Positions 1 through 64,000 of a stretch of DNA of 64,000 nt are shown here, piece after piece (positions within the stretch are counted from its first letter, which is position 1; each line of letters starts with the position of its first letter). Origin of the DNA: a bacterium (GTDB lineage Bacteria > Electryoneota > RPQS01). The stretch lies in the NCBI GenBank assembly GCA_013360195.1, contig JABWCQ010000008.1, positions 62,001 to 126,000 on the forward strand, written 5' to 3'. The notes under the pieces were generated by a model. That model was not told the DNA's origin. It was given only the letters and a program-made list of their open reading frames with translations, and made no database searches. The position numbers and the translations under genes were made by a program.

Positions 1-2
1 TT

Positions 3-746
3 GAGGTGCTGAACGACGGCACGGTGGTCTGCACTTATTCCGGCAGACGCACGACGCAATTCACCTACAGCTCGGGCACGTTTGTCTCCACCAATCAAGG
101 CACGAGCTGGACCGACCGCTCCGACTCGATGATGGTTTATTGGACCAAGGATGTCGTGATTGACCCGCATGATGACACACAAAACACGTGGTATGTGGCT
201 GTGCATCGCGGTTGGGGCGGTCCGCCCAATGACCGCGGCGGAGTCTTCCGCTCCACCAATCGCGGGGTCAGTTGGACACGAATTTGTGATGAACTCTACA
301 GCGAGTCTATTGCCATTCATCCCGACAATCCCGACATTGCCTATGTGACGACCGAAGAGAGCGGATTGTTTTACACGGAGAATTTGAGCGACGCGGCTCC
401 CGACTGGATTCAACTGTCCGAATACCCGTTCATGCATCCCCAGCGCGTGTTCTTTAGTCCGTACAACTCGAACGAGGTGTGGGTAACGAGCTTCGGCAAC
501 GGCATGAGAAAAGGAACCACAGGCGGGCTTGATGCGCCGCAAAACTTGACGATTACCGCAGTCGGCGACTCGCTCTCCTGCAGATGGCAGGCTGTCCCCG
601 GCGCGGCGAACTACTTCATCTGGTCAAGCGACAACCCGGGCGCTCCGTTTGAAGATTACACGCTCGAATTAAGCACATCGGCGGTGTCGGCGATGCTCGC
701 GCTGCCCGCAAATTATCAACGTGTCTATGTGGTTACGGCTGAGTAG
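3..746 (+). CDS. Secreted BNR/Asp-box propeller protein, 3' part only
   Basis: The frame is open to the left edge of the window, so the gene's beginning is missing and the GTG at 6 is not likely the real start. The visible part has two Asp-box-like motifs (STNQGTSW and STNRGVSW) inside repeats typical of BNR/sortilin-like beta-propellers, which occur in sialidases and in many non-enzymatic secreted proteins. From about position 531 the protein ends in a roughly 70-residue fibronectin-III-like module (GDSLSCRWQ, then YTLELSTSA and a final RVYVV) that is also found at the C-termini of the chitinase at 727 and the LVIVD protein at 3973. No T9SS tail is present. The last 20 bp overlap the start of the chitinase gene in another frame, which suggests translational coupling. 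Substrate and activity are unknown. Confidence 0.7.
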   Translation, partial: EVLNDGTVVCTYSGRRTTQFTYSSGTFVSTNQGTSWTDRSDSMMVYWTKDVVIDPHDDTQNTWYVAVHRGWGGPPNDRGGVFRSTNRGVSWTRICDELYSESIAIHPDNPDIAYVTTEESGLFYTENLSDAAPDWIQLSEYPFMHPQRVFFSPYNSNEVWVTSFGNGMRKGTTGGLDAPQNLTITAVGDSLSCRWQAVPGAANYFIWSSDNPGAPFEDYTLELSTSAVSAMLALPANYQRVYVVTAE

Positions 747-2145
747 CATTCTGCTTCTGTGTTTGACAGCTCATGCAGAACATATTGTCGGATATTATCC
801 GAGTTGGGCTATCTACGCGCGGAACTATCTGGTGACCGACATTCCCGCCGAACATCTGACGCACATCAACTACGCGTTTGCCAATATCGTCAACGGAGAG
901 ATTGCGCTCGGTGATTCGTATGCCGACATTGACCGCTTCTACCCCGGCGATTGCTGGGACCCGGGCTGTGAGCGCGGCAACTTTCATCAACTGCGCATTT
1001 TGAAGCATCAGCATCCGCAACTGAAAACGCTGATTTCCGTCGGCGGTTGGACATGGAGTGAGAACTTTTCCGATGCCGCTGCCACTCCCGCCGCGCGTGA
1101 GCTGTTTGCCAACTCGTGCGCCGAGTTCATCATGGAGCACGGCTTTGACGGCGTTGACCTCGATTGGGAGTATCCTGTGTTCGGCGGTGATTGGGATGTC
1201 GAGCATCGCCCCGAGGATGGCGCAAATCTGACGCTGCTGTGCAATCGCATTCGCACAAAACTCGATTCACTCGAAGCATTGAACGGACGACCGTACTTAC
1301 TCACGCTCGCCACGTCCGCCGGCGGCGAGCACATTGACGACCTCGAACTGCCGCAGCTTTCGAATGCAGTGGACTTTTTCAATGTGATGACCTACGATTT
1401 CCAAGGCGCGTGGAGCGCCTTCACCGGATTCAACGCGCCGCTCTATGCCGATCCCGATGATCCGTTTGCCGAACCGGAGCACTCGACGTTCAATTTGCAC
1501 GCTGCCATGCAGCACTATGTCGCCGACGGTGTGCCGCGCGATAAGCTGAATGCGGGGCTGGCATTTTACGGCAAGGGCTTCGGCAACGTTAACGATGCCA
1601 ACAACGGACTGTATCAGAGCTTCAGCGGCCCGTCGCCAAACGGCACGTGGGAGCCGGGAGTGTTTGACTATTGGCAGCTTGCACAAAGCTACGTCAATCA
1701 GAACGGCTACTCACGCTTCTTTCATCCGGTTTCGCGGGTTCCGTATTTGCACAATCCGGCGGCGAATATCTTCATCAGCTACGACGACACGGCATCTGTT
1801 CGCGAAAAGTGCGAGTACATTCTAACAGAGAATCTTGGCGGAGCGATGTTCTGGGAACTGGCTGCAGATCGCGACGGTGAACTACTGACAACGGTTCACA
1901 ACGCGTTTGAAAACGCCAATCAACTCGCCGCCCCGCAGGCTTTGACCGTCACGCGCATCGGCGACTCGCTCTCCTTCAGATGGCAGGCCGTCTCCGGTGC
2001 CGTGCAATACACGCTTTGGTCGAGCGCCTTCGCGGACGCTGCTCCGGAGGATTATAGTTTGGAATTGAGCACAAACGCGACTGCGGCAACCGTATTGCTT
2101 CCTGACGGAGCGGCACGAGTGTTTTTCATTCGTGCGGAGCCGTGA
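727..2145 (+). CDS. Secreted GH18 chitinase
   Basis: A glycoside hydrolase family 18 enzyme, expected to cleave beta-1,4-linked N-acetylglucosamine polymers outside the cell. Numbering from the ATG at 727, residues 1-17 form a signal peptide (MWLRLSSILLLCLTAHA). The family's SxGG strand motif is at SVGGW (104-108) and the catalytic DxxDxDxE signature is DGVDLDWE, with the acid/base Glu at 148. The later conserved MTYDFQG segment is also present. The C-terminus carries the fibronectin-III-like module shared with the flanking secreted proteins (from about position 1930). A GTG at 721 is an alternative start; neither has a clear ribosome-binding site, consistent with coupling to the overlapping upstream gene. 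Length is normal for a single-domain GH18 plus one accessory domain. Confidence 0.92.
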   Translation: MWLRLSSILLLCLTAHAEHIVGYYPSWAIYARNYLVTDIPAEHLTHINYAFANIVNGEIALGDSYADIDRFYPGDCWDPGCERGNFHQLRILKHQHPQLKTLISVGGWTWSENFSDAAATPAARELFANSCAEFIMEHGFDGVDLDWEYPVFGGDWDVEHRPEDGANLTLLCNRIRTKLDSLEALNGRPYLLTLATSAGGEHIDDLELPQLSNAVDFFNVMTYDFQGAWSAFTGFNAPLYADPDDPFAEPEHSTFNLHAAMQHYVADGVPRDKLNAGLAFYGKGFGNVNDANNGLYQSFSGPSPNGTWEPGVFDYWQLAQSYVNQNGYSRFFHPVSRVPYLHNPAANIFISYDDTASVREKCEYILTENLGGAMFWELAADRDGELLTTVHNAFENANQLAAPQALTVTRIGDSLSFRWQAVSGAVQYTLWSSAFADAAPEDYSLELSTNATAATVLLPDGAARVFFIRAEP

Positions 2146-2170
2146 GCGTCATGCTGAGCTGCGCGTCGCC

Positions 2171-2199
2171 TTGAAGTTTAGGAAAATTTTGCGTAACTT
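2171..2199 (+). promoter_or_regulatory. Candidate promoter for the repeat protein at 2239
   Basis: TTGAAG and TAACTT are separated by 17 bp, 40 bp upstream of the start codon. The fit is by eye only. Confidence 0.4.
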
Positions 2200-2238
2200 C
2201 GCTTCATTACCAATTTAGAACATCAATAAGGAAATGAA

Positions 2239-2727
2239 ATGAAGAAACTCATACTGACCGCCATTCTGTTAAGTCTACTCGTGCCGTGCACGACGCAGCT
2301 CTTCGCCGGCGACAAACCCATTAACCTTGCGCTCGTCACACCCATCCAGATTTTCAAGTCGAGCGAGTCCATCACGGGGCTGCGCTGGAATATCATCTAC
2401 GGCAAGAATGCCGACGTGACCGGAATTGACTTCGGTATTGCCAATCACGCCTCCGGCAAAATGCAGGGCATTCAGTGGGGCGCGGTGAACCTGGCTGGAC
2501 AGGGCGGAGCCGGAATTCAGTGGGGCTATGTGAACATTGACAAGGGTGGCACCTTCACCGGTCTGCAATACGGCATCTACAACGAGACCAATCAGATGGT
2601 CGGACTGCAGTTCGGGCTTGTGAATTGGGCGCAATCCGCCAACGGCATCCAACTCGGCCTGATCAACATTATCAGAAAGGGCGGCTGGTTCCCCGTATTC
2701 CCGATTATCAACGGCAGCTTCAAATAG
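2239..2727 (+). CDS. Secreted glycine-rich repeat surface protein (LA_2272-like)
   Basis: A 162-residue exported protein with a signal peptide (residues 1 to about 23, ending LFAG). The mature part consists of imperfect repeats of the form GIxxGxxN (GIDFGIANHA, GIQWGAVNLA, GIQWGYVNID, GLQYGIYNET, GLQFGLVNWA, GIQLGLINII). This pattern matches the family I know as LA_2272-type surface-repeat proteins, whose function is not established. The spacing suggests short beta-strands stacked into a solenoid or an outer-membrane-associated sheet. An AAGGAA ribosome-binding site precedes the ATG. A strong hairpin terminator follows, so the gene is probably a single-gene transcript. Confidence 0.7.
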   Translation: MKKLILTAILLSLLVPCTTQLFAGDKPINLALVTPIQIFKSSESITGLRWNIIYGKNADVTGIDFGIANHASGKMQGIQWGAVNLAGQGGAGIQWGYVNIDKGGTFTGLQYGIYNETNQMVGLQFGLVNWAQSANGIQLGLINIIRKGGWFPVFPIINGSFK

Positions 2728-2755
2728 GTGCGTGTTAAGCACCCGCTTACGCTGG

Positions 2756-2790
2756 CGCGGCGGCCTGAAAAGGTCGCCGCGTTTGTTTTT
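2756..2790 (+). terminator. Rho-independent terminator
   Basis: Arms CGCGGCGGCCT (2756-2766) and AGGTCGCCGCG (2771-2781) pair over 11 bp with one G-T wobble around a GAAA loop, followed by TTTGTTTTT. It closes the repeat-protein gene. Confidence 0.85.
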
Positions 2791-2825
2791 GGTGGTGGGA
2801 GGGAGGATGCCGGAGACCTCGCCGA

Positions 2826-2853
2826 GCCGGGTTAAGGCTTGGCGCAACCCGGC
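2826..2853. repeat. Inverted repeat GCCGGGTT/AACCCGGC
   Basis: Perfect 8-bp arms at 2826-2833 and 2846-2853 with a 12-nt spacer, lying between the terminator at 2756 and the promoter at 2932. There is no T-run on either side. Role unknown. Confidence 0.4.
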
Positions 2854-2931
2854 CGGAACTCGGGAGGAACCTCTGCCTCAAAATTAGGACTGATTCGCCG
2901 TAAATAACTGTAAAATATAATCCGATCGCAC

Positions 2932-2960
2932 TTGCTTTTTGGTTTTCCTGAGACTATATT
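2932..2960 (+). promoter_or_regulatory. Promoter of the membrane protein/regulator operon
   Basis: TTGCTT (2932-2937) and TATATT (2955-2960) with 17-bp spacing, directly in front of the dyad at 2968-2984. Confidence 0.6.
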
Positions 2961-2967
2961 ACAAACA

Positions 2968-2984
2968 AGTTTGCAATGCAAACT
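2968..2984. promoter_or_regulatory. 17-bp dyad, probable operator
   Basis: AGTTTGCA and TGCAAACT flank a single central A, a near-perfect palindrome. It starts 8 bp after the -10 box, where the transcript should begin, and ends just before the ribosome-binding site. This is the usual place for repressor binding. The winged-helix regulator encoded by the second gene of the operon is the obvious candidate ligand; that link is inference. Confidence 0.6.
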
Positions 2985-2999
2985 AAAAAGGAGGTGGCT

Positions 3000-3593
3000 A
3001 TGGCAAACTTGGAACAGGTCAGATTCGTAACCGAGCAGTATTACGAACTGCACGGACTCCGTTGGGTCATCTGGGGAGTCGTGTGCTTCTTCATTGCGGC
3101 CGAAAGCGCGGAACTGGTTCCAACTGCGCTGATTTTGGCGGTCGTCTTGCCCGTGGGACTGATCGGATTCGTGGGCGCCTCGCGGTATTACATGCGCCGT
3201 TTCGGTATGGTCGTCGGAGCCAAACGCAGCTACGGTCCAACGGCGTGGAGCCTGTTGGCCATTCCCGCGCTGCTGCTGGGATTTGCCGCGGACAAGTGGC
3301 TCGAGACACGGCCGTTCATCATGCCGATCATGTTCGCGCTGTGGTTTTTGGTGCAATTCTGGATGGTGGGGCGAAAGTGGCGCGCACACTATCTGTGGAT
3401 TGCGCTGACCATGATCGCCGTGAATCTCATGCTCGGCTTCATGGAGTGGCCTGAAGGTTCGCTGCTGCTGGAACGGGGATTTGTGACATGGACGCTGGCT
3501 GGCTGCGCGATGATCGTGGGCGGGCTGTGTGATCATCTGCTGCTGTCGCGCACTCTTGGCGGAAAGGCGGCCGAAGATGTCCGAACCGTTTAA
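3000..3593 (+). CDS. Small polytopic inner-membrane protein, function unknown
   Basis: About 197 residues from the ATG at 3000, chosen because AAGGAGGT sits 7 nt upstream; the earlier ATG at 2976 lies within the operator dyad. The sequence begins with a soluble stretch (MANLEQVRFVTEQYYELHGL) and then shows about six hydrophobic segments, including one at WVIWGVVCFFIAAES, so it is an integral membrane protein. I do not recognise a catalytic motif. It overlaps by 17 bp with a winged-helix regulator gene, an arrangement seen for small membrane proteins controlled by their own repressor. It might be a sensor or a transported-solute resistance protein, but nothing in the sequence decides this. Confidence 0.7.
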   Translation: MANLEQVRFVTEQYYELHGLRWVIWGVVCFFIAAESAELVPTALILAVVLPVGLIGFVGASRYYMRRFGMVVGAKRSYGPTAWSLLAIPALLLGFAADKWLETRPFIMPIMFALWFLVQFWMVGRKWRAHYLWIALTMIAVNLMLGFMEWPEGSLLLERGFVTWTLAGCAMIVGGLCDHLLLSRTLGGKAAEDVRTV

Positions 3594-3897
3594 GCAGATT
3601 GCCGAACTCGACCGGCTCGTGCATGATTCGTCCAGGCTCGCCATACTCACGGCGCTCGCGGCCTGCACCTCGGCGGACTTTCTCTATCTGGCCAGTCTGA
3701 CCGGACTCTCGAAGGGCAATCTGTCGAGCCACCTGTCCAAGCTCGAAGCGGGCGGGCTGATTACGATTGAAAAGCGCTTCCTCGGCAAGAAACCGAATAC
3801 GCTCGTCAGCCTGACCCCCGAAGGGCGCACGGCGATTGACAAGCACTGGGGGGAATTGGAACGGCTCAGGCAGGATTCAGCAAGCTGGCGGCAGTAG
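3577..3897 (+). CDS. Winged-helix transcriptional regulator (MarR/ArsR-like, HTH_34 type)
   Basis: A 106-residue DNA-binding protein from the ATG at 3577. The helix-turn-helix is at ADFLYLASLTGLSKGNLSSH, followed by a recognition-helix/wing region (LSKLEAGGLITIEKRFLGKK) and the usual LTPEGRTAI. This matches the single-domain winged-helix family related to MarR and ArsR regulators. There are no metal-binding cysteines, so an ArsR-type metal response is unlikely. The start overlaps the end of the membrane-protein gene, so the two are co-translated. It probably represses its own operon through the dyad at 2968-2984. Confidence 0.85.
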   Translation: MSEPFKQIAELDRLVHDSSRLAILTALAACTSADFLYLASLTGLSKGNLSSHLSKLEAGGLITIEKRFLGKKPNTLVSLTPEGRTAIDKHWGELERLRQDSASWRQ

Positions 3898-3898
3898 C

Positions 3899-3927
3899 TT
3901 GACAAAGGGAGATTCCGAGTGTAAATT
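3899..3927 (+). promoter_or_regulatory. Promoter for the LVIVD-repeat gene
   Basis: TTGACA (3899-3904) and TAAATT (3922-3927) with exactly 17 bp between them, 46 bp before the start codon at 3973. Its first bases overlap the end of the regulator gene. Confidence 0.6.
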
Positions 3928-3972
3928 GAAGAACGACTGATAACTGCTCACCAAAGTTCCGAGGATTCGAGC

Positions 3973-6027
3973 ATGCGTATCGCCTACAATAACCTATTGT
4001 CAATACTGCTTTTGAGCGGGCTTGTGTGCCCGCTCTCTTTGTTTGGGCAGGATAGTTTGAATGTAAGGAAGATAGGGGAAGTGAATCTCTGGACAAGCCC
4101 CGTAGGCGTCGAATGTTTAGATGGAGACTTGTTAGCCGTTGCAACCTCAAATACTACAGGTATTGTGCTTATGGATAACTCGAATCCTCAGGAGCCGCAA
4201 GAACTCGGCCAATTCCCTATTTGGAATGTTTCAACGCAGATTAAGTGTCACGATAACCGTATTTTCTTCGCAGGCTCGGAATACATTACGAATGATCGCA
4301 TGTATGCAGTCGATGTGTCCGATCCAGCGAATCCAACATTTATTGACTATGTCGACCGGTCCGGAGATCGATTTGATATTTGGGGTGACATTTTGTTCAT
4401 GACTCGCTATCCCAATGCGGCTCTAAGTGCATATGATCTACTAAATGATGATCCCTTCACAATCATACCTACTTTGAGTATGATAGGTGTTTCATTTGTA
4501 GCAGGATGCCTAAATCATGTTGCGATTGCGAGGTCTCCATTCAATACAATCGGAATTTATTCAGCAAGTCCGAATTCAGGATTCACATTAATAGATACTT
4601 TCAGCCTTCCCGAGAATCCTATTGATATTCAATCGATTGGAGACTACGAGCTTGCTCTATGCCGAGATGGGCTTCAACTTTTTTCCGTTACTGATTCGAA
4701 CATAACGCTTCATTGGTTCTTCTCGTTTCCGGGAAACTGTCGGTCGATGCGATTGGAAGGCGATCGTGCGTATGTGCGCTTCAACTATCCCTCGGGTTTC
4801 ACTCATATTTCTATTCTCGATTTGAGTGATCCACTGAGTCCGGACAGCATTGGAAACTTCCGCGCATACGGTGCAACTGCTCTGTTTGATGTGCACAATA
4901 ATATCGTGTACGTACCCCAACTGTATCCCGGTTATGCAGTTTTCGAGTATGACGTAACGTCACCCGATAGTGCAATTGAAATCAATCGGATTCAGAGTCC
5001 CGGACCGGGATTGAACTTTGCCATGTTGGATTCACTTCTTTATGTCGGTGGTACTGGTGGACCGTCTGGCATATGGAGTATCGCCGACCCCTTGCACCCT
5101 CTCCTTGTTGGGCGTGCCTTCGATCCTGGCGGAAGCTATGAGACGTGTATCGCCAACGGACGCGGCTATGTGGCAAGCGATGACGATTATTGGGTCTATG
5201 ATATGTCCAGCCCGTTAGCTCCGATTTTCCTTGGCAGAGGGGAGCCGGATGGCTGGCCAGAGTGCGCGGCTCCTGGTGTTGTAGGGTGTACAGACGGAAT
5301 CTATGGCGAAAATCAATTCGGTCAGAATAGGTATCGAGAGTTGGATAACGTCAAAAATCTTGAAGTATATGATTCGATAATGGTGGTTAGTGCAAACGGA
5401 ATAAACATTCTTGAGAATGTAGAATGGCAGACAATCGGTTATACCCCCACGCCTTCGTGGGATGTAAGGAAGCGGGGAGGGATTATCTACTCGGCTTCAA
5501 ACACTGCTGGGTTGAAGGTAATAGATGCAACTGATCTGTCCAACCCAGTATTGATTAATTCCATTCCAATCGAAGGAGAAACGCGGCAACTTGAATTGCA
5601 AGACAACATCCTCATGACCTGTTCCCGCGCAGGTGGCGTACGCTTTTGGGATGTTAGTATTCCCGAATCGCCGCAGTTAATCGGCATGTATGAATCAGGC
5701 AATTCAGCTGAGGATGTCGTTCTCATTGATACAGTTGCGTATGTAGCGGACTACTACAAGCTAACCGTGCTCGACGTGTCTGACGCGCTTGCTTTAGCCG
5801 GGCCGCCGCGTCCGCAAGGGTTGGCAATTGTCGCCGTGAGTGATTCGCTGTACCTTAGCTGGCGTCAAGCGCGAAACGCGACTTCTTACCGCCTGTGGTG
5901 TAGCGTTGATGCGGCATTGCCAGAGGAGCTCTACACGCTTGCAGTATCAACTTCCGATACTGTAGCAGTTTTGCCGTTAGACGGGGAATCAAGTAGGTTT
6001 TTCTTTGTGACGGCTATTCGCGAATAA
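3973..6027 (+). CDS. Secreted LVIVD-repeat beta-propeller protein
   Basis: A 684-residue exported protein with a signal peptide ending near SLFGQ (residue 26). It contains repeated blocks of the LVIVD type, for example VDVSDPANPTFIDYV, YDMSSPLAPIFLG, IDATDLSNPVLINSI and WDVSIPESPQLIG. Such repeats are predicted to form beta-propellers on the cell surface, and no enzymatic role is established. The C-terminus is the fibronectin-III-like module also present in the proteins at 3-746 and 727-2145 (here from about 5803: SDSLYLSWRQ, YTLAVSTSD, RFFFVTA). It has no T9SS tail. Base composition is visibly more A+T-rich than the neighbouring metabolic genes. Function beyond surface display is unknown. 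Confidence 0.8.
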   Translation: MRIAYNNLLSILLLSGLVCPLSLFGQDSLNVRKIGEVNLWTSPVGVECLDGDLLAVATSNTTGIVLMDNSNPQEPQELGQFPIWNVSTQIKCHDNRIFFAGSEYITNDRMYAVDVSDPANPTFIDYVDRSGDRFDIWGDILFMTRYPNAALSAYDLLNDDPFTIIPTLSMIGVSFVAGCLNHVAIARSPFNTIGIYSASPNSGFTLIDTFSLPENPIDIQSIGDYELALCRDGLQLFSVTDSNITLHWFFSFPGNCRSMRLEGDRAYVRFNYPSGFTHISILDLSDPLSPDSIGNFRAYGATALFDVHNNIVYVPQLYPGYAVFEYDVTSPDSAIEINRIQSPGPGLNFAMLDSLLYVGGTGGPSGIWSIADPLHPLLVGRAFDPGGSYETCIANGRGYVASDDDYWVYDMSSPLAPIFLGRGEPDGWPECAAPGVVGCTDGIYGENQFGQNRYRELDNVKNLEVYDSIMVVSANGINILENVEWQTIGYTPTPSWDVRKRGGIIYSASNTAGLKVIDATDLSNPVLINSIPIEGETRQLELQDNILMTCSRAGGVRFWDVSIPESPQLIGMYESGNSAEDVVLIDTVAYVADYYKLTVLDVSDALALAGPPRPQGLAIVAVSDSLYLSWRQARNATSYRLWCSVDAALPEELYTLAVSTSDTVAVLPLDGESSRFFFVTAIRE

Positions 6028-6112
6028 CCGCTCGGTTCCTTCTCCTTCGGACAAGTCCACTTATATATTTCAACATCAAATTAACGCACATCAAAACATA
6101 TCAATATCACTC

Positions 6113-6140
6113 TTGCTATCCTGAGCAAAAACTGTATATT
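6113..6140 (+). promoter_or_regulatory. Candidate promoter of the pyruvate dehydrogenase cluster
   Basis: TTGCTA (6113-6118) and TATATT (6135-6140) with 16 bp between them. It leaves a leader of about 70 nt before the E1alpha start, in which GGGCA and TGCCC could form a short hairpin. Confidence 0.45.
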
Positions 6141-6213
6141 GACTGTTTCGGGCAGGTTCGCGATTTGCCCTCAAATTGATTTCAGATAAATAATTCAAAT
6201 AAAAGGATTTGTC

Positions 6214-7374
6214 ATGGCGACGGAAACCAAGGCGAAGAAGAACGACAAAACAAATGGACACATCGTGGGGAAAGGTTCGTCCTCCTTGTTCGAAGCTTTC
6301 GAGGCAACCTCGGGCAAAAAGCTCGAAGTCGTGGACCCGAACGGCAAGGTCATTCACCCCGAGTGGATGCCGGACATTGATGACGAGTTGCTGGTCGAAG
6401 GCTACAAGATGATGCGTTATGCTCGCATTGTCGATCTCAAGGCCGTCAACCTTCAGCGGCAAGGCAAGCTCTACACGCTGCCCGTTAATCGAGGACAGGA
6501 AGCCTGCGCGGTCGGTTCGGCGATGGCCCTGCGCAAAGACGATTGGCTGGTCCCGGCGTTCCGCGAAATCGGTGCATACATGTGGCACGGCTGGCCGGTC
6601 GAAACCCTGTACAAGTGGTACTTAGGCCTCGAATCCGGTGCGGTCATGCCCGAAGGTGTCAACAGCTTGCCGACCTCGGTGCCCATCTCATCACAGATTC
6701 CCCACGCGGCGGGAATCGGCCACGCAATAAACTACAAGGGGCTCGACCAAGTCGTGCTCTGCTACTTCGGTGACGGTGGCACGTCGGAAGGCGATTTCTC
6801 CGAAGGCTTGAACTGGGCCGCCGTGTTCACCTGCCCGTGTGTGTTCTTCTGCAACAACAACCAGTACGCCATCAGCGTCCCGCGCGAAATGCAAACCAAA
6901 GCTGCCACGATTGCGCAAAAGGCTGTCGGTTTCGGCATCCCCGGAATTCAGGTGGACGGCAACGACTTGTTCGCAGTCTATCGCGCCACCAAGGAAGCGG
7001 TGGACTATGCCCGCGCAGGCAACGGCCCCGTGCTGATTGAAGGCTTGACCTACCGCATGGGTGCGCACACGACGAGCGACGACCCGACCAAGTACCGCAC
7101 GAGCGAGGAAGAAAAAATCTGGGAGCCGCGCGATCCGCTGATTCGCGTCAGAAAGTATCTGGCGGACAAGGGGCTTTGGAACGACGCGAAGGAAACGGCA
7201 TGGGAAGAAGAGTGCGCCGCCAAAGTGGACACAGTCGTCCAGCACGTCGTTAACCTTGGACCCAATCCGATCCCCGAACTGTTTGAGAACCAATACGAAT
7301 CGCTCACCAACTCGCTTGAAGAGCAAAAAGCGGATCTCGAAGCGTTTTTGGCGTGGCAAAGTCGGAGGGGGTGA
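6214..7374 (+). CDS. pdhA: Pyruvate dehydrogenase E1 component, alpha subunit
   Basis: The thiamine-diphosphate-dependent decarboxylase alpha subunit of an alpha2beta2-type 2-oxoacid dehydrogenase. It decarboxylates the 2-oxoacid and passes the acyl group to lipoyl-E2 in the cytoplasm. The ThDP/Mg2+ motif runs from GDGGTSEGDF (186-195) to the NNNQYAIS block (214-221). The phosphorylation-loop region (MGAHTTSDDPTKYR) is also conserved. The N-terminal DPNGKV...PEWMP segment is like that of Bacillus-type PdhA, which favours pyruvate over branched-chain substrates, though this cannot be decided from sequence alone. The 386-residue length is normal. Its partner E1beta is not adjacent: a DUF559 gene and a lipoprotein gene (about 1.45 kb) lie between. 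Confidence 0.9.
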   Translation: MATETKAKKNDKTNGHIVGKGSSSLFEAFEATSGKKLEVVDPNGKVIHPEWMPDIDDELLVEGYKMMRYARIVDLKAVNLQRQGKLYTLPVNRGQEACAVGSAMALRKDDWLVPAFREIGAYMWHGWPVETLYKWYLGLESGAVMPEGVNSLPTSVPISSQIPHAAGIGHAINYKGLDQVVLCYFGDGGTSEGDFSEGLNWAAVFTCPCVFFCNNNQYAISVPREMQTKAATIAQKAVGFGIPGIQVDGNDLFAVYRATKEAVDYARAGNGPVLIEGLTYRMGAHTTSDDPTKYRTSEEEKIWEPRDPLIRVRKYLADKGLWNDAKETAWEEECAAKVDTVVQHVVNLGPNPIPELFENQYESLTNSLEEQKADLEAFLAWQSRRG

Positions 7375-7377
7375 TTT

Positions 7378-7419
7378 GACCCCCCCTAACCCCCCCGCTA
7401 AAGCGAGGGGGAATCAGAA
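7378..7419 (+). repeat. GC-rich palindromic repeat, copy A
   Basis: This 42-bp unit is identical to copy C at 7821-7862 and in the same orientation. It contains two runs of seven C, then a hairpin-forming core (CGCTAAAGCG flanked by C and G runs). It starts 3 bp after the E1alpha stop codon and pairs with the inverted copy at 7425-7459. Confidence 0.9.
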
Positions 7420-7424
7420 TCAGG

Positions 7425-7459
7425 TCTCCCCTCGCTTTAGCGGGGGGACGGTAGGGGGG
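7425..7459 (-). repeat. GC-rich palindromic repeat, inverted copy B
   Basis: The reverse complement of this stretch closely matches copy A (CCCCCCTA, then the CCCCCCGCTAAAGCGAGGGG core) with only a few changes. A and B together can form a long hairpin of over 30 bp immediately after the E1alpha gene, which could act as a terminator or processing site. Confidence 0.85.
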
Positions 7460-7464
7460 TAGAG

Positions 7465-7878
7465 ATGCCCAGATGGCAGAACATTCCTAAAGAGAATTTT
7501 CAGCGTGCTCGTGCCATGCGCAACGAGTCAACAGCCGCAGAGAATGCACTGTGGCGGCATCTGCGCGCGGGAAAACTCGGAACAAAGGCGCGGCGGCAGA
7601 TGACGATTGGTCCGTTTATCGCAGACTTCGTCCTGCCGGACTACCGGCTTATTCTTGAAGTGGACGGGCCAACTCACGCGACAGACGAACAGATTGAGCA
7701 TGATGCGCGTCGGACCGCGTGGTTTCAAGAGCGTGGCTATCGCGTACTGAGATTCGGCAACTTGGCCGTATTGCAGAATATTAGTGGGGTTCTTGAACGC
7801 ATACAAACTGTGATCGCGGAGACCCCCCCTAACCCCCCCGCTAAAGCGAGGGGGAATCAGAACGAACCCACTGAATGA
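7465..7878 (+). CDS. DUF559 endonuclease-domain protein (Vsr-like PD-(D/E)XK fold)
   Basis: A 137-residue protein of the DUF559 family, related in fold to very-short-patch-repair endonucleases. Conserved features visible are TAAENALWRHLRAGKLG near the N-terminus, then GPFIADFVLPDYRLILEVDG with the predicted catalytic Asp and Glu, and GYRVLRFGN. The domain ends around residue 119. The last 18 or so residues (starting TPPNPPAKARGNQN) are simply the in-frame translation of repeat copy C, so the gene reads out through the repeat. DUF559 has no firmly established role. Its position inside the dehydrogenase cluster suggests insertion rather than a metabolic function. Confidence 0.8.
   Translation: MPRWQNIPKENFQRARAMRNESTAAENALWRHLRAGKLGTKARRQMTIGPFIADFVLPDYRLILEVDGPTHATDEQIEHDARRTAWFQERGYRVLRFGNLAVLQNISGVLERIQTVIAETPPNPPAKARGNQNEPTE
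7821..7862 (+). repeat. GC-rich palindromic repeat, copy C
   Basis: Identical over 42 bp to copy A at 7378-7419. It forms the 3' end of the DUF559 reading frame. Confidence 0.9.
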
Positions 7879-7940
7879 AACTGAGTGGATCGCGATCGTC
7901 TCGACCATCCATATTCACTATTTCATTGCATAACCTAATT

Positions 7941-8765
7941 ATGACAGCAACTTTCCGCCGAAAAATGTGGCGCCGATTCGCGGTGCTGATATTGGTTGTC
8001 CTTTCACTTGTCTCAATCTCTTGCAAAGACGATGAAGATTCGGACGCCAGATTCACCGCGACGTCCGAAATCGACATTCGCGCGCGGATAACTTCGCAAT
8101 CGCATTTGACGGTTGAGGCAATAAATGGAATTGTCGATATAACCGGTGTTTCCGATAGCGATTCAATAGTGGTCTTAGGTGAACGAATTGTATATTCCGT
8201 GAGCCAACAAAGCGCTGACACGCATTTGACCGAACTAAGTGTTCATATCCAAGAGGCCAACAATCAATTTTGGGTCACGACGGTGCAGCCAGTTTACACT
8301 GAAGGTTGCGAATACAACGTTAATTACAAAATTACTGTGCCCGAGAATTTAAGCGTTTTGGTCAGGCAAGCTAACGGTGAAGTGCTTATTCGAACACTCG
8401 GGCCAGTAACGTCTGGAAGGCCGTCCGCAGAGGTGGATTTGGCGAACGGTAGTATCGGACTCTATGACGTTCAAGGGTCAATTCTTACTGAACTATCGAA
8501 CGGCACGACAAATGTCTCGACGCAATACTCCGAACTGAACTTGTGCGAAGTCACAGTCGTAAACGGAACTACAAACGTTCAAATCCCTAACACAATTTCC
8601 GCATATTTCTCTGCACAAGTAATCGTAGGCACAGTCACCGTGAACGGACTTGACTTGCGAAACCCGGTTATAACTCCAACTTCAGTAACCGGAACACTCG
8701 GAAGCGGCGACGGCGCAATCGCCATTCGCGGCACGACTGGTACTATCACTGTGGCAGGGAACTAA
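7941..8765 (+). CDS. Putative lipoprotein with DUF4097-like adhesin fold
   Basis: An exported protein of about 274 residues. The start is uncertain: ATG at 7941 or 7965, neither with a good ribosome-binding site. A basic N-terminus and hydrophobic stretch end in LVSISCKDDED, which looks like a relaxed lipobox with an acidic residue cluster after the cysteine. The remainder is threonine/asparagine-rich beta-repeat sequence (VEAINGIVDITGVSDSD, VDLANGSIGLYDVQG, VVNGTTNVQI) typical of DUF4097-type putative adhesins that form beta-solenoids. It has no link to dehydrogenase chemistry and is more A+T-rich than the flanking E1 genes, so it may have arrived with the DUF559 insertion. Confidence 0.65.
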   Translation: MTATFRRKMWRRFAVLILVVLSLVSISCKDDEDSDARFTATSEIDIRARITSQSHLTVEAINGIVDITGVSDSDSIVVLGERIVYSVSQQSADTHLTELSVHIQEANNQFWVTTVQPVYTEGCEYNVNYKITVPENLSVLVRQANGEVLIRTLGPVTSGRPSAEVDLANGSIGLYDVQGSILTELSNGTTNVSTQYSELNLCEVTVVNGTTNVQIPNTISAYFSAQVIVGTVTVNGLDLRNPVITPTSVTGTLGSGDGAIAIRGTTGTITVAGN

Positions 8766-8831
8766 TGGCGAGATAGTTTTCGCAAAGTCTTCAATTGATT
8801 TTCAAAATTATTTTCAAATAGGAGCAATCCA

Positions 8832-9815
8832 ATGCCCGTAATGACTATGGTGCAGGCGCTGCAAAATGCGCTCGATGTGAAGCTGGCCGATGACCCGTCT
8901 GTGCTTTGCTTTGGCGAAGACGTCGGCGTCGAAGGCGGCGTGTTTCGCGTGACTGAACATTTGCAAAAGAAGCACGGCGTCAAGCGCGTGTTTGATACGC
9001 CGCTCGCCGAATCCTCCATCATCGGCGCGTGCATCGGCATGTCGGTGATGGGCTTGCGTCCCGTCGCCGAAATGCAGTTCGACGGCTTCGTTTATCCCGC
9101 GATGAATCAAATCATCACGCACATTTCGCGCTATCGCTACCGCACGCGCGGTCAGCGTCACATTCCCGCCGTGATTCGTTTTCCTTATGGCGGCGGTGTG
9201 AAGGCGCTCGAAATGCACTCGGAAGCGATGGAAGCGATGTACGCTCATATCCCCGGCCTCAAGGTCGTGATTCCCTCGACACCGTATGACGCGAAAGGCT
9301 TGATGATTTCCGCGATTGAAGACAACGATCCGGTGATTTTCCAAGAGCCGAAGCGGCTCTATCGCGCGATGAAGCAGGAAGTGCCCGACGGACTCTATCG
9401 CATTCCCATCGGCAAAGCCAAAGTGGAAAAAGAGGGCCGCGACATGACCGTGTTGTCGTGGGGCGCGATGATGCACGTCTGCCGCAAGTCGCTCGAGTAT
9501 CTCGAAAAGGATCACATCAACATCGAGTTGATTGATTTGCGTTCGATCTATCCGCTCGATTGGGATACGATTGTCAATTCTATCAAGAAAACCGGACGCT
9601 TGCTCGTCGTGCAGGAAGGCCCGAAGAGTTTCGGTGTCGCGGCGGAGTTGATCGCACTCGCCAATGAAAAATGCTTCGAGTATCTCGAAGCGCCGCCGAT
9701 GCGCTTGTGCGGCAACGACACGATTCCGCCGCTTCCGCGCTCGGAAGATCTCTATTGCCCGACTCCCGAGCGCGTGCACTACTACTGCCGCAGGCTCGCG
9801 GATTATCAGATTTAA
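8832..9815 (+). CDS. pdhB: Pyruvate dehydrogenase E1 component, beta subunit
   Basis: A 327-residue E1 beta subunit, which completes the ThDP site with the alpha subunit encoded at 6214. It starts with the conserved QALQNALDVKLADDPSVLCFGEDVG region, the Glu of GEDVG being the catalytic residue that activates ThDP. Further family blocks are FDTPLAESSIIGACIGM, FPYGGGV, and the C-terminal IDLRSIYPLDWDTI that contacts E2. AGGAG lies 8 nt before the ATG. It is followed 16 bp later by E2. Confidence 0.92.
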   Translation: MPVMTMVQALQNALDVKLADDPSVLCFGEDVGVEGGVFRVTEHLQKKHGVKRVFDTPLAESSIIGACIGMSVMGLRPVAEMQFDGFVYPAMNQIITHISRYRYRTRGQRHIPAVIRFPYGGGVKALEMHSEAMEAMYAHIPGLKVVIPSTPYDAKGLMISAIEDNDPVIFQEPKRLYRAMKQEVPDGLYRIPIGKAKVEKEGRDMTVLSWGAMMHVCRKSLEYLEKDHINIELIDLRSIYPLDWDTIVNSIKKTGRLLVVQEGPKSFGVAAELIALANEKCFEYLEAPPMRLCGNDTIPPLPRSEDLYCPTPERVHYYCRRLADYQI

Positions 9816-9831
9816 CAGGGAGACAAAATAC

Positions 9832-11220
9832 ATGGCCTTTAATTTTCTCTTCCCGGATATCGGGGAAGGCATTCACGAAGGAAAAATTCTCGAGTGGTAT
9901 CACAAGCCCGGCGACATGGTCAAAGAGGGCGATCCGTTGCTAAAGGTCGAGACTGACAAAGTTGTGACCGACATTCCCGTCCCGCAAACCGGCAAGCTTG
10001 CGCAGACCAACGGCAAGGTGGATGAAATCGTGCACGTCGGTCAAGTCATCGCGGTGATCACGGGCAAGAATGAAGAGGTTTCCTTCACCACGCCGCCGCC
10101 GACGGAAGCCTATCACGAGAACGACACGACGCGCCACGTGTCGCCGACGCTCGCCCACGAGAAGACCGCGTCCACCGATGAAGACGGCATGTACGGTGTT
10201 GTGGGACAAATTCCGGTCGGCAACGACATTCTGCCTTCCACGAACGAAGGCCGACCCGAAGTTGTGCCCGCCGACGTGCGCACGACGGATAAAGTTATCG
10301 CGACTCCCGTTGCGCGCAAGATGGCCGCAGATATGGGCGTTGATATCAACAGAGTGCGCGGAACAGGTCCCGGCGGTCGTGTGATGAAGAACGACATCGA
10401 AGCCGCGGCATCGGGTGGAACGGCTGTCGCTACTCCGGCACAAACGCGACCGATGGTTGCCAACGGCGTGAGCGTGTCCGCTCCGAAAGTTATTCCCGCC
10501 GCGATTCCGGGAGAATTCCCCGGGACGGTGGAAATTGAGGAGCTGACGCAACTGCGCAAGACGATTGCTAACCGTATGTCGCAGTCGAAATACACCGCGC
10601 CGCACGCCACGTCGCTCGACGAAGTGGAAGTCTCGAAGCTTGTCGCACTGCGCAATCAGAAGAACAAGGAGCTTGAAAAGGAGGGCGTCAAACTTTCCTA
10701 TCTGCCGTTCATTATCAAGGCCGTCTGTGTCGCATTGCGGAAGCACAAAAAATTGAACGCGACGCTTGATCTCGACCGTAATCGTGTGGTGTACAAGAAA
10801 TATTACAACATCGGTTTGGCGGTGGATACGCCGGACGGATTGGTCGTTCCGAATATCAAGAACGCCGACCAGAAGGGAATCTTGCAGCTCGCGCGCGAAA
10901 TCGAGGATCTCTCTACACGCGCCCGCGAACGCAAATTGACCATTGACGAGATCCGTGACGGCACGTTCACGATCACGAACTACGGCAGTTTGAACGGCAA
11001 CTTCGGTGTTCCCGTTATCAACTATCCCGAAGTCGCGATTTTAGGCACAGGCCGCATCACGCAGAAGCCCGTCATCCTGAACGATCAAATCGTCAAAGGT
11101 TGGATTCAGCCGCTGAGTTTGTCGTTCGACCATAGAATCGTGGACGGAGGCGACAGCGCAAGATTCGTCAACGACTTGGTCACGATGCTGGCCGACCCGA
11201 CCAATATGCTGATGCTCTAA
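9832..11220 (+). CDS. pdhC: Dihydrolipoamide acyltransferase (E2) of the pyruvate dehydrogenase-type complex
   Basis: A 462-residue E2 core protein. Residues 1-80 form one lipoyl domain with the lipoyl-lysine in ETDKVVT (Lys43). A peripheral-subunit-binding domain follows (TPVARKMAADMG to GPGGRVMKNDI), then the catalytic acyltransferase domain ending with the active-site DHRIVDG. The ATG at 9832 was chosen because it follows a ribosome-binding site (CAGGGAGAC) and begins the lipoyl domain; an upstream ATG at 9664 lies within the E1beta gene. There is no E3 gene next to it. The lpdA at 37467 is the probable partner, and the lipoate-ligase-like gene at 13435 may supply its lipoyl group. Confidence 0.93.
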   Translation: MAFNFLFPDIGEGIHEGKILEWYHKPGDMVKEGDPLLKVETDKVVTDIPVPQTGKLAQTNGKVDEIVHVGQVIAVITGKNEEVSFTTPPPTEAYHENDTTRHVSPTLAHEKTASTDEDGMYGVVGQIPVGNDILPSTNEGRPEVVPADVRTTDKVIATPVARKMAADMGVDINRVRGTGPGGRVMKNDIEAAASGGTAVATPAQTRPMVANGVSVSAPKVIPAAIPGEFPGTVEIEELTQLRKTIANRMSQSKYTAPHATSLDEVEVSKLVALRNQKNKELEKEGVKLSYLPFIIKAVCVALRKHKKLNATLDLDRNRVVYKKYYNIGLAVDTPDGLVVPNIKNADQKGILQLAREIEDLSTRARERKLTIDEIRDGTFTITNYGSLNGNFGVPVINYPEVAILGTGRITQKPVILNDQIVKGWIQPLSLSFDHRIVDGGDSARFVNDLVTMLADPTNMLML

Positions 11221-11223
11221 GCC

Positions 11224-11541
11224 ATGAACAACGAACCACGCATTCCCATAGACAAAGAGAAGATCGTTGAGTTCTGCAAGAAACACGGCATCATCGAGTT
11301 CGCACTCTTTGGTTCCGTGTTACGCGATGATTTCGGGCCGGAAAGCGATGTGGATGTGATGATCTCGCTTGCCACACAAAAGGGATTTGGTCTGTTTAAG
11401 TACGGCCGACTGATTTATGAACTGCGACTGCTTTTCAATCGTGATGTTGACGTCGTTTTACGGAAAGAAATTGAGGGTAGCAGTAATACGATTAGAAAGC
11501 GTGAAGTATTGTCAAACTATCGGACCGTTTATGTCGCGTAA
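11224..11541 (+). CDS. mntA: MntA-type nucleotidyltransferase antitoxin
   Basis: A 105-residue minimal nucleotidyltransferase. The diagnostic GSX10DXD motif is complete: Gly30-Ser31, ten residues, then Asp42-x-Asp44. In characterised MntA/HepT systems, this protein neutralises its HEPN partner by AMPylating a tyrosine; that is knowledge of the family, not seen here. The gene begins 3 nt after the E2 stop codon, so it may be transcribed with the dehydrogenase genes, and overlaps the HepT gene by 11 bp. Confidence 0.88.
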   Translation: MNNEPRIPIDKEKIVEFCKKHGIIEFALFGSVLRDDFGPESDVDVMISLATQKGFGLFKYGRLIYELRLLFNRDVDVVLRKEIEGSSNTIRKREVLSNYRTVYVA

Positions 11542-11875
11542 AGACGACTTAGCATACGTCAAGGATATTTTGACGGCTTGCGAGAGAATCCGACTAATCT
11601 TGAGCGAGGATTCGTCGCCGGAGGTTATGCGTCGCATATCAGTTCAAGATTCGCTTGTGCATAATATCCAGATTGTGGGGGAGGCGGCAAATCAATTATC
11701 AGATTCTTTTAAGGCGCGTGTCTCAATGATCGATTGGCAAGCGATGATCGGTATGCGGCATCGCATCGTGCACAACTACTTTGACATTGATTTGGATATT
11801 GTTTGGGACACTGTTCTCCACGATCTTCCACAACTTGAGGCCGCGCTGAAACCGTGGTTGCCTGAAATAGAATAG
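11531..11875 (+). CDS. hepT: HepT-type HEPN ribonuclease toxin
   Basis: A 114-residue HEPN (DUF86) protein, the toxin partner of MntA. The start at 11531 gives MSRKDDLAYVKDILTACERI, a standard HepT N-terminus, and overlaps the antitoxin gene by 11 bp. The RNase motif RX4HXY is intact (Arg76, His81, Tyr83 in RHRIVHNY), and Tyr83 is at the position modified by MntA in studied pairs. Family members cleave RNA, often tRNA, when not modified. Complete motifs in both genes indicate a working pair rather than a relic. Confidence 0.88.
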   Translation: MSRKDDLAYVKDILTACERIRLILSEDSSPEVMRRISVQDSLVHNIQIVGEAANQLSDSFKARVSMIDWQAMIGMRHRIVHNYFDIDLDIVWDTVLHDLPQLEAALKPWLPEIE

Positions 11876-11885
11876 AATTTAATCT
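11858..11885 (+). promoter_or_regulatory. Candidate promoter for the T9SS-tailed protein at 11903
   Basis: TTGCCT (11858-11863) and TAATCT (11880-11885) with 16-bp spacing. The -10 box nearly abuts the ribosome-binding site (GGAGGTG), which would give a very short leader, so this is a weak call. Confidence 0.25.
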
Positions 11886-11902
11886 TTATCCGGAGGTGCG
11901 AC

Positions 11903-13369
11903 GTGAAAGGGACGATTGCGATTCTCGGATGTTTGCTGGCGGCCTATGCCGCGCCGCTCTTTGGAAACGAAGTTCCGTTGATATTGGAAGAGACGATTCA
12001 GTTGCCGGAGATCCCGGATGTTTGGGATGTCGTTCTGACCGGTGGGGATGACTACGCATGGGTATTTGGAGCCGGGCCTGTGAATGAGTCTTGGGACTCC
12101 TCCTGCTATTTTATCTGTGGATACGCATCAGTAGGAGCAACCGATACATTTCAAACTGGCACTTGGGCTGAAATGAACGGCAATCCGAGATCTGTTGAGT
12201 TTGTAATGGGTCCAAGTGACTCGATTCGTTGTGTTGTTACGTCATCTTATCATGAGACATGTGAGCTTGCTAAAGGTACATGCTGTGTGTCAGTATATGA
12301 CTTTGCTCGCCAACGAGTGATTTATAACGTTGATTGGGCTAACTTTTGTGACCGCCCTTGGTGGGTTCCGGGGCAAGTGTGCTTATGCCACCACTCGATT
12401 CTTAATCTTGCCGTTTTCCCTGCCTACCCCCAGGCCCTTGTGTCTCTGCCAGTTATGAGGAAGTGGTTCTCGTCCAGTGGCGAAGATCATACGCCGCATC
12501 GGCTTAGTCCGAATCTTCTCGGTACCGGAGCTTCAATACAACTTTCGTCAGACTATGCGCTAGCCTTCTCATCGCAGCACAGCTATCAATTGTATTTCGT
12601 TGGGATACAAAGCAACGGGACAATGGATAAGATCGTTTTTGTCGGTGATACAGTGGAAATGTCAGAACAATGGGACATAGCGGAATCCATGGTTTTGAGT
12701 TCGATTAAAATGCTATGCACTTGGGACGACTCCAGTGGCGCAGCACTTGTTGTAATGAAGACAAATGACTCACTTAAGGCATTTACCGACGGTTCAGAGT
12801 ATCCGTTGTGGCGGCGTTCAACTTCATATGAGTACGCCACTCTCAGTGATGTTATCGCAGATTCGGCTGGCGAGGAGTTGCTATTGGCGGAGCCGCAGTT
12901 CTCTCTTTTGCACATTTATGATCCGCTTACTTTCCAGTTTTGGGGGCAGACATCAAACTTTGAAACGGGCTGGGACGAAATCAAGGTTGTAAGTCGTTAT
13001 GATCGTGACTACCGCCGTCTCGTCGTGCGCTATGGCAGTGAGTTGCGCATCTACCGTTTTGGCGACCCGATTTACACGGATGCTGATCATGTTCGATCTG
13101 GGTTACCAAGCGAGTTGACTCTCTTGGCCTATCCGAATCCGTTCAATCCGACGACGATGATTGCGTTTGATTTGCCGAAGGCGGGGCGGGCGAAATTGGT
13201 GGTGTATGATTTGAACGGGCGGCAGGTACAGACGCTGTTGGATGAGCAGATGAGCGGCGGGCATCACGAGTTCGGTTTTGACGGCGCAGCATTGCCGAGC
13301 GGGATTTATTTTGCTCGGTTGTCGGCGGGGAATTTGGTAAAGACACAGAAGATGGTGTTGTTGAAATAG
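11903..13369 (+). CDS. Secreted protein of unknown function with T9SS sorting tail
   Basis: A 488-residue exported protein from a GTG start supported by GGAGGTG 6 nt upstream. A signal peptide covers residues 1-21 (ending APLFGN). The central 370 residues carry no motif I recognise; they contain several cysteines (HETCELAKGTCCVSV) and alternating hydrophobic strands suggesting a beta-rich fold. The last 80 residues are a type A T9SS C-terminal domain: YPNPFNPTT, VVYDLNGRQV, LPSGIYFARL and the terminal KMVLLK. It is thus expected to cross the outer membrane through the type IX system and be processed at the surface. The body of the gene is A+T-richer than its tail. Confidence 0.8.
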   Translation: MKGTIAILGCLLAAYAAPLFGNEVPLILEETIQLPEIPDVWDVVLTGGDDYAWVFGAGPVNESWDSSCYFICGYASVGATDTFQTGTWAEMNGNPRSVEFVMGPSDSIRCVVTSSYHETCELAKGTCCVSVYDFARQRVIYNVDWANFCDRPWWVPGQVCLCHHSILNLAVFPAYPQALVSLPVMRKWFSSSGEDHTPHRLSPNLLGTGASIQLSSDYALAFSSQHSYQLYFVGIQSNGTMDKIVFVGDTVEMSEQWDIAESMVLSSIKMLCTWDDSSGAALVVMKTNDSLKAFTDGSEYPLWRRSTSYEYATLSDVIADSAGEELLLAEPQFSLLHIYDPLTFQFWGQTSNFETGWDEIKVVSRYDRDYRRLVVRYGSELRIYRFGDPIYTDADHVRSGLPSELTLLAYPNPFNPTTMIAFDLPKAGRAKLVVYDLNGRQVQTLLDEQMSGGHHEFGFDGAALPSGIYFARLSAGNLVKTQKMVLLK

Positions 13370-13378
13370 CGGGTTCCG

Positions 13379-13424
13379 GCGGGGAACCGCTACGTGCTTT
13401 TCAAGCACTTCGCTTAATCCCCGC
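13379..13424 (+). repeat. Nested inverted repeats in the leader of the lipoate-ligase-like gene
   Basis: Outer arms GCGGGGA (13379-13385) and TCCCCGC (13418-13424) enclose inner arms GTGCTT (13394-13399) and AAGCAC (13403-13408) with a 3-nt loop. The folded RNA would end 10 nt before the ATG at 13435, close to its weak ribosome-binding site. There is no T-run after it, so it is more likely a translation-level or RNA-stability element than a terminator. Confidence 0.45.
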
Positions 13425-13434
13425 TCGGCGAGAC

Positions 13435-14070
13435 ATGGAAATAAAAGATTACAGTTTAGTTGATCATGACTTGTTAGCGCCTGACGACAGCGCCGGGCGT
13501 TTCCTGCTGTGGGTGCCGGGTCAGACTTGTGTGGTGATTGGGAGCGGATCGAAGAGTGAGCTGGAGCTGAATGCCGAAGCAATTCTTGCGGACGGCGTTC
13601 AGGTTTACAAGCGGAAAACGGGCGGGTGTTCTGTTGTGCTGTCACCTGAGATGTGGTGCCTGTCGTGCGCGCTGTATGGCCGCAAACAGATTCAGTCGAA
13701 GGATTATTTTGTGTTATTCAACAAGGCGGTGTGCGACGCGTTTGCGCGAATTGGTGTAAATGGATTGGCACATCGTGGGATTTCGGATATTGCTTTAGGT
13801 GAAAAGAAGATTGCCGGAACCGCGATTTATCGCAATCGCGATTTGGTTTTTTACCACGCCGTTCTCAATATTGCGGGCGACGTGGATCTGATTTCGCGCT
13901 ATCTGTTGCAGCCGCCACGTGAGCCGGACTATCGAGGAGGAAGATCGCACCGCGAGTTCGTGACGTCGCTTGGTGAAGCAGGGTTCGCACCGAAGCGGGA
14001 AGAATTTGATAAAGAATTTAGAAGTGAGTTTGACAGAATCGTAGAATTGTTGACCGTTGTGTATTGCTAA
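13435..14070 (+). CDS. Lipoate-protein ligase A-like protein (BPL/LplA/LipB family)
   Basis: A 211-residue protein of the biotin/lipoyl ligase fold. The conserved block KRKTGGCSVV corresponds to the RRxSGGGxV substrate-binding loop, with a Cys in place of the third Gly. The lysine that coordinates the acyl-adenylate is in EKKIAGTA, preceded by the normal GISDIAL. It is shorter than E. coli LplA and lacks its C-terminal accessory domain, as do many LipM/LplA2-type lipoate or octanoate transferases. Two lipoylated E2 proteins (9832 and 38934) are encoded in the window and are its likely substrates. Whether it is a ligase or an octanoyltransferase cannot be decided. Confidence 0.75.
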   Translation: MEIKDYSLVDHDLLAPDDSAGRFLLWVPGQTCVVIGSGSKSELELNAEAILADGVQVYKRKTGGCSVVLSPEMWCLSCALYGRKQIQSKDYFVLFNKAVCDAFARIGVNGLAHRGISDIALGEKKIAGTAIYRNRDLVFYHAVLNIAGDVDLISRYLLQPPREPDYRGGRSHREFVTSLGEAGFAPKREEFDKEFRSEFDRIVELLTVVYC

Positions 14071-14089
14071 ACAGTTTACCCCCCTTTAT

Positions 14090-14109
14090 CCCCCCAGAGG
14101 ACTGGGGGG
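14090..14109. repeat. GC-rich hairpin CCCCCCAG/CTGGGGGG
   Basis: Perfect 8-bp arms with the loop AGGA, preceded by TTTACCCCCCTTTAT. In composition it resembles the C-run repeats around the DUF559 gene (7378-7862), but the hairpin core is different. It lies just after the lipoate-ligase-like gene. Confidence 0.6.
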
Positions 14110-14118
14110 AAATCCGAA

Positions 14119-14149
14119 AAGGCGCACCTTGTGAGTGCGCCTTCTTTAT
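14119..14149. terminator. Bidirectional terminator between convergent genes
   Basis: AAGGCGCAC (14119-14127) and GTGCGCCTT (14135-14143) form a 9-bp stem with a 7-nt loop. CTTTAT follows on the plus strand, and the minus strand reads on into TTCGG. It separates the plus-strand gene at 13435 from the minus-strand gene ending at 14168. Confidence 0.75.
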
Positions 14150-14167
14150 GTTTCTGGGGAAAAGCGG

Positions 14168-15952
14168 CTATTTCATCATCACCAACTTGGCAGTGCGCGC
14201 TTGCGCGCCCGCCTGAAGTTTTGCAAAATAAATTCCACTTGCCAATCCTGATCCATCAACAGAGACGTTGTGTGATCCGGCGGTCATGATTTCATTTGCA
14301 AGTGATGTGACCAAGCGGCCCTGTATGTCAAACAGATCGAGTTGTACGTGTGACGATTGCGAGAGAGTGAAATTCAGTGTAGTGGTCGGATTGAACGGAT
14401 TTGGATAGGCTGAAAGAGTGAAATCGTTTGGAGTCAGCAGATTGTCGTCCGCATCCATGATGATATCGAGCTGGAAGAAGCCCTCGCCGTTGCTGGCTTC
14501 TACCGTGTTGATGCCGTCCGTTGCCCACACGCGCCAGCGGAATTCAAAGACTTCGTCAAGTGGGGAAAGGGGGACCATCAGTTCAAGATGGTAAAAGGTA
14601 TCCGTCGTGACGGTGTCGTGAGGAGAAATAAAGAAGTCTTCGGGATACGTTGATTCGATATGAAAAGTATATTGAATCGGCGCGCCTTCAGGATCGTGTG
14701 ATGCCCTCCAATTCATGACGAAAGGAAAATCCAAATCCGGCATCGTGCTGTCCCGGGGCGTTATGCGCGTGAAGCTGCAGGGGGGCATGTTGCAGAAGTC
14801 ATTGGACAGACCATAGAGCAGGATTTCGCGCTGGTTGCCCGGCAAAACAGCTACTCCTGACGTGATAATCTCGTCAAACGAAGTGATCACCGCGCGAGCG
14901 GCTTCTTCACTGACAGCGTTGCCCACCCACTTTATGCCGACGCTGTCGCCGCAGGAAGAGACATGCAGCACGAAGACGTCATTGTCCGTTGTGCTGACGC
15001 GCTGAGCGTGGCCGATAAGATAGTAACCGTCATGACCGTCGGGAAGAATTGTGTTGGCAACCGCGGCGCCGGGAATGTCAAACTCAAATTTTCTATGCCA
15101 GAGGAGATTGCCGGAATCATCAGTTTCCATCAGCATAACGTCGTTGTTCTGGTTTAAGCCGTGTTGGGCGCCGCAAGCGACATATCCCAATCCTGACGAA
15201 CCTTGAAACAAGCCGTGAATTTCGACATTCGCGTCAAACTCGTAGAGGTGGTCCCACAATAAAGTCCCCGTTGGTCCGAAGAGCGCCATGCGCGCGGCGC
15301 CTGTGCTGTCAAGAACACTGCGGCCACCGACAAGATAGTTGTTTCCGGCGGTCACGATCATATCATAGGCCGTGTCTTCATCAAAACTGCCGACGCGCGC
15401 AGACCACAGACTGTCGCCGTTTGAATTCGTTTTCAATACCCACCAGTCGTGACCACCTGCTCCGCCAGGAAGGGAATGCGAGCGACCTGCGATCACGAAG
15501 CCACCGTCGGGAGCCACGTTTACGCTTGTGGCCTGATTTGCAAACTCGTGTCCGTAGGTGCGTGACCAAATGCTGTCACCATCCGGGTTCACTCGCAAGA
15601 GCCAATAGTTCTGATCGTTGTTGGCAGGATTTCTGGCCCAACCGCCGCAGATAAATCCGCCGTCGTTGGTGCGAGCGATATCGGTTAAGATACTCTGCGA
15701 GCCGCCGGAATACTGATGACTCCAAGTTGCTTCGCCGGTTGCAGGATTGACCTTTGAAAGCCAGCCAAACCCTTGCGTGATTCCCGTTACATCAACATAT
15801 CCGCAGGCCACAACCATTCCGTCGTTGGCTAATGCAACGCCAGTGCCTTGATCCGAGTTCTGAGTTCCCGGACTCGATATCCAGAGTGAATCCATGCACT
15901 GCGAATACGCCGTGCTTGTAAGTAAGAACAACAATACAATTAACGAATTCAT
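14168..15952 (-). CDS. Secreted repeat protein with T9SS sorting tail
   Basis: A 594-residue exported protein. The start at 15952 was chosen over an upstream in-frame codon because AAAGGAGAAG lies just before it and a clear signal peptide follows (MNSLIVLLFLLTSTAYSQ). Residues 20-370 hold repeats of the form DGGFxxxG..x..WLLRVNxDGDSxWSRTYG, which look like beta-propeller blades of the kind found in many FCB secreted proteins. A Fn3-like segment with ITPRDSTMPDLDFPFVMNW follows. The T9SS type A tail ends the protein (YPNPFNPTT, LFDIQGRLV, SGIYFAKL, KLVMMK). No catalytic residues are apparent. Confidence 0.8.
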   Translation of the reverse strand: MNSLIVLLFLLTSTAYSQCMDSLWISSPGTQNSDQGTGVALANDGMVVACGYVDVTGITQGFGWLSKVNPATGEATWSHQYSGGSQSILTDIARTNDGGFICGGWARNPANNDQNYWLLRVNPDGDSIWSRTYGHEFANQATSVNVAPDGGFVIAGRSHSLPGGAGGHDWWVLKTNSNGDSLWSARVGSFDEDTAYDMIVTAGNNYLVGGRSVLDSTGAARMALFGPTGTLLWDHLYEFDANVEIHGLFQGSSGLGYVACGAQHGLNQNNDVMLMETDDSGNLLWHRKFEFDIPGAAVANTILPDGHDGYYLIGHAQRVSTTDNDVFVLHVSSCGDSVGIKWVGNAVSEEAARAVITSFDEIITSGVAVLPGNQREILLYGLSNDFCNMPPCSFTRITPRDSTMPDLDFPFVMNWRASHDPEGAPIQYTFHIESTYPEDFFISPHDTVTTDTFYHLELMVPLSPLDEVFEFRWRVWATDGINTVEASNGEGFFQLDIIMDADDNLLTPNDFTLSAYPNPFNPTTTLNFTLSQSSHVQLDLFDIQGRLVTSLANEIMTAGSHNVSVDGSGLASGIYFAKLQAGAQARTAKLVMMK

Positions 15953-15977
15953 GTGCTTCTCCTTTTGAACGCACCGT

Positions 15978-16006
15978 AAGATAGCACTTTCCGATTCTCG
16001 CCGCAA
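15978..16006 (-). promoter_or_regulatory. Promoter of the T9SS-tailed protein (minus strand)
   Basis: On the minus strand, TTGCGG (16006-16001) and TATCTT (15983-15978) are 17 bp apart, 25 bp upstream of the start at 15952. Its -35 region shares an inverted repeat with the divergent promoter. Confidence 0.55.
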
Positions 16007-16021
16007 CTACTTTTGAGTTGC
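16003..16021. promoter_or_regulatory. Inverted repeat between two divergent promoters
   Basis: GCAACT (16003-16008) and AGTTGC (16016-16021) overlap the -35 boxes of both the minus-strand promoter at 15978-16006 and the plus-strand promoter at 16018-16046. A protein bound here could control both directions. Confidence 0.4.
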
Positions 16022-16046
16022 AAATTTGACCGAAAAAGCCTATACT
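16018..16046 (+). promoter_or_regulatory. Promoter of the acyl-CoA gene cluster
   Basis: TTGCAA (16018-16023) and TATACT (16041-16046) with 17 bp between them, 43 bp before the TTG start at 16089. Confidence 0.55.
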
Positions 16047-16088
16047 TAACAACTTGAAAAATCCTGTCTTACCTCCTCGTAAGCTCCG

Positions 16089-16544
16089 TTGAAACCAACT
16101 CTTACCGTCGGCAGCCGGGCCGAATATCGCTTCATTGTCGAGTCGCGCATGACCGTCTATTTCGAGGGGCGGCCCCTGCACCCCTTCTACTCGACCTACT
16201 GGCTGACCTATCATTCCGAGTATGTTAGCCGGCTTGTGCTGGAGCCCCATCTCGACTATGGCGAAGACGGCATCGGGACGGGTGTGTTCGTCCGCCATCA
16301 CAATCCCGCCGGTATCGGGCAGGAGCTGCTGTTTATGGCCGAATGTACGCGCCTGCACGGCAATTATCTCTTCTGTGAAGTAAAAGCCTTTCATGGCGAG
16401 CGGTTAATCGGCGAGGGCGAAGTGCACCAAGTTGTGCTTTCGAGTGACAAACTCAAGGAACTGCATCGCCGTGCATACCCCGACTGGGGCTCTGGTTCCG
16501 GCGGCTGGGGGATCGAAGACCACCTGTGGGAACTCAAGAAATAG
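16089..16544 (+). CDS. Thioesterase-like hotdog-fold protein (FlK-related)
   Basis: A 151-residue protein similar in layout to FlK-type acyl-CoA thioesterases: an N-terminal LTVGSRAEYRFIVESRMTVYF strand, a central helix region (HPFYSTYWLTYHSEYVSRLVLEPHLDYGEDGIG), and a closing strand ending GEGEVHQVVL. The TTG start at 16089 is preferred because the family's first strand begins right after it. No strong ribosome-binding site is visible. Family members hydrolyse acyl-CoA; the substrate here is unknown but the neighbouring crotonases point to a CoA-ester pathway. It is the first gene of the cluster after the promoter at 16018. Confidence 0.65.
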   Translation: MKPTLTVGSRAEYRFIVESRMTVYFEGRPLHPFYSTYWLTYHSEYVSRLVLEPHLDYGEDGIGTGVFVRHHNPAGIGQELLFMAECTRLHGNYLFCEVKAFHGERLIGEGEVHQVVLSSDKLKELHRRAYPDWGSGSGGWGIEDHLWELKK

Positions 16545-16569
16545 AAAATTGCAAATAGAAAATAGAAAA
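16545..16569 (-). repeat. Dispersed A/T-rich 25-nt spacer element, copy 1
   Basis: The reverse complement of this stretch matches 19914-19938 at 22 of 25 positions. It fills almost the whole gap between the thioesterase-like gene and the EthD gene. Confidence 0.5.
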
Positions 16570-16577
16570 AGTTCACG

Positions 16578-16886
16578 ATGATCAACTTCATTGCATTCTA
16601 CAAGCATCCTCAGGACGTGGAAGCGTTTGACAAAGCTTATTGGGAGACACACATTCCGCTCATCAAGAAGGTCCCCGGACTCGTGAGCGTGCAAGCCAAC
16701 AAGTTTTGGCCGGGCAAGGATGCGCCTGCGCCATACTACATGATGGCGGTGCTCTCTTTTGCAGACAAAGACTCATTCAAGGCTGGCATGAAATCGCCGG
16801 AGATGGCCGAAGCGGGTGCGAATCTGATGAGCTTTGCCAAGGGACTCGTCGAGTTTCAGACGGCGGAAACGGATCCGCGCGCATGA
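16578..16886 (+). CDS. EthD-family small protein
   Basis: A 102-residue alpha+beta barrel (dimeric ferredoxin-like) protein of the EthD family. Visible features are the N-terminal INFIAFYKHPQDVEAFDKAY strand-helix, the conserved HIPLIKKVPGL segment, and YYMMAVLSFADKDSF. EthD proteins accompany several degradation pathways; their biochemical role is poorly defined. Its last four bases (ATGA) overlap the start of the next gene, so it is translationally coupled to the crotonase. This suggests that the two act on the same intermediate. Confidence 0.8.
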   Translation: MINFIAFYKHPQDVEAFDKAYWETHIPLIKKVPGLVSVQANKFWPGKDAPAPYYMMAVLSFADKDSFKAGMKSPEMAEAGANLMSFAKGLVEFQTAETDPRA

Positions 16887-17728
16887 AAAAGAATTTCGAA
16901 TCGAGACCTGCCGACAGCTTCAAGTTCGAGTTTATCACCTACGAGAAGAAGGGCGCGCGCGCGACTGTCACCTTCAACCGTCCCGACAAGCTCAACTGTG
17001 TCCACTATCCGATGCTGAAGGAGTTGTGCGAAGCGTTCGACGACGTTTCGTTCGATGATGAGATCGCCGTTTTGATTTTGACGGGCAAGGGCGACCGCGC
17101 ATTTTGCACGGGAGCTGACTTGAATGAGCAGCTCCAATTTCTCGACCGACCGCAGGACTACTGGAAGTGGATGGGCGCGTTCATCGATGCGCACGACAAG
17201 CTGCGCAATCTGGGTAAGCCCTCAATCGCGCGTTTGAACGGCATCGTGGTTGGCGGCGGAAATGAATTTAACATTAGTTGCGATCTCGCCATTGCGTGTG
17301 ACGATATTTACATTCGTCAAGTCGGCGCGGCGCACGGTTCCGTTGCCGCTGCAGGAGCTTCGCAGTTTCTGCCGATAATTGTCGGGGACCGGCGCGCGCG
17401 GGAAATTCTCTTTTTGTGTGAAGAGATTCCGGCGAAGAAAGCCCTCGAATGGGGTTTGGTAAATCAGGTGGTGCCGCGAGCGGAGCTCGATAAGGCAATC
17501 GATGAAATGGCCACAAAGCTTGAGAACAAATTGCCCGAGTGTGTGCGCTATTTGAAAACACAGCTGAACTACTGGCGCGATGCGTCGTGGTCGCAGACGA
17601 TCAACCACGCGCGCGACTGGCTTGGGATCCACGCGAATTCCCCCGAGGTCCGCGAAGCCGTCACGGCCTTCAATTCCAAGCGCAAACCCGACTACAAGAA
17701 AGTGCGCGAAAGTTTGAAGAAGAAATAA
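16883..17728 (+). CDS. Enoyl-CoA hydratase/isomerase family protein, MenB/BadI-like
   Basis: A 281-residue crotonase. The CoA-binding and oxyanion-hole regions are clear (DRAFCTGADLNEQ at 71-83 and IVVGGGNEFNISCDLAIA at 121-138). One catalytic-position Glu is present (Glu128), but the second hydratase glutamate is absent: the corresponding stretch reads RQVGAAHGSVAAAGASQFLP. That pattern, with IVGDRRAREILFLCEE downstream, is closer to ring-forming or ring-opening crotonases of the MenB/BadI kind than to simple hydratases. The gene context (EthD, thioesterase, other crotonases, aldehyde dehydrogenase) suggests a degradative role rather than menaquinone synthesis. Substrate is not known. The ATG at 16883 overlaps the EthD stop. 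Confidence 0.8.
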   Translation: MKKNFESRPADSFKFEFITYEKKGARATVTFNRPDKLNCVHYPMLKELCEAFDDVSFDDEIAVLILTGKGDRAFCTGADLNEQLQFLDRPQDYWKWMGAFIDAHDKLRNLGKPSIARLNGIVVGGGNEFNISCDLAIACDDIYIRQVGAAHGSVAAAGASQFLPIIVGDRRAREILFLCEEIPAKKALEWGLVNQVVPRAELDKAIDEMATKLENKLPECVRYLKTQLNYWRDASWSQTINHARDWLGIHANSPEVREAVTAFNSKRKPDYKKVRESLKKK

Positions 17729-17731
17729 GAT

Positions 17732-18508
17732 ATGAGTGATCTCCAATACCTGAAACTTGAGCGCGACGGGCACGTTGCCACCGTTTTCCTGAATCGTCCG
17801 AAGCAGCTTAATGCGCTCAATATGGCGCTGATGGATGAGCTTGTGGCCACGCTTGAGCTGCTTGACAACGATGATGAAATTCGCGCGATTGTGTTGACGG
17901 GCGATTCGCGCGCGTTTGCAGCAGGTGCGGATATTATGGAAATGGCCGACGCCGACTCCACTGAAATGCTGCGGCGCGATCAATTTGCCAAATGGGATCG
18001 CATTCGCAAAATCAAGAAGCCGATTATCGCGGCGGTGTCGGGTTTTGCGCTCGGCGGCGGATGCGAGTTGATGATGCATTGCGATATGGTCATCGCGAGC
18101 GAAACCGCGCAATTCGGTCAGCCCGAGATCAAAATCGGAGTCATGCCCGGCGCGGGCGGCACACAGCGGCTGACGCGCACCGTCGGCAAAGCGCGCGCGA
18201 TGGAGATGGTGTTGACCGGAAAATTCATCGGCGCGAAGCAGGCCGAAGCGTGGGGCTTGGTCAATCGCGTCGTCCCGATCGAAGTGTATCTGACTGAGGC
18301 TCAGAAACTCGCACGCGAAATCGCGCAGATGTCGCCCATCGCGGTGCGATTGGCCAAAGAGGCTGTACTGAAGAACTACGAGTCCTTCCTGACCGGCGGC
18401 CTTGAGTTTGAACGCAAGAATTTTTATCTGCTTTTTGCCACTGAAGATCAAAAGGAAGGCATGAAAGCGTTTATTGAAAAGAGACCTGCTAAGTTTACGG
18501 GGAAATAG
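17732..18508 (+). CDS. Enoyl-CoA hydratase (classical crotonase)
   Basis: A 258-residue crotonase with both catalytic glutamates of true 2-enoyl-CoA hydratases: Glu112 in GGGCELMMHCD and Glu132 in FGQPEIKIGVMPGAGGTQ. The oxyanion-hole motif RAFAAGADIMEM (60-71) is also intact. It should add water across trans-2-enoyl-CoA, as in beta-oxidation or the hydration step of phenylacetyl-CoA degradation (PaaF). It starts 3 nt after the preceding crotonase. Its GC content is high and similar to neighbours. The exact chain length or ring substrate cannot be read from sequence. Confidence 0.9.
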   Translation: MSDLQYLKLERDGHVATVFLNRPKQLNALNMALMDELVATLELLDNDDEIRAIVLTGDSRAFAAGADIMEMADADSTEMLRRDQFAKWDRIRKIKKPIIAAVSGFALGGGCELMMHCDMVIASETAQFGQPEIKIGVMPGAGGTQRLTRTVGKARAMEMVLTGKFIGAKQAEAWGLVNRVVPIEVYLTEAQKLAREIAQMSPIAVRLAKEAVLKNYESFLTGGLEFERKNFYLLFATEDQKEGMKAFIEKRPAKFTGK

Positions 18509-18529
18509 GACGTCGTAGAGGAAGATAAG

Positions 18530-19108
18530 ATGTTTTGGAGACGCATAAAGAGTCTATTCGGGAGGCAAGCAAGGACATGGAATGGAGACTTTAGTCACTT
18601 ATCCAAGGTGCTTTCGGAGCGGATTATCCCGAATGCGATGGCTGCTACACAGTTAGCTGTGTTGCAATTTAAGAAAGACCAGGAAGTCACTAAGAAGCAG
18701 GAAGAAACTATCTTCTTTGAATATTTGGTGGCGTTCCTGAGCCTTGCCGACAGGAGCATTTTCCGTTCTTCATTAAAGAATGATAGAGACTCCGTGATGA
18801 ATGCACTAGTCGAGACGACGATTATTCAAATAACGGAATCTCTTCAATCACATAAAAGCGAATTTGCGACTTTCTTTATTTCATTGTATAATGTCCGCCA
18901 ATCGGAATACGGAAGTTGTAAAAGGCTTTTTGATGGGGATAGTGGGGAAGGGCCGATATTTTGCCTTCGAACAGCGAGCCATCTACTCAATGCTGCGCAA
19001 CACGAAACAGATGAGACTCTACTTGTGCTATATGCAAAAGTTATGAGCGCGTTCGTAGTGCTGATTGGAGAAATCGACGCGATATTGCTACATTCAGGAG
19101 TTGAATAA
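18530..19108 (+). CDS. Hypothetical protein, A+T-rich insertion in the crotonase operon
   Basis: A 192-residue, mostly alpha-helical protein with no signal peptide. The N-terminus is strongly basic (MFWRRIKSLFGRQARTW), and no family was recognised. Weak hydrophobic stretches (EYLVAFLSLADRSIF, YAKVMSAFVVLIGEIDAIL) are amphipathic rather than membrane-spanning. It separates two crotonase genes, 21 bp after one and 3 bp before the next, and is noticeably lower in G+C than both. This suggests recent acquisition. A ribosome-binding-like GAGGAAGATAAG precedes its ATG. Confidence 0.6.
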   Translation: MFWRRIKSLFGRQARTWNGDFSHLSKVLSERIIPNAMAATQLAVLQFKKDQEVTKKQEETIFFEYLVAFLSLADRSIFRSSLKNDRDSVMNALVETTIIQITESLQSHKSEFATFFISLYNVRQSEYGSCKRLFDGDSGEGPIFCLRTASHLLNAAQHETDETLLVLYAKVMSAFVVLIGEIDAILLHSGVE

Positions 19109-19111
19109 TAA

Positions 19112-19891
19112 ATGTACGAAACAATCCTCTACGAGCGCACAGACGCCGTTCTGAAGATAACGCTAAATCGTCCTGACCGCTTTAACGCGTTCAACGAGCA
19201 GATGCACAAAGAGCTGGCCGATGCTTTTAAGAATGCCGCTAAGGATGATGATATCCGAAGTGTGATTCTGACCGGCGCGGGCAAAGCTTTTTGCAGCGGG
19301 CAGGATTTGAAGGAAGTCAAGGACAATCCTAATCGCAATCTTGCGGATTCCTTGCGCTACAATTACAATCCGAATATCTTGCGGATTCGCGGGCTTGAAA
19401 AGCCCGTTTTGTGCGCATTGAATGGGGTTGCCGCCGGAGCGGGAATGTCGCTGGCGATGGCGTGCGATCTCAGGATTGCTTCTGATCAATCTTCGATGCT
19501 GCAAGCATTCGTCAACGTTGGCTTGCTGCCCGATTCCGGTTCGACGTGGGTCTTGCCGCGCTTGTTGGGGTATCATAAAGCATTTGAGATTTGCTCGACG
19601 GGTCGTCCGATTAAGGCTGACGAAGCGCTCAAACTCAACTTAGTTGATGAGATTGTTGAGCACGACAAGCTTGACTCGTTCACAATGGAGCTTGCCGTCA
19701 AATATGCAAATGCGCCCACGAAGGCAATCGGAGCCTTGAAGCGTGCGCTGAACAAAGCTTCCGCCGTGCCGCTCGACGAGGCACTTGAGTATGAAGCCTA
19801 CCTGCAGGACATCCTCGGCAAGACCGAAGACTATCGAGAAGGCGTGGCCGCATTTAACGAGAAACGCAAACCACAATTCAAGGGCCGCTAA
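19112..19891 (+). CDS. PaaG-like enoyl-CoA isomerase (crotonase family)
   Basis: A 259-residue crotonase of the PaaG type. The oxyanion-hole regions are KAFCSGQDLKEVK and NGVAAGAGMSLAMACDLRIA. The two hydratase glutamates are replaced (Ser113 and Val at the second site), while the isomerase aspartate is present as Asp141 in LLPDSGSTWVLPRL, the hallmark of PaaG. PaaG isomerises ring-1,2-epoxyphenylacetyl-CoA to an oxepin and can also shift double bonds in enoyl-CoAs. The epoxidase genes (paaABCE) are not in this window, so participation in phenylacetate degradation is unproven and a general double-bond isomerase role is possible. Confidence 0.82.
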   Translation: MYETILYERTDAVLKITLNRPDRFNAFNEQMHKELADAFKNAAKDDDIRSVILTGAGKAFCSGQDLKEVKDNPNRNLADSLRYNYNPNILRIRGLEKPVLCALNGVAAGAGMSLAMACDLRIASDQSSMLQAFVNVGLLPDSGSTWVLPRLLGYHKAFEICSTGRPIKADEALKLNLVDEIVEHDKLDSFTMELAVKYANAPTKAIGALKRALNKASAVPLDEALEYEAYLQDILGKTEDYREGVAAFNEKRKPQFKGR

Positions 19892-19913
19892 GTGTCCAGC
19901 TCCGAGTTTTGAA

Positions 19914-19938
19914 TTTTCTATTCTCCATTTTCAATTTT
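19914..19938 (+). repeat. Dispersed A/T-rich 25-nt spacer element, copy 2
   Basis: Inverted relative to copy 1 at 16545-16569 (22 of 25 matches). It lies between the PaaG-like gene and the aldehyde dehydrogenase gene, and serves as most of that gene's leader. Confidence 0.5.
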
Positions 19939-19942
19939 TCAG

Positions 19943-21427
19943 ATGTCAGACAAACTTTTTCCAAACATTATTAACGGCGAGCATCTTCCGGCGGTTTCGG
20001 GGAAGACGCTTGCATTGAGCAATCCTGCAACAGGCGAAGCGCTGGGAATGATTCCGCTTTCCGATGCCGCTGATATTGACAAGGCAGTGAATGCCGCACG
20101 TTCCGCACTGAACGGCAAGTGGGGACGCTTGACGGCTTCACAGCGCACCAAAATTCTGTTCAAAGCCGCGGAACTATTGAGCGCCCGAGCCAAGGAAATC
20201 GCCGAACTCGAAGCGCGCAACATGGGCAAACCGATGCTGCATGTCATGGGCGAAGTCAAGCAGGCCATTGAGGACTTCGAGTACTTCGCCGGAGCGGCCA
20301 GCAAGATTGAAGGCCGCGTGCCGCCGATTCATCCGGTGTTTTTCGGATACACTTTGAAGGAGCCTGTGGGAGTCGTCGGGGCGATTACGCCGTGGAATTA
20401 TCCGATAATGCTCGAATCATGGAAGCTTGCGCCCGCACTGGCCGCAGGCTGTACCGTTGTGTTGAAGCCGTCGGAAATCGCACCGTGCTCGGCGAATATA
20501 CTGGTTGAGATTCTGCATGAAGCGGGCTGTCCCGAAGGAACGGTCAATCTCGTACATGGATTAGGCGAGAGTGCCGGTGCCGCTTTGGTGAAACATCCAG
20601 GCGTCAACAAAATCTCATTCACGGGCGGAACGGATACGGGCCGCGCGATCATGAAAGAGTGCGCCAACGACATGAAACGGGTGATGCTAGAGTTGGGAGG
20701 AAAGTCTCCGGCCATCGTATGCGAAGACGCGAACTTGAATGACGCGGTATTGTCAAGCGTGTTCACGATTTTCTACGGAGCCGGACAGTCCTGCGACGCG
20801 CGGTCGCGCATTTATGTCCATGAAAAACTGTATGACGCTTTTGTGGAGAAGTTTGCTGCCGCGACAAAGACGCTCGTGGTGGGTGATCCGCTTGACAAGT
20901 CAACACATATCGGCTCGCTTGCGCATCCGTCCCGTTTGCCGATTATGCAGAAATTCGTTGACGCGGCCAAACAAGGCGGAGGAAGGATTCTCTGCGGCGG
21001 TGAGCAGTTGAAAGGCGGGGTTTACGACAAGGGTTGCTTCTTTGCTCCAACAGTTATCGTTGATCTGCCGGAAGACAATTTGTGTGTGCAGGAAGAGATT
21101 TTCGGACCGATTGTTGTTATCGCCAAATTCGCCAATGACGACGACGCATTGGCCAAAGCTAACGGTGTTAAGTATGGGCTCTGCGCGACATTGTACACGG
21201 AGAGCATGCCGCGCGCGACGAAGTTCATCCGCGGATTGCACAGCGGCATCGTCACTGTCAACACACCTGCAACTGCGCTTCCCGGTCTGCCTTTCGGCGG
21301 CTATAAGCAATCCGGAATCGGCCGCGAAATGGCAATGGAGACGCTCGATAGCTACCTCGAAACCAAAACTGTTTTGACCGGCGTCACCGGTAAGCCCATC
21401 AATCCGTTCGGTCTGACGGTCAGCTAA
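19943..21427 (+). CDS. NAD(P)+-dependent aldehyde dehydrogenase
   Basis: A 494-residue ALDH-superfamily enzyme that oxidises an aldehyde to the acid. Catalytic residues are visible: Asn152 in ITPWNYP, Glu250 in MLELGGKSP and the nucleophile Cys284 in GAGQSCDARSR. The nucleotide-binding region (VVLKPSEIAPCSA, FTGGTDTGR) is normal. Overall it looks like betaine-aldehyde or related short-chain/aromatic dehydrogenases. Its location just downstream of the crotonases fits oxidation of a ring-opened semialdehyde or a fatty aldehyde. No hydratase domain is fused as in PaaZ. The substrate is unresolved. Confidence 0.88.
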   Translation: MSDKLFPNIINGEHLPAVSGKTLALSNPATGEALGMIPLSDAADIDKAVNAARSALNGKWGRLTASQRTKILFKAAELLSARAKEIAELEARNMGKPMLHVMGEVKQAIEDFEYFAGAASKIEGRVPPIHPVFFGYTLKEPVGVVGAITPWNYPIMLESWKLAPALAAGCTVVLKPSEIAPCSANILVEILHEAGCPEGTVNLVHGLGESAGAALVKHPGVNKISFTGGTDTGRAIMKECANDMKRVMLELGGKSPAIVCEDANLNDAVLSSVFTIFYGAGQSCDARSRIYVHEKLYDAFVEKFAAATKTLVVGDPLDKSTHIGSLAHPSRLPIMQKFVDAAKQGGGRILCGGEQLKGGVYDKGCFFAPTVIVDLPEDNLCVQEEIFGPIVVIAKFANDDDALAKANGVKYGLCATLYTESMPRATKFIRGLHSGIVTVNTPATALPGLPFGGYKQSGIGREMAMETLDSYLETKTVLTGVTGKPINPFGLTVS

Positions 21428-21438
21428 AGGAAGCGGCT

Positions 21439-22326
21439 ATGAAGTATTGTGTTCTGGGTGCCACTGGACGAACCGGAGGCATCGTGGCGACTGAGCTTCT
21501 GAAGGACGGTTATCAGGTACGGGTGGTCGCCAGGAGTCTCGACAAGCTTGAGCCGCTGCGCGCCCTCGGCGCGGAGCCATGTGTCGCTGATTTGCAGGTG
21601 CTTGACGATGTGAAGCGCGCCTTTGCGGATATCGAGGCTGCGTATGTCATGATTCCGCCGAACTTCACCGCGTCGGATTTCCGTAAATTTCAGGATGAAG
21701 TCACCGATAATATTGCCGATGCCATCGCGACGAACGGCACGAAGTACACTGTCTCCTTAAGCAGCATCGGCGCCGAAAATCCTAAAGGAGTCGGTCCTGT
21801 GAACGGCCTGCACTATATGGAAGTGCAGCTTGACGGCATTCCTGACCTGAATACGCTCCATGTCCGCGCGGGTTTCTTTATGGAGAATCTGCTCGGTTCG
21901 CTGGGAATGATTAAAGGAATGAAGATTTATGGCGCTGCATGTCCGCCAGACGCGGCATGGCCGCTAATCTCGACCGGCGACATTGGGCATTATGCAGCCC
22001 AACGGCTGAAAGCCCTCAATTTCAGCGGCAAAAATGTGCAGTTTCTCCTCGGTCCGCGGGACGTGACCGGAGAAGAGACAGCGCGCATTCTTGCCGCGGC
22101 GTTTGGAATGGAAGCCTTGCCGTACGTGCATTTCACATACGAGGACATGAAGAAGGGGGTGGTCGGAGGTGGCGTGCTTCCGAACACGGCGGACCTGTTC
22201 GTTGAGCTGTACGATGGTTTCAATAAAGGTTTACTCACCTATCATCGAGACACGGAATCGACCACCAATACGAAACTTGAGGACTTCGCTGCGAAAGTCT
22301 TGAAACCGGCGTTCGATTCAAGATAG
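21439..22326 (+). CDS. NmrA-like NAD(P)-binding oxidoreductase
   Basis: A 295-residue atypical short-chain dehydrogenase of the NmrA/HSCARG type. The nucleotide-binding loop is GATGRTGG near the N-terminus, followed by VVARSLDKLEPLRALGAE, a typical NADP-discriminating region. The usual SDR Tyr-Lys catalytic pair is not evident, as in most NmrA-like proteins, which act as NAD(P)H sensors or as quinone/azo reductases. It is 11 bp downstream of the aldehyde dehydrogenase gene and ends the cluster at a strong terminator. Confidence 0.78.
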   Translation: MKYCVLGATGRTGGIVATELLKDGYQVRVVARSLDKLEPLRALGAEPCVADLQVLDDVKRAFADIEAAYVMIPPNFTASDFRKFQDEVTDNIADAIATNGTKYTVSLSSIGAENPKGVGPVNGLHYMEVQLDGIPDLNTLHVRAGFFMENLLGSLGMIKGMKIYGAACPPDAAWPLISTGDIGHYAAQRLKALNFSGKNVQFLLGPRDVTGEETARILAAAFGMEALPYVHFTYEDMKKGVVGGGVLPNTADLFVELYDGFNKGLLTYHRDTESTTNTKLEDFAAKVLKPAFDSR

Positions 22327-22344
22327 CTTTGAATGCGACTATTG

Positions 22345-22376
22345 AAAGGGTCACCCGCAAGAGTGACCCTTTTTTT
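22345..22376 (+). terminator. Rho-independent terminator of the acyl-CoA cluster
   Basis: AAAGGGTCAC (22345-22354) and GTGACCCTTT (22363-22372) pair perfectly over 10 bp with an 8-nt loop, running into a T tract that ends at 22376. Confidence 0.92.
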
Positions 22377-22381
22377 CTTCT

Positions 22382-24022
22382 CTACTTTCGAAGCGTTTTG
22401 CCGTCACGCGGCACCTTCCAAGTCAGTCCGACGGCTTCACCCAGCGTCGGCGCCAAATCCTCCGGCCCGCATAGCACCGCAGAACGTCCCGACCCGAATG
22501 AACCACCCATCAGAAACATTGGCACGTGCAAATCGTAGTCGTGGCATGAGCCGTGATTCGACGTGGTTCCGTCGCTTTGCCAGTACGGTTTCGGATGGAA
22601 ATAGGCGTCGCTTGACCTGCCCGGATAGAAGTTGTTCGCAACATGCGAGCGCAGCGTGGAATCTGAAATCGCAAGCACATCGTCTCGTGTCAATGTCAAC
22701 ACGACGTCCGCCACTCCGGGCTGGTCGCGCAGCCAGTTCACTGCCCGAGTTGCCGTCTCCCGCAACTCAAGCTGCGCCTGCCGAATCGCGTCCCGGTCAA
22801 AGTTAACATCGGGAATTCCCAATTCAACGACAAAATCCGAGGAACTGTGCGCTTCCGCGTCCACGTCACTTTGCAGCGCTTGATTCAAATCCGCCTTCAT
22901 CGTCTTGAAAGAGAATCTGCCACCAAGACCCTCGGCAATTTGCGTCGATTCAAACGGCGGGCACACTCCGTGGTCAGCACTCAAGGCAAACAGGTAGTTC
23001 CCACGGCCGACTGTGGTATCCAGAAGTGTCAGTAACTCCGCGATCACTTGATCGGTGCGAAGCGTCATGTCCAAAGTCTCATGACTTAACGAGCCGAACA
23101 CATGACCGCAGATGTCGTTACTTGAAAAACTAATCCAAAGCAAGTCGGGTATGTCGTCTTGCCCCAACTTCTCCTCGGCAATGCACGTCTTTGCCAATCC
23201 GAACAGCCACTCGTTGCCAAAGGGAGACGATTTCAGCGCGGCTCCGTACTCCTTCAGTTTCAACGTATCAAAGGCCGGCATGACCTTCGGCAACGTGTTG
23301 GACAGCCCGACGTTTCCTCCCCGTTCATAGTCGGAGCTATCCGGATCACAGCGGGTGTAGTATTCGCTGATACCGAATCTGTCCCACGTTCGATTCTGGT
23401 ACTGAGAAATTCCCTCGTTGTACTCTCGACACCATTCCGGAATGCTGACTCCGTAATATGAACTTGATTCGAATCCGCCTTCCAGACCGTTCGCCCAGAG
23501 CACTCCAGTGGGATTTTTCCCACCCATTGCAATAGCAGCGCGGTCCTTGAGGGACATGCTCCAAATTCCTGCCTCTGTCCCGAATTTGCTGCGCCAGGCA
23601 TCTGAAAGGCCGTCCACCAGAATGTTTTCAGGGCAATGGGACGTTCCTGCAACGTTTGCACCTCCTGTAGAGGGCAGCGGATGCACGCCGTCACATTGAA
23701 CACAGTATTCATTCGAGCCGTCCGGATTGCGCCAGCCGTTCCCCACTATGCCATGAGTTTTCGGATCACAGCCCGTCGCAATTGTTGCGTGTCCCGGACC
23801 TGTTTCCAAAACTCCATGGCGGTACCGGCATTCCGTGAAAAACACCCCGTCGCTGTCCAACCGCTTGAAACCTCCGTCCGAGAACAGGTCCATGTTGTCC
23901 GCAATCAGAGTGATAGGCAGTTGATCGATGACCACCACAACCGTTAACGGAGGAGCAGACTGTGCATAGACTCCGCATGCCAGCAATGCAAGGAGTGTGA
24001 GAATTGTGTTCAAGTGGTTCAT
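22382..24022 (-). CDS. Exported alkaline phosphatase-superfamily enzyme (PafA-like)
   Basis: A 546-residue periplasmic or surface phosphatase with a signal peptide (residues 1-20, ending GVYA). The first zinc-ligand region is VVVVIDQL (Asp33). The nucleophile is predicted as Thr74 in ETGPGHATIATG, the arrangement of PafA-type phosphatases, where threonine replaces serine. Further metal-ligand motifs are LWISFSSNDICGHVFG and SADHGVCP. The GPGHAT...HGIVGN layout is close to PafA (phosphate-irrepressible monoesterase) but phosphodiesterase activity is also possible in this superfamily. It is preceded by GGAAGG as ribosome-binding site. Confidence 0.85.
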   Translation of the reverse strand: MNHLNTILTLLALLACGVYAQSAPPLTVVVVIDQLPITLIADNMDLFSDGGFKRLDSDGVFFTECRYRHGVLETGPGHATIATGCDPKTHGIVGNGWRNPDGSNEYCVQCDGVHPLPSTGGANVAGTSHCPENILVDGLSDAWRSKFGTEAGIWSMSLKDRAAIAMGGKNPTGVLWANGLEGGFESSSYYGVSIPEWCREYNEGISQYQNRTWDRFGISEYYTRCDPDSSDYERGGNVGLSNTLPKVMPAFDTLKLKEYGAALKSSPFGNEWLFGLAKTCIAEEKLGQDDIPDLLWISFSSNDICGHVFGSLSHETLDMTLRTDQVIAELLTLLDTTVGRGNYLFALSADHGVCPPFESTQIAEGLGGRFSFKTMKADLNQALQSDVDAEAHSSSDFVVELGIPDVNFDRDAIRQAQLELRETATRAVNWLRDQPGVADVVLTLTRDDVLAISDSTLRSHVANNFYPGRSSDAYFHPKPYWQSDGTTSNHGSCHDYDLHVPMFLMGGSFGSGRSAVLCGPEDLAPTLGEAVGLTWKVPRDGKTLRK

Positions 24023-24095
24023 TTTGAATGCCTTCCCATCGTGTCATTCCCGATTGGACTCTCAAGTGTAACAAGGAATTCAGAAGAAGTCAAGC

Positions 24096-24128
24096 AAAAA
24101 AAAAGAGCCGGAGATATCTCCGGCTCTT
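24096..24128 (-). terminator. Terminator of the subtilase gene (minus strand)
   Basis: A 26-bp perfect palindrome spans 24103-24128 (arms AAGAGCCGGAGAT and its complement). On the minus strand it is followed by a run of nine T, so it terminates transcription of the gene ending at 24148. Confidence 0.92.
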
Positions 24129-24147
24129 AAGCAGTCATCGGGTCTTG

Positions 24148-27100
24148 CTACTTCAACAGCAGCAACTTCTGCATTTGCGTGCCGAGTGCTGACTCAAGCC
24201 GCGCAAAATATACTCCGGTTGCCAGACCCGCGGCATTCCAGCTGAAGCTGTGATTGCCTGCCTGATACAGCCCTTGCGCGACCGTAGCAACTTCACGCCC
24301 TGTCACATCAAACACACGAAGACTCAGCTCCGCGCTTTGCGGCAGTGATACTTGAAGTGTCGTCGTCGGGTTGAACGGATTCGGATAGGCCGGAGCCATC
24401 GCATAAACCGTCGGAATGGTCGGAGCATCGTCAGCGTCAAGCAGCGTGACGTATATTGTGTCGGTCGCGTCGCTCTCGCCGCCTTCGTACAGTGCAGTCA
24501 ACCAATACGCGTGTCCCGCCTCGCCGCTCGGAATTCGAGTGCGATAGGACAACGCGGTTGTCGTGTCCAATTCAAACGAGTCGAGATGAACGATATAACT
24601 TTCCAGGTCGTCCAGTCCGCCTACACTGGCCGGAACGTCCCAGGCAAGGAACAGTGAGTCGTTGGTTCGGGTGAACGTCAAATTCTGCGGCGGATCGAGA
24701 CGATAAACCTCGGCATCAAGGTCTGTCGTCTGTCCGGTCTGAATCGTTCCGGCGACCGCTATCTGCTCATAGCCCGGAATCTGCACCCGCAGCGTGCGCG
24801 GGCCGGCAAAGACGTTGGTGAACGAGTAGTTTCCGTTCGCAGCAACCTGTGCCATCACGTTTCCAAGCCGGACACCGTTCGGCACAGCCGCGCCAAGCAC
24901 GGGATGCGCTGTTATCGTGCCTGACATGTTTCCGGTTGTGCGGGCAGAAGTTCGCGTAGAGAACAGAATCGTCGCGCCAGCCTCAATCGCGAAGGCGCTG
25001 TCGTTCAATGTCGTATTGTAAAGAATTCGCAGACCGGCCAGTTCGCTCGGGCTTTCGATTCCGACGGTGCCGCTGTTCACGACGTCTATATTGCCGTAAA
25101 CATACATGATTTCACAATCACCCGTCGGTGTCGGCCAAACTTCCTGATCAAAAATATGAATCTGTCCCGATATCCGGTTGTTTTCAGTGGCAGGCGGGAA
25201 GTACATGTTTTCGTACTCGATGATGAACACGCCGTTAGCCGGGTCGTACTTCGTCATCACCTGCGAAGGTACCGGCGCAGTGCCGAACTCAAGCTGGTCC
25301 CAGAACAGCGCCAGCATGCCTGACGGGCCGGCCGGATGAGGGATGATGGTGTTGGCATTTCGTCGATCCGGATCTTCGCCTGCCGCAACCCAGCCGTTTT
25401 CGTTAATCGTGATTGAATCGAACCGCTGCCCGTAATAGACGAAGGTAAACGGCATCTCGACAAATACCGAGGCATCAAAGATATCCGGGAAGTCATGCAC
25501 CGTTCCGCCCGTCATGTCCGCCCAATTATAGGTCGGCGGCAGACCGTTATCATAGCGATCAAAGGCGCGGTATCCGTAACTGTCCGGTCCGACATTTTGC
25601 GAGCGGCGGGTGTTGAATCGGACCAAGACCTGATTCGTTTCGTCCGTGGTCACAGGGAAGGACGTATCCACCTGCATATCCTGAAATGTCACTTCAAACG
25701 AATACGTGTTCGAGCCGGGCAGCGTGTAGCTGAATTGACCGTCTTCGTCCGTGTTTACCGGACCGACCGGTATGCCCACCGGCTCGACGCGAGCGCCTTG
25801 AACCGGTATGTCATTGCCGATTAAAACGGTTCCCTCAAGGATTCCGGCGGCAACCGGAGTAAGCTCGATATTGACCACGACCGTATCGGAATCCGCAACG
25901 GACATCGTCGTCGAGTATTCTGCAAAGCCGAATGCGCTAACCACAAACGGCAATGTTGAATCGGCGGGCAGCGAAATACGGTAATTCCCCTGTGAATCGG
26001 AAAATCTCACATAGTTGTCACCAGCCTGCACTCGCGCACCCGAAATCGGCGCGCCGGTTGCTCCGCTCGTGACCTGTCCAACCACCCAACCGCGGTCCGC
26101 CGATATCAGCAGCACCGCTTCATAAGCATCGACAAATCCGCGGCCGTTGTTATTGTCATCGCCGGTCGGCGCGTAGTCAATCGCAGTCTGCATCAACACG
26201 CCTTTGATTTCGCGCACGTCGGCGTTGGGGTTCGCTTCGCGCATCAGAGCCACGATACCCGCAACGTGCGGTCCTGCCATTGACGTCCCGCTCAGCTCGC
26301 CAAATTGATTTCCGGGGAAACTCGAATACACGTTTTCACCCGGAGCAATCACTTCCGGTTTGATGGTCACGCCGTCGCAGTCGCTCGGTCCGCGACTGGA
26401 AAAGCTTGCCAGTTCATAGGGAGGGGTCAGGTCAGTCGCGATTGTCGCTCCAACCGAGAAAAAGGTCACTGAGTCAAGCGCGATATTAGCCGGACTGCGG
26501 TGGGACGCTTGTTGAGGTCCTTCATTGCCCGCAGAGAACGTCACAACTGTGCCCGCGGTTTCACACGCGATGATTGCCTCATTCCAATCGGTGAAGCAGT
26601 CAGGATAGCCCAAACCGCTGTAGACACCCCACGAATTCTGTATCACGTCCGGTACATCTTCAATGGTTGAGGGGTCACCGTCCGGGTCCGCAAACCACTG
26701 GTAGCCTTGCAGCACGTCGCTGTCAAAGTCTCCGCCGAATCCGCCAATGGCATTCATCGCAATCCACTCGGCTGCGGGTGCGACTCCCACCGTGTCAAAA
26801 GTGGATGTCGCGCTGCCTGTACCGCAAATTGTTCCCATCACGTGAGTACCGTGGCTGTTGTTGTCCGTCGGAAAGTTCGTGCCGCCGTTCAGCACGTCCA
26901 GCCAGCACTCTTCGTGCGGCGCGTGCGTCCCGCGCCAGCGGCTGCCCAAAGCCACGTGATTCCCGTCCACACCGGTATCCATGTTCGCAACCAAGGTTCC
27001 TTCCCCGGTGTAGCCAAGTTCGTACCAGACTTCTGGCGCACGAATCGAGTTGACACCCGGAGTGCGGTCGTCCAGTGGCCGGCGTGGCGCGCGGTCGCTG

Positions 27101-27549
27101 TGCCGGACCGGCTCGATAAGCTCGATTACCGGAATTGGTTCAACCCATTGAATTGAACCATGCTTTGCCAACTCCTGAAGTGTCGCAAGCTCGCCTTTGA
27201 CTACCACACAGTTGACAATCCAATAGGCCGTGTAACCGTCAATCTTCCCGGCCAGCTTCAGCTCTTCCAAATCTGCAAGCAGCGGCGGCTGCGTTTCACG
27301 CGCGACTCGCTGAAGCTCTTCCACGACAATCTGATGACGAAGCTGGCGAGTCGCCTTCATATTGCGTATGGCAATGTCCATTTCCCGCAAATCAACCCGC
27401 TCCCACAAGTGAAAAATCGCGTTCACCCGTTCGGAAGACGCAAGTTTGCTCCATCTCTCTTCCAGCTCGGGAGAGATATCACCGGCCTGAACTTGAGTAA
27501 CACCAAGCATCAGCACCAGCGCGGGAAGCAGCCACATCAATCGTTTCAT
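24148..27549 (-). CDS. Secreted subtilisin-family (S8) peptidase with accessory domains and T9SS tail
   Basis: A 1133-residue modular protease. The start at 27549 gives a proper signal peptide (MKRLMWLLPALVLMLGVTQVQA) behind GAGGTG. A propeptide-like region follows (to about residue 150), then the S8 domain with Asp191 in NMDTGVD, His233 in NNSHGTHV, oxyanion Asn342 in SAGNEGP and Ser423 in GTSMAGPHVA. Downstream are at least three carboxypeptidase-regulatory-like beta domains (for example GAPISGARVQAGD and IPVQGARVEP), a globular beta domain with VYYGQRFDSITINENGW, a Fn3-like domain, and a T9SS type A tail (YPNPFNPTT to KLLLLK). It resembles bacillopeptidase-F-like enzymes. Expected role is extracellular protein degradation. 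Confidence 0.93.
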   Translation of the reverse strand: MKRLMWLLPALVLMLGVTQVQAGDISPELEERWSKLASSERVNAIFHLWERVDLREMDIAIRNMKATRQLRHQIVVEELQRVARETQPPLLADLEELKLAGKIDGYTAYWIVNCVVVKGELATLQELAKHGSIQWVEPIPVIELIEPVRHSDRAPRRPLDDRTPGVNSIRAPEVWYELGYTGEGTLVANMDTGVDGNHVALGSRWRGTHAPHEECWLDVLNGGTNFPTDNNSHGTHVMGTICGTGSATSTFDTVGVAPAAEWIAMNAIGGFGGDFDSDVLQGYQWFADPDGDPSTIEDVPDVIQNSWGVYSGLGYPDCFTDWNEAIIACETAGTVVTFSAGNEGPQQASHRSPANIALDSVTFFSVGATIATDLTPPYELASFSSRGPSDCDGVTIKPEVIAPGENVYSSFPGNQFGELSGTSMAGPHVAGIVALMREANPNADVREIKGVLMQTAIDYAPTGDDNNNGRGFVDAYEAVLLISADRGWVVGQVTSGATGAPISGARVQAGDNYVRFSDSQGNYRISLPADSTLPFVVSAFGFAEYSTTMSVADSDTVVVNIELTPVAAGILEGTVLIGNDIPVQGARVEPVGIPVGPVNTDEDGQFSYTLPGSNTYSFEVTFQDMQVDTSFPVTTDETNQVLVRFNTRRSQNVGPDSYGYRAFDRYDNGLPPTYNWADMTGGTVHDFPDIFDASVFVEMPFTFVYYGQRFDSITINENGWVAAGEDPDRRNANTIIPHPAGPSGMLALFWDQLEFGTAPVPSQVMTKYDPANGVFIIEYENMYFPPATENNRISGQIHIFDQEVWPTPTGDCEIMYVYGNIDVVNSGTVGIESPSELAGLRILYNTTLNDSAFAIEAGATILFSTRTSARTTGNMSGTITAHPVLGAAVPNGVRLGNVMAQVAANGNYSFTNVFAGPRTLRVQIPGYEQIAVAGTIQTGQTTDLDAEVYRLDPPQNLTFTRTNDSLFLAWDVPASVGGLDDLESYIVHLDSFELDTTTALSYRTRIPSGEAGHAYWLTALYEGGESDATDTIYVTLLDADDAPTIPTVYAMAPAYPNPFNPTTTLQVSLPQSAELSLRVFDVTGREVATVAQGLYQAGNHSFSWNAAGLATGVYFARLESALGTQMQKLLLLK

Positions 27550-27597
27550 GTTTAACACCTCAAGTAAGTTGTCCGTCAAAGACTCCAGCCCAAAAGG

Positions 27598-30024
27598 TTA
27601 TTTGGTAGGTTTCGTTAGTCCGTTACTCCACAGCGCAACCGTCGTCGCGTCCCAGAAATTGTCCACTTCAAACGACGATTCCTTCGGATTGTAGCGCCAC
27701 GACGGTATCCCCGTGCGATGGCGGTCGCGCTTGCTGAGCAGGTGCCCGGCGATGGTTTGCACCAGCGCGTCATCCGGATATTGCTCCAGAGCTTCGATGG
27801 CGTCGTTCAAAGCCTGCTGATGGTCGCCCGCAAGCTCATGATACCAGGCCATGTGGGCGGCAACCCGCCCGTCCCCGGGCTTCAATAGTTCGGCCTCGTC
27901 AAACTGCCGCTTGGCTGCCTCCAATTGGCCGGCCAGCAACAGCATTCTGCCATACTCAAGCCGCAGCCCGGCCACGCCGCTGCGCCGCTTCAGGGCAACC
28001 TGATAGACTGAATCCGCCTTGGCGGTGTGTCCAGCCCAAAATAGCGCCTCGGCATAGCCACGAAGGGCCTCGTCGTCCGTCTCCTGTTCCGAGAGGACTA
28101 TCGTATAATTTACGACAGCTTCAGCAAAATTGCCACAGATAACTTCCCAGTCGGCAACCTCGCGTGTAAGCTGGATGCGCTCAGATTTGGCCGTTTTGGC
28201 CAACCCAGCCTTGACCAAAGGCAGGATTTCCTCAAACTTGCCGTCCGCGAACGCCTTGCTCCATGCCAGCCGCTGATAGGAGGCCGCCTTGTCCGGAAAG
28301 GCCGTCAAGAGGCGTTCGGCATACTCCACCGCGAGGCTGTCTTCGTCTGCGAGAGAGGCTAACCTCGAGATTGCCCGCAGGACGACTTCCGAATGAGGGT
28401 CGCGGGACTCCGCCTTCCGGGCAAATTCCATTGCCGTTTCAAGCTTACCCAGCTCGACCTCATTGTCCGCCGCAGTTATCAAACCAACCGTGTAACAGGC
28501 CTCCACATTTGGTGCGGACATGTAGTATTCAAGTAATTCGACAAATTTTGAATCCAATGCAAACAGCCGCTCCTTCGTGATTTCCCGGGTGTCGAATTCG
28601 TTTCTTCGCGGAGAAAAGTACGAGTTCATACCTTCAGCGAAATACTCCCAGACGCTCGACCCTTGATAGCGGCTCACAAAAATCTCCTCACCCGCCGCGT
28701 CCTTGGCGCTTGCTTCGCGGTAAAGGTCCTCAATCTTCTGCATATCCTCAGGCGGAAAAACTCCGTGAACCTGATGTGTCAGTTCATGCAAGACCGTGTT
28801 ATACCGGTTATAGATCGAGCGCTCGACATCTTCCACACCGGTCACAGTTGTGAACCCCCCGCACCCGCGCACGTCGTCCCACAACCGCGAATCATAGCTG
28901 ATACGCTGATCGGCAATTGTTTCAAGCCCCGGCACTTCAGATAGCTTCTCGTGCAGCGGCTTGATGTAATGCAGGCTGCCGCTTGCAACCAGTACCGGAA
29001 TGTACGCCTGCCACGGTTCAACGGAAATGGCGACCTGCTTTCTATGACGTTCCGACAGCGATTCCCAGTTCATGATATACTTCTCTATCATCGGAATCTG
29101 CGGGAACGGCTTGCCGTCAAATGCTTCCTGATCCGCGTCGCGGTAAATATTCTCACGCAGGCGCATTTGCTCAAGGCACTTTGCCACGCCGTTATGCGCC
29201 CGGCCATATTCAGGCACAAGTTCGAGCGCCGCGAAGAAATGCTCCAGCGCCGACTCAAATTCCCCTTGCATCCATTCTTCTGATCCGTCAATCACGTAGT
29301 CACGCGCACATTTGTTCGATCCGTCACACTTCAAATAGGGACTCGTGGACTCAAGCTCAGTGTAGTTCTTGCGCGCGTAGCCGTTCCCAAGATAGTAGTG
29401 CGCAAACTCATGGTATGAATTCCACTTCAGCACTTCTTCCAGCAAATCCATCGACTCGCTGGTTTCGCCAAGTCGCTGCTTGCACAGCGCAGCTTGAAAG
29501 ATGATCTCGTCTGAAATCTGTTCCGGTGTCCAGGCACTGACCAATAAATCCAGGGCTTCCTGATACTTTTGCTTCTTCTGCAGGACCTTGGAAAGCCCGA
29601 TCTTTCCAAGCCGCTGAAAAACCGGATCGGGATTTGTAAGTGTTGCGCGGAAAAGCGAATCCGCCTTGTCAACTTCCAGAACCGCAAATGCCAGTTCCGC
29701 CTGTGCGAGTTCGCGCGGAGTGGCGATCTTCTCCGACCATTGCTTCAATGCGGGCAAATTCTCCGTCAGCAGGTACCAGGCGACAATCGTCTCGTACTTT
29801 AATGGATCGCCGTCAAAGTCTAGCTCGTCCGGACCGGTATTCTCGATTGCGGATGTCTCCAAATGCCACAGCGCGGGGAAATAGCGCACAACACCGCTTG
29901 TCCATTCCGGCTGAGCAGGAACCGTGCGTGAGGCGAGCATCGTCGCTGCTCGTTCTGCCAACGATTCTTCCGCCCACACAATTGCCGGTACAGTCAGCAA
30001 CACCAAGAGAACTTTACGCCACAT
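27598..30024 (-). CDS. Exported TPR protein with an internal zinc-metallopeptidase (HExxH) domain
   Basis: An 808-residue protein from the start at 30024, supported by AAGGAGG 8 nt upstream. A signal peptide covers residues 1-18 (ending IVWA). TPR-like helical repeats occupy residues 40-290 and again 500-790 (for example VVNYTIVLSEQETDDEALRG). Between them is a metallopeptidase-like segment: VLHELTHQVHG with His413, Glu414 and His417, and SVWEYFAEGMNSYFS about 45 residues later, where Glu464 is a plausible third ligand, as in gluzincins. I do not recognise a named family. It overlaps the ABC ATPase gene by 11 bp and is the last gene of the envelope-transport operon, so it may process the exported cargo. 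Confidence 0.75.
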   Translation of the reverse strand: MWRKVLLVLLTVPAIVWAEESLAERAATMLASRTVPAQPEWTSGVVRYFPALWHLETSAIENTGPDELDFDGDPLKYETIVAWYLLTENLPALKQWSEKIATPRELAQAELAFAVLEVDKADSLFRATLTNPDPVFQRLGKIGLSKVLQKKQKYQEALDLLVSAWTPEQISDEIIFQAALCKQRLGETSESMDLLEEVLKWNSYHEFAHYYLGNGYARKNYTELESTSPYLKCDGSNKCARDYVIDGSEEWMQGEFESALEHFFAALELVPEYGRAHNGVAKCLEQMRLRENIYRDADQEAFDGKPFPQIPMIEKYIMNWESLSERHRKQVAISVEPWQAYIPVLVASGSLHYIKPLHEKLSEVPGLETIADQRISYDSRLWDDVRGCGGFTTVTGVEDVERSIYNRYNTVLHELTHQVHGVFPPEDMQKIEDLYREASAKDAAGEEIFVSRYQGSSVWEYFAEGMNSYFSPRRNEFDTREITKERLFALDSKFVELLEYYMSAPNVEACYTVGLITAADNEVELGKLETAMEFARKAESRDPHSEVVLRAISRLASLADEDSLAVEYAERLLTAFPDKAASYQRLAWSKAFADGKFEEILPLVKAGLAKTAKSERIQLTREVADWEVICGNFAEAVVNYTIVLSEQETDDEALRGYAEALFWAGHTAKADSVYQVALKRRSGVAGLRLEYGRMLLLAGQLEAAKRQFDEAELLKPGDGRVAAHMAWYHELAGDHQQALNDAIEALEQYPDDALVQTIAGHLLSKRDRHRTGIPSWRYNPKESSFEVDNFWDATTVALWSNGLTKPTK

Positions 30025-30706
30025 TTCTATCCTCCTTAATCCGTCCGTCTTCAACTGTTACAATCCGTTTGGCAATTCCCATTACTTTCGGATCGTGTGT
30101 CGAGAAAATAAATGTCGTTCCGTGATTCCGATTCATCTCAAGCATCAACTCAAGCACTGCCATACCCGTATCATGGTCGAGGTTCGCCGTCGGCTCGTCA
30201 GCCAGCACAAGCTGAGGATTGGTTATCAGAGCCCTTGCAACCGCGACGCGCTGCCGCTGTCCGCCTGAAAGTTCATCGGGACGGTGATGCGCATATTCAA
30301 TCAATCCGACTTCCTCCACCAACTCTGCCACTCGCCGATCAAGCTCTGGCTTCGGAACTCGCTGCAACTCTAACGGCAGGCCGACATTTTCCATGACATT
30401 AAACACCGGAAGCAGGTTGAAACTCTGAAAAATAAACCCGATTCGATCCCGTCTGAGCAGCGTCGTCTCTCTGTCGTTCAATCTCGCTGTCTCGAATTGA
30501 CCGAACATCCTTACCGTTCCCGATGTCGGCACATCCAGACAGCCGATCATGTTCAGCAGCGTGGTTTTCCCGCTTCCCGATGGCCCCACAATGCACAGAA
30601 ACTCACCGGCGCCGACGTGCAAGTCCACATCAACGAGCGCGTGGACGATGTGCGTTCCCAATGCATAGTCTTTGCAAATCTTCTCGGTTGTGATGATATC
30701 GGACAT
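30014..30706 (-). CDS. ABC transporter ATP-binding protein (LolD/MacB type)
   Basis: A 230-residue ATPase. Walker A is GPSGSGKTTLLN, the signature motif is LSGGQRQRVAVARAL, Walker B is LVLADEPTANLD, and the H-loop follows in FSTHDPK. The layout with the VGLIEYAHHRPDELSGG stretch is that of the MacB/LolD subfamily, which drives mechanotransmission across the inner membrane through FtsX-fold permeases rather than conventional substrate transport. Two such permeases are encoded upstream at 32634 and 33881, so the complex is likely an asymmetric LolCDE-like pair plus this ATPase dimer. Confidence 0.93.
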   Translation of the reverse strand: MSDIITTEKICKDYALGTHIVHALVDVDLHVGAGEFLCIVGPSGSGKTTLLNMIGCLDVPTSGTVRMFGQFETARLNDRETTLLRRDRIGFIFQSFNLLPVFNVMENVGLPLELQRVPKPELDRRVAELVEEVGLIEYAHHRPDELSGGQRQRVAVARALITNPQLVLADEPTANLDHDTGMAVLELMLEMNRNHGTTFIFSTHDPKVMGIAKRIVTVEDGRIKEDRNVA

Positions 30707-30710
30707 CGTC

Positions 30711-31994
30711 TTAGAAGTGAATGATTATCCGCAGGTCGGTCGAGTAGTGAGCAGGGAGGACGGCCCTCTCGCTTGTCGGCGGCCCGCTCACAAATGACAA
30801 TCCCGCCGCAACATCCACGTCCGGATAACCCAGGAATGTGACCAGCGGATAACCGTAAAGTGTCTGATCAACAGGATCGAATACGAAGTTGCCGCCAATT
30901 GTCCACAAGTCGCGCCAATTGTAAACTCCGCTCGCCGCAAGGTACCACTGGTGCAGCTCCTGCATCGGTTTTGTCAGAAGCAGAATATTCGCATATTCAA
31001 TTGGATTCCCCGGACGAGTTATCCAATAGTACGGATCGGAGACATACCTAAGATTTACGAGATAGTCGGCATATTCGCTGCGATTCAATCCCCATCCTGT
31101 GTAATAGACTTCGGCATAAATAGAGGAGTTGCCCATCAATTTGCTTCCGCCCAACACCGCGCGTGGCTTCCACACTGTGCCCTGTTCCAAATCGAGATAG
31201 TGCCGTAAATTTGAATTTTCGCGCAGCAAGTAAGCGGCTTCGCCATAGACAACCAATGGCCCGCTGTCCCACGAAAACGCTCCGCCAATGTTTGTCTCGT
31301 CATCAAAATTGTGCAGCGCGGTCGCATATAGATCCCACGTACCAACGAGCTTATAGAGACGTGCGCCGGCCATCCGGCTTGTGTTTTGCGGCACTGGTAA
31401 CTCAATCTCGCTGTTGTCACGGTCGGGAGTGTACAGCAGGGATGCCGAAAACCACGGCAGCGTTGCATCCATTCGCGCCAGATAAACTCCCTCCAAGTAC
31501 CTCGTCGGATCCAATGGGTTGGCAGTGCTCTGCAAATTATCTGTCGGTGTATAGGTCATTCCCGTCCCCCAGCGTGCGCGCTGCTTGCCCATCAGAAACG
31601 TCACTCGATCCGAGGGATTCATGAATCCGTAACCCTGATCCAGAACCCAATCAAACTGCTCTGTCGAGTCCGGCTGGTGCGTAAACCGGAATCGAGGCTC
31701 GACGCGATAGCCCGCCCGCTTCTCGTGCGTCCCTCTCAAACTGACGCGCAGCTCGTGCAAATACCACTCGCGCCACTTGCCTGTTTCCGGCGGATAGAGC
31801 CACACATCTCCGCGATCCGGACCCGTGAAGACGGCGTTGTTCTCCAAACGGTACGTCGTTTTCGGCCCTGCCAACGCGGCAAACGCAAGCAGCAGGCTAC
31901 TTGCCCAAACGAGTCGGATCGAACGTGGATTCAGGTACGTCTTCGCGCTCCTTGAGTGTGAGAATCTCGACGCGGGTGAACGCGCCTTCTTCAA
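30711..31994 (-). CDS. Putative outer-membrane beta-barrel protein of the ABC operon
   Basis: About 427 residues if the ATG at 31994 is used. This overlaps the LolA-like gene by 98 bp, and the true start may be further in. A hydrophobic signal-type stretch (WASSLLLAFAALAG) is followed by alternating short beta-strand sequence rich in aromatic residues, ending in STDLRIIIHF, a typical C-terminal barrel strand with a terminal Phe. The segment GKQRARWGTGMTYTPTDN resembles motifs in porin-like proteins of capsule or lipid export (Wzi or DUF1302-like), but I cannot assign it firmly. It lies 4 bp upstream of the ABC ATPase gene. It may be the outer-membrane exit or receptor for the transported molecule. 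Confidence 0.65.
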   Translation of the reverse strand: MKKARSPASRFSHSRSAKTYLNPRSIRLVWASSLLLAFAALAGPKTTYRLENNAVFTGPDRGDVWLYPPETGKWREWYLHELRVSLRGTHEKRAGYRVEPRFRFTHQPDSTEQFDWVLDQGYGFMNPSDRVTFLMGKQRARWGTGMTYTPTDNLQSTANPLDPTRYLEGVYLARMDATLPWFSASLLYTPDRDNSEIELPVPQNTSRMAGARLYKLVGTWDLYATALHNFDDETNIGGAFSWDSGPLVVYGEAAYLLRENSNLRHYLDLEQGTVWKPRAVLGGSKLMGNSSIYAEVYYTGWGLNRSEYADYLVNLRYVSDPYYWITRPGNPIEYANILLLTKPMQELHQWYLAASGVYNWRDLWTIGGNFVFDPVDQTLYGYPLVTFLGYPDVDVAAGLSFVSGPPTSERAVLPAHYSTDLRIIIHF

Positions 31995-32634
31995 GAAAAT
32001 CGTGCATCGTCATGATTGTGGGTCGTTCTCGCCCTGCCAGGAAGCCGGTCTGATTGACGACTTCCTGTTTCAGCGCTTTGCCCGTCAAACCGTAAAATGT
32101 AATCGTGTCCGGTATCGCCGACGCGCTGTCAATTCCGCATTCCATTTTCGCATAGGCAACGCTTCTCGTCTTTGCCGTCAGCTCAACTCTGAAGTGAACC
32201 TTTCCTCCGCGTTCGGTTCGTGCAAGTATGCGTGCCAGATAATCGTCCGCGAGTGTTGAATTCATCACGTCTTCATTTGAAAAAACGCTGCCCATGAAAC
32301 TTGCCTTGCGTGTGAGTTTCACCGGCCGCGACACATCCGGCACGAAGAACCACAGATTCTCGTCGTTCAATAGAACCTGCTTGTCACGTTCGCGCGGCGG
32401 ATCCGTCACCGTCATCAGCGACTTGTCCTCACCAATCCCAACGATGTCATAACTATAGTAAAGCGGATCTCGCCCGGGCCGGTGAGTCTCCATCTTCATC
32501 GACATTTCATACGCCCCCGGAAAGCGAGCATCGTCCAATCGCTGCAGAAGCGCTTGAGCGACCGAATCAGACGCCTCCTGCCCCGAACACATGTGTGACA
32601 GAACAAGAATAAGAAATATGACCAGACTTTTCAC
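31897..32634 (-). CDS. LolA-like outer-membrane lipoprotein-sorting protein
   Basis: A 245-residue exported protein of the LolA-like COG2834 family. The GTG start at 32634 shares one base with the permease stop codon (TAGTG) and has AAAGGAG 7 nt upstream; the longer ATG-initiated frame runs inside the permease gene. The signal peptide is residues 1-19 (ending SHMCSGQ). Family features include the early ARFPGAYEMSMKMET strand, DENLWFFVPDVSRPVKLTRKASFMGSVFSNEDVMN, and a basic-acidic C-terminus. LolA-fold proteins carry lipids or lipoproteins through the periplasm. Together with the FtsX-type permeases it suggests lipid or lipoprotein traffic. Confidence 0.82.
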   Translation of the reverse strand: MKSLVIFLILVLSHMCSGQEASDSVAQALLQRLDDARFPGAYEMSMKMETHRPGRDPLYYSYDIVGIGEDKSLMTVTDPPRERDKQVLLNDENLWFFVPDVSRPVKLTRKASFMGSVFSNEDVMNSTLADDYLARILARTERGGKVHFRVELTAKTRSVAYAKMECGIDSASAIPDTITFYGLTGKALKQEVVNQTGFLAGRERPTIMTMHDFLEEGAFTRVEILTLKEREDVPESTFDPTRLGK

Positions 32635-33884
32635 TATCGCACTCCTTTTGCCAAAGCCGCCGTCACCGGAACGCGGGACGCACGGCGAGCCGGAAACACC
32701 GAGCCAAGCCAAGCGCTGAAAACTGACAATCCCGCGCCGATCAACCAATCCACAGGGCGCGATTGCGCGTAATACGTGTCCGCAAGCGGCATCGAAATCG
32801 CTTCAATCGCTTCCTTCGGAAGTCTTATCCCATGCACGTTCATGTACCACGCTGCAAGTCCGCCGATGGCCGAGCCGATCACAACACCCAGAATTCCCAG
32901 CGTAACTCCTTCAGCCAGAAACATCGTACGAATCTGTTTTGCCTCCATACCGAGCGCACGCAGCGCCCCGATTTCTCCTGTACGTTCAAATACCGATACC
33001 GTCATCGTATTGGAGACACCAAATACGGCAAGCGTCACCAGTATCCAGCCGATAATGCCGTAGGAAACCATATCCGCTTTCACCGCCGCGACGATGTCGC
33101 GCGCCACGACGTACCATGGTTCCACGACCAGATTGTCTTCCGTCGCCTGCACCACAGCTTGTTCGATCGCGCCGCTTACGGCCGGCACTGCTCGCAGCGA
33201 TTTAGCCCGCACGACAATCTCCGTTACCTCATCGTTCATATCGAGCAATTCCGTCACAAACGGCAGCGGCGCATATACTGCACCGCGATCCGCCACGCCA
33301 AATCCGCTGTCGAAAATTCCGATGACTTCAGCATCAACGAGATTGTTGGCCCGGTTTTGAGTCTGTGCGAAGAGCAGAAGCGATGCTCCGACTTCGGCAT
33401 CAAGCAGTTCGGCCAATCGGTCACCAATCAGGACACCGCGGGTGCTGTCCGTCAGCCGCGATCCTTCCTTCACACCGCTGAGAATAACACCGACCTTTTC
33501 CTCGGAGGAGGGAAGAACACCGTAGAGAACCACCGCTGCGCGCTCCCGCCCGTTTGACAGTGTCGCCGCCGTCAAGACTCGCGGACTGGCCGCAACAACG
33601 TCTGGAATCGCTTCCACTGCTTTCTTGACGGCGTCAGCGTGGTGAATCGTAATATCGAGCGGCAATCGCCGCTTCTCATCGGCATATCCCTCGGCATGAA
33701 TCTGCACATGACCCGTGCGCAAATCCACCGTCTTCTCAATTGTAATGAGATAGAATCCGCGCAGTACCCCGACCAGCAGAATCAGCATTCCCGTATTTAC
33801 GCCGAGAGCAAGGACATTAAACAGCGTTCTCCGGCGCTGCTTGACTACATTGCGCAGCCCAAGCTTGAACCAGAGAATGTTCAT
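32634..33884 (-). CDS. FtsX-like ABC permease (first of two)
   Basis: A 416-residue permease. The N-terminal segment LGLRNVVKQRRRTLFNVLAL is followed by a transmembrane helix, a periplasmic MacB-PCD-like domain of about 200 residues (including LRTGHVQIHAEGYADEKRRL), and three C-terminal membrane helices with the family's FERTGEIGALRALGMEAKQI coupling loop. It matches LolC/LolE/MacB-type permeases. It overlaps the second permease gene by 4 bp (ATGA) and the LolA-like gene by 1 bp. This tight coupling shows that the proteins are made in fixed ratio. Confidence 0.9.
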   Translation of the reverse strand: MNILWFKLGLRNVVKQRRRTLFNVLALGVNTGMLILLVGVLRGFYLITIEKTVDLRTGHVQIHAEGYADEKRRLPLDITIHHADAVKKAVEAIPDVVAASPRVLTAATLSNGRERAAVVLYGVLPSSEEKVGVILSGVKEGSRLTDSTRGVLIGDRLAELLDAEVGASLLLFAQTQNRANNLVDAEVIGIFDSGFGVADRGAVYAPLPFVTELLDMNDEVTEIVVRAKSLRAVPAVSGAIEQAVVQATEDNLVVEPWYVVARDIVAAVKADMVSYGIIGWILVTLAVFGVSNTMTVSVFERTGEIGALRALGMEAKQIRTMFLAEGVTLGILGVVIGSAIGGLAAWYMNVHGIRLPKEAIEAISMPLADTYYAQSRPVDWLIGAGLSVFSAWLGSVFPARRASRVPVTAALAKGVR

Positions 33885-35098
33885 CCCAACTCCCGCAGTA
33901 TATCAACCGGTTGCTTGCGCGAAGCCCAAAAAGCCGGGTAAACGGAGGCAAAGATGGATATCAGCAGCCCCAAGCCGGCAATGTTCAGAGTCGTTTCGGG
34001 CACAAACGTCATCCATATCAGACTGTCAATGCCCTCAATTCCTTGCAGTCCTTCGCCAAGGTCAAACGGATTCGCTTCAAAGTAGAAGGTCACCGGCAAT
34101 GAAAAAATCAGTCCGACTATCGTACCGATAACTCCGAGCACTGCCCCCTGAAACAGCACGAGTTTAATCAATTGTCCCGGCAATAACCCGACTGCGCGCA
34201 ACGTGCCGAACTCGCGCAATCGCTCAAGAATACTGATCATGAACGTATTGATCATTCCCAACGAGGCCACCGTTAGGATGATTATCGTGATTACCCAAAT
34301 CCCAATCTCGGATGCGTCAAGCAGCTGAATGAACGCGGCCTGGTCTTCCTTCCAAGATGTGACCTGATATTGAGACCCGAACAACTCTCTGACTTGCGGT
34401 AGCACCTCTTCCAGCATGTCGTGGTGCTCAAGCTCGAGTGTCACCGAAGTCACTCTGCCTTCCATTGCCAGCAGACGCTGCACCGTCCCGAGTTCGGCGA
34501 TGACGAGCGTCGCGTCCTCTTCTTCATTCAGACTCTTGAAGACTCCGCGCACAACTGGCTCCACCGCGGACAACCCGCCGTGGATGTCGCTTGTCAGCAG
34601 AATAATCTTGTCGCCCGATTGGACATCCAGCAGTCTGGCTGCGTTGCTCCCCAGTATCACCTGATTCGGTCCGTCCAGAAATGCGCCATCTGAGATTGCT
34701 CTGTCCAGTCGTCCCCAAATGGATTTTGCCGCTTCCGTCGTCGTTGCCACGAGCTGCATTTCCAGCGTTCGCTCCGGCGAATTGGCCAACGCGCCGAACC
34801 TCAGCATCGGCCGCACCATCGTCACTTCGGGTAGTGAGCGCAGCGAGTCTCCGAAGGACTCCGTCCACGGGATGTTCGGCTCCAGCGGCAGAAGGTCAAT
34901 CTTCTCATCATAGCCCTTCGCCGCAATCCGTATATGACCGGATTCCCGAACAGCCTGCTTCTGAACCTTGTCGCGAAATCCGTCCACATAACTTGCTCCG
35001 AATTGCAGCAGAAACACCGAAACCGCCACCACCGCAATAACGGCCAGTGAGCGTTTCCACATTTTGCGAATATCCCGCAGCGCGAGACGTATCAGCAT
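33881..35098 (-). CDS. FtsX-like ABC permease (second of two)
   Basis: A 405-residue permease with the same topology as its neighbour: RLALRDIRKMWKRSLAVIAV leading into the first helix, a periplasmic domain with RESGHIRIAAKGYDEK, and three C-terminal helices containing LERLREFGTLRAVGLLPGQL. Sequence similarity between the two is modest, so they probably form a heterodimer as LolC and LolE do. It begins 3 bp after the polytopic membrane protein gene ends. The cargo is not known. Confidence 0.9.
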   Translation of the reverse strand: MLIRLALRDIRKMWKRSLAVIAVVAVSVFLLQFGASYVDGFRDKVQKQAVRESGHIRIAAKGYDEKIDLLPLEPNIPWTESFGDSLRSLPEVTMVRPMLRFGALANSPERTLEMQLVATTTEAAKSIWGRLDRAISDGAFLDGPNQVILGSNAARLLDVQSGDKIILLTSDIHGGLSAVEPVVRGVFKSLNEEEDATLVIAELGTVQRLLAMEGRVTSVTLELEHHDMLEEVLPQVRELFGSQYQVTSWKEDQAAFIQLLDASEIGIWVITIIILTVASLGMINTFMISILERLREFGTLRAVGLLPGQLIKLVLFQGAVLGVIGTIVGLIFSLPVTFYFEANPFDLGEGLQGIEGIDSLIWMTFVPETTLNIAGLGLLISIFASVYPAFWASRKQPVDILRELG

Positions 35099-35101
35099 GA
35101 A

Positions 35102-36628
35102 TTAGTCGGAGTTTCTGACTCGGTACAGACGGAAGGGAGGATGTGCTGTGACAAATTCGCCAAGCTCCGCAAGATGACGTTCTAAGTCATCTGCAAAGTG
35201 ACCGCCGCGACGGTTGTCAAGCAGGATGTGCGTGCATTTATATTTCAAAAGCAGTTGTCTTCGTTCGTCAAGGCTCAGCCGTCCCGAAAAGAACTTCACC
35301 GCATCCGCCCGGCGCGAGTTCACTTCGTCCTGTATCAACGGGTTTCCTTTCGCCTGCGCAACCAGTTTCGCTCCTGTCACTGCCGGCACCCGCCAGCCTG
35401 CAGTATCTTCCACCATCACAACAGACGAACTGCCAAGATACTGCTTGAGAAAGGCCAAGTCATCCCATGGCTGCGGCAATGCGCCGGTCGCTGCTATGAC
35501 CTCGACATCCGGCCGCCATTGCTTGTCCATCTTTCGAATTCGATAGTAGGAGCCCGGCAGATACACCAGCGTGAACAGCAATATCGCCGGAATGACGACA
35601 CTCTTCCCACGCTCGAAGAATCCCCGGCGAAACAGCCCTGAATCAAAGAGATAGAGCCCGATACAAACGTGCGAGAATATCGCACCATAGAAGATGAATC
35701 TGCTGCCAATCTGTATCCCGAGAATCCAGCTCGCAAGATATATGACCAGAGACAGTCCGAGTGCCGTGACGGGTGCCAGATACTTTCGCTTGGCGGCAAA
35801 GTATGAGGCTGCCAATATGCCCAACAGCGCCGGACCGGCCTTCGTAATCTGGTCGTCGAACAGCCTGACTCGATACCAATCTTCAGCCGTTCCGCGAAAC
35901 AGGAGAGTCGGATAGTCAAAGTATGGCCACAGCCAGCAGGACAAAAACGCGATTGCCGGAACCACTTGCAGCAAGAGAGTTGTCTTAAAACTTGAGCGAA
36001 CAACCGTCCACGAAAATGCCCCGACGAACAGAAGCAGTGCTGTGATGGGATGCGTTAAGAACGCCGTAATGCCAAGCAAACCGTACCCGAGTAGCGCGGC
36101 TTTTGAACCGGTGGAAAGAAAACGATTCAGTTCGGCAATTCCATGAAAACACAATCCGTAGGTGAACATTCCCACATACGGCAATGTCGCGTAAAACAAC
36201 TCGGCCTGATAACCGTTCGCCTCACCGTAGCCGTGCCCCCAGCCGATCAGCATGGCTGAAATTATCCAAAGTATTGCCGCAGGACTCAGGGTAATGGTTC
36301 GCACGACTCGAACCAAACCCGTCAGAAACAGCACAAGATTCAGTAGTCCGGCAATCGCGACAGTTACAAAAAGATCCAGCCCTGCTGCGCGGTCAACAAT
36401 CCCCCAGAAAACGGTATACGGTGTGAAGCGCGGAGAAGTTTCGCCCTCCAGGGCCAGCAGCGGATTGTCGGGTTCAAGCGGTGAACGTGAAATGGCGTCT
36501 ATCGCTGCCGAAGTTTCCCAGATATCCGCCTGTTCGCCCCATTGCGGAGCAACGGTATAAAGAAGCGCGACCACAAGGATCGCGCCGTACATTACGCGCA
36601 GCCAAAAGGTGGTGCGCGTCTCGTTCAT
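35102..36628 (-). CDS. Polytopic membrane protein, GT-C glycosyltransferase-like
   Basis: A 508-residue membrane protein from the ATG at 36628, which overlaps the glycosyltransferase stop by 4 bp (ATGA). About eleven hydrophobic helices are visible, starting with WLRVMYGAILVVALLYTVA, with a soluble C-terminal region of about 150 residues (ending HPPFRLYRV). An acidic segment after the first helix (WGEQADIWETSAAID) lies where GT-C enzymes place their catalytic aspartate. This topology and the adjoining GT2 gene suggest transfer of a lipid-linked sugar in the periplasm. I could not assign a specific GT family, so the enzymatic call is inference. Confidence 0.6.
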   Translation of the reverse strand: MNETRTTFWLRVMYGAILVVALLYTVAPQWGEQADIWETSAAIDAISRSPLEPDNPLLALEGETSPRFTPYTVFWGIVDRAAGLDLFVTVAIAGLLNLVLFLTGLVRVVRTITLSPAAILWIISAMLIGWGHGYGEANGYQAELFYATLPYVGMFTYGLCFHGIAELNRFLSTGSKAALLGYGLLGITAFLTHPITALLLFVGAFSWTVVRSSFKTTLLLQVVPAIAFLSCWLWPYFDYPTLLFRGTAEDWYRVRLFDDQITKAGPALLGILAASYFAAKRKYLAPVTALGLSLVIYLASWILGIQIGSRFIFYGAIFSHVCIGLYLFDSGLFRRGFFERGKSVVIPAILLFTLVYLPGSYYRIRKMDKQWRPDVEVIAATGALPQPWDDLAFLKQYLGSSSVVMVEDTAGWRVPAVTGAKLVAQAKGNPLIQDEVNSRRADAVKFFSGRLSLDERRQLLLKYKCTHILLDNRRGGHFADDLERHLAELGEFVTAHPPFRLYRVRNSD

Positions 36629-37458
36629 CAGACTCCCGCCGGCGCCGCTGCGCCCGCCTTTTCCAACACCCGGGGCGACCTTTTGAATAACGGTGACCTC
36701 AGAAATCCCCATTGCGCCAGCTTGAACTTCAACATCACCAGCACGGTCTGTATTCCGTACTTCGTACTTCGCCTGAAGTTGATGGAGGACGCTTCGTCAA
36801 AATATCTCGTGGGAATCGGCACGTCCCCGATCCGGAACCCGTGGTATACCGACTGTGCGAGAAATTCCGAGTCAAACACGAAATCATCGGAATTCGAGTG
36901 ATAATTTATCGTTTCAAGCACCTCGCGGGCATAGGCCCTGAATCCCGTGTGCAAATCCCCTGCGTTCTGTCCCAGCATGACGTTCTCGAATATCGTCAGT
37001 GCACGATTCGACAGATACTTGTATACGGGCATTCCACCCTCGAGGGTCTCCTTTCGTGAGCGGATTCTGGACCCAAGAATAACATCCACCGTGCCCGTCT
37101 TGAGCAAGCTCACCACCGCCGGAGTGATGCGTCCGTCATACTGGTAATCCGGATGAATCATCACCACCACGTCCGCTCCGGTCTTCAGCGCGGCATCGTA
37201 ACAGGTCTTCTGATTGCCGCCATAACCCTTGTTCTTTTCGTGCCGAATCACCGTGATGCCGAGCGACTTGGCAACTTCGACCGTGTTATCCTTCGAGCAA
37301 TCGTCCACCAGTATGAACTCGTCCACCGAACCCTCGGGAATGGACTTCATCGTAATCTCTATCGTCTGTGATGCGTTGTACGCCGGCATGACACAAACGA
37401 CCTTTTTGATGTCGCGTTCGGGACGCTCCCGAAATTCCTCTAAGCGGACAAATCCCAT
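36628..37458 (-). CDS. GT2-family glycosyltransferase (polyprenyl-phosphate sugar synthase-like)
   Basis: A 276-residue cytoplasmic glycosyltransferase. The start at 37458 follows AGGAAAG, and upstream in-frame codons lie in the lpdA gene. The GT-A fold motifs are [24 protein letters not shown] and, at the metal site, [12 protein letters not shown], with [14 protein letters not shown] in the acceptor region. The layout resembles DPM1-type enzymes that load a sugar on to polyprenyl phosphate. There are no C-terminal membrane helices. It is the first envelope gene after lpdA (8-bp gap) and is coupled to the downstream polytopic protein. Confidence 0.85.
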
Positions 37459-37466
37459 GTGCTTTC

Positions 37467-38867
37467 CTATAAGTGAAGCGCGCGATTCTCCGTCGCCGCC
37501 AAACATGCTTCCTTCATTGCTTCCGTAAATGTCGGATGTGCGTGAGACGTTCTCGCAATGTCTTCAGCACTCGCCCGATATTCCAGCGCCACAACAGCCT
37601 CGGCTATCATGTCCGCCGCGCGCGCGCCGAACATATGTACTCCAAGTATCTCATCCGTTTCCTTGTCCGCAAGCACCTTCACAACGCCTTCGGTTTCGTT
37701 TGCTGCCCGCGCCCGTCCCAACGCCTTGTACGGAAAACTTCCCGTCTTGTAGGCGCGTCCCGACTGCTTCAACTCTTCCTCCGTGTATCCGACACCGGCG
37801 ACTTCTGGCCACGTATACACAACCCACGGAATCGCGCGATAGTTGATGTGCGGCTTCTGTCCGGCAAGCAACTCGGCCACGAATACTCCCTCTTCTTCTG
37901 CCTTGTGAGCAAGCATCGCGCCGCCGATAACGTCTCCAATTGCGTAAATTCCCGGATGAGCCGTCTCAAGATGCTCATTCACTTTGATGAAACCCCGGTT
38001 GTCAACGGACACCTTGACATTCTCAAGACCTAATTTGTCCGTGTAGGGTCGGCGCCCGACCGCCATTAGGCAGTAATCGCCCTGCAGTTCAACATCTTCT
38101 CCGCCCGGTGATTCAGCGGTCACCTTCACCTTCTTGCTCTTGCTGTCGACCGACTTGACCTTATGACCCAGGAAAAGCTCGATTCCGATGCCCTTCAAAG
38201 AGCGTCCGAGCTCCTTGCCCATCGTCGAATCCATCGTCGGAATGGCCGAGTTCAGATACTCCACTATTCTCACTTTTGTCCCCAGCCTCGCAAATACCGA
38301 GCCCATCTCGCAGCCAATCACACCCGCGCCGATAATTACAAGTTCCTTGGGCACCGTCTTCAGCGCCAGCGCTTCCGTTGAAGATATTATTTTGCTCTTG
38401 TCAATCCTGGCAAACGGCAAATCTGCGGGCTTTGAACCTGTGGCAATAATCGCCTTGGCAAAACTCAACTCCTGCGTGCTGCCGTCGTCCTTGGTGACAC
38501 GCAGGGATTCCGTCCCCAAAAATGTCCCATGACCATAATAAACATCTACCTTGTTCTTCTTCATCAAATAGGCGACACCTTTTACGTTGTCGCCTACCAC
38601 TGCGTCTTTTCGACCTCGCATGACATCCCAATCGAGTCTTAATCCCGACACCCCGATGCCGTGCGTGTCAAAATGTTTCGCGGCTGTGTAATACAGCTCC
38701 GATGAATCCAATAACGCCTTCGAAGGTATGCAGCCCACATTCAAGCAGGTTCCGCCAAGAGTCGGATACCGTTCGACCAGAGCCACCTTCATTTTCAGTT
38801 GTGCCGCGCGTATCGCAGCAACATAGCCGCCGGGTCCTGACCCGACGACGACTAAATCGTATTTCAT
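37467..38867 (-). CDS. lpdA: Dihydrolipoyl dehydrogenase (E3)
   Basis: A 466-residue flavoenzyme that reoxidises dihydrolipoyl groups on E2 with NAD+. FAD-binding motif [11 protein letters not shown] (7-17), redox-active disulfide [13 protein letters not shown] (Cys41, Cys46), NAD-binding motif [14 protein letters not shown], and the dimer-interface His-Glu pair in [10 protein letters not shown] are all intact. The start at 38867 was chosen because it begins the FAD fold. It lies 66 bp downstream of sucB in the 2-oxoglutarate dehydrogenase operon. As the only E3 in view, it probably also serves the pyruvate dehydrogenase complex encoded at 6214-11220. Confidence 0.95.
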
Positions 38868-38933
38868 TTGTGTTTGTTTGTGTTCGCCGCACGATGCGTC
38901 ACCGCGCCGCACGGAATGTGTTCCTGCAGACTG

Positions 38934-40214
38934 CTATACTTGAAGCAGCATCCGCACCGGGTTCTCCAGACTCTCCTTGACCCGGACAAGAAATCCTACC
39001 GACTCCCGGCCGTCAATAATCCGGTGGTCATAACTCATCGCAACATACATCATCGGCCGAATGACGACCTGACCGTTCAAAGCGATGGGACGTTCTTCTA
39101 TCTTGTGCATGCCGAGAATCGCGCTCTGCGGAGGATTCAAAATCGGTGTTGACATCAGCGAGCCGAATACTCCGCCGTTCGAGATGGTATAGGTTCCGCC
39201 GGTCATCTCGTCAATCGTAAGCTGATTGTTCCGCGCTCGCGATGCAAGCCGCTCAATCTCCGCCTCAATCTGAGCCAACGTCATGCTCTCCGCGTTTCTG
39301 AGTACCGGAACAACCAGTCCCTTCGGAGCCTGAACCGCGACTCCCATGTCCACGAAGTCGTGATAGACGATTTCATCGCCCTCAATCGACGCGTTCACGG
39401 CCGGAAAATACTTCAGCGCTTCCGTCACAGCCTTGACAAAGAATGACATGAAACCCAGCCGCACTCCGTGCTGCTCCTGAAACTTGTCCTTGAACTCCTT
39501 TCGCACCTGCATCAGCTGCGACATGTCAATCTCGTTGAACGTCGTCAGCATTGCCGTTGTTTGCCGTACGGAAACCAATCGCTCTGCGACCTTCTGGCGC
39601 AGAGGGGACATCTTCTCGCGGCGTTCGATGCGCTCGCCCGAATAGAAAACTTTGGCAACCTGCGGCGGCATGTGCGAAGGAGCGGCGGGCTTGGCTGGAG
39701 CAGGCGCGCTTGATGCGGGTACCGGCACACTCTCAACCGGCACTGCCGCGGGCTTAGGCGCCGCGACCGTGCGCAATGCGTCTTCCTTCGTGATTCGCCC
39801 TGCCTTGCCGCTGCCGTTCGAAACCTCATTGACCGTCATCCCTGCTTCGCGCAGGACTTTGTCTGCCGCCGGAGATGCAATTTTCGTTGCCGTCGAACTG
39901 CCTGCCGCCGCTGCTGCGATTGCTTTCTGTTCTGCCTTCACCGGAGCTGCGTCTGTTTTGGCCGGAGCCGTACCTGCCGTCGCCTTCTCGTCAATCCTGC
40001 AGGCGATGGCTCCGACGTTCACCGTCGTGCCTGCCGGAATCAGAATCTTGAGCACCCCGCTCGCCTCTGCTGAAACCGAGAGAGTGGCCTTCTCTGACTC
40101 AATCTCAAAAAGCTCGTCATTGGCGTTGACAAACGAGCCGTCTGCCTTCAGCCAGTTTGAAACGGTCACTTCACTCACGGATTCGCCCGGACTCGGGACT
40201 TTCACTTCAAGCAT
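38934..40214 (-). CDS. sucB: 2-Oxoglutarate dehydrogenase E2 (dihydrolipoamide succinyltransferase)
   Basis: A 426-residue E2 subunit. One lipoyl domain occupies residues 1-75, with the modified lysine in ESEKATL (Lys42). A long alanine/proline-rich linker follows, then the binding domain for E1/E3 ([13 protein letters not shown] to GRITKEDAL), and the catalytic domain with [11 protein letters not shown] near the end. The [11 protein letters not shown] lipoyl context and the downstream [10 protein letters not shown] start are typical of SucB rather than PDH-E2. The start is the ATG at 40214. It is 53 bp downstream of sucA. Confidence 0.94.
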
Positions 40215-40267
40215 ATTTCTTGTATTTCCTGTTTTGCCGGGCAAGAGTAGCTTGCCCTGCAGGTATC

Positions 40268-42982
40268 TTATGATTCAAAAACTCTTTCCACCAATGCCGC
40301 AAGTTCGCGGTCATGCAATTCCGGGAAGCCCACTGACGGCGCGCAAAATTCCGGCCTCGATATCAGTTTCAGCTTCACCAAATCAAACTTGCGGAAGAGG
40401 AACGGCCAGCAGCCCTGATTCTCCGGCTCCTCTTGCGCCCATATAAACTCCGCTTTCGGATAGCGCGCTATGACGGTCTGCAATTGCGGTATCGGCAGCG
40501 GATATATCTGCTCTAGCCGCACAAGCGCGACGTCCTTACGGTTTGCGTCACGCTGCTTCTTGATGAGTTCGTAGTAAAACTTACCCATGCAAAGCACCAC
40601 CTTCTTGACGTCCTTCGGCGCCGTCCATGTGTCATCAAGAACCTCTTGATAGCACTTGCCCGGACCGAAATCCTCAATGGGACTGACGCACAACGGATGC
40701 CGCAGGGGACTCTTCGGAGTCAGCACGATCAGCGGAGTACGGAACGGACGGTGAAGCTGCCGTCTCAGGACGTGAAAGAAATTCGCCGGACTTGTACCTG
40801 CGACAATCTGCACATTCGTTCCTGCGCACATTTCAAGGAAGCGCTCGACGCGGGCCGATGAATGCTCCGGTCCCTGTCCTTCCGAACCGTGCGGCAGCAG
40901 CAGCACCAGGCCGTTTGCCCGCCGCCACTTCTGCTCGGCACTGACGACAAACTGGTCAACGATAATCTGCGCCCCGTTGAAGAAGTCCCCGAACTGTGCT
41001 TCCCAAAGTGTCAGCGAATTCGGGCTGGCCATCGCATAACCGTATTCATATCCCATCACGCCGTACTCGGACAATATCGAATTCCATATTTCGAACTTTG
41101 CCTGCTTCTTGCTGATGTGATCCAGCGGATAATACTCCTCGTCCGAATCCTCGACGCGCACCATCGCATGTCGGTGTGAAAACGTCCCGCGCTTCGAATC
41201 CTGTCCTGACAATCTCACCGGATGTCCTTCCTCACACAGCGTCGCGTAGGCCAACAGCTCCCCCATTGCCCAGTCGAATCTGCCTTCCGCTACCATCTTC
41301 TTGCGGTCCTGGAATATCCGTTCCACTTTGCTGATGAACTTCTTGTCGTCGGGAAGAGAGGTAATCGCTTGCGCGATTCGCTTCAAGTCCTTCAGCTCAA
41401 CTCCCGTTGGAGGTGACTGCATAAAGTCTTCAGGCTTTGAAAATCGCAAACCCTCCCATCGCCCCTTCATTGAACTTGGAGCCATGGTCTCAAACACGTC
41501 CTTCGCTGTCTTGAAATCCTGCTCCAGCCGCGCGCGGAAGTCCTTCTCAATCTGCTTCGATTCCTCTTCCGCAATCGTCCCCTCTTCAGCAAGCTTCTTC
41601 ACATAAATCTGCATCGGGTCCGGATGTGCGGCAATCGCCTTGTACAACACAGGTTGAGTGAACCGCGGTTCATCTCCCTCATTGTGACCGTGCTTGCGAT
41701 AGCCAAGTATGTCAATGAATACGTCACGCTGGAATTCCTGCCTGAACTCGAGCGCCAGCTCCACCGTGTATATCACCGCTTCCACGTCGTCGCCATTCAC
41801 GTGAAATACGGGAGACAGCGTCGTCTTGCACACATCCGTGCAGTACGTGCTCGAACGTGCCTCAATGTAATTCGTCGTGAAGCCCACCTGATTATTCAGA
41901 ACGATATGCAGCGAACCTCCCGTCTTGTAGGCGTCCACTTGCGACATCTGCAAGAGCTCATACACAATCCCCTGTCCCGCAATCGCAGAGTCACCGTGGA
42001 CAAGTATCGGCAGCACTCTGCGGTAATCTGAATCATGCCAGTGATCGCCCTTTGCGCGACACACGCCGGCCACGACGGGATTGATCGCCTCCAAATGGGA
42101 TGGATTCGGCATCACAGCCAAGTGCACCTGATGTCCGGCGCGTGTCGTTTTCTCTACCGAATGGCCGAGATGATACTTCACGTCGCCCGAAAACGGAGCG
42201 TCCGTGTATTGCTTGCCTTCAAATTCATTGAAGATGTGACGATAGTCCTTGTCAAGAACGTTCGTAAGGATATTCAACCGTCCGCGATGCGCCATTCCGA
42301 TCACGAAATCGCGAATCCCGAGCACCGCGCCGTGCTCCACAATCTGATCCATTGCCGGCACGAACGTCTCAAGTCCTTCAAGTGAGAATCGCTTTTGACC
42401 AACGAACCTCTGGTGCATGAACTTCTCAAGCACTACCGCCTGCGTCAGCATCTTCAGGGTGTGGCGCTTCGCATCCAGAGTGAAATGGCGCCGGTTGCGG
42501 TTGCTCTCCATGCGGTCCTGAAGCCATTCGAGCACCTTCGGATCGCGCATATAAATCCATTCCACCCCCACCGACTGGCAGTATGTCTCATCGAGCAGCT
42601 TGATAATTTCACGCAGCGTCGCAGGTCCGATGCCCACGTTTGCACCGGCCTGAAAGACGCGGTCAAGGTCCTTCTCACTTAGACCGAAATTCTCCAGGAT
42701 CAGTTTGCCGCCGTAGTCTCGCCGCTTGCGCACCGGGTTCGTCTTCGTGAACAAATGCCCGCGCTGACGATAGGCCGCAATCAAGTTGATGACCTTGAAT
42801 TCCTTTTCAAACTCCTCGGGAGTTTGCTGCACCGCATGCCCGTTCAGCGAGCGCGCGAACTCGAAGCCCTCAAAGAAGCGCCGCCAGCCTTGATCCAAAT
42901 TATCCGGCTCCTGACGATACTTCTCATAAATATCGTCTATCACACCCGGATCCGCATTCACCAAAAATGATAAGTCTGCCAT
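40268..42982 (-). CDS. sucA: 2-Oxoglutarate dehydrogenase E1
   Basis: A 904-residue homodimeric E1 that decarboxylates 2-oxoglutarate in the TCA cycle. N-terminal family segment: [15 protein letters not shown]. Active-site landmarks are [18 protein letters not shown], the ThDP/Mg region near [13 protein letters not shown], and [17 protein letters not shown]. The C-terminus has [14 protein letters not shown] as expected. The ATG at 42982 (with GAGG 5 nt upstream) is preferred over a GTG three codons earlier. It heads an 11-gene same-strand run that continues into envelope functions. Confidence 0.96.
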
Positions 42983-43051
42983 AATCCTCACTTTGTGTCA
43001 CCCGACTAACGGGCGGTATCCAAAGGGCGAGTCAAGCTGCCCAAAGCTTAG

Positions 43052-43080
43052 AGTTTACGAAATTCCCCGCGTATTCACAA
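43052..43080 (-). promoter_or_regulatory. Candidate promoter of the sucA operon (minus strand)
   Basis: On the minus strand, TTGTGA (43080-43075) and TAAACT (43057-43052) are 17 bp apart, 69 bp upstream of the sucA start. Confidence 0.45.
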
Positions 43081-43206
43081 GCATATTGCTCATTCGTTCG
43101 CCTGCGCATAGTCAAGAATATGATTTGCCTTTCGTACCGATTTTCCCCATCTTGATATCGTAGATTTGCCGTATTAACAACACTTTTCAATAGGAGTCTC
43201 AAACAG

Positions 43207-44022
43207 ATGCAAACCTATCGTCCATCCCCCAGTCCAAAAATTGTACTGCAGGTCTTTGGAGCAATCCTTCTGCTCATTCTCGTGTTCCGCTGTTTCACCG
43301 TCATTCCCGCCGGACACGTCGGTGTCGTTGACTTCTTTGGAAAGGTGTCGGATGCAACCCTCAAACCTGGTGTCAACTTCCGGAATCCGCTCGCGGCTAT
43401 TCACAAATTCTCGGTGAAAACTCAGGAAAAGAAAGAGGTTATGGTCGTGCCCTCCAAAGAGGGTCTGTCCGTCACCTTGGAAGTTTCCGCCTTATATCAC
43501 CTGAACCCCGAGACCGCTGCCGAGGTGTACAAGACAATTGGACCGGACTACCAGTCCATCATCCTCGAGCCCAATTTCCGCTCGATTACCCGCGGGGTAA
43601 CAGCTGGCTACGAAGCCCGCGCCTTGTACACATCCGAACGTGAAGTCCTGGCTCAGCAAATCAAGGAAGCGCTTGAAAAGACCGTGTCACCCAGAGGCAT
43701 CACCATTGAGGCAACCCCGCTGCGGCAAGTCAGCCTGCCTCCGAACCTCACGGCCTCTATCGAAGCCAAGCTGCAATCCGAACAAGAGTCCCAACGGATG
43801 GAGTTCATTCTGACCAAAGAATCCCAGGAGGCCGACCGCAAGCGCATCGAGGCTCAGGGAATTGCCGATTTCCAGAAGATTGTGTCCCAGGGTCTTTCTG
43901 ATCCCTTCCTCCGTTGGAAGGGGATTGAAGCTACTGAAAAACTAGCGACTTCCACAAATGCGAAGGTCGTCGTGGTCGGATCGGGCAAAGACGGGCTACC
44001 TATAATCTTAGGCAATCAATAG
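43207..44022 (+). CDS. Prohibitin/SPFH-domain membrane protein
   Basis: A 271-residue band-7 (SPFH) protein. One N-terminal transmembrane helix (VLQVFGAILLLILVF, about 18-32) anchors it. The SPFH domain follows, including VIPAGHVGVVDFFGKV and LKPGVNFRNPLAAI. A long charged coiled-coil region comes next (KLQSEQESQRMEFILTKESQ), ending in a short oligomerisation tail. It is close to bacterial prohibitin-like proteins, which form ring assemblies in membranes and modulate proteases such as FtsH. It has its own leader (AATAGGAGT ribosome-binding site) and terminator, so it is monocistronic, divergent from sucA. Confidence 0.9.
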   Translation: MQTYRPSPSPKIVLQVFGAILLLILVFRCFTVIPAGHVGVVDFFGKVSDATLKPGVNFRNPLAAIHKFSVKTQEKKEVMVVPSKEGLSVTLEVSALYHLNPETAAEVYKTIGPDYQSIILEPNFRSITRGVTAGYEARALYTSEREVLAQQIKEALEKTVSPRGITIEATPLRQVSLPPNLTASIEAKLQSEQESQRMEFILTKESQEADRKRIEAQGIADFQKIVSQGLSDPFLRWKGIEATEKLATSTNAKVVVVGSGKDGLPIILGNQ

Positions 44023-44056
44023 GCCAAACGCAACTCATTTCGTTAAAATACGAAAT

Positions 44057-44090
44057 AAAACGAGGCGGCCGTGATGCCACCTCGTTTTTC
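44057..44090 (+). terminator. Terminator after the SPFH gene
   Basis: AAAACGAGGCGGC (44057-44069) pairs with GCCACCTCGTTTT (44075-44087) with one mismatch, and the stem runs into TTTTTC. It can also act for the convergent DoxX gene. Confidence 0.8.
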
Positions 44091-44129
44091 TTACCGTCAC
44101 CGCAGCATCACACCAGTAAGGCGAGACGC

Positions 44130-44543
44130 CTAGGCATACCTCCTGTCCAGCGCGTATTTCCCTCCGCCGATAAACACAAAGGCGATGGCAATGGCCAAAA
44201 AGAGAAACGCCTTTTCCGCCGTCGCAAATGGGTCGCTGGCGTGGCGAACAAAACCGGCCACTCCCATCGTGCAGGCAATGAAAAATGCCGCCGGTCGGGT
44301 GGCCAGGCCGATTGCAAGCAGGATTCCCCCCACTAATTCCGAGAGGCTTGCTGCCCACGCGAATACTTCCGGCATCGGAAATCCCATCTTTGCCACCCCT
44401 TCGATGAATTTCTCCGAAGGCGGCGTCTTACCCCAACCGTGCGCGATGGCCATGGTCAAACCTGTGAAAACTCTCAAGATAAACAGGCCGATGTTGGCCG
44501 CTCCTGACTTTATATCCGCGCCGCCGAACAGGATTTTCTTCAC
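44130..44543 (-). CDS. DoxX-family membrane protein
   Basis: A 137-residue protein with four hydrophobic helices (IGLFILRVFTGLTMAIAHGW, EVFAWAASLSELVGGILLA, AAFFIACTMGVAGF, AFLFLAIAIAFVFIGGG). The conserved HGWGK and ALDRRY at the end are characteristic of the DoxX family. DoxX proteins have varied, poorly defined roles linked to redox or membrane integrity. It stands alone, between the convergent SPFH gene and the divergent racemase gene. Confidence 0.88.
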   Translation of the reverse strand: MKKILFGGADIKSGAANIGLFILRVFTGLTMAIAHGWGKTPPSEKFIEGVAKMGFPMPEVFAWAASLSELVGGILLAIGLATRPAAFFIACTMGVAGFVRHASDPFATAEKAFLFLAIAIAFVFIGGGKYALDRRYA

Positions 44544-44619
44544 GGGACTTCTCCGATTGATTGCCTTTATTCCGTCTTCAGATTAGATTATACTCATCAC
44601 AAACTACAAAAGTTCTCGC

Positions 44620-45309
44620 ATGAAAACACTCGGTCTTATCGGCGGAACAAGCTGGCACTCGACAGTCGATTACTACAGGCTCATCAACCGCGGCGTTCAT
44701 GAACGTTTGGGCGAAGTAAACGCTGCGCGCCTGGTCATGTTCTCGCTGAATATGCAGGAGTTCAAAAACATCATTGATGCGGGCGGCTGGAAGGCGGGCG
44801 AAAACTATCTTGTTCCCTTTGCTCAGAAGCTCGAAGCATTCGGCGCAGAAGGACTGGTGATGTGCGCCAACACTCCGCACATTGTCGCTGACGGCATTCG
44901 CGCCGCTGTCTCCATCCCGTTGATTCATATCGTTGAAGCTACCGCTCTTGTGCTCGCGCAAAAAAACGTCTCGACCGTCGGCGTGCTCGGTACGACGTTT
45001 ACCATGGAGCAGCCGTTTTACAGAGACATGCTGGAAAAGCACGGTATCAAAATGATCGTGCCTGAACCGGAAGATCGTGCTTGGATTAACGACAATATCT
45101 TCGGAGAATTGGCCGCGGGTGTTTTTCGTGACGAAACAAAACAACGCTACAAAGAACTCATGCGCGAACTCGGCGAACGCGGTGCTCAGGCTGTCGCGCT
45201 CGCCTGCACAGAGATTCCTGTTCTTATCAAACCGGAAGAGTGTCCGATTCCTGCGTTTGACACCATCGCAATCCACGCCAACGCCGCTGTTGAGTGGATG
45301 CTCGGGTAA
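44620..45309 (+). CDS. Aspartate/glutamate racemase-family protein
   Basis: A 229-residue cofactor-independent amino-acid racemase. The two catalytic cysteines are Cys82 in MCANTPH and Cys196 in LACTEIPVLI, each in its normal family context; the N-terminal LGLIGGTSWHST substrate loop is also conserved. Closest in layout to YgeA/RacX-type enzymes with broad substrate range. D-amino acids may serve peptidoglycan editing or signalling. It is a single gene with no operon partner. The substrate cannot be read from sequence. Confidence 0.9.
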   Translation: MKTLGLIGGTSWHSTVDYYRLINRGVHERLGEVNAARLVMFSLNMQEFKNIIDAGGWKAGENYLVPFAQKLEAFGAEGLVMCANTPHIVADGIRAAVSIPLIHIVEATALVLAQKNVSTVGVLGTTFTMEQPFYRDMLEKHGIKMIVPEPEDRAWINDNIFGELAAGVFRDETKQRYKELMRELGERGAQAVALACTEIPVLIKPEECPIPAFDTIAIHANAAVEWMLG

Positions 45310-45703
45310 AGTCCGCGTTTCGCTTCCCGCATCCGCCGGTGGACTGAACGCGGGGGTGAGCGCTCCGGCCATTTGAGATATTCCGGGACGAACTCCCCTG
45401 CATGCCTCTCCAGTTTTCCCACCTCCCTCGTAACTTCAATGCCAATCCCCTCTAATTAGAAAATGAACATATGTTTACAAAAAATTGCATTTTTTAGCAC
45501 AAACTCTTGACAAACGTTCAATTCATATGTATATTATGCACATCATGAAGATGAAGCCTATTCCAAAATGTGCACTGGGAGCAGAAGCGGATTGTCAGCA
45601 AATCCTGTCCACCGGCAAAAAGAAATACGGCGACCCTTTCGAGCCGCCGCACATACCTCCAAGCGCTTCGAGCGAAGCGCAAGGTGCCTGCTTGTCAAGT
45701 AGG
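45310..45703. other. 394-bp intergenic stretch with an orphan promoter
   Basis: The left third is ordinary spacer, followed by an A+T-rich section with a full consensus promoter (see 45507-45535). From 45544 a frame begins MKMKPIPKCALGAEADCQQI and stays open until 46015, but most of it is antisense to the subtilase gene at 45704-47566. Only the first 50 or so codons lie in free sequence. A perfect 7-bp hairpin sits at 45663-45680. On the minus strand, arms CGGCG and CGCCG (45645-45649 and 45628-45632) precede a T-rich stretch and may terminate the subtilase transcript. Confidence 0.5.
45507..45535 (+). promoter_or_regulatory. Full-consensus orphan promoter
   Basis: TTGACA (45507-45512), exactly 17 bp, then TATATT (45530-45535). 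It is the best promoter match in the window but reads into the 3' end of an opposing gene. A small RNA, a short peptide or antisense control are possibilities. Confidence 0.65.
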
Positions 45704-47566
45704 TTAGCTGTTCTTCAGCAATTCAATCGATTTCTTCGGATTAATAAGCTTGACCGTCCGGTCGCCCGCCTTCCGTTCATCCGCGCCGTTGATTATCAAC
45801 TCGCGCAACTGCTGCGGAGTCAAGTCAGGACGCAGTGTCAGGAGCTTACCCGCCAGATTCAGCACCTGCGGAGAACTCATCGACGTGCCGTTCAACTTCA
45901 TTTGCGTCCCCCCGGGGACATAGCTCATCACTTCAAAGCCATTGCCATAGACGTCCACTTTGCCGAAGCTCGTGAAACTTGTCTCTTCGCCCGCCTGATC
46001 CACCGCGCCAATTGAAATAATGTTCGGCAGGTCATAGCTCGACGGATAGAACTCCGCAAAAGCGTTGTCAAGATTCGAATTCCCCGCGCTTGTGATAAAC
46101 AAAATGTTCGGCGCGTTCATGATGGCGTTCTTGAACGCCGTGTCGCCAATCGTATAGATTTTACGAGCCAGCGCTTTCCGCTCTTCCACGGTGCCGCCCG
46201 CATTGTTCGCTTCCAGAGCGTCTTCAATGCCTTTCAGCGAACCGCCCCAGCTCATGTTCACCGCGCGCACGCCGTTCTTCTTGAAATACTCAATCGTCTC
46301 CACCAACGCCGCGGCATCCTTCGTCGCTTGCTCAATCGTCGGCGTCTCCGGAATCATGCGATGGTCGAACGTCAAACGGGCGCCGAGAATCCGGCAATAC
46401 GGATTGCCCGCCGCCGCGATACCCGCCACGTGCGTGCCGTGGCAATAGTTCCCGTACAAACTGATGGCTTCTATAAACGGTTGAACTTCATCCTGCTTCA
46501 AACTCGCGATGTGCTTCTTGATCTCTGCCGCTTCCTCGCTCTCAATCGCAGACTGCACGTCGCCCAGGCCTTTCATCCAGCGGCGCATCTGATCTTCGTT
46601 GCCCAGATTCTCCTTGCCGATCGGATACAGAAGTGAAGTCTCCTTGTTCGAGTGCAAATCAAAGGCGATCCCGTGAACATCGTCAACGAATCCGTTTTTG
46701 TCGTCGTCCTTGTTGTTGCCCGGAATCTCCTTCTCGTTCTTCCACATCTGTCCCAGCGGATCGAAAATGTTGTAATCAACACCCGAGTCCCAAACCGCCA
46801 GAACAACCGGCTTGTAGTTCTCGCCCTTGCTGAACTCAACATCGCGCTCCGCCCAAATGTCCGGCTTCTGCACCGCGTGTGCGCTGATATAGTCCGACAG
46901 CGCCGCGATGAAAATTTCCTTCTTCGGAATGTAGAAGTTCAGCGCGAAATGCGGAGAGAGAACCGACATCGCGTTGTCCTGTGTCATTTCACCGTTCGAC
47001 TTGTCAAGCGTCGGCTGAAGCGATGCCTCAAGTCCGCCGATAACCACCGCTTCCGACGCCATCTCCGCGCCGCCCTTCATTGCCTTCACATTCGCTTCCA
47101 CGACTTCGTAAGGCATGTTGGCAAGCATCGAGCGCAGTTCCGCGTCGAGATTCTTGTCGTAGTTCTCCTGCCCCTTCAATTGCGTTCTGGCAATTGCGCG
47201 GCCAATCATCGCCGTCGTGTGTTTCGCGGCCTCTTTGTCTTCAAGCTCGATGCGAAGATTCACCAACTCCAGATAACGCTGCCAGTCGCCTTCTATCATC
47301 GCGACTGTGCCGAGATTGGCGTACATGCCTTGCAGCGTGGACTTGTCCGTGATTTCGTACTTTTCCAAGTCGGCCAGAATGTCCGCCTTCACTTCGGCGG
47401 CCAACGCCTTCATCGCCGCTTCGTCCTTCAGGAAATCAACAATCTTCTTGTCAATCTTGTAGGTGTGCCGCGGCAAATCGTCGAGCTTCTCAATCTTAAT
47501 CTTGTCGGCAACGGCCAAATTGGCGAGTAGACCGACCAGCAGCATGACAAACCATGTGCGTTTCAT
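45704..47566 (-). CDS. Secreted subtilisin-family (S8) peptidase without T9SS tail
   Basis: A 620-residue exported protease. The start at 47566 follows GGAG and gives a signal peptide ending LANLAVA (residue 20). A helical N-terminal region of about 240 residues precedes the catalytic domain. The triad is Asp260 in AVWDSGVDY, His376 in YCHGTHVAG, and Ser562 in NGTSMSSPQV, with oxyanion Asn496 in TSAGNSN. An insertion of about 80 residues between Asp and His contains the acidic NNKDDDKNGFVDD loop, probably a calcium site, as in other FCB subtilases. There is no T9SS sorting tail; the protein ends soon after the S8 domain, so it may stay in the periplasm. Confidence 0.88.
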   Translation of the reverse strand: MKRTWFVMLLVGLLANLAVADKIKIEKLDDLPRHTYKIDKKIVDFLKDEAAMKALAAEVKADILADLEKYEITDKSTLQGMYANLGTVAMIEGDWQRYLELVNLRIELEDKEAAKHTTAMIGRAIARTQLKGQENYDKNLDAELRSMLANMPYEVVEANVKAMKGGAEMASEAVVIGGLEASLQPTLDKSNGEMTQDNAMSVLSPHFALNFYIPKKEIFIAALSDYISAHAVQKPDIWAERDVEFSKGENYKPVVLAVWDSGVDYNIFDPLGQMWKNEKEIPGNNKDDDKNGFVDDVHGIAFDLHSNKETSLLYPIGKENLGNEDQMRRWMKGLGDVQSAIESEEAAEIKKHIASLKQDEVQPFIEAISLYGNYCHGTHVAGIAAAGNPYCRILGARLTFDHRMIPETPTIEQATKDAAALVETIEYFKKNGVRAVNMSWGGSLKGIEDALEANNAGGTVEERKALARKIYTIGDTAFKNAIMNAPNILFITSAGNSNLDNAFAEFYPSSYDLPNIISIGAVDQAGEETSFTSFGKVDVYGNGFEVMSYVPGGTQMKLNGTSMSSPQVLNLAGKLLTLRPDLTPQQLRELIINGADERKAGDRTVKLINPKKSIELLKNS

Positions 47567-47674
47567 CTTCGTCTCCATCCGAAAGGTGTTACTGAAAAAA
47601 AAGGAAGTTTGAATCTTGAATTGATTTTCGGCGAGGACGGTGGCGCCCCGCAGTTGTGCCGGACAGCCCACCGT

Positions 47675-49132
47675 TCAGGATATTAGATAGCTGTTTCGCC
47701 CGCTTTGTGGCAGTGGAGCTGGGTGGAAGGGAGGCATATGCCGAAATGGCATTCCCGTTTCAAACCTGAGCGCGCTTTCAAGGTCCCCAAACCATGGCTG
47801 AAATCCTGCCCGATTAAGCACATCAGGCACCGCATGGGTACTTGCCAGCAGCAACTCCCGTCCCATTTCCCCAAAGGCAGTATTTACAGCAATTTCAGGA
47901 ACAAAGGCGAAAGTCGGTCGGTTCAGAACATGACCAAGAGTTTTCGTAAACTCTTGATTTGAAACAGCCTTCCCGGAAGTGGTGTTTACGGGACCCTGAA
48001 GGGTACTGTCGTAGAGCATTCGGTAGAGGACGGCAACGAGGTCATCTAGGTGAATCCAGCTCATCATTTGACGGCCCGAGCCCAGCCTCCCGCCTAATCC
48101 CAACTTGAAAATGGGCAAGAGCCGCCCAAGGACACCGCCCCACCCTGAGACGACCGTCCCTATTCGTGGATGAACCACCCGAATGCCTGCATTTCGTGCA
48201 GGTTCCGCGGCGCCTTCCCAGGCTTTCACAACCGCCGCCAAAAATGAGGTCCCGGGCTTCGCCGTTTCGTTCTGTGGCTCGACTGAATCCGGGTAGATTC
48301 CGACTGCCGAGGCACTCACGAAAACCTGAGGCGGTCGCTTCAGCGCGGCAATGGTCTCGGCAAGGAGACGTGTGCCCTGAACCCGGCTGTCGAGAATCTC
48401 GCGCTTGGCGGATTCTGTCCAGCGGCCGGCGGCGATGTTCCGTCCAGCCAAGTGGACGACTGCATCCACTCCTTCGAGCTTCTCGGATTCGATTTCTCTC
48501 TTGAGAGGATTCCAAAGAACCGACTGCTCAGTCGTCCGCCTGCGTTCAATCAATACGACTTCGTGTCCACCGGTCGTGAGAAAGTGTCTTAGTCCGCTTC
48601 CTATCATCCCCGAGGCGCCGCTGATGGCGACTTTCAGCCGTGGACGTTCGGCAAACTCGGCATGGCGGCTCAGGTCAATCCAAGTGCGTTCATGCCTCCA
48701 TGGAAAGGCCGTATTGACCATCCAGTTTACCTGTGATTGACCGAAGTGTTGTCCGATTTTCCCGAGAGGAAACTCATAATCAATCCGGTCCTCAAGTTCA
48801 CTTCGGCCACCCGGCAAATCGGTGCAAAGATGAAGATGAACCCACTTGCGAAACGGGCCGCGCTCCTGTTCGTCGATGAACTGGCGGCCGTCAATCACGC
48901 TGTGGTGCTTTGCCAGCCACTTCATCTTGAACGGACCCGCCGGGACTGAAAGCTCCCTGCGGCTGCCCTCGCGCACCTGTTCATCACCCCACGTGACTTT
49001 GATTGCCGACCATGGAGGCGTCAGTCGCTCAAGAGCGCCGATCCGCATGTGCCAATCGAACAGCTCGCGGGCGGGAACGGGATAGACACTTTTTAGACTG
49101 AATTGCGGCACGGAAAGCGATGTATGAAGCAA
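47675..49132 (-). CDS. SRPBCC-domain/TIGR01777-type epimerase fusion
   Basis: A 485-residue two-domain protein. Residues 1-165 look like a START/SRPBCC ligand-binding domain (FSLKSVYPVPARELFDWHMR, then QFIDEQERGPFRKWVHLH). Residues 170-465 form an atypical NAD(P)-dependent epimerase of the TIGR01777 family, with the nucleotide loop AISGASGMIGSGL, VVHLAGRNIAAGRW, SASAVGIYPD and SWIHLDDLVAVLYRM. Fusions of these two domains are known in many bacteria but their function is not. The start is a TTG at 49132 without a clear ribosome-binding site, so the N-terminus is uncertain by a few residues. Confidence 0.85.
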   Translation of the reverse strand: MLHTSLSVPQFSLKSVYPVPARELFDWHMRIGALERLTPPWSAIKVTWGDEQVREGSRRELSVPAGPFKMKWLAKHHSVIDGRQFIDEQERGPFRKWVHLHLCTDLPGGRSELEDRIDYEFPLGKIGQHFGQSQVNWMVNTAFPWRHERTWIDLSRHAEFAERPRLKVAISGASGMIGSGLRHFLTTGGHEVVLIERRRTTEQSVLWNPLKREIESEKLEGVDAVVHLAGRNIAAGRWTESAKREILDSRVQGTRLLAETIAALKRPPQVFVSASAVGIYPDSVEPQNETAKPGTSFLAAVVKAWEGAAEPARNAGIRVVHPRIGTVVSGWGGVLGRLLPIFKLGLGGRLGSGRQMMSWIHLDDLVAVLYRMLYDSTLQGPVNTTSGKAVSNQEFTKTLGHVLNRPTFAFVPEIAVNTAFGEMGRELLLASTHAVPDVLNRAGFQPWFGDLESALRFETGMPFRHMPPFHPAPLPQSGRNSYLIS

Positions 49133-49180
49133 AATGTGGATAAACTCTAATATACGGCTTTTCTAACAGAGGTGAAAGTA

Positions 49181-49199
49181 CCGTTCTGTCGCAGAACGG
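49181..49199. promoter_or_regulatory. Perfect inverted repeat upstream of the YbdK cluster
   Basis: CCGTTCTG and CAGAACGG with a TCG loop, in the 166-bp gap between divergent genes at 49132 and 49299. It could be an operator or an RNA hairpin. Confidence 0.4.
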
Positions 49200-49298
49200 C
49201 GAATCGAGAATTCTCCTTTACAACCGTTGAATTACGATGAGCCATTCCGTATCTTCAATCAACAATACTCCTCAGTTTCCCCCACCCAATAATTTCCT

Positions 49299-50420
49299 AT
49301 GGCCTTGATATTTAACGGCTCTCCGGAACCTACGCTGGGCGTAGAATGTGAACTGCTGCTGATTGACCCGAAAACATGGCAAGCGGTCAACCGTGCCCCC
49401 GAACTGTTGGCTGAACTGGGCGATGTCGGTTGGGCTAAGCCCGAACTCTTGCAATGCATTGTCGAGGTTATTACGACACCGTGCCGCACGGTGGCGGATG
49501 TCAAGCGCGAGCTTGTGGATAAGTTTCGCAAAACCGAAGAGGCCGCCAATAAGCTGGGCATGACCACTGCATTTATGGCGACGCACCCGACGGCGCTATG
49601 GCACGACATGGTGATTACCGACAATCCGCGCTACATGAATCTGGTCAATCGTATGCAATGGCCGGCACGCCGCGCGATGATTATGGGGCTGCATGTGCAT
49701 GTTGGTGTCAAATCGGCGGAAAAGGCGATTGCCATCTTCAACGCGATGACCACTTTTCTCCCGCACCTACTGGCCGTATCGGCGGCGTCGCCGTACTTCA
49801 TGGGCGAGGAAACTGGACTGGCGTCATCGCGCATCAAAGTTTTTGAAGCGATGCCAACCGCAGGGTTGCCGCAGCGTATGCTCAATTGGGCTGAGTTTCA
49901 AAGATTTATGAAGACGCTGATTCATGCCGGAGCGATTCAGTCGATTCAGGAAATTTGGTGGGACGTGCGCCCGCATCCGAAATTCGGAACACTCGAAATT
50001 CGCATCTGCGACGGCACCCCCGATTTGAAGGACGTGCTGGCGCTGGTGGCGCTGGCTCAATGTCTGATATGCTATCTTGAAGACCTGTATGACAACGGCG
50101 AAACGCTGCCGATTCACAAATACTGGTTCATCAAGGAAAACAAGTGGCGCGCCACCCGCTGGGGATTGGACGCGGACATCGTGCACACGGATGACGGAGC
50201 GACACGGCATATGCGTGACGACCTGCACTTTTTGGTCAAGACGTTGACGCCATTCGCCATTCAGCAGAACTGCCTTGAAGAACTGCAGCACATTGTGAAA
50301 ATAACAGACCGGGGCGGAAGCTACGAACGTCAACGCTCGGTCTATCGCAAGACCGAGAACTTCATGGCGGTCACCGAATCCGTTGTCAGCGAGTTTCAGG
50401 AGAGCGTCAGGCAGGCTTGA
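49299..50420 (+). CDS. ybdK: YbdK-type carboxylate-amine ligase (glutamate-cysteine ligase-like)
   Basis: A 373-residue ATP-dependent ligase of the GCS2 (YbdK) family, which joins a carboxylate to an amine. Family features are the N-terminal TLGVECELLLID, where the acidic residues bind Mg-ATP, the histidine-rich MGLHVHVGV, and WWDVRPHPKFGTLEIRICD. It has weak gamma-glutamylcysteine ligase activity in E. coli, but many homologues sit in dedicated clusters and act on unknown substrates. It is the first gene of a five-gene run with a second unrelated ligase, two hydrolases and a transporter. This argues for a specialised amide-forming pathway. Confidence 0.9.
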   Translation: MALIFNGSPEPTLGVECELLLIDPKTWQAVNRAPELLAELGDVGWAKPELLQCIVEVITTPCRTVADVKRELVDKFRKTEEAANKLGMTTAFMATHPTALWHDMVITDNPRYMNLVNRMQWPARRAMIMGLHVHVGVKSAEKAIAIFNAMTTFLPHLLAVSAASPYFMGEETGLASSRIKVFEAMPTAGLPQRMLNWAEFQRFMKTLIHAGAIQSIQEIWWDVRPHPKFGTLEIRICDGTPDLKDVLALVALAQCLICYLEDLYDNGETLPIHKYWFIKENKWRATRWGLDADIVHTDDGATRHMRDDLHFLVKTLTPFAIQQNCLEELQHIVKITDRGGSYERQRSVYRKTENFMAVTESVVSEFQESVRQA

Positions 50421-50459
50421 AGAGCCGGTTCACGTTTCCTGAATGCAGCGAAATCTGTC

Positions 50460-51659
50460 ATGAGTGAAAACAAACTCTCACCCGAAGTCAAACGGCTCGG
50501 CTGGGTGTCGTTTTTCACCGATGTGTCGAGCGAGATGCTCTATGCCGTAACGCCGATTTTCCTGAGTACCGTGCTGGGAGCAAGTGCGGGAATCATCGGC
50601 GTCATCGAAGGAATTGCCGAGGCGACGGCCAGCGTACTCAAGGGATTGAGCGGCTGGTACTCCGACAAGATTCGCAACCGGAAACGTTTTGTCTTTGCGG
50701 GATACGCGCTCTCAGCAATTGCAAAGCCCCTCATCGCCGTTGCCGGTTCATGGGTGTTTGTCCTGTTCGCGCGCTTCCTGGACCGTTTTGGCAAAGGCAT
50801 TCGCGGCAGCGCACGCGACGCGCTGATTGCGGATGTGACCCCCAAAGAGCTGCGGGGGAGAGCCTTCGGGCTGCATCGCGCGATGGACACGGCCGGTGCG
50901 TGGCTGGGTGTGGCGATATCCCTGTGGATTCTGCACACCTACGGCGGCACAGGTAAACTGCAAATCCTCTTGCGCAATCTGTACTGGATAGCGTTTGTCC
51001 CGGCGCTCGTAGGAGTGCTGTTCATCTTCTTCATTCGCGAGCCGAAAAGACGGGAAGACGTGGCACCGAAAGAGCCGGCTGCGCCGCGCACGAGTCTGGG
51101 AAAACGTTACTGGCTGATTGTCGCGGCCGCGAGCATCGGCTATCTCGGCTTCAGCAGCGACGCCTTCTTGATTCTCAAAGCAAAAGACATCGGTCTGTCT
51201 ATCACCAATGTCTTGATTGCCTATCTCGCCTACAACGCGTGCTACACGCTGGCGTCGTATCCCATCGGAAAGCTGTCCGATAAGATGAGAATGGAGTATC
51301 TACTCTGTGCCGGACTCCTGATCTATGCTTTCGTCTATTGGAGCATGGCGTCCGCGGATTCCCGCGCTGCCGTGTTCATCCTGTTCGTCGTTTACGGTCT
51401 GTACGCCGCACTGACGGAAGGCGTCATCCGAGCGCTCATCGCTAATGTCGTCGGCACGGATGTGAAGGCCACGGCGCTGGGAATTTTCAGTATGATTACC
51501 GGAGTGCTTGCGCTGATTGCCAGCCTGCTGGCCGGCTGGCTGTGGGACAACGTTTCCTCCGACGCGCCGTTCTATCTGGGCGCCGTTTTCGCATTCTTGT
51601 CTGCGGTCTGTTTCCTGATTCTCCCGCTTGAGCGCAGGAATCCCGCGACCGCCTCCTGA
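50460..51659 (+). CDS. MFS transporter
   Basis: A 399-residue major-facilitator protein with about twelve hydrophobic segments. The cytoplasmic loop between helices 2 and 3 reads GWYSDKIRNRKRFVFAG, the MFS A-motif equivalent, and RFLDRFGKGIRGSARDALIAD is a strongly conserved block of a subfamily often annotated as drug or metabolite exporter. The start at 50460 is 39 bp after the YbdK gene. In this cluster it most likely exports the product or imports a precursor. The direction cannot be read from sequence. Confidence 0.88.
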   Translation: MSENKLSPEVKRLGWVSFFTDVSSEMLYAVTPIFLSTVLGASAGIIGVIEGIAEATASVLKGLSGWYSDKIRNRKRFVFAGYALSAIAKPLIAVAGSWVFVLFARFLDRFGKGIRGSARDALIADVTPKELRGRAFGLHRAMDTAGAWLGVAISLWILHTYGGTGKLQILLRNLYWIAFVPALVGVLFIFFIREPKRREDVAPKEPAAPRTSLGKRYWLIVAAASIGYLGFSSDAFLILKAKDIGLSITNVLIAYLAYNACYTLASYPIGKLSDKMRMEYLLCAGLLIYAFVYWSMASADSRAAVFILFVVYGLYAALTEGVIRALIANVVGTDVKATALGIFSMITGVLALIASLLAGWLWDNVSSDAPFYLGAVFAFLSAVCFLILPLERRNPATAS

Positions 51660-51690
51660 TTCGTCCATTCACACACTTAAACTTATTCTC

Positions 51691-52428
51691 ATGCAACGCG
51701 AACATCACAAATGGTATAGTCCCGCTCTCGGCCGTGAAATGGAGCTTCTCGTCTTCGGCCACTACGGCCGCCCGCTGCTGGTTTTTCCTTCCGCACAAGG
51801 GCGCTTCTTCGATTATGAATGCAATCATATGATTGAGACCATCCGGCATCACATCGAGGCCGGCGGTGTCAAAGTCTTTTGCGTTGACGGCATCGACTCC
51901 GAGAGCTGGTTCAACAAGGGGCTGCCGCCGCACATGCGCGTCAAGGCGCACGAGTATTATGAGCAATACGTTACTCACGAGGTCTTCCCGTTCATTCACA
52001 AACACTGCGGCTCTCAGAGTATCCGCATCGCCGCGACGGGGTCGAGCTTCGGCGCCTACCACACCATGAATTTCGCGCTGAAATACCCGTGGAACTTCAG
52101 TCATATTTTGTGCCTGTCTGGAAACTATGACATCCGCGAGCGCCTCGAAGGATACTACGACGAAAGTTTCTACTTCAACAATCCGATGGATTACCTGCCG
52201 AATCTCCAAGACCATGAAACTCTGGAGGCGATACGCAGAATCAAAATCGCGCTGGTCGTCGGTCAAGGAGCGTGGGAGGGCAATTGCATCGATCAGACAA
52301 AGCGCCTGTCCGATATCATGAATCAAAAGGGAATCGGCCATCATCTCGACTTATGGGGAACCGACACTCCGCATGACTGGCCCTCGTGGAGACGCATGAT
52401 TTCCGTTTACATTCCACAAATCTCTTAA
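51691..52428 (+). CDS. Alpha/beta-hydrolase, putative esterase
   Basis: A 245-residue cytoplasmic protein (no signal peptide) of the esterase-D-like alpha/beta-hydrolase group. The nucleophile elbow is GSSFG with Ser119, and a C-terminal His is in DTPHDWPSW. The N-terminal HHKWYSPALGREMELLVFG strand layout matches the putative esterase family that includes ferric-enterobactin esterases. The start at 51691 is 31 bp downstream of the MFS gene. It is 5 bp upstream of the ATP-grasp gene, so hydrolase and ligase are probably co-translated. Confidence 0.82.
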   Translation: MQREHHKWYSPALGREMELLVFGHYGRPLLVFPSAQGRFFDYECNHMIETIRHHIEAGGVKVFCVDGIDSESWFNKGLPPHMRVKAHEYYEQYVTHEVFPFIHKHCGSQSIRIAATGSSFGAYHTMNFALKYPWNFSHILCLSGNYDIRERLEGYYDESFYFNNPMDYLPNLQDHETLEAIRRIKIALVVGQGAWEGNCIDQTKRLSDIMNQKGIGHHLDLWGTDTPHDWPSWRRMISVYIPQIS

Positions 52429-52433
52429 TCACG

Positions 52434-53714
52434 ATGAGCACGAAGCAACACGACGACCTTCCGCACACCTTCCGCCGAATCGGCCTGCTGCTGGGCAACG
52501 AATATGCCTGGCCGCTCGCCTACGAAGCGCTGATTGAACGGCTCGGTTCACATCTCAATTATCAGGGCAGACGGTTCGATTTCGAAGTCGAAAGACTGAC
52601 GATTGAACCGTTCAATTTACGTCAGCCTGTACGGCACCACGTCATCATTGACCGCCTCGGCTATTGGCACATGACCGTGCGTGAATGGCTCAAGAAATCC
52701 GCGCTGATGGATGATTCGCACACGGTGAATAATCCGTTCACGTTTCAGTCCATGGAAAAGCATTCGGCGTATTGCGTCATGATTCGGCTCGGCTTCGATA
52801 TTCCCGAGACGTGGCTCGTGCCGCAAAAAGAGTGGGATCCGAAGGATGAACGAGCCCGCGTCACCGCCGAGAACTATCACAAAATGTTTGACCTCGAAAA
52901 GATCGTCGAAGAGGTCGGCGGCTATCCCGTGTTCATGAAGCCTTATGACGGCGGAGGCTGGCGCGGTGTAACACACATCAAGAATCGCGAGGATTTATAC
53001 AAGGCCTACGATGAGTCCGGTCAGCAGACGATGCACATTCAGAAGGGCATCAAGGATTACGAAATCTTCTGCCGTTGCCTGGGCTGCGGGCCGCAAATTC
53101 TGCCGATGCGCTATGACCCCGACCAACCGCTGCACAACCGTTATCGAATCGAGCACGGATTCCTCTCGCCGTTTCAGGGTGACTATGTGGTCAAGTTGAC
53201 GCGCATCATCAACGCATTCTTCGGCTGGGAATACAATTCGTGCGAGTCGCTGTTGCGCGGCAAAAGCATCTTCCCGATTGATTTCGCGAACGCCGTGCCG
53301 GACACGTCGCTCATCTCGCTGCATTACTACTTCCCGTGGGCTATCAAGGCTTTGGTACGCTGGTCGCTCTATTGCGCAGTCACAGAGCGCAAGACGAGAA
53401 TTGACCTGCAGTCACGCGACTACTTCGCCATCGCCGACCGGGATATTCCGTTTCCCGAGAAACTCAATCTCTATCACGATCTCGCGCAGCGATACTTCGA
53501 ATCCGAGCGGTTCGAGGTCTTCTGCGCATCACATCTTGCCCACCTCGACGAACTCACGCTCGAATATTTCTCTTCGGCGGCGTGGGACGCCACGCTGGTC
53601 GAACGCTGCCGCCGTTCGTTCCCCGCGCACGAGCATGAGCAGTTCATCGCCCACTATCGCGGCCTGATTAACTACTGGGTGAAAACCGAGCAGGATAGAC
53701 TCGCCAAGCACTGA
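52434..53714 (+). CDS. ATP-grasp-fold ligase
   Basis: A 426-residue protein with an ATP-grasp core. After an N-terminal domain of about 110 residues, the ATP-binding part shows YPVFMKPYDGGGWRGV, in which Lys169 should contact ATP and GGGWRG forms the flexible loop. The metal ligands are likely Asp283 and Asn286 in FPIDFANAVPD. ATP-grasp enzymes activate a carboxylate as acyl-phosphate and join it to an amine or thiol. No standard family member (such as D-Ala-D-Ala ligase or RimK) matches well. It lies between two alpha/beta-hydrolase genes in the five-gene cluster. Confidence 0.8.
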   Translation: MSTKQHDDLPHTFRRIGLLLGNEYAWPLAYEALIERLGSHLNYQGRRFDFEVERLTIEPFNLRQPVRHHVIIDRLGYWHMTVREWLKKSALMDDSHTVNNPFTFQSMEKHSAYCVMIRLGFDIPETWLVPQKEWDPKDERARVTAENYHKMFDLEKIVEEVGGYPVFMKPYDGGGWRGVTHIKNREDLYKAYDESGQQTMHIQKGIKDYEIFCRCLGCGPQILPMRYDPDQPLHNRYRIEHGFLSPFQGDYVVKLTRIINAFFGWEYNSCESLLRGKSIFPIDFANAVPDTSLISLHYYFPWAIKALVRWSLYCAVTERKTRIDLQSRDYFAIADRDIPFPEKLNLYHDLAQRYFESERFEVFCASHLAHLDELTLEYFSSAAWDATLVERCRRSFPAHEHEQFIAHYRGLINYWVKTEQDRLAKH

Positions 53715-53717
53715 AAC

Positions 53718-54839
53718 ATGCCGGATTCATCTCGCGTTCTGACTTTCCGGCTGCCCGCGGACACTCCGGCGGGCGCCACTATTTTTCTCGCCGCCGACTT
53801 CAACGGCTGGAGCCCGTCACATCCGCTCTCGCGCACCATTCCGCAGGCGGACGGAACACACCGGTTTGTGCTTCCGCCGGATATTGACCGAGCCGAATTC
53901 AAGGTTACGCGCGGTTCGTGGGACAGTGTCGAATGTACTGCGGACGGCCAGCCGACCGGAAATCGCCAATGGAACTCCGGTTCCCATAACGGCGACTTGC
54001 ACATTGAAGTGGGCGGTTGGTGTGATTTGCATCCCGGCACTGTGTCGTGGCGTCCTCGACATACGATTACCGGAGATGTGCGCGTCATTCATGATGTTTT
54101 CTCTCCGCAGCTCGGGAATATGCGGGACATTCTTGTGCTGCTCCCGCCCGGGTACGACGACAGAACAAGTGAGCGCTACCCTGTCATGTACATGCACGAC
54201 GGACAAAACCTGTTTGACGATGTGTCCGCCTATGACAAGGAATGGGGAATTGACGAGATCTCACTCGAGCTTGCGGAAAAGGAACATCTGCGCCATATCG
54301 TTGTCGGGATTCCCAACATGGGTCTTTCACGGCTGCACGAGTACTCGCCGTGGGAAGACGATTTCCGCCGTTCGCGCGGCCTCGGTGAGCGTTACGTGCG
54401 GTTCGTCCTGCAAACGATTAAGCCGCATATCGACGCTCAATTCCGAACGAAACCGGGACGCGAATTCACCGCTGTCGCCGGCTCGTCACTCGGCGGATTG
54501 ATTTCGCTCTATGCAGGCATGACACGCCCGGACAAATTCTCGTTCGCCGCCTGTCTCAGCCCGAGTCTGAATGTCGCAGGCGGGCGGATCATGAAGATTG
54601 CGCAGGCCTTTCACGGTGACACGCGCTTCTGGATTGACTACGGCATGCACGAATTCGGCGGTGAACGCGGACTCTCCGCTCAGATGATTGAAGCCGTGCA
54701 GGAGTGCGGACGGCTGCTGAAATCAAATGGTGTGGACGCGCGAATCGTGATTGACCCTGAAGGCGAGCACAATGAGTCTTCATGGCGAAGGCGTTTTCCA
54801 GACGTGTTGCGCTGGTGGCACAACTACCTGCCCAAATAA
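53718..54839 (+). CDS. Esterase with N-terminal CBM48-like domain
   Basis: A 373-residue protein. Residues 1-100 look like a CBM48/isoamylase-N-like Ig domain (AADFNGWSPSHPLSR, and later GSHNGDLHIEVGG). Residues 115-373 form an esterase-D/Fes-like alpha/beta-hydrolase with nucleophile Ser257 in GSSLGGLIS and a C-terminal His in DPEGEHNESSW. This two-domain arrangement is that of enterobactin-esterase-like and trehalose-mycolyl-like enzymes, which cut or transfer ester-linked groups. No signal peptide is visible, so it acts in the cytoplasm. It begins 3 bp after the ATP-grasp gene and ends the cluster at a terminator. Confidence 0.85.
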   Translation: MPDSSRVLTFRLPADTPAGATIFLAADFNGWSPSHPLSRTIPQADGTHRFVLPPDIDRAEFKVTRGSWDSVECTADGQPTGNRQWNSGSHNGDLHIEVGGWCDLHPGTVSWRPRHTITGDVRVIHDVFSPQLGNMRDILVLLPPGYDDRTSERYPVMYMHDGQNLFDDVSAYDKEWGIDEISLELAEKEHLRHIVVGIPNMGLSRLHEYSPWEDDFRRSRGLGERYVRFVLQTIKPHIDAQFRTKPGREFTAVAGSSLGGLISLYAGMTRPDKFSFAACLSPSLNVAGGRIMKIAQAFHGDTRFWIDYGMHEFGGERGLSAQMIEAVQECGRLLKSNGVDARIVIDPEGEHNESSWRRRFPDVLRWWHNYLPK

Positions 54840-54845
54840 CAAAAA

Positions 54846-54872
54846 AAAGCCCGGCTCGAAAAGCCGGGCTTT
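54846..54872. terminator. Bidirectional terminator
   Basis: AAAGCCCGGCT (54846-54856) and AGCCGGGCTTT (54862-54872) pair perfectly with a 5-nt loop. A-rich sequence precedes and T-rich sequence follows, so it serves both the plus-strand cluster and the minus-strand peptidase gene. Confidence 0.92.
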
Positions 54873-54892
54873 CAATTTCAGCCGGTCAATTA

Positions 54893-56803
54893 CTACTCTT
54901 TCATTTCCGGCTTGCGCAGACCCTTCAAATGCTTGTCGAAAAATTCGACATGCTTGCGATACTCGGCAATGATGTTGGGCCGCTTGCTGGCGCCATGCCC
55001 TTCGTCCGGGAATATCAGCGAATCCACCGGTGTGCCAATCTCCGTTAATTTTGCAATGATCTGGCGCGCTTCACCCACTGGAACACGCGGATCGTTCTCA
55101 CCGTGCACGACAAGCAACGGAGTCGTGATGAGGTGCGCCTTATTAAGCGGAGAGATTTCTTCGAGGAATTCGGGGTCGGACAAGGGGCCGTATTCCGCTT
55201 CACGCAGGGCGCGGCGGTAATCGGCGGTGTTCTCAAGGAAGGTCTTGAAGTTCGTGATGCCGACGATGTTGATGGCAGCGTTATAAAGGTCGGGATACTC
55301 TGTAATCATTCCCATCACCACATAGCCGCCGTAACTTCCGCCGCGAATGCCGATCATACCCTGCTTGGTGTAGCCCTGTGCAATCAACCAGTCCGTCGCG
55401 GCTTTGTAATCCTTCAACGAGTCCTTGCGCTTCTTGTAATTGTCCATGGCAAGGAAATCTCGGCCATAACCGGATGAACCGCGCGGATTCAAACACAATA
55501 CCCCGTAGCCGTTTAACAGCATGTATTGAATGTTGCGGATGAACCCCGGTCTAAATTGCGACTCCGGTCCGCCGTGCGCCTCAACGATAAACGGCACCGG
55601 ATCTCCTTCCTTGAATGACGCGGGCAGATACAAGTAGCCCGAAATTTCCAGCCCGTCAAAGCTCGGGAAACGCACGAGCACCGGGTCACGGAACAGTGAG
55701 CGGTCAATTCCCGCGTAAATGGACTGTGTGAGCTGAGTCAGCTTCTCCGTCTGCGGATTCCAGCGAAACACTTCCGGAGCCATCGTCGGGCTTGAGAAGG
55801 AAAGAATAATCTCACCGTCTTGTGTGAATCCTGCCACGCCCATCTGTCCGTCGAGTTTCGGCAATTTTACGTCCTTGCCTGTTTCCACTTCACGGACTTT
55901 AGCACGTCCCCAACCGTCCTCGTTGGTCGAAGCAGCCATATACTTGTAGTCACGCGAGAAGCCGATACCTTCGCATTCCCATTTTGTATCGAGCCAGCCG
56001 TCATTTACATACGTCACTTTCGGCGAACCGAGTTTCATGGTTGCCATGCGCGACATACCTTCGGGATTGTCGTTGCAATCGAGATATATCGTCTGGTTGT
56101 CCGGCATCAGCGTCACCGAGCCGTACATCACGTCCCCTTTGTCCTTCGTAATGGTCTTCCACTTGCCGGTGGTCAGGTCAAGATGATGCAGGTCGTTGTT
56201 CACATTGGACGTATAGGTGCTGAGGATCATGTGCTTGCCGTCCTTCGACAGATCGGCAATCGCGTTAGACCCTTTGACGCCGTCAAAGATTTTCTTCGAC
56301 TCTCCGGTCGTGATGTTCATTTCATAGATAAAAAAGTCCGTGCCGTTCTCTTCGTTCGAGGTGTAATAGATTTTTGAATCGTCCGGAGCCCACACGACGC
56401 CGCCGTACTGCACGTCCGGCCTGTTTGTCAGTTTCAATATCCGTCCCGTCTTTGTGTCCATCAGATAGAGCTGGGAGTTTTCATCTCCGCCCACCGAGGC
56501 CGAGACAATGGCGACGTGACCATGCCTTGCCAGCGTAAACCCGTCAATTCCGTCTTCAAATGTGGTTAACTGATACGGCCAGCCGGTTTCGGTGATGCGA
56601 TAGACTTGAGCTGCGCCCGAAGCGGAAGATGTCACATAAACGTCTTTGCCGTCCCAGCTGTTTCCGGCCGGGCTCCAATTGCCAATCTGAAGAAACGTGC
56701 CGATATCGGGAATGTACTGCCCTTCCGAGAGCAATGTGGCCGGAGGGTTCGCGTTCGCGAGCGCACATCCGAGCAGAAGCGTAGCTGCAAACTGCTTAAT
56801 CAT
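54893..56803 (-). CDS. Exported prolyl-oligopeptidase-family (S9) peptidase
   Basis: A 636-residue serine peptidase with signal peptide MIKQFAATLLLGCALANA. Residues 25-360 form a TolB/DPP-like beta-propeller (for example WSPAGNSWDGKDVYVT, VVWAPDDSKIYYTSN). The C-terminal alpha/beta-hydrolase domain has Ser490 in RGGSYGGYV, Asp571 in HGENDPRVP and His603 in DEGHGAS. Such enzymes release dipeptides or acyl-amino acids from short peptides in the periplasm. The gene starts 15 bp after the acyl-CoA synthetase gene, suggesting one transcript, though the functions appear unrelated. Confidence 0.93.
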   Translation of the reverse strand: MIKQFAATLLLGCALANANPPATLLSEGQYIPDIGTFLQIGNWSPAGNSWDGKDVYVTSSASGAAQVYRITETGWPYQLTTFEDGIDGFTLARHGHVAIVSASVGGDENSQLYLMDTKTGRILKLTNRPDVQYGGVVWAPDDSKIYYTSNEENGTDFFIYEMNITTGESKKIFDGVKGSNAIADLSKDGKHMILSTYTSNVNNDLHHLDLTTGKWKTITKDKGDVMYGSVTLMPDNQTIYLDCNDNPEGMSRMATMKLGSPKVTYVNDGWLDTKWECEGIGFSRDYKYMAASTNEDGWGRAKVREVETGKDVKLPKLDGQMGVAGFTQDGEIILSFSSPTMAPEVFRWNPQTEKLTQLTQSIYAGIDRSLFRDPVLVRFPSFDGLEISGYLYLPASFKEGDPVPFIVEAHGGPESQFRPGFIRNIQYMLLNGYGVLCLNPRGSSGYGRDFLAMDNYKKRKDSLKDYKAATDWLIAQGYTKQGMIGIRGGSYGGYVVMGMITEYPDLYNAAINIVGITNFKTFLENTADYRRALREAEYGPLSDPEFLEEISPLNKAHLITTPLLVVHGENDPRVPVGEARQIIAKLTEIGTPVDSLIFPDEGHGASKRPNIIAEYRKHVEFFDKHLKGLRKPEMKE

Positions 56804-56818
56804 GTTCTTGGGTCCTTG

Positions 56819-58513
56819 TTATGTTGTCGCTTTTCTGGGAAACTGTTCCGACTTAAATGCGCTGAACAGGTGCTTGCACTTGTTGCGCTGATATTTTCCG
56901 GTGGAGGTGACGGGAAATTCGTGGCCGAACACAACGACCTTCGGGCACTTGGCAGACGAAAGTTCGCGCGCACAAAAGCCTATAATCTCCCGTTCCGAAA
57001 GTGCGGCGCCCGGTTTCAGGCAGACATACGCGCCCACTTCTTCGCCGTACCAGTCATTCTCAAACCCGACCGCCATGGCCTTGTCGATACCGGGAATCCT
57101 CGCCAGCACTTCATCAATCTCAAATGGCGAGATATTCACGCCTCCGCGAATGATGAGTTCCTTCAGCCTGCCCGTAATGAAGAAAAACTTCCGTCCCCGC
57201 CCGTCCGTTTTGTAAAACCCTTCATCCCCGGAGCGAAACCAACCGAACTCAAACGTCTTCTCGTTTATTTCCGGATTGGCGAAGTAGTATTTCATCACGT
57301 TGACGCCGCGAATCACGATTTCACCTTTCGTGTCGGGGGGGAGCGATGTGCCGCGTTCATCGTGAATTTCCATCTCGTTTTGCGGTATCGGAACTCCGAT
57401 AGAGGGGAATCCGTAATCGCGCATCCAACGCTTGTGTTCAGACGCGCTTAACTCGATGGGCAGAAAACACGAGTAGCAGGTGGTTTCCGACAGACCGTAG
57501 CCGTGCACGATTCTCAACCCGAACCGGTCCTCGAAGGCGCTCGCCAGCTCAACGGTCAACGGACCCGCCCCGCATATGATGTGACGGAACTTCGGCAGCG
57601 AAAGTTGCTTCCCTTCAAGGCTCTTTTCATGGAGGAGGAACTGCAGCAGGGTCGGCACGACGCTGACGATTTGCACCTCCTCACGCTCCAACCGTTCGAA
57701 GAAGTGATGCGTCGAAAACTTCTGGTTCAGCACCACCGTCCCGCCGTAGAACATCGGTGTCATCAGAGTAACCACGGTACCGTTCACATGATGCAGCGGC
57801 AGGACGCACATCATCCGCTGGCCTGCGGTGAGCGCATGCCACTCAGAAATTCCCTGTGCGTCCGTCAGCAGATTCTGCTGCACCAGCACCACGCCCTTTG
57901 GATTACCGGTTGTCCCCGAGGTGTAGACAATCAGAACTTCGTCCTCCAAGCCGACCTCGCGTGTTTCAACCGGTTCGCCGGAGTACTTGGTCAACTCGGC
58001 TGCATAATGGGGAAAACCCGCCGCCGCACTGCCACCCGTTTGGACAATGGTCTTGAACAGCGGCAATTTCTCGCGCAGATGAGCAAGTCGCTCAAGATAC
58101 GGTTCGCGCACGAATGCAAGTTTGGTCTCTGAATTGCTCAGAATATACTCTATCCGGTCGTCCGTCTCCCCGAGATTCACCGGCACGACTACCACCCCCA
58201 TTGCCCAGGCGGCAAAATACTGCACCACGGTCTCGGCGTGATTATGCGAGACAGTGGCGATGCGGTCTCCGCGCCGGATGCCAAAGCTCTCCAGCAGCCG
58301 TACCGACTTCCACACGAGCTTGAAGAACTCGCAGTAACTCCATTCGCTGCGCTCCCCGGACTCAGTGTAGAAAATCAAGAACGGCTGCTCAGGCCGGTCC
58401 TGAAGCTGCTTGTTCAGGAGTGAACCGATATTCTGAAACGGAAGAGGGGAGAGAGCTTGCGCTCCCTCCCCCAGACTCCGTGCATGTGCTATCCTTGTGT
58501 CAAGCGATGTCAA
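56819..58513 (-). CDS. Acyl-CoA synthetase (AMP-forming)
   Basis: A 564-residue member of the adenylate-forming superfamily, which activates a carboxylic acid with ATP and transfers it to CoA. The phosphate loop is VYTSGTTGNPKGVVL. Other motifs are GYGLSETTCYS, FRSGDEGFYKTDGRG, the hinge GRLKELIIRGGVNISP and the catalytic lysine in STGKYQRNK. The TTG start at 58513 is supported by GGAGGAA 6 nt upstream. It resembles long- or medium-chain fatty acid or crotonobetaine-type ligases; the substrate is open. It may feed the acyl-CoA cluster at 16089-22326, which is not adjacent. Confidence 0.9.
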   Translation of the reverse strand: MTSLDTRIAHARSLGEGAQALSPLPFQNIGSLLNKQLQDRPEQPFLIFYTESGERSEWSYCEFFKLVWKSVRLLESFGIRRGDRIATVSHNHAETVVQYFAAWAMGVVVVPVNLGETDDRIEYILSNSETKLAFVREPYLERLAHLREKLPLFKTIVQTGGSAAAGFPHYAAELTKYSGEPVETREVGLEDEVLIVYTSGTTGNPKGVVLVQQNLLTDAQGISEWHALTAGQRMMCVLPLHHVNGTVVTLMTPMFYGGTVVLNQKFSTHHFFERLEREEVQIVSVVPTLLQFLLHEKSLEGKQLSLPKFRHIICGAGPLTVELASAFEDRFGLRIVHGYGLSETTCYSCFLPIELSASEHKRWMRDYGFPSIGVPIPQNEMEIHDERGTSLPPDTKGEIVIRGVNVMKYYFANPEINEKTFEFGWFRSGDEGFYKTDGRGRKFFFITGRLKELIIRGGVNISPFEIDEVLARIPGIDKAMAVGFENDWYGEEVGAYVCLKPGAALSEREIIGFCARELSSAKCPKVVVFGHEFPVTSTGKYQRNKCKHLFSAFKSEQFPRKATT

Positions 58514-58543
58514 TCGCTTCCTCCAATCCCAGCTAATGCGTGG

Positions 58544-59083
58544 CTATTTGCCTAATTCGTAGATGAAATCAAACTGAATGTTGGTCTGCTCGGCGTCACC
58601 GAAATCCAACTGAAGCTCTGCCTGTCCGTGCCAGTTGCCCGTAATCGGGAATTGGAGTCCGCCCAGTATCATCAGAGTTATCTCCGTGTCGGACTCGTCC
58701 GAGTCATAATTGCCCGGCCCTTCCACACTTGCATTGAGGAAGTGCACACCGATGCCTGCGCCGGGATAAACAAACAGATTCTTGTCAACTTCGAACGTGT
58801 AATACACGGAATTGCGAATCGCGATATCCGTGTAACTCCAATCATAAGAGCCTTCCTCTTCGCCTGCACTCCACCATGTGAAGGCAAGCTCCCACGGTAA
58901 ATTCTCGGTCCACGTCCCCATGTCGGCCACTGCTCCAAGCGTTACTGCTCCGTCACCATGATCCGGGTCCACAAAGCCAATGCGAGGCCCGACTCCCTTT
59001 AATCCGATATTCGCACCCGCCCATGCCGCTTGGCTGATTCCGACGAACAATACGGTCAGCATCACCAAAAACTTCTTCATCAT
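58544..59083 (-). CDS. Small secreted outer-membrane-barrel-like protein
   Basis: About 179 residues. The start at 59083 (or the adjacent ATG at 59080) follows GGGAG; the longer frame from 59131 overlaps the promoter. A signal peptide runs to about residue 23 (FVGISQAAWAGA). The rest is aromatic-rich beta-strand sequence, with NSVYYTFEVDKNLFVYPGAGIGVHF and a final strand FDFIYELGK, as in small 8-stranded barrels of the OmpA or OmpW kind. No specific family is recognised. It has its own promoter on the minus strand and stands 30 bp from the acyl-CoA synthetase start. Confidence 0.65.
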   Translation of the reverse strand: MMKKFLVMLTVLFVGISQAAWAGANIGLKGVGPRIGFVDPDHGDGAVTLGAVADMGTWTENLPWELAFTWWSAGEEEGSYDWSYTDIAIRNSVYYTFEVDKNLFVYPGAGIGVHFLNASVEGPGNYDSDESDTEITLMILGGLQFPITGNWHGQAELQLDFGDAEQTNIQFDFIYELGK

Positions 59084-59120
59084 GTAACTCCCTAAATTAG
59101 TTTCTGCCGGACTTGGCCAT

Positions 59121-59149
59121 AGGATAGCCACTTTCCATCATTTATTCAA
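59121..59149 (-). promoter_or_regulatory. Promoter of the small barrel-like protein (minus strand)
   Basis: On the minus strand, TTGAAT (59149-59144) and TATCCT (59126-59121) are 17 bp apart, 37 bp upstream of the start at 59083. Confidence 0.55.
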
Positions 59150-59155
59150 CTCTCT

Positions 59156-60520
59156 TCATCGTATTGCAGTTGCAAGCACCTCAATTTCCGGTGTTTGCGG
59201 AAAAAAATCAATGGGCTGAACACTGTTCACTTGAAATCCCGTTCTGGCAAGAATTTTCATGTCGCGAGCGAGCCGCGCCGGATTGCATGATAAATATACT
59301 ACCCGTCTGACATGAGATTCTCCGAGCATTGTCAAGACTTTGGGATGACAGCCGTTGCGCGGAGGATCGAGTATCACAACATCATTCGCAGCCATCCTGT
59401 TCATCAGGTCCGGCAGCAGTGCCGCAACTTCGCCGTGCACAAATTTGCCTTCGACAGACGGGGATAAAATTCTCAATTGCTCAAATGTACTCTTTGCCAA
59501 ACCGTTCTGCTCGACAACATGTACCCGGCTTCCGCCGGCTGCCGCGGCAAATCCGAGGGCGCCGTAACCGCCATATAAGTCCCAAATTACTTCCCTTCCA
59601 ATTTCGCTTGCCTGCGAGTGCAGATCTTCGAGCACATGAGCGAATGCGGATTGATTGGCTTGTGTGAATGCTGCAGGATGGACTTCCAACTTGTGCCCCA
59701 GCCAATCGGCCTGCATGGCTCGGCACTCCTCTTCTCTCCAAAACATGCCTCGCTCTCCCACAATCCCCGCTTGATTTGCCGTGGCTGCCCAAATTCCGCC
59801 GGGTAGTTCGATTTTTCTCGCAAGTTCTAAGAAATTCTGAACATCCGTCTCCTTCGGCCAACCCTTAAAAATCGCCAGTGCTCCCGTTCCTGCGGCTGTC
59901 TCAAAGAAGCTGATCCGGTCCGGCAACAGAACTTTCCCAAGCTCGCGCATGTCCCGCAGGACCCATATTGCATGAGCCACAGCTTGAGTCACCGGCTCTG
60001 TTGCAAGCAGGCACTTCCTGATGGGGGTAAATCCTTCCCCGCGTGCTTTGGTGGCATAGCCGAGTTCGGCACCGCCGTGCTCTTCCCGCCGAACCTGCAA
60101 GGTTAGACGATTCCGATACCCCCACGGTTGCGGACTGGGCACTATATCCTGGACTCTGGCCTCGTCTGTCACCCCGCGCATGACCCGCCGCACCAACTCT
60201 GTTTTTTCCTTTAGTTGCTGCTGATAGGACAGAATTCCCCAGCGTGACCCGGGACATTCTTTCGCATGTCGGCAGGGATGCTCGCAGCGATGCACCGAGA
60301 GCTTCAAAACCTTCGGGTTGTCGGCTTCGCATGGCTTTACAGACAGATTGGGGGCAAAGGCCACGCGGTCTCCCGTCACAACCCCATTTGCGAACAGTAC
60401 CTGTCCACGGCTCTTGATTATACCCCGACCATCGCTGGACATGCAGGCAACGTCCCCGACATGCCGGGAGCCGGACTTAAAGTGATGGTGGAGCGATTCT
60501 TGCCCCTGATCTTCATTCAT
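59156..60520 (-). CDS. Class I SAM-dependent RNA (uracil-5-)methyltransferase, RlmD/TrmA family
   Basis: A 454-residue RNA m5U methyltransferase. An N-terminal TRAM-like segment (VGDVACMSSDGRGIIK to VTGDRVAF) is followed by a likely 4Fe-4S region (CEHPCRHAKECPG). Then come the RlmD/TrmA landmarks: HPAAFTQANQSA, the SAM loop DLYGGYGALGFAA, VILDPPRNG and the catalytic cysteine in YLSCNPARLARD. It methylates a uridine in rRNA or tRNA; which one cannot be told. An in-frame GTG at 60535 is an alternative start. It diverges from the cytidylyltransferase gene. Confidence 0.9.
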   Translation of the reverse strand: MNEDQGQESLHHHFKSGSRHVGDVACMSSDGRGIIKSRGQVLFANGVVTGDRVAFAPNLSVKPCEADNPKVLKLSVHRCEHPCRHAKECPGSRWGILSYQQQLKEKTELVRRVMRGVTDEARVQDIVPSPQPWGYRNRLTLQVRREEHGGAELGYATKARGEGFTPIRKCLLATEPVTQAVAHAIWVLRDMRELGKVLLPDRISFFETAAGTGALAIFKGWPKETDVQNFLELARKIELPGGIWAATANQAGIVGERGMFWREEECRAMQADWLGHKLEVHPAAFTQANQSAFAHVLEDLHSQASEIGREVIWDLYGGYGALGFAAAAGGSRVHVVEQNGLAKSTFEQLRILSPSVEGKFVHGEVAALLPDLMNRMAANDVVILDPPRNGCHPKVLTMLGESHVRRVVYLSCNPARLARDMKILARTGFQVNSVQPIDFFPQTPEIEVLATAIR

Positions 60521-60589
60521 TGGTACTGGAGGCACAAAACCCCGGTTTCGACCAAGCTGGTAAACAGGATGTAAAGCACCCGATAAGTT

Positions 60590-61333
60590 ATGAAAATCTT
60601 AGGAATTGTGGTAGCCCGAAGAGGCTCCGAGCGGCTTCCCGGAAAGGTTCTCAGGGAGCTGGCTGGAGAGCCCATGCTTCTGAAACTTCTTGCCCGTGCT
60701 TCGAGGGCAACACGACTAAACGACCTGGTGGTTGCCCTGCCGGACAATAAGGCGGATGATTCGATTGAGTCACTCTGCATGTCTGCCGGATACTCTTGCT
60801 TTCGAGGCTCTGAATTCGACCTCTTGGACAGGGTCTATCGCACCGCAATTGCCTACTGCGCCGACATCGTTGTTCCGTTGCGGGCAAGCTGCCCGTTGGT
60901 TGACGGGGAACTCATCGACGAGGCCGTAGAGAAGCTTCTTGAAAACAACGATGCGGACTGGTGCACCAATAGGCTGCCCAAGCATACATTCCCGCAAGGA
61001 TTGGAAGTGGACGCGATACGCATTGGTGCGCTCAGGCGAGCTTGGCAGGAAGACACCCATGCAGGGTCGCGGCAGCATCTCGAATCATTTTTGATTCGCA
61101 GGTTTGACCTGTTTTCGGCCGTCTCCTTCTCTCACTCGACAGACCTGTCGCATGTTCCATGGCAGGTGCTCACGTTGCCCGACCTTGACCGTGTTCGAGC
61201 AATCTTTGAGCGGTTGAAAGACGATGCATCAACCTGGCAGCAAGCCATGGGAATTTGGGAGAAAATCGCATCCGATTATGCCCCGGTCACACCGCCACCC
61301 GCGTCCTATTGGCATTCACGAGAGACCACTTAA
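60590..61333 (+). CDS. Nucleotidylyltransferase (SpsF/CMP-sugar synthetase-like)
   Basis: A 247-residue nucleotidylyltransferase of the cytidylyltransferase family (COG1861, SpsF-like). The N-terminal motif ARRGSERLPGKVL is the nucleotide-binding loop. Further features are VPLRASCPLVDGELI and KHTFPQGLEVDAI, in which the acidic residues should bind Mg2+. These enzymes activate sugars or sugar acids (such as pseudaminic or legionaminic acid) as CMP derivatives for surface polysaccharide or flagellar glycosylation. Only 9 bp separate it from the epimerase-like gene at 61343, so the pair forms a small operon. Confidence 0.85.
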   Translation: MKILGIVVARRGSERLPGKVLRELAGEPMLLKLLARASRATRLNDLVVALPDNKADDSIESLCMSAGYSCFRGSEFDLLDRVYRTAIAYCADIVVPLRASCPLVDGELIDEAVEKLLENNDADWCTNRLPKHTFPQGLEVDAIRIGALRRAWQEDTHAGSRQHLESFLIRRFDLFSAVSFSHSTDLSHVPWQVLTLPDLDRVRAIFERLKDDASTWQQAMGIWEKIASDYAPVTPPPASYWHSRETT

Positions 61334-61342
61334 GGAACCGCA

Positions 61343-62317
61343 ATGATTACGTTCAGGAAAACTGCCGAACCGCAAACTCCCCGGACATCAACCGAAAAAC
61401 TCAACCGGAAAATCCTTATCACCGGCGGGGACAGTGCTCTCGCCCGCTACCTCGCGCACGGCCTGCTCGACTCCGGTGCTCAAGTCTCCGTCCAGTGTGT
61501 CGGCGCGGAGGCCTATCATACTCTGAAAGAGAACTTTCCCTGCGTCCAGCTGAGCCCGTCGGACTTCAGATTCGGGGAAACGCTTTCGATTGTCTCCCCC
61601 GATGTCATTCTGCACATTCCGGCAGACGTTCAGCGCGGAACCCATAATGAAAGACCGATGCTGAATTTCAACCGGACGATTGACAAGGTCGTCCAGTTGT
61701 GCGAATCCGCATGGAGAAACGCGCCTCACGCACATCTTATGTATATGTCTACGACCGATGTGTACGGAGAGTGTCCGCAGCCGAAGTCCGAATCAAGCGA
61801 GCTCACGCCCGTCTCCAAATACGGCAGCTACAGCGTGATGGCCGAACAAATCCTCAATGACTTCGGAACCTACCACGGCTTGCGCACCTCTGTTCTGAGG
61901 CTTTCCTCAACCTACGGACCGGGATTGGCACACGGAACTATTGCCGAACTTGTCTATAATCTGCTCGGGCCGCAGGGCACGAACATGCACAATACCTTCG
62001 ACATGAATTCGACGCTCGATATCATTCATGCGGGTGACGTGCTGCAGGCACTCAAATTGATTCTGAGCAAAGATGCTGAAGGCGTTTTCAACGTCGCATC
62101 CGGCCACAGCATGCACATCCGAGAGCTTCATACACATCTCTGCGCAATCCTGGAACTGAATGCTGCCCCCAGGACCGGGAAACCGGATATTGCTGAAGCC
62201 GTCCAACAACGATTTGATATCGCTAAACTGATAGCGCTTGGTTTCGAGCCGCAGGTTCCCCTGATTGAAGGGCTTCGCGGATATACCGCTTGGTGGAGCG
62301 GAATCAAAGCCGCATAG
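61343..62317 (+). CDS. NAD-dependent epimerase/dehydratase-family protein with altered active site
   Basis: A 324-residue extended short-chain dehydrogenase. The nucleotide loop is ITGGDSALARYLA, a variant of GxxGxxG. The catalytic Ser/Thr region is YMSTTDVYGE. At the usual YxxxK site the sequence is KYGSYSVMAEQ, with Tyr160 present but Ser164 where lysine is expected. STYGPG and the C-terminal GLRGYTAWW are normal. The loss of the lysine may make it a non-catalytic or altered enzyme. Neighbouring the CMP-sugar synthetase, it is expected to act on a nucleotide sugar. Confidence 0.8.
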   Translation: MITFRKTAEPQTPRTSTEKLNRKILITGGDSALARYLAHGLLDSGAQVSVQCVGAEAYHTLKENFPCVQLSPSDFRFGETLSIVSPDVILHIPADVQRGTHNERPMLNFNRTIDKVVQLCESAWRNAPHAHLMYMSTTDVYGECPQPKSESSELTPVSKYGSYSVMAEQILNDFGTYHGLRTSVLRLSSTYGPGLAHGTIAELVYNLLGPQGTNMHNTFDMNSTLDIIHAGDVLQALKLILSKDAEGVFNVASGHSMHIRELHTHLCAILELNAAPRTGKPDIAEAVQQRFDIAKLIALGFEPQVPLIEGLRGYTAWWSGIKAA

Positions 62318-62339
62318 AGCTTATCTTTGAATCGCGATA

Positions 62340-62366
62340 AAATAGCCCGCTTACCGCGGGCTATTT
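62340..62366. terminator. Bidirectional terminator
   Basis: AAATAGCCCGC (62340-62350) and GCGGGCTATTT (62356-62366) pair perfectly over 11 bp with a TTACC loop, between the convergent epimerase and M3 peptidase genes. Confidence 0.88.
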
Positions 62367-62388
62367 CGTTTACCGATACCGCGGGAGA

Positions 62389-64000
62389 CTATTGCGCCTC
62401 AAGTTTTGCCTGCCGGGCTATCTCCTCGCGTACTTCCTGCATCAGTGGAGCAATCATCTCCGCGGAGAACTCAAATTTGATTCCCGCAGCCGAATAGAGC
62501 TTCGGCAGCGGCCGTGACCCGCCCAGCGACAGACCGTGCTTGTACCCGCGCAGAGCTTCAGCGGGGTCTCTGCGTGAGCGACTCCAAATCTGGAATGCGC
62601 CCAGTTGCGCGATTCCATACTCGATGTAATAAAATGGTACTTCGAACAGGTGCAGCTGCGCGTGCCAGCGATAGTCGCGCGCCTGCTCATGACCCGTGTG
62701 GTCTGCGCCCGCGCCAAATTTTTCGACTAAACTGCGCCAATACTCCCTCCGCTGCTCGCGCGTGTGTCCCGGATGAGTGTAAATCCAATGTTGAAACGCG
62801 TCAATTGTGGCAATCCAGCACAACAGAGCAAGCTTGCCTTCGAGCTCCGTGCGAATCGTCCTTGCCTTGTCCGCTTCGCTGTAGAACTCGTCAAGCATCG
62901 GCATGCCCAGAAGCTCCATGCTCATCGAAGCAACTTCTGAAAACTCCATCGGCGCATGACGGTAGGCATACAGCTCTTCATCGCGGACCGCGAACGCATG
63001 GAACGCGTGGCCGCCTTCGTGCAGCAATGTGAACACGTCGTCATTTGTGCCGACCGCGTTCATGAAAATAAACGGCAGTCTCACTTCGGCCAGGTCGCTT
63101 TGATAGCCGCCCGGAGCTTTGCCTTTTCTGCTTGACAGGTCAAGCAGCCCGAGGTCGTTCATTTTGTCAAATTGCCGGCCGAGCTCTCCGTCCACGCGAT
63201 GAAATACACGCGAACAGGCGCGAATCAGTTCGTCCGCCGTGCCAAACGGATGCAGCGGCTCACGGCCGAACGGATCGCAATCCAAGTCCCAAGGCCGAAG
63301 CACGTCCACTCCAAGCGCTTGCTTGCGCGCACGCGATGCTTCGCGCAAAACCGGCACGACCAGCTCGGCGACCGCCCTATGGTAAGCCTCACAATCGGCC
63401 GGAGTATAGTCGAACCGTTCGTACTCCCGGAATTTATAGTCGCGGTAATTCTCAAAACCGGCGTTGAGGGCGACCTGATGACGTTTGGCAAGCATCTCTT
63501 CAAATATATCTTCCAATTCGTCCCTGTCCTTCAAGCGCCGTTCCGCGACCAGCTTGTAGGCGGATTCCCGTACACTTCTGTCGGTCTCTTCAAGCATCGC
63601 CAGCGCACGAGGAATCGTGATCTCTTTGCCCTGCCATTGCACGGTCATTGCGCCAAAGAGCTTCTGATATTGCTGCGACAGCCGTTCAAGCTCCGTCTCA
63701 ATCGGAACATTTACTTCACGGAATAAATCCACCGCGTTCAAACTCGAACGCAAGAACACCTCATACTTGGGGCCGAGTGTTGAAGCCCATGAGCTCGCCA
63801 CGAGTTTGCGATTGAGTTTGTCCTGCGCTTCCTTCATGCGCGGGGCAATCTCTTCAACGAACAGCATGTACTCCTTTTCGGCCTGCTCATCGTCCGTCGC
63901 GCACGTCATGGCGATGTATCGGCGTGAAGACTCCTCGGCCAAGAAGGCAGAAAGCTCACTCGAATCGGCTATCCAGTTCTCAAGCTGAGACGTGCTTTCA
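62389..64000 (-). CDS. M3-family oligoendopeptidase, 5' end beyond the window
   Basis: The frame stays open to the right edge, so the N-terminus is missing; a TTG at 63942 is not the true start. The visible 537 residues contain the M3 zinc site LLHEGGHAFHAFA, with the third ligand in EFSEVASMSMELLG. The family's C-terminal YYIEYGIAQLGAFQIW, with the substrate-binding tyrosines, is also present. It matches PepF-type cytoplasmic oligoendopeptidases that degrade peptides of about 7-17 residues. The N-terminal sequence LENWIADSSELSAFL is the expected PepF start region, so only about 40-60 residues are missing. Confidence 0.92.
   Translation of the reverse strand, partial: ESTSQLENWIADSSELSAFLAEESSRRYIAMTCATDDEQAEKEYMLFVEEIAPRMKEAQDKLNRKLVASSWASTLGPKYEVFLRSSLNAVDLFREVNVPIETELERLSQQYQKLFGAMTVQWQGKEITIPRALAMLEETDRSVRESAYKLVAERRLKDRDELEDIFEEMLAKRHQVALNAGFENYRDYKFREYERFDYTPADCEAYHRAVAELVVPVLREASRARKQALGVDVLRPWDLDCDPFGREPLHPFGTADELIRACSRVFHRVDGELGRQFDKMNDLGLLDLSSRKGKAPGGYQSDLAEVRLPFIFMNAVGTNDDVFTLLHEGGHAFHAFAVRDEELYAYRHAPMEFSEVASMSMELLGMPMLDEFYSEADKARTIRTELEGKLALLCWIATIDAFQHWIYTHPGHTREQRREYWRSLVEKFGAGADHTGHEQARDYRWHAQLHLFEVPFYYIEYGIAQLGAFQIWSRSRRDPAEALRGYKHGLSLGGSRPLPKLYSAAGIKFEFSAEMIAPLMQEVREEIARQAKLEAQ

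Follow-up and report, generated by a model that had tools for sequence, protein, structure and literature searches.

A five-gene operon on the plus strand of the window (the whole 64,000-nucleotide stretch of DNA analysed), spanning positions 49299-54839, was found to contain an esterase gene (EST1) and an ATP-grasp ligase gene whose linkage is conserved in a second phylum, the Myxococcota. The genes present, their intact catalytic motifs, their conserved linkage and their co-occurrence were all observed directly; from these we lean towards a cytoplasmic, non-NRPS amide-ligase pathway that would make a small glutamyl- or peptide-like conjugate. A broader proposal is put forward more tentatively: a new ATP-grasp family and a dedicated cytoplasmic esterase may form a widespread non-NRPS pathway to peptide- or ester-like metabolites in the Myxococcota and the window's phylum, with the core kept and the accompanying amide ligases (YbdK-type GCS2, GCS2-CBS, and L-amino-acid-ligase-like or circularly permuted ATP-grasps) swapped by lineage.

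Features of the operon and its downstream flank, in window positions
Feature	Position	Strand	Remarks
YbdK-type GCS2 carboxylate-amine ligase	49299..50420	+	373 aa; PF04107
MFS transporter, accessory	50460..51659	+	399 aa; PF07690
EST1, esterase-D-like serine hydrolase	51691..52428	+	245 aa from ATG; PF00756
Putative ATP-grasp ligase, unassigned family	52434..53714	+	426 aa from ATG; weak PF07478 match
EST2, N-terminal E-set-like region and CE1/esterase-D-like hydrolase	53718..54839	+	373 aa; PF00756
Inverted repeat, likely bidirectional terminator	54845..54873	.	stem pairs on both strands

The open reading frame coordinates and Pfam matches agreed with the five genes named in the original prediction, including their order (GCS2, MFS, EST1, ATP-grasp, EST2) and the exact intergenic gaps of 39, 31, 5 and 3 bp. 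The ATG start was adopted for EST1; an upstream TTG would give a longer frame that runs into the MFS gene. A terminator had also been predicted to close the operon. Indeed, the strongest terminator-like site found by the terminator scan was the inverted repeat directly downstream of EST2, but its best score, with a 13-pair stem, belonged to the convergent minus-strand gene, which encodes an S9 peptidase, and the plus-strand form was weaker (6 pairs). The repeat is plausibly a bidirectional terminator shared by the operon and the peptidase gene. Terminator-like sites in the region overall showed no excess over shuffled sequences. No precursor peptide gene of the graspetide (RiPP) type was present inside the operon, whose gaps of 3-39 bp leave no room for one, and none of the five proteins matched the PADLOC anti-phage defence models.

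The GCS2 protein matched PF04107 (1e-61) and passed both TIGR02050, the YbdK model (304.9 bits, cut-off 176.4), and an NCBIfam glutamate-cysteine ligase model, NF010043 (437.6 bits, cut-off 409). Its nearest solved structures were those of YbdK (1r8g and 1tt4), and the G-x-E-x-E metal/ATP motif described for YbdK-type GCS2 ligases (PMC2588565) was read as GVECE. By sequence and motif the protein is a clear YbdK-family member; it shares these features with Escherichia coli YbdK (1r8g) but sits inside a multi-enzyme operon.

The ATP-grasp protein was more divergent and is only a probable member of the ATP-grasp superfamily. Its match to Dala_Dala_lig_C (PF07478; 4.7e-5, 23.4 bits) fell just below the 24-bit cut-off, and its D-Ala-D-Ala ligase/biotin carboxylase matches lay over the Lys strand. 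The family alignment revealed conserved Lys169, Glu271, Asp283 and Asn286, with the Asn shifted by one, together with the glycine loop and the family signature D-x-x-N-x-x-P-D. The protein is distantly similar to RimK/LysX and D-Ala-D-Ala ligase in the region of the Lys strand and the glycine loop, with acid residues at matching spacing, but scores far below the family cut-offs, has D-x-x-N in place of E-x-N and bears a large C-terminal extension. Relatives scored 24-35 bits against RimK TIGR00768 (cut-off 143.4), and hhalign gave 50% probability to E. coli DdlB, over the Lys-strand region only, and 10% to RimK. AlphaFold prediction from three sequences yielded no reliable model (pLDDT 39). 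The circularly permuted ATP-grasp models (PF14403/PF04174) had no match in the window, and tblastn with the ATP-grasp query had none in the plasmid collection.

EST1 matched the Esterase family PF00756 (3.4e-13), and Ser119 (in GxSxG), Glu196 and His228 were invariant among 27 relatives. The intact catalytic motifs of EST1 and the ATP-grasp protein argue for the amide-ligase pathway. EST2 also matched PF00756 (1.4e-29), and its N-terminus had been described as CBM48-like, a label that has indirect support only. The nearest solved structure does come from a CE1 esterase carrying an N-terminal CBM (7b5v, 2.5e-11), but it aligned over the esterase part only and no Pfam CBM model matched EST2. EST2 shares an E-set-like region, the esterase architecture and the GxSxG and His motifs with Fes and the CE1 feruloyl esterases that have an N-terminal CBM, but lies under the family cut-offs, in a context of neither siderophore metabolism nor polysaccharide degradation. 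Neither EST1 nor EST2 had an obvious signal peptide.

Among 39 genomes of the window's phylum, GCS2, EST1 and the ATP-grasp protein occurred in exactly the same four (Fisher 1.2e-5; 0.003 within the family to which all four carriers belong). The MFS protein (MFS_1, PF07690, 1.4e-44) did not follow this pattern: of three relatives carrying the cluster, G028 has its gene, but in G029 and G030 it is missing from the GCS2-EST1 interval. It is thus accessory, found at this position only in the window's genus, and was rejected as a core exporter. The earlier claim that it moves the product is not supported for the cluster as a whole, and export would at best be a genus-level addition. An EmrB-type MFS gene adjoining YbdK at two loci (L205 and L207) is only a distant relative of the window gene and is not conserved at L208 and L212.

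A scan of genome contigs, which used patterns from a too-close alignment, returned two loci, one of which gave the entry into the Myxococcota. In that phylum the full-length ATP-grasp protein was present in about 100 of 379 genomes, approximately a quarter. The neighbourhood was therefore found outside the source genome, a point on which the original prediction was to stand or fall, with EST1 directly downstream of ATP-grasp at 58 of 90 loci and an EST2-type esterase directly upstream at 54 of 91; the gene order of the core is swapped relative to the window. Further neighbours were L-amino-acid-ligase-like ATP-grasps (67 of 98 loci) and an S51-like peptidase (63 of 98) distantly resembling cyanophycinase. 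These partner ATP-grasps (BCATP; 4wd3 match 1.8e-31) are related to the dipeptide-forming L-amino acid ligases (RizA-type 4wd3, BL00235, BacD), a family for which the threshold applied gave no match in the window's phylum. Also encoded in the longest operons are a GCS2-CBS ligase, N-formylglutamate-amidohydrolase-like (FGase) and aspartoacylase-like (AstE) proteins, and glycogen synthase. Recurrence of the five-gene set across phyla was borne out in part: the solid core shared across phyla comprises EST1-ATP-grasp together with an EST2-type esterase, and some loci add a GCS2-type ligase, but the exact five-gene set did not recur.

Several observations were counted against the amide-ligase pathway: GCS2 lay near the full-length ATP-grasp gene at only 19 of 98 Myxococcota loci, neither esterase was present at 17 of 98, and the window EST2 was only 26% identical to that of the Myxococcota locus L010, of which it may not be an ortholog. 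The glycogen synthase gene (GlgA; 508 bits to the GlgA model), in the operon at 28 of 98 loci, is left unaccounted for.

In the proposed pathway, a glutamate-like carboxylate would be activated by the YbdK-type GCS2 ligase with ATP and joined to an amine, gamma-glutamyl chemistry being suggested by family membership only. By way of an acyl-phosphate, the ATP-grasp enzyme, which bears a distant likeness to RimK and D-Ala-D-Ala ligase, would then form another amide (or ester) bond; ligations in succession have been proposed for peptide ligases that are linked but unrelated (PMC4431377). EST1, and probably EST2, would trim, proof-read or transfer an acyl or ester group of the product, which in the window's genus might be moved by the MFS protein. 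The substrates, the sequence of reactions, what the esterases do, the product and its export are all predicted here. In the Myxococcota the same core would work with GCS2-CBS, L-amino-acid-ligase-like ATP-grasps and amide hydrolases. Because the core pairs with these other ligases and hydrolases, it probably makes a shared scaffold, with different amino-acid-like groups added in different lineages; because it recurs, usually among peptide-type ligases and hydrolases, the module probably makes a small amide- or peptide-like compound. The two-ligase, two-hydrolase conjugate pathway originally envisaged is partly supported, without its exporter: ligases and esterases recur in the Myxococcota alongside additional amide ligases and amide/N-acyl hydrolases, which is what a peptide or amide pathway predicts.

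A glutathione-like thiol pathway, in which GCS2 would make gamma-glutamylcysteine, the ATP-grasp protein would replace glutathione synthetase and the esterases would hydrolyse S-acyl adducts like S-formylglutathione hydrolase (esterase D), is unlikely. GCS2 passes the glutamate-cysteine ligase model, gamma-glutamyl:cysteine ligase activity of YbdK has been reported (Lehmann 2004, as cited in PMC2588565), and the genome holds no strong GshB, with just one PF02955 match of 32 bits on a different contig; the ATP-grasp protein, however, matched neither the GshB nor the glutathione synthase models, and the Myxococcota partners (L-amino-acid-ligase-like ATP-grasps, FGase, AstE, S51 and GlgA) misfit glutathione. 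The match to the ergothioneine EgtA model reached 19.2 bits (cut-off 370.8), and none of the five matched mycothiol or bacillithiol models. The original statement that the genes match no glutathione, ergothioneine or mycothiol pathway accordingly stands except for GCS2. Rather less probable is that the module makes or remodels an amino-acid-decorated polymer, perhaps one linked to glycogen or another glucan, to which the ligases would add amino acids and from which CE1-like esterases with an E-set/CBM-like domain would remove or transfer ester groups. Such a polymer would accommodate GlgA, the likeness of EST2 to CE1 esterases with N-terminal CBMs and the cyanophycinase-like peptidase, but GlgA occurs in a minority of loci and is absent from the window cluster, and the missing CBM match and signal peptides argue against it.

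A siderophore-type pathway, with EST2 acting like enterochelin esterase and the MFS protein like a siderophore exporter, is very improbable. The Myxococcota EST2 of L010 reached 111.8 bits and the window EST2 28.9 bits against the enterochelin esterase model NF007758 (cut-off 222), and the weak matches of the MFS protein to siderophore exporters (MxcK, 39 against a cut-off of 525) are generic; the operon lacks a siderophore synthetase and the MFS gene is not conserved. A known siderophore pathway had been named as an outcome that would overturn the prediction; no siderophore family model was reached. Least probable of all is that the genes are chance or lineage-inherited neighbours without common function, as the single family of the own-phylum carriers and the variable MFS gene might suggest. 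The same core occurs in a second phylum, in different gene order and across a deep tree, and its ATP-grasp family is repeatedly paired with GCS2 ligases. Conserved in relatives and across phyla, the grouping is more than chance, and the cross-phylum linkage largely refutes this explanation.

A 2009 survey by Iyer and colleagues reportedly predicted operons in which ATP-grasp and COOH-NH2 (GCS2) peptide ligases are linked. Linked ligases of this kind are already known as predictions. As in those operons (PMC4431377, PMC2588565), unrelated ATP-dependent ligases and hydrolases are combined in one operon and successive amide ligations are inferred. Our literature searches turned up no account of the esterase-ATP-grasp-esterase core or its ATP-grasp family, of which an earlier mention in the 2009 survey is possible. 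If correct, the amide-ligase pathway would be a common route to amide bonds in a phylum prized as a source of natural products, would give YbdK-type GCS2 ligases a biological context and would extend the ATP-grasp enzymes by a family whose metal-binding motif is unusual. The gene set is compact enough to be tested through expression, metabolomics and gene deletion in laboratory myxobacteria.

The ATP-grasp family was seen in both phyla searched, the window's own and the Myxococcota. Clusters of conserved antisense open reading frames in high-GC loci were discarded as spurious, and the locus of the closest Myxococcota YbdK relative (G260, L202), whose neighbours are M20 peptidases and an AAA ATPase, does not hold the module. 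At ten Myxococcota loci a divergent branch of this ATP-grasp family lay beside YbdK-type GCS2, and many of them also have a circularly permuted ATP-grasp, recognised by a weak match (e.g. L150).

All five open reading frames of the original prediction were found at the predicted positions on the plus strand, separated by gaps of 39, 31, 5 and 3 bp. They encode a YbdK-type GCS2 ligase, an MFS transporter, an esterase-D-like serine hydrolase (EST1), an ATP-grasp ligase and a second hydrolase, EST2, in which an E-set-like N-terminal region precedes a CE1/esterase-D-like domain. Pfam matched the GCS2 (1e-61) and MFS (1.4e-44) proteins and, by Esterase PF00756, EST1 (3.4e-13) and EST2 (1.4e-29); the match of the ATP-grasp was weak (4.7e-5). 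NCBIfam placed the GCS2 ligase in the YbdK group with scores over the cut-offs, and made no assignment for either esterase or the ATP-grasp of the window. Linked GCS2 and ATP-grasp ligases are already known as a prediction, and YbdK-type GCS2 as a family. No specific model for the ATP-grasp or EST1 was found in Pfam, NCBIfam or PADLOC, and no description of the module turned up in the literature searched; an earlier mention in the relevant 2009 survey is possible.

Within the phylum of the window (Electryoneota, 39 genomes searched), the ATP-grasp was present in four genomes, all of one family. EST1 and YbdK-grade GCS2 (>200 bits) were confined to the same four, the remaining GCS2 matches being lower-scoring and of other types. 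For this co-occurrence Fisher p was 1.2e-5 in the phylum as a whole and 0.003 when only the family was considered, figures that overstate the real support, as the genomes are related. Genome G028 carries the complete five-gene set, G029 has GCS2-EST1-ATP-grasp-EST2 without MFS, and in G030, which also lacks the MFS, the final part of a GCS2 gene lies a short way upstream of EST1 at a contig edge; the MFS gene is therefore a genus-level addition. A locus from family f5 of the phylum (L169) has GCS2-CBS and AstE-like genes side by side, as do operons of Myxococcota, but is without ATP-grasp or esterases, and is possibly a separate GCS2-CBS/AstE pair.

A search of genome contigs identified a relative, L010, belonging to Myxococcota. 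In that phylum the family was represented in 120 of 379 genomes searched, and in about 100 of these the match was nearly full length, with E no higher than 1e-100. Gene neighbourhoods spanning at most 20 kb were mapped with profiles built from the loci themselves, and partners were counted in the 98 loci whose ATP-grasp match was strong. In 58 of 90 loci with room for it, the next gene downstream, on the same strand, was EST1, and EST2 was immediately upstream in 54/91; both occurred within the stretch in 53/98, and neither in 17/98. Further partners were an L-amino-acid-ligase-like ATP-grasp (BCATP, 67/98), an S51-like peptidase (63/98), glycogen synthase (GlgA, 28/98), a GCS2-type ligase (GCS2-CBS, 19/98), an N-formylglutamate-amidohydrolase-like protein (FGase, 15/98) and an AstE/AspA-like protein (9/98). 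The 19 GCS2-containing windows compare with ~0.5 expected by chance in 98 random 20-kb windows, a rough estimate that assumes 1.5 GCS2 genes per genome and ignores relatedness. The nearest relatives of BCATP were L-amino acid ligases (4wd3, 1.8e-31; also BL00235 and BacD). Neither BCATP nor S51-like partners gave a match in the window's own phylum, in searches run without a positive control genome. The S51-like partner had no relative in the PDB at E 0.1 and may represent a new peptidase-S51-like family. A full GlgA gene sits inside the ligase operon in L066, L074, L075, L117 and L128, which a plain dipeptide pathway leaves unexplained.

Coordinates and gene orders of features in the window and related loci
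Feature	Locus	Positions	Remarks
Inverted repeat	window	54845-54873	between operon and convergent S9 peptidase gene
Long operon	L075, L117, L128		FGase-GlgA-BCATP-S51-EST2-ATP-grasp-EST1-GCS2CBS; identities by Pfam
Long operon	L066, L074, L126		GlgA-BCATP-S51-EST2-ATP-grasp-EST1-GCS2CBS-AstE; identities by Pfam
S51-like partner	L010	5900-6823	under Pfam cut-off; alignment A4
c65, c63, c64	L073 (also L074, L126)	14069-18002	conserved, after AstE in a few Myxococcota operons; c63, the one run against Pfam, had no match
GCS2-CBS and AstE	L169 (G019, family f5)	3818-6641	ligase gene directly adjoins AstE/aspartoacylase-like gene
~430-aa protein	L158	2816-4111	conserved, between divergent ATP-grasp/EST1 pair and YbdK-type GCS2
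~430-aa protein	L161	8507-9757	as in L158
YbdK-type GCS2 with flanking genes	L202 (G260)	5588-14622	GCS2 nearest to window's in Myxococcota

The gene order differs between the window (EST1-ATP-grasp-EST2) and Myxococcota (EST2-ATP-grasp-EST1), and linkage therefore survives rearrangement. With cross-phylum identities of about 30% for EST1 and about 46% for the ATP-grasp, both look orthologous. EST2 of the window shared only 26% identity with that of L010 and may be a different member of the same esterase family. In the ATP-grasp tree the own-phylum sequences were united in a single supported group, which stood on a long stem next to all the Myxococcota groups; this does not suggest recent transfer.

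Where ATP-dependent ligases of unrelated families share an operon, as here, they have been proposed to catalyse successive amide ligations (PMC4431377; for GCS2-like ligases, PMC2588565). The best-supported reading is that the operon would specify a cytoplasmic, non-NRPS pathway in which the ligases build a small glutamyl- or peptide-like conjugate and the esterases trim or transfer acyl groups on it. The main rival is a glutathione-like thiol route; the window GCS2 passes a glutamate-cysteine ligase model and the source genome (3.2 Mb, 96% complete) yielded no strong GshB, but such a route leaves the Myxococcota partner genes unexplained. A polymer or glycogen link and a siderophore link are weaker rivals to the conjugate pathway.

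Lys169-Pro, a GG loop, Glu271 and Asp283-x-x-Asn286-x-x-Pro-Asp290 were conserved throughout the ATP-grasp family, its divergent branch included, and 99 of the 100 full-length members carried the motif D[FY]AN[AP]. Set against known enzymes, the Glu271-to-Asp283 spacing matches that of the two ATP-grasp metal acids, but we read Asn286 as lying one residue further along than the Asn of the usual E-x-N. For another clade a similar displacement, ExGD, has been reported (PMC4431377). Profile matches to D-Ala-D-Ala ligase, biotin carboxylase and RimK/LysX were weak, and a structure prediction from three sequences gave no reliable model (pLDDT 39).

In ten loci (L150-L158 and L161), the shorter divergent ATP-grasp (about 310-350 aa) has a YbdK-type GCS2 as a neighbour. 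Between the two, L150-L154 encode a circularly permuted ATP-grasp-like protein, of which L155 has fragments; a class-I GATase adjoins the ATP-grasp in L156 and L157; and EST1 and a ~430-aa protein accompany the pair in L158 and L161. In G044, G089 and G099, a distance of ~5-7 kb separates a YbdK-type GCS2 from a locus with EST2-S51 and BCATP-BCATP, and ATP-grasp-EST1-BCATP is on a different contig. The ATP-grasp family occurred in 29/43 Myxococcota genomes with YbdK-type GCS2 versus 91/336 without (raw counts, relatedness ignored). Thus, the family has acquired or retained its pairing with GCS2 ligases in several settings. Pfam gave no match for the ~430-aa protein, of which the C-terminal part (VLKPLFSYAGSGV) looks like a further ATP-grasp. 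The YbdK-type GCS2 of G260 has a different context, as it lies between genes for M20 peptidases and those of a MoxR-type AAA ATPase/VWA pair.
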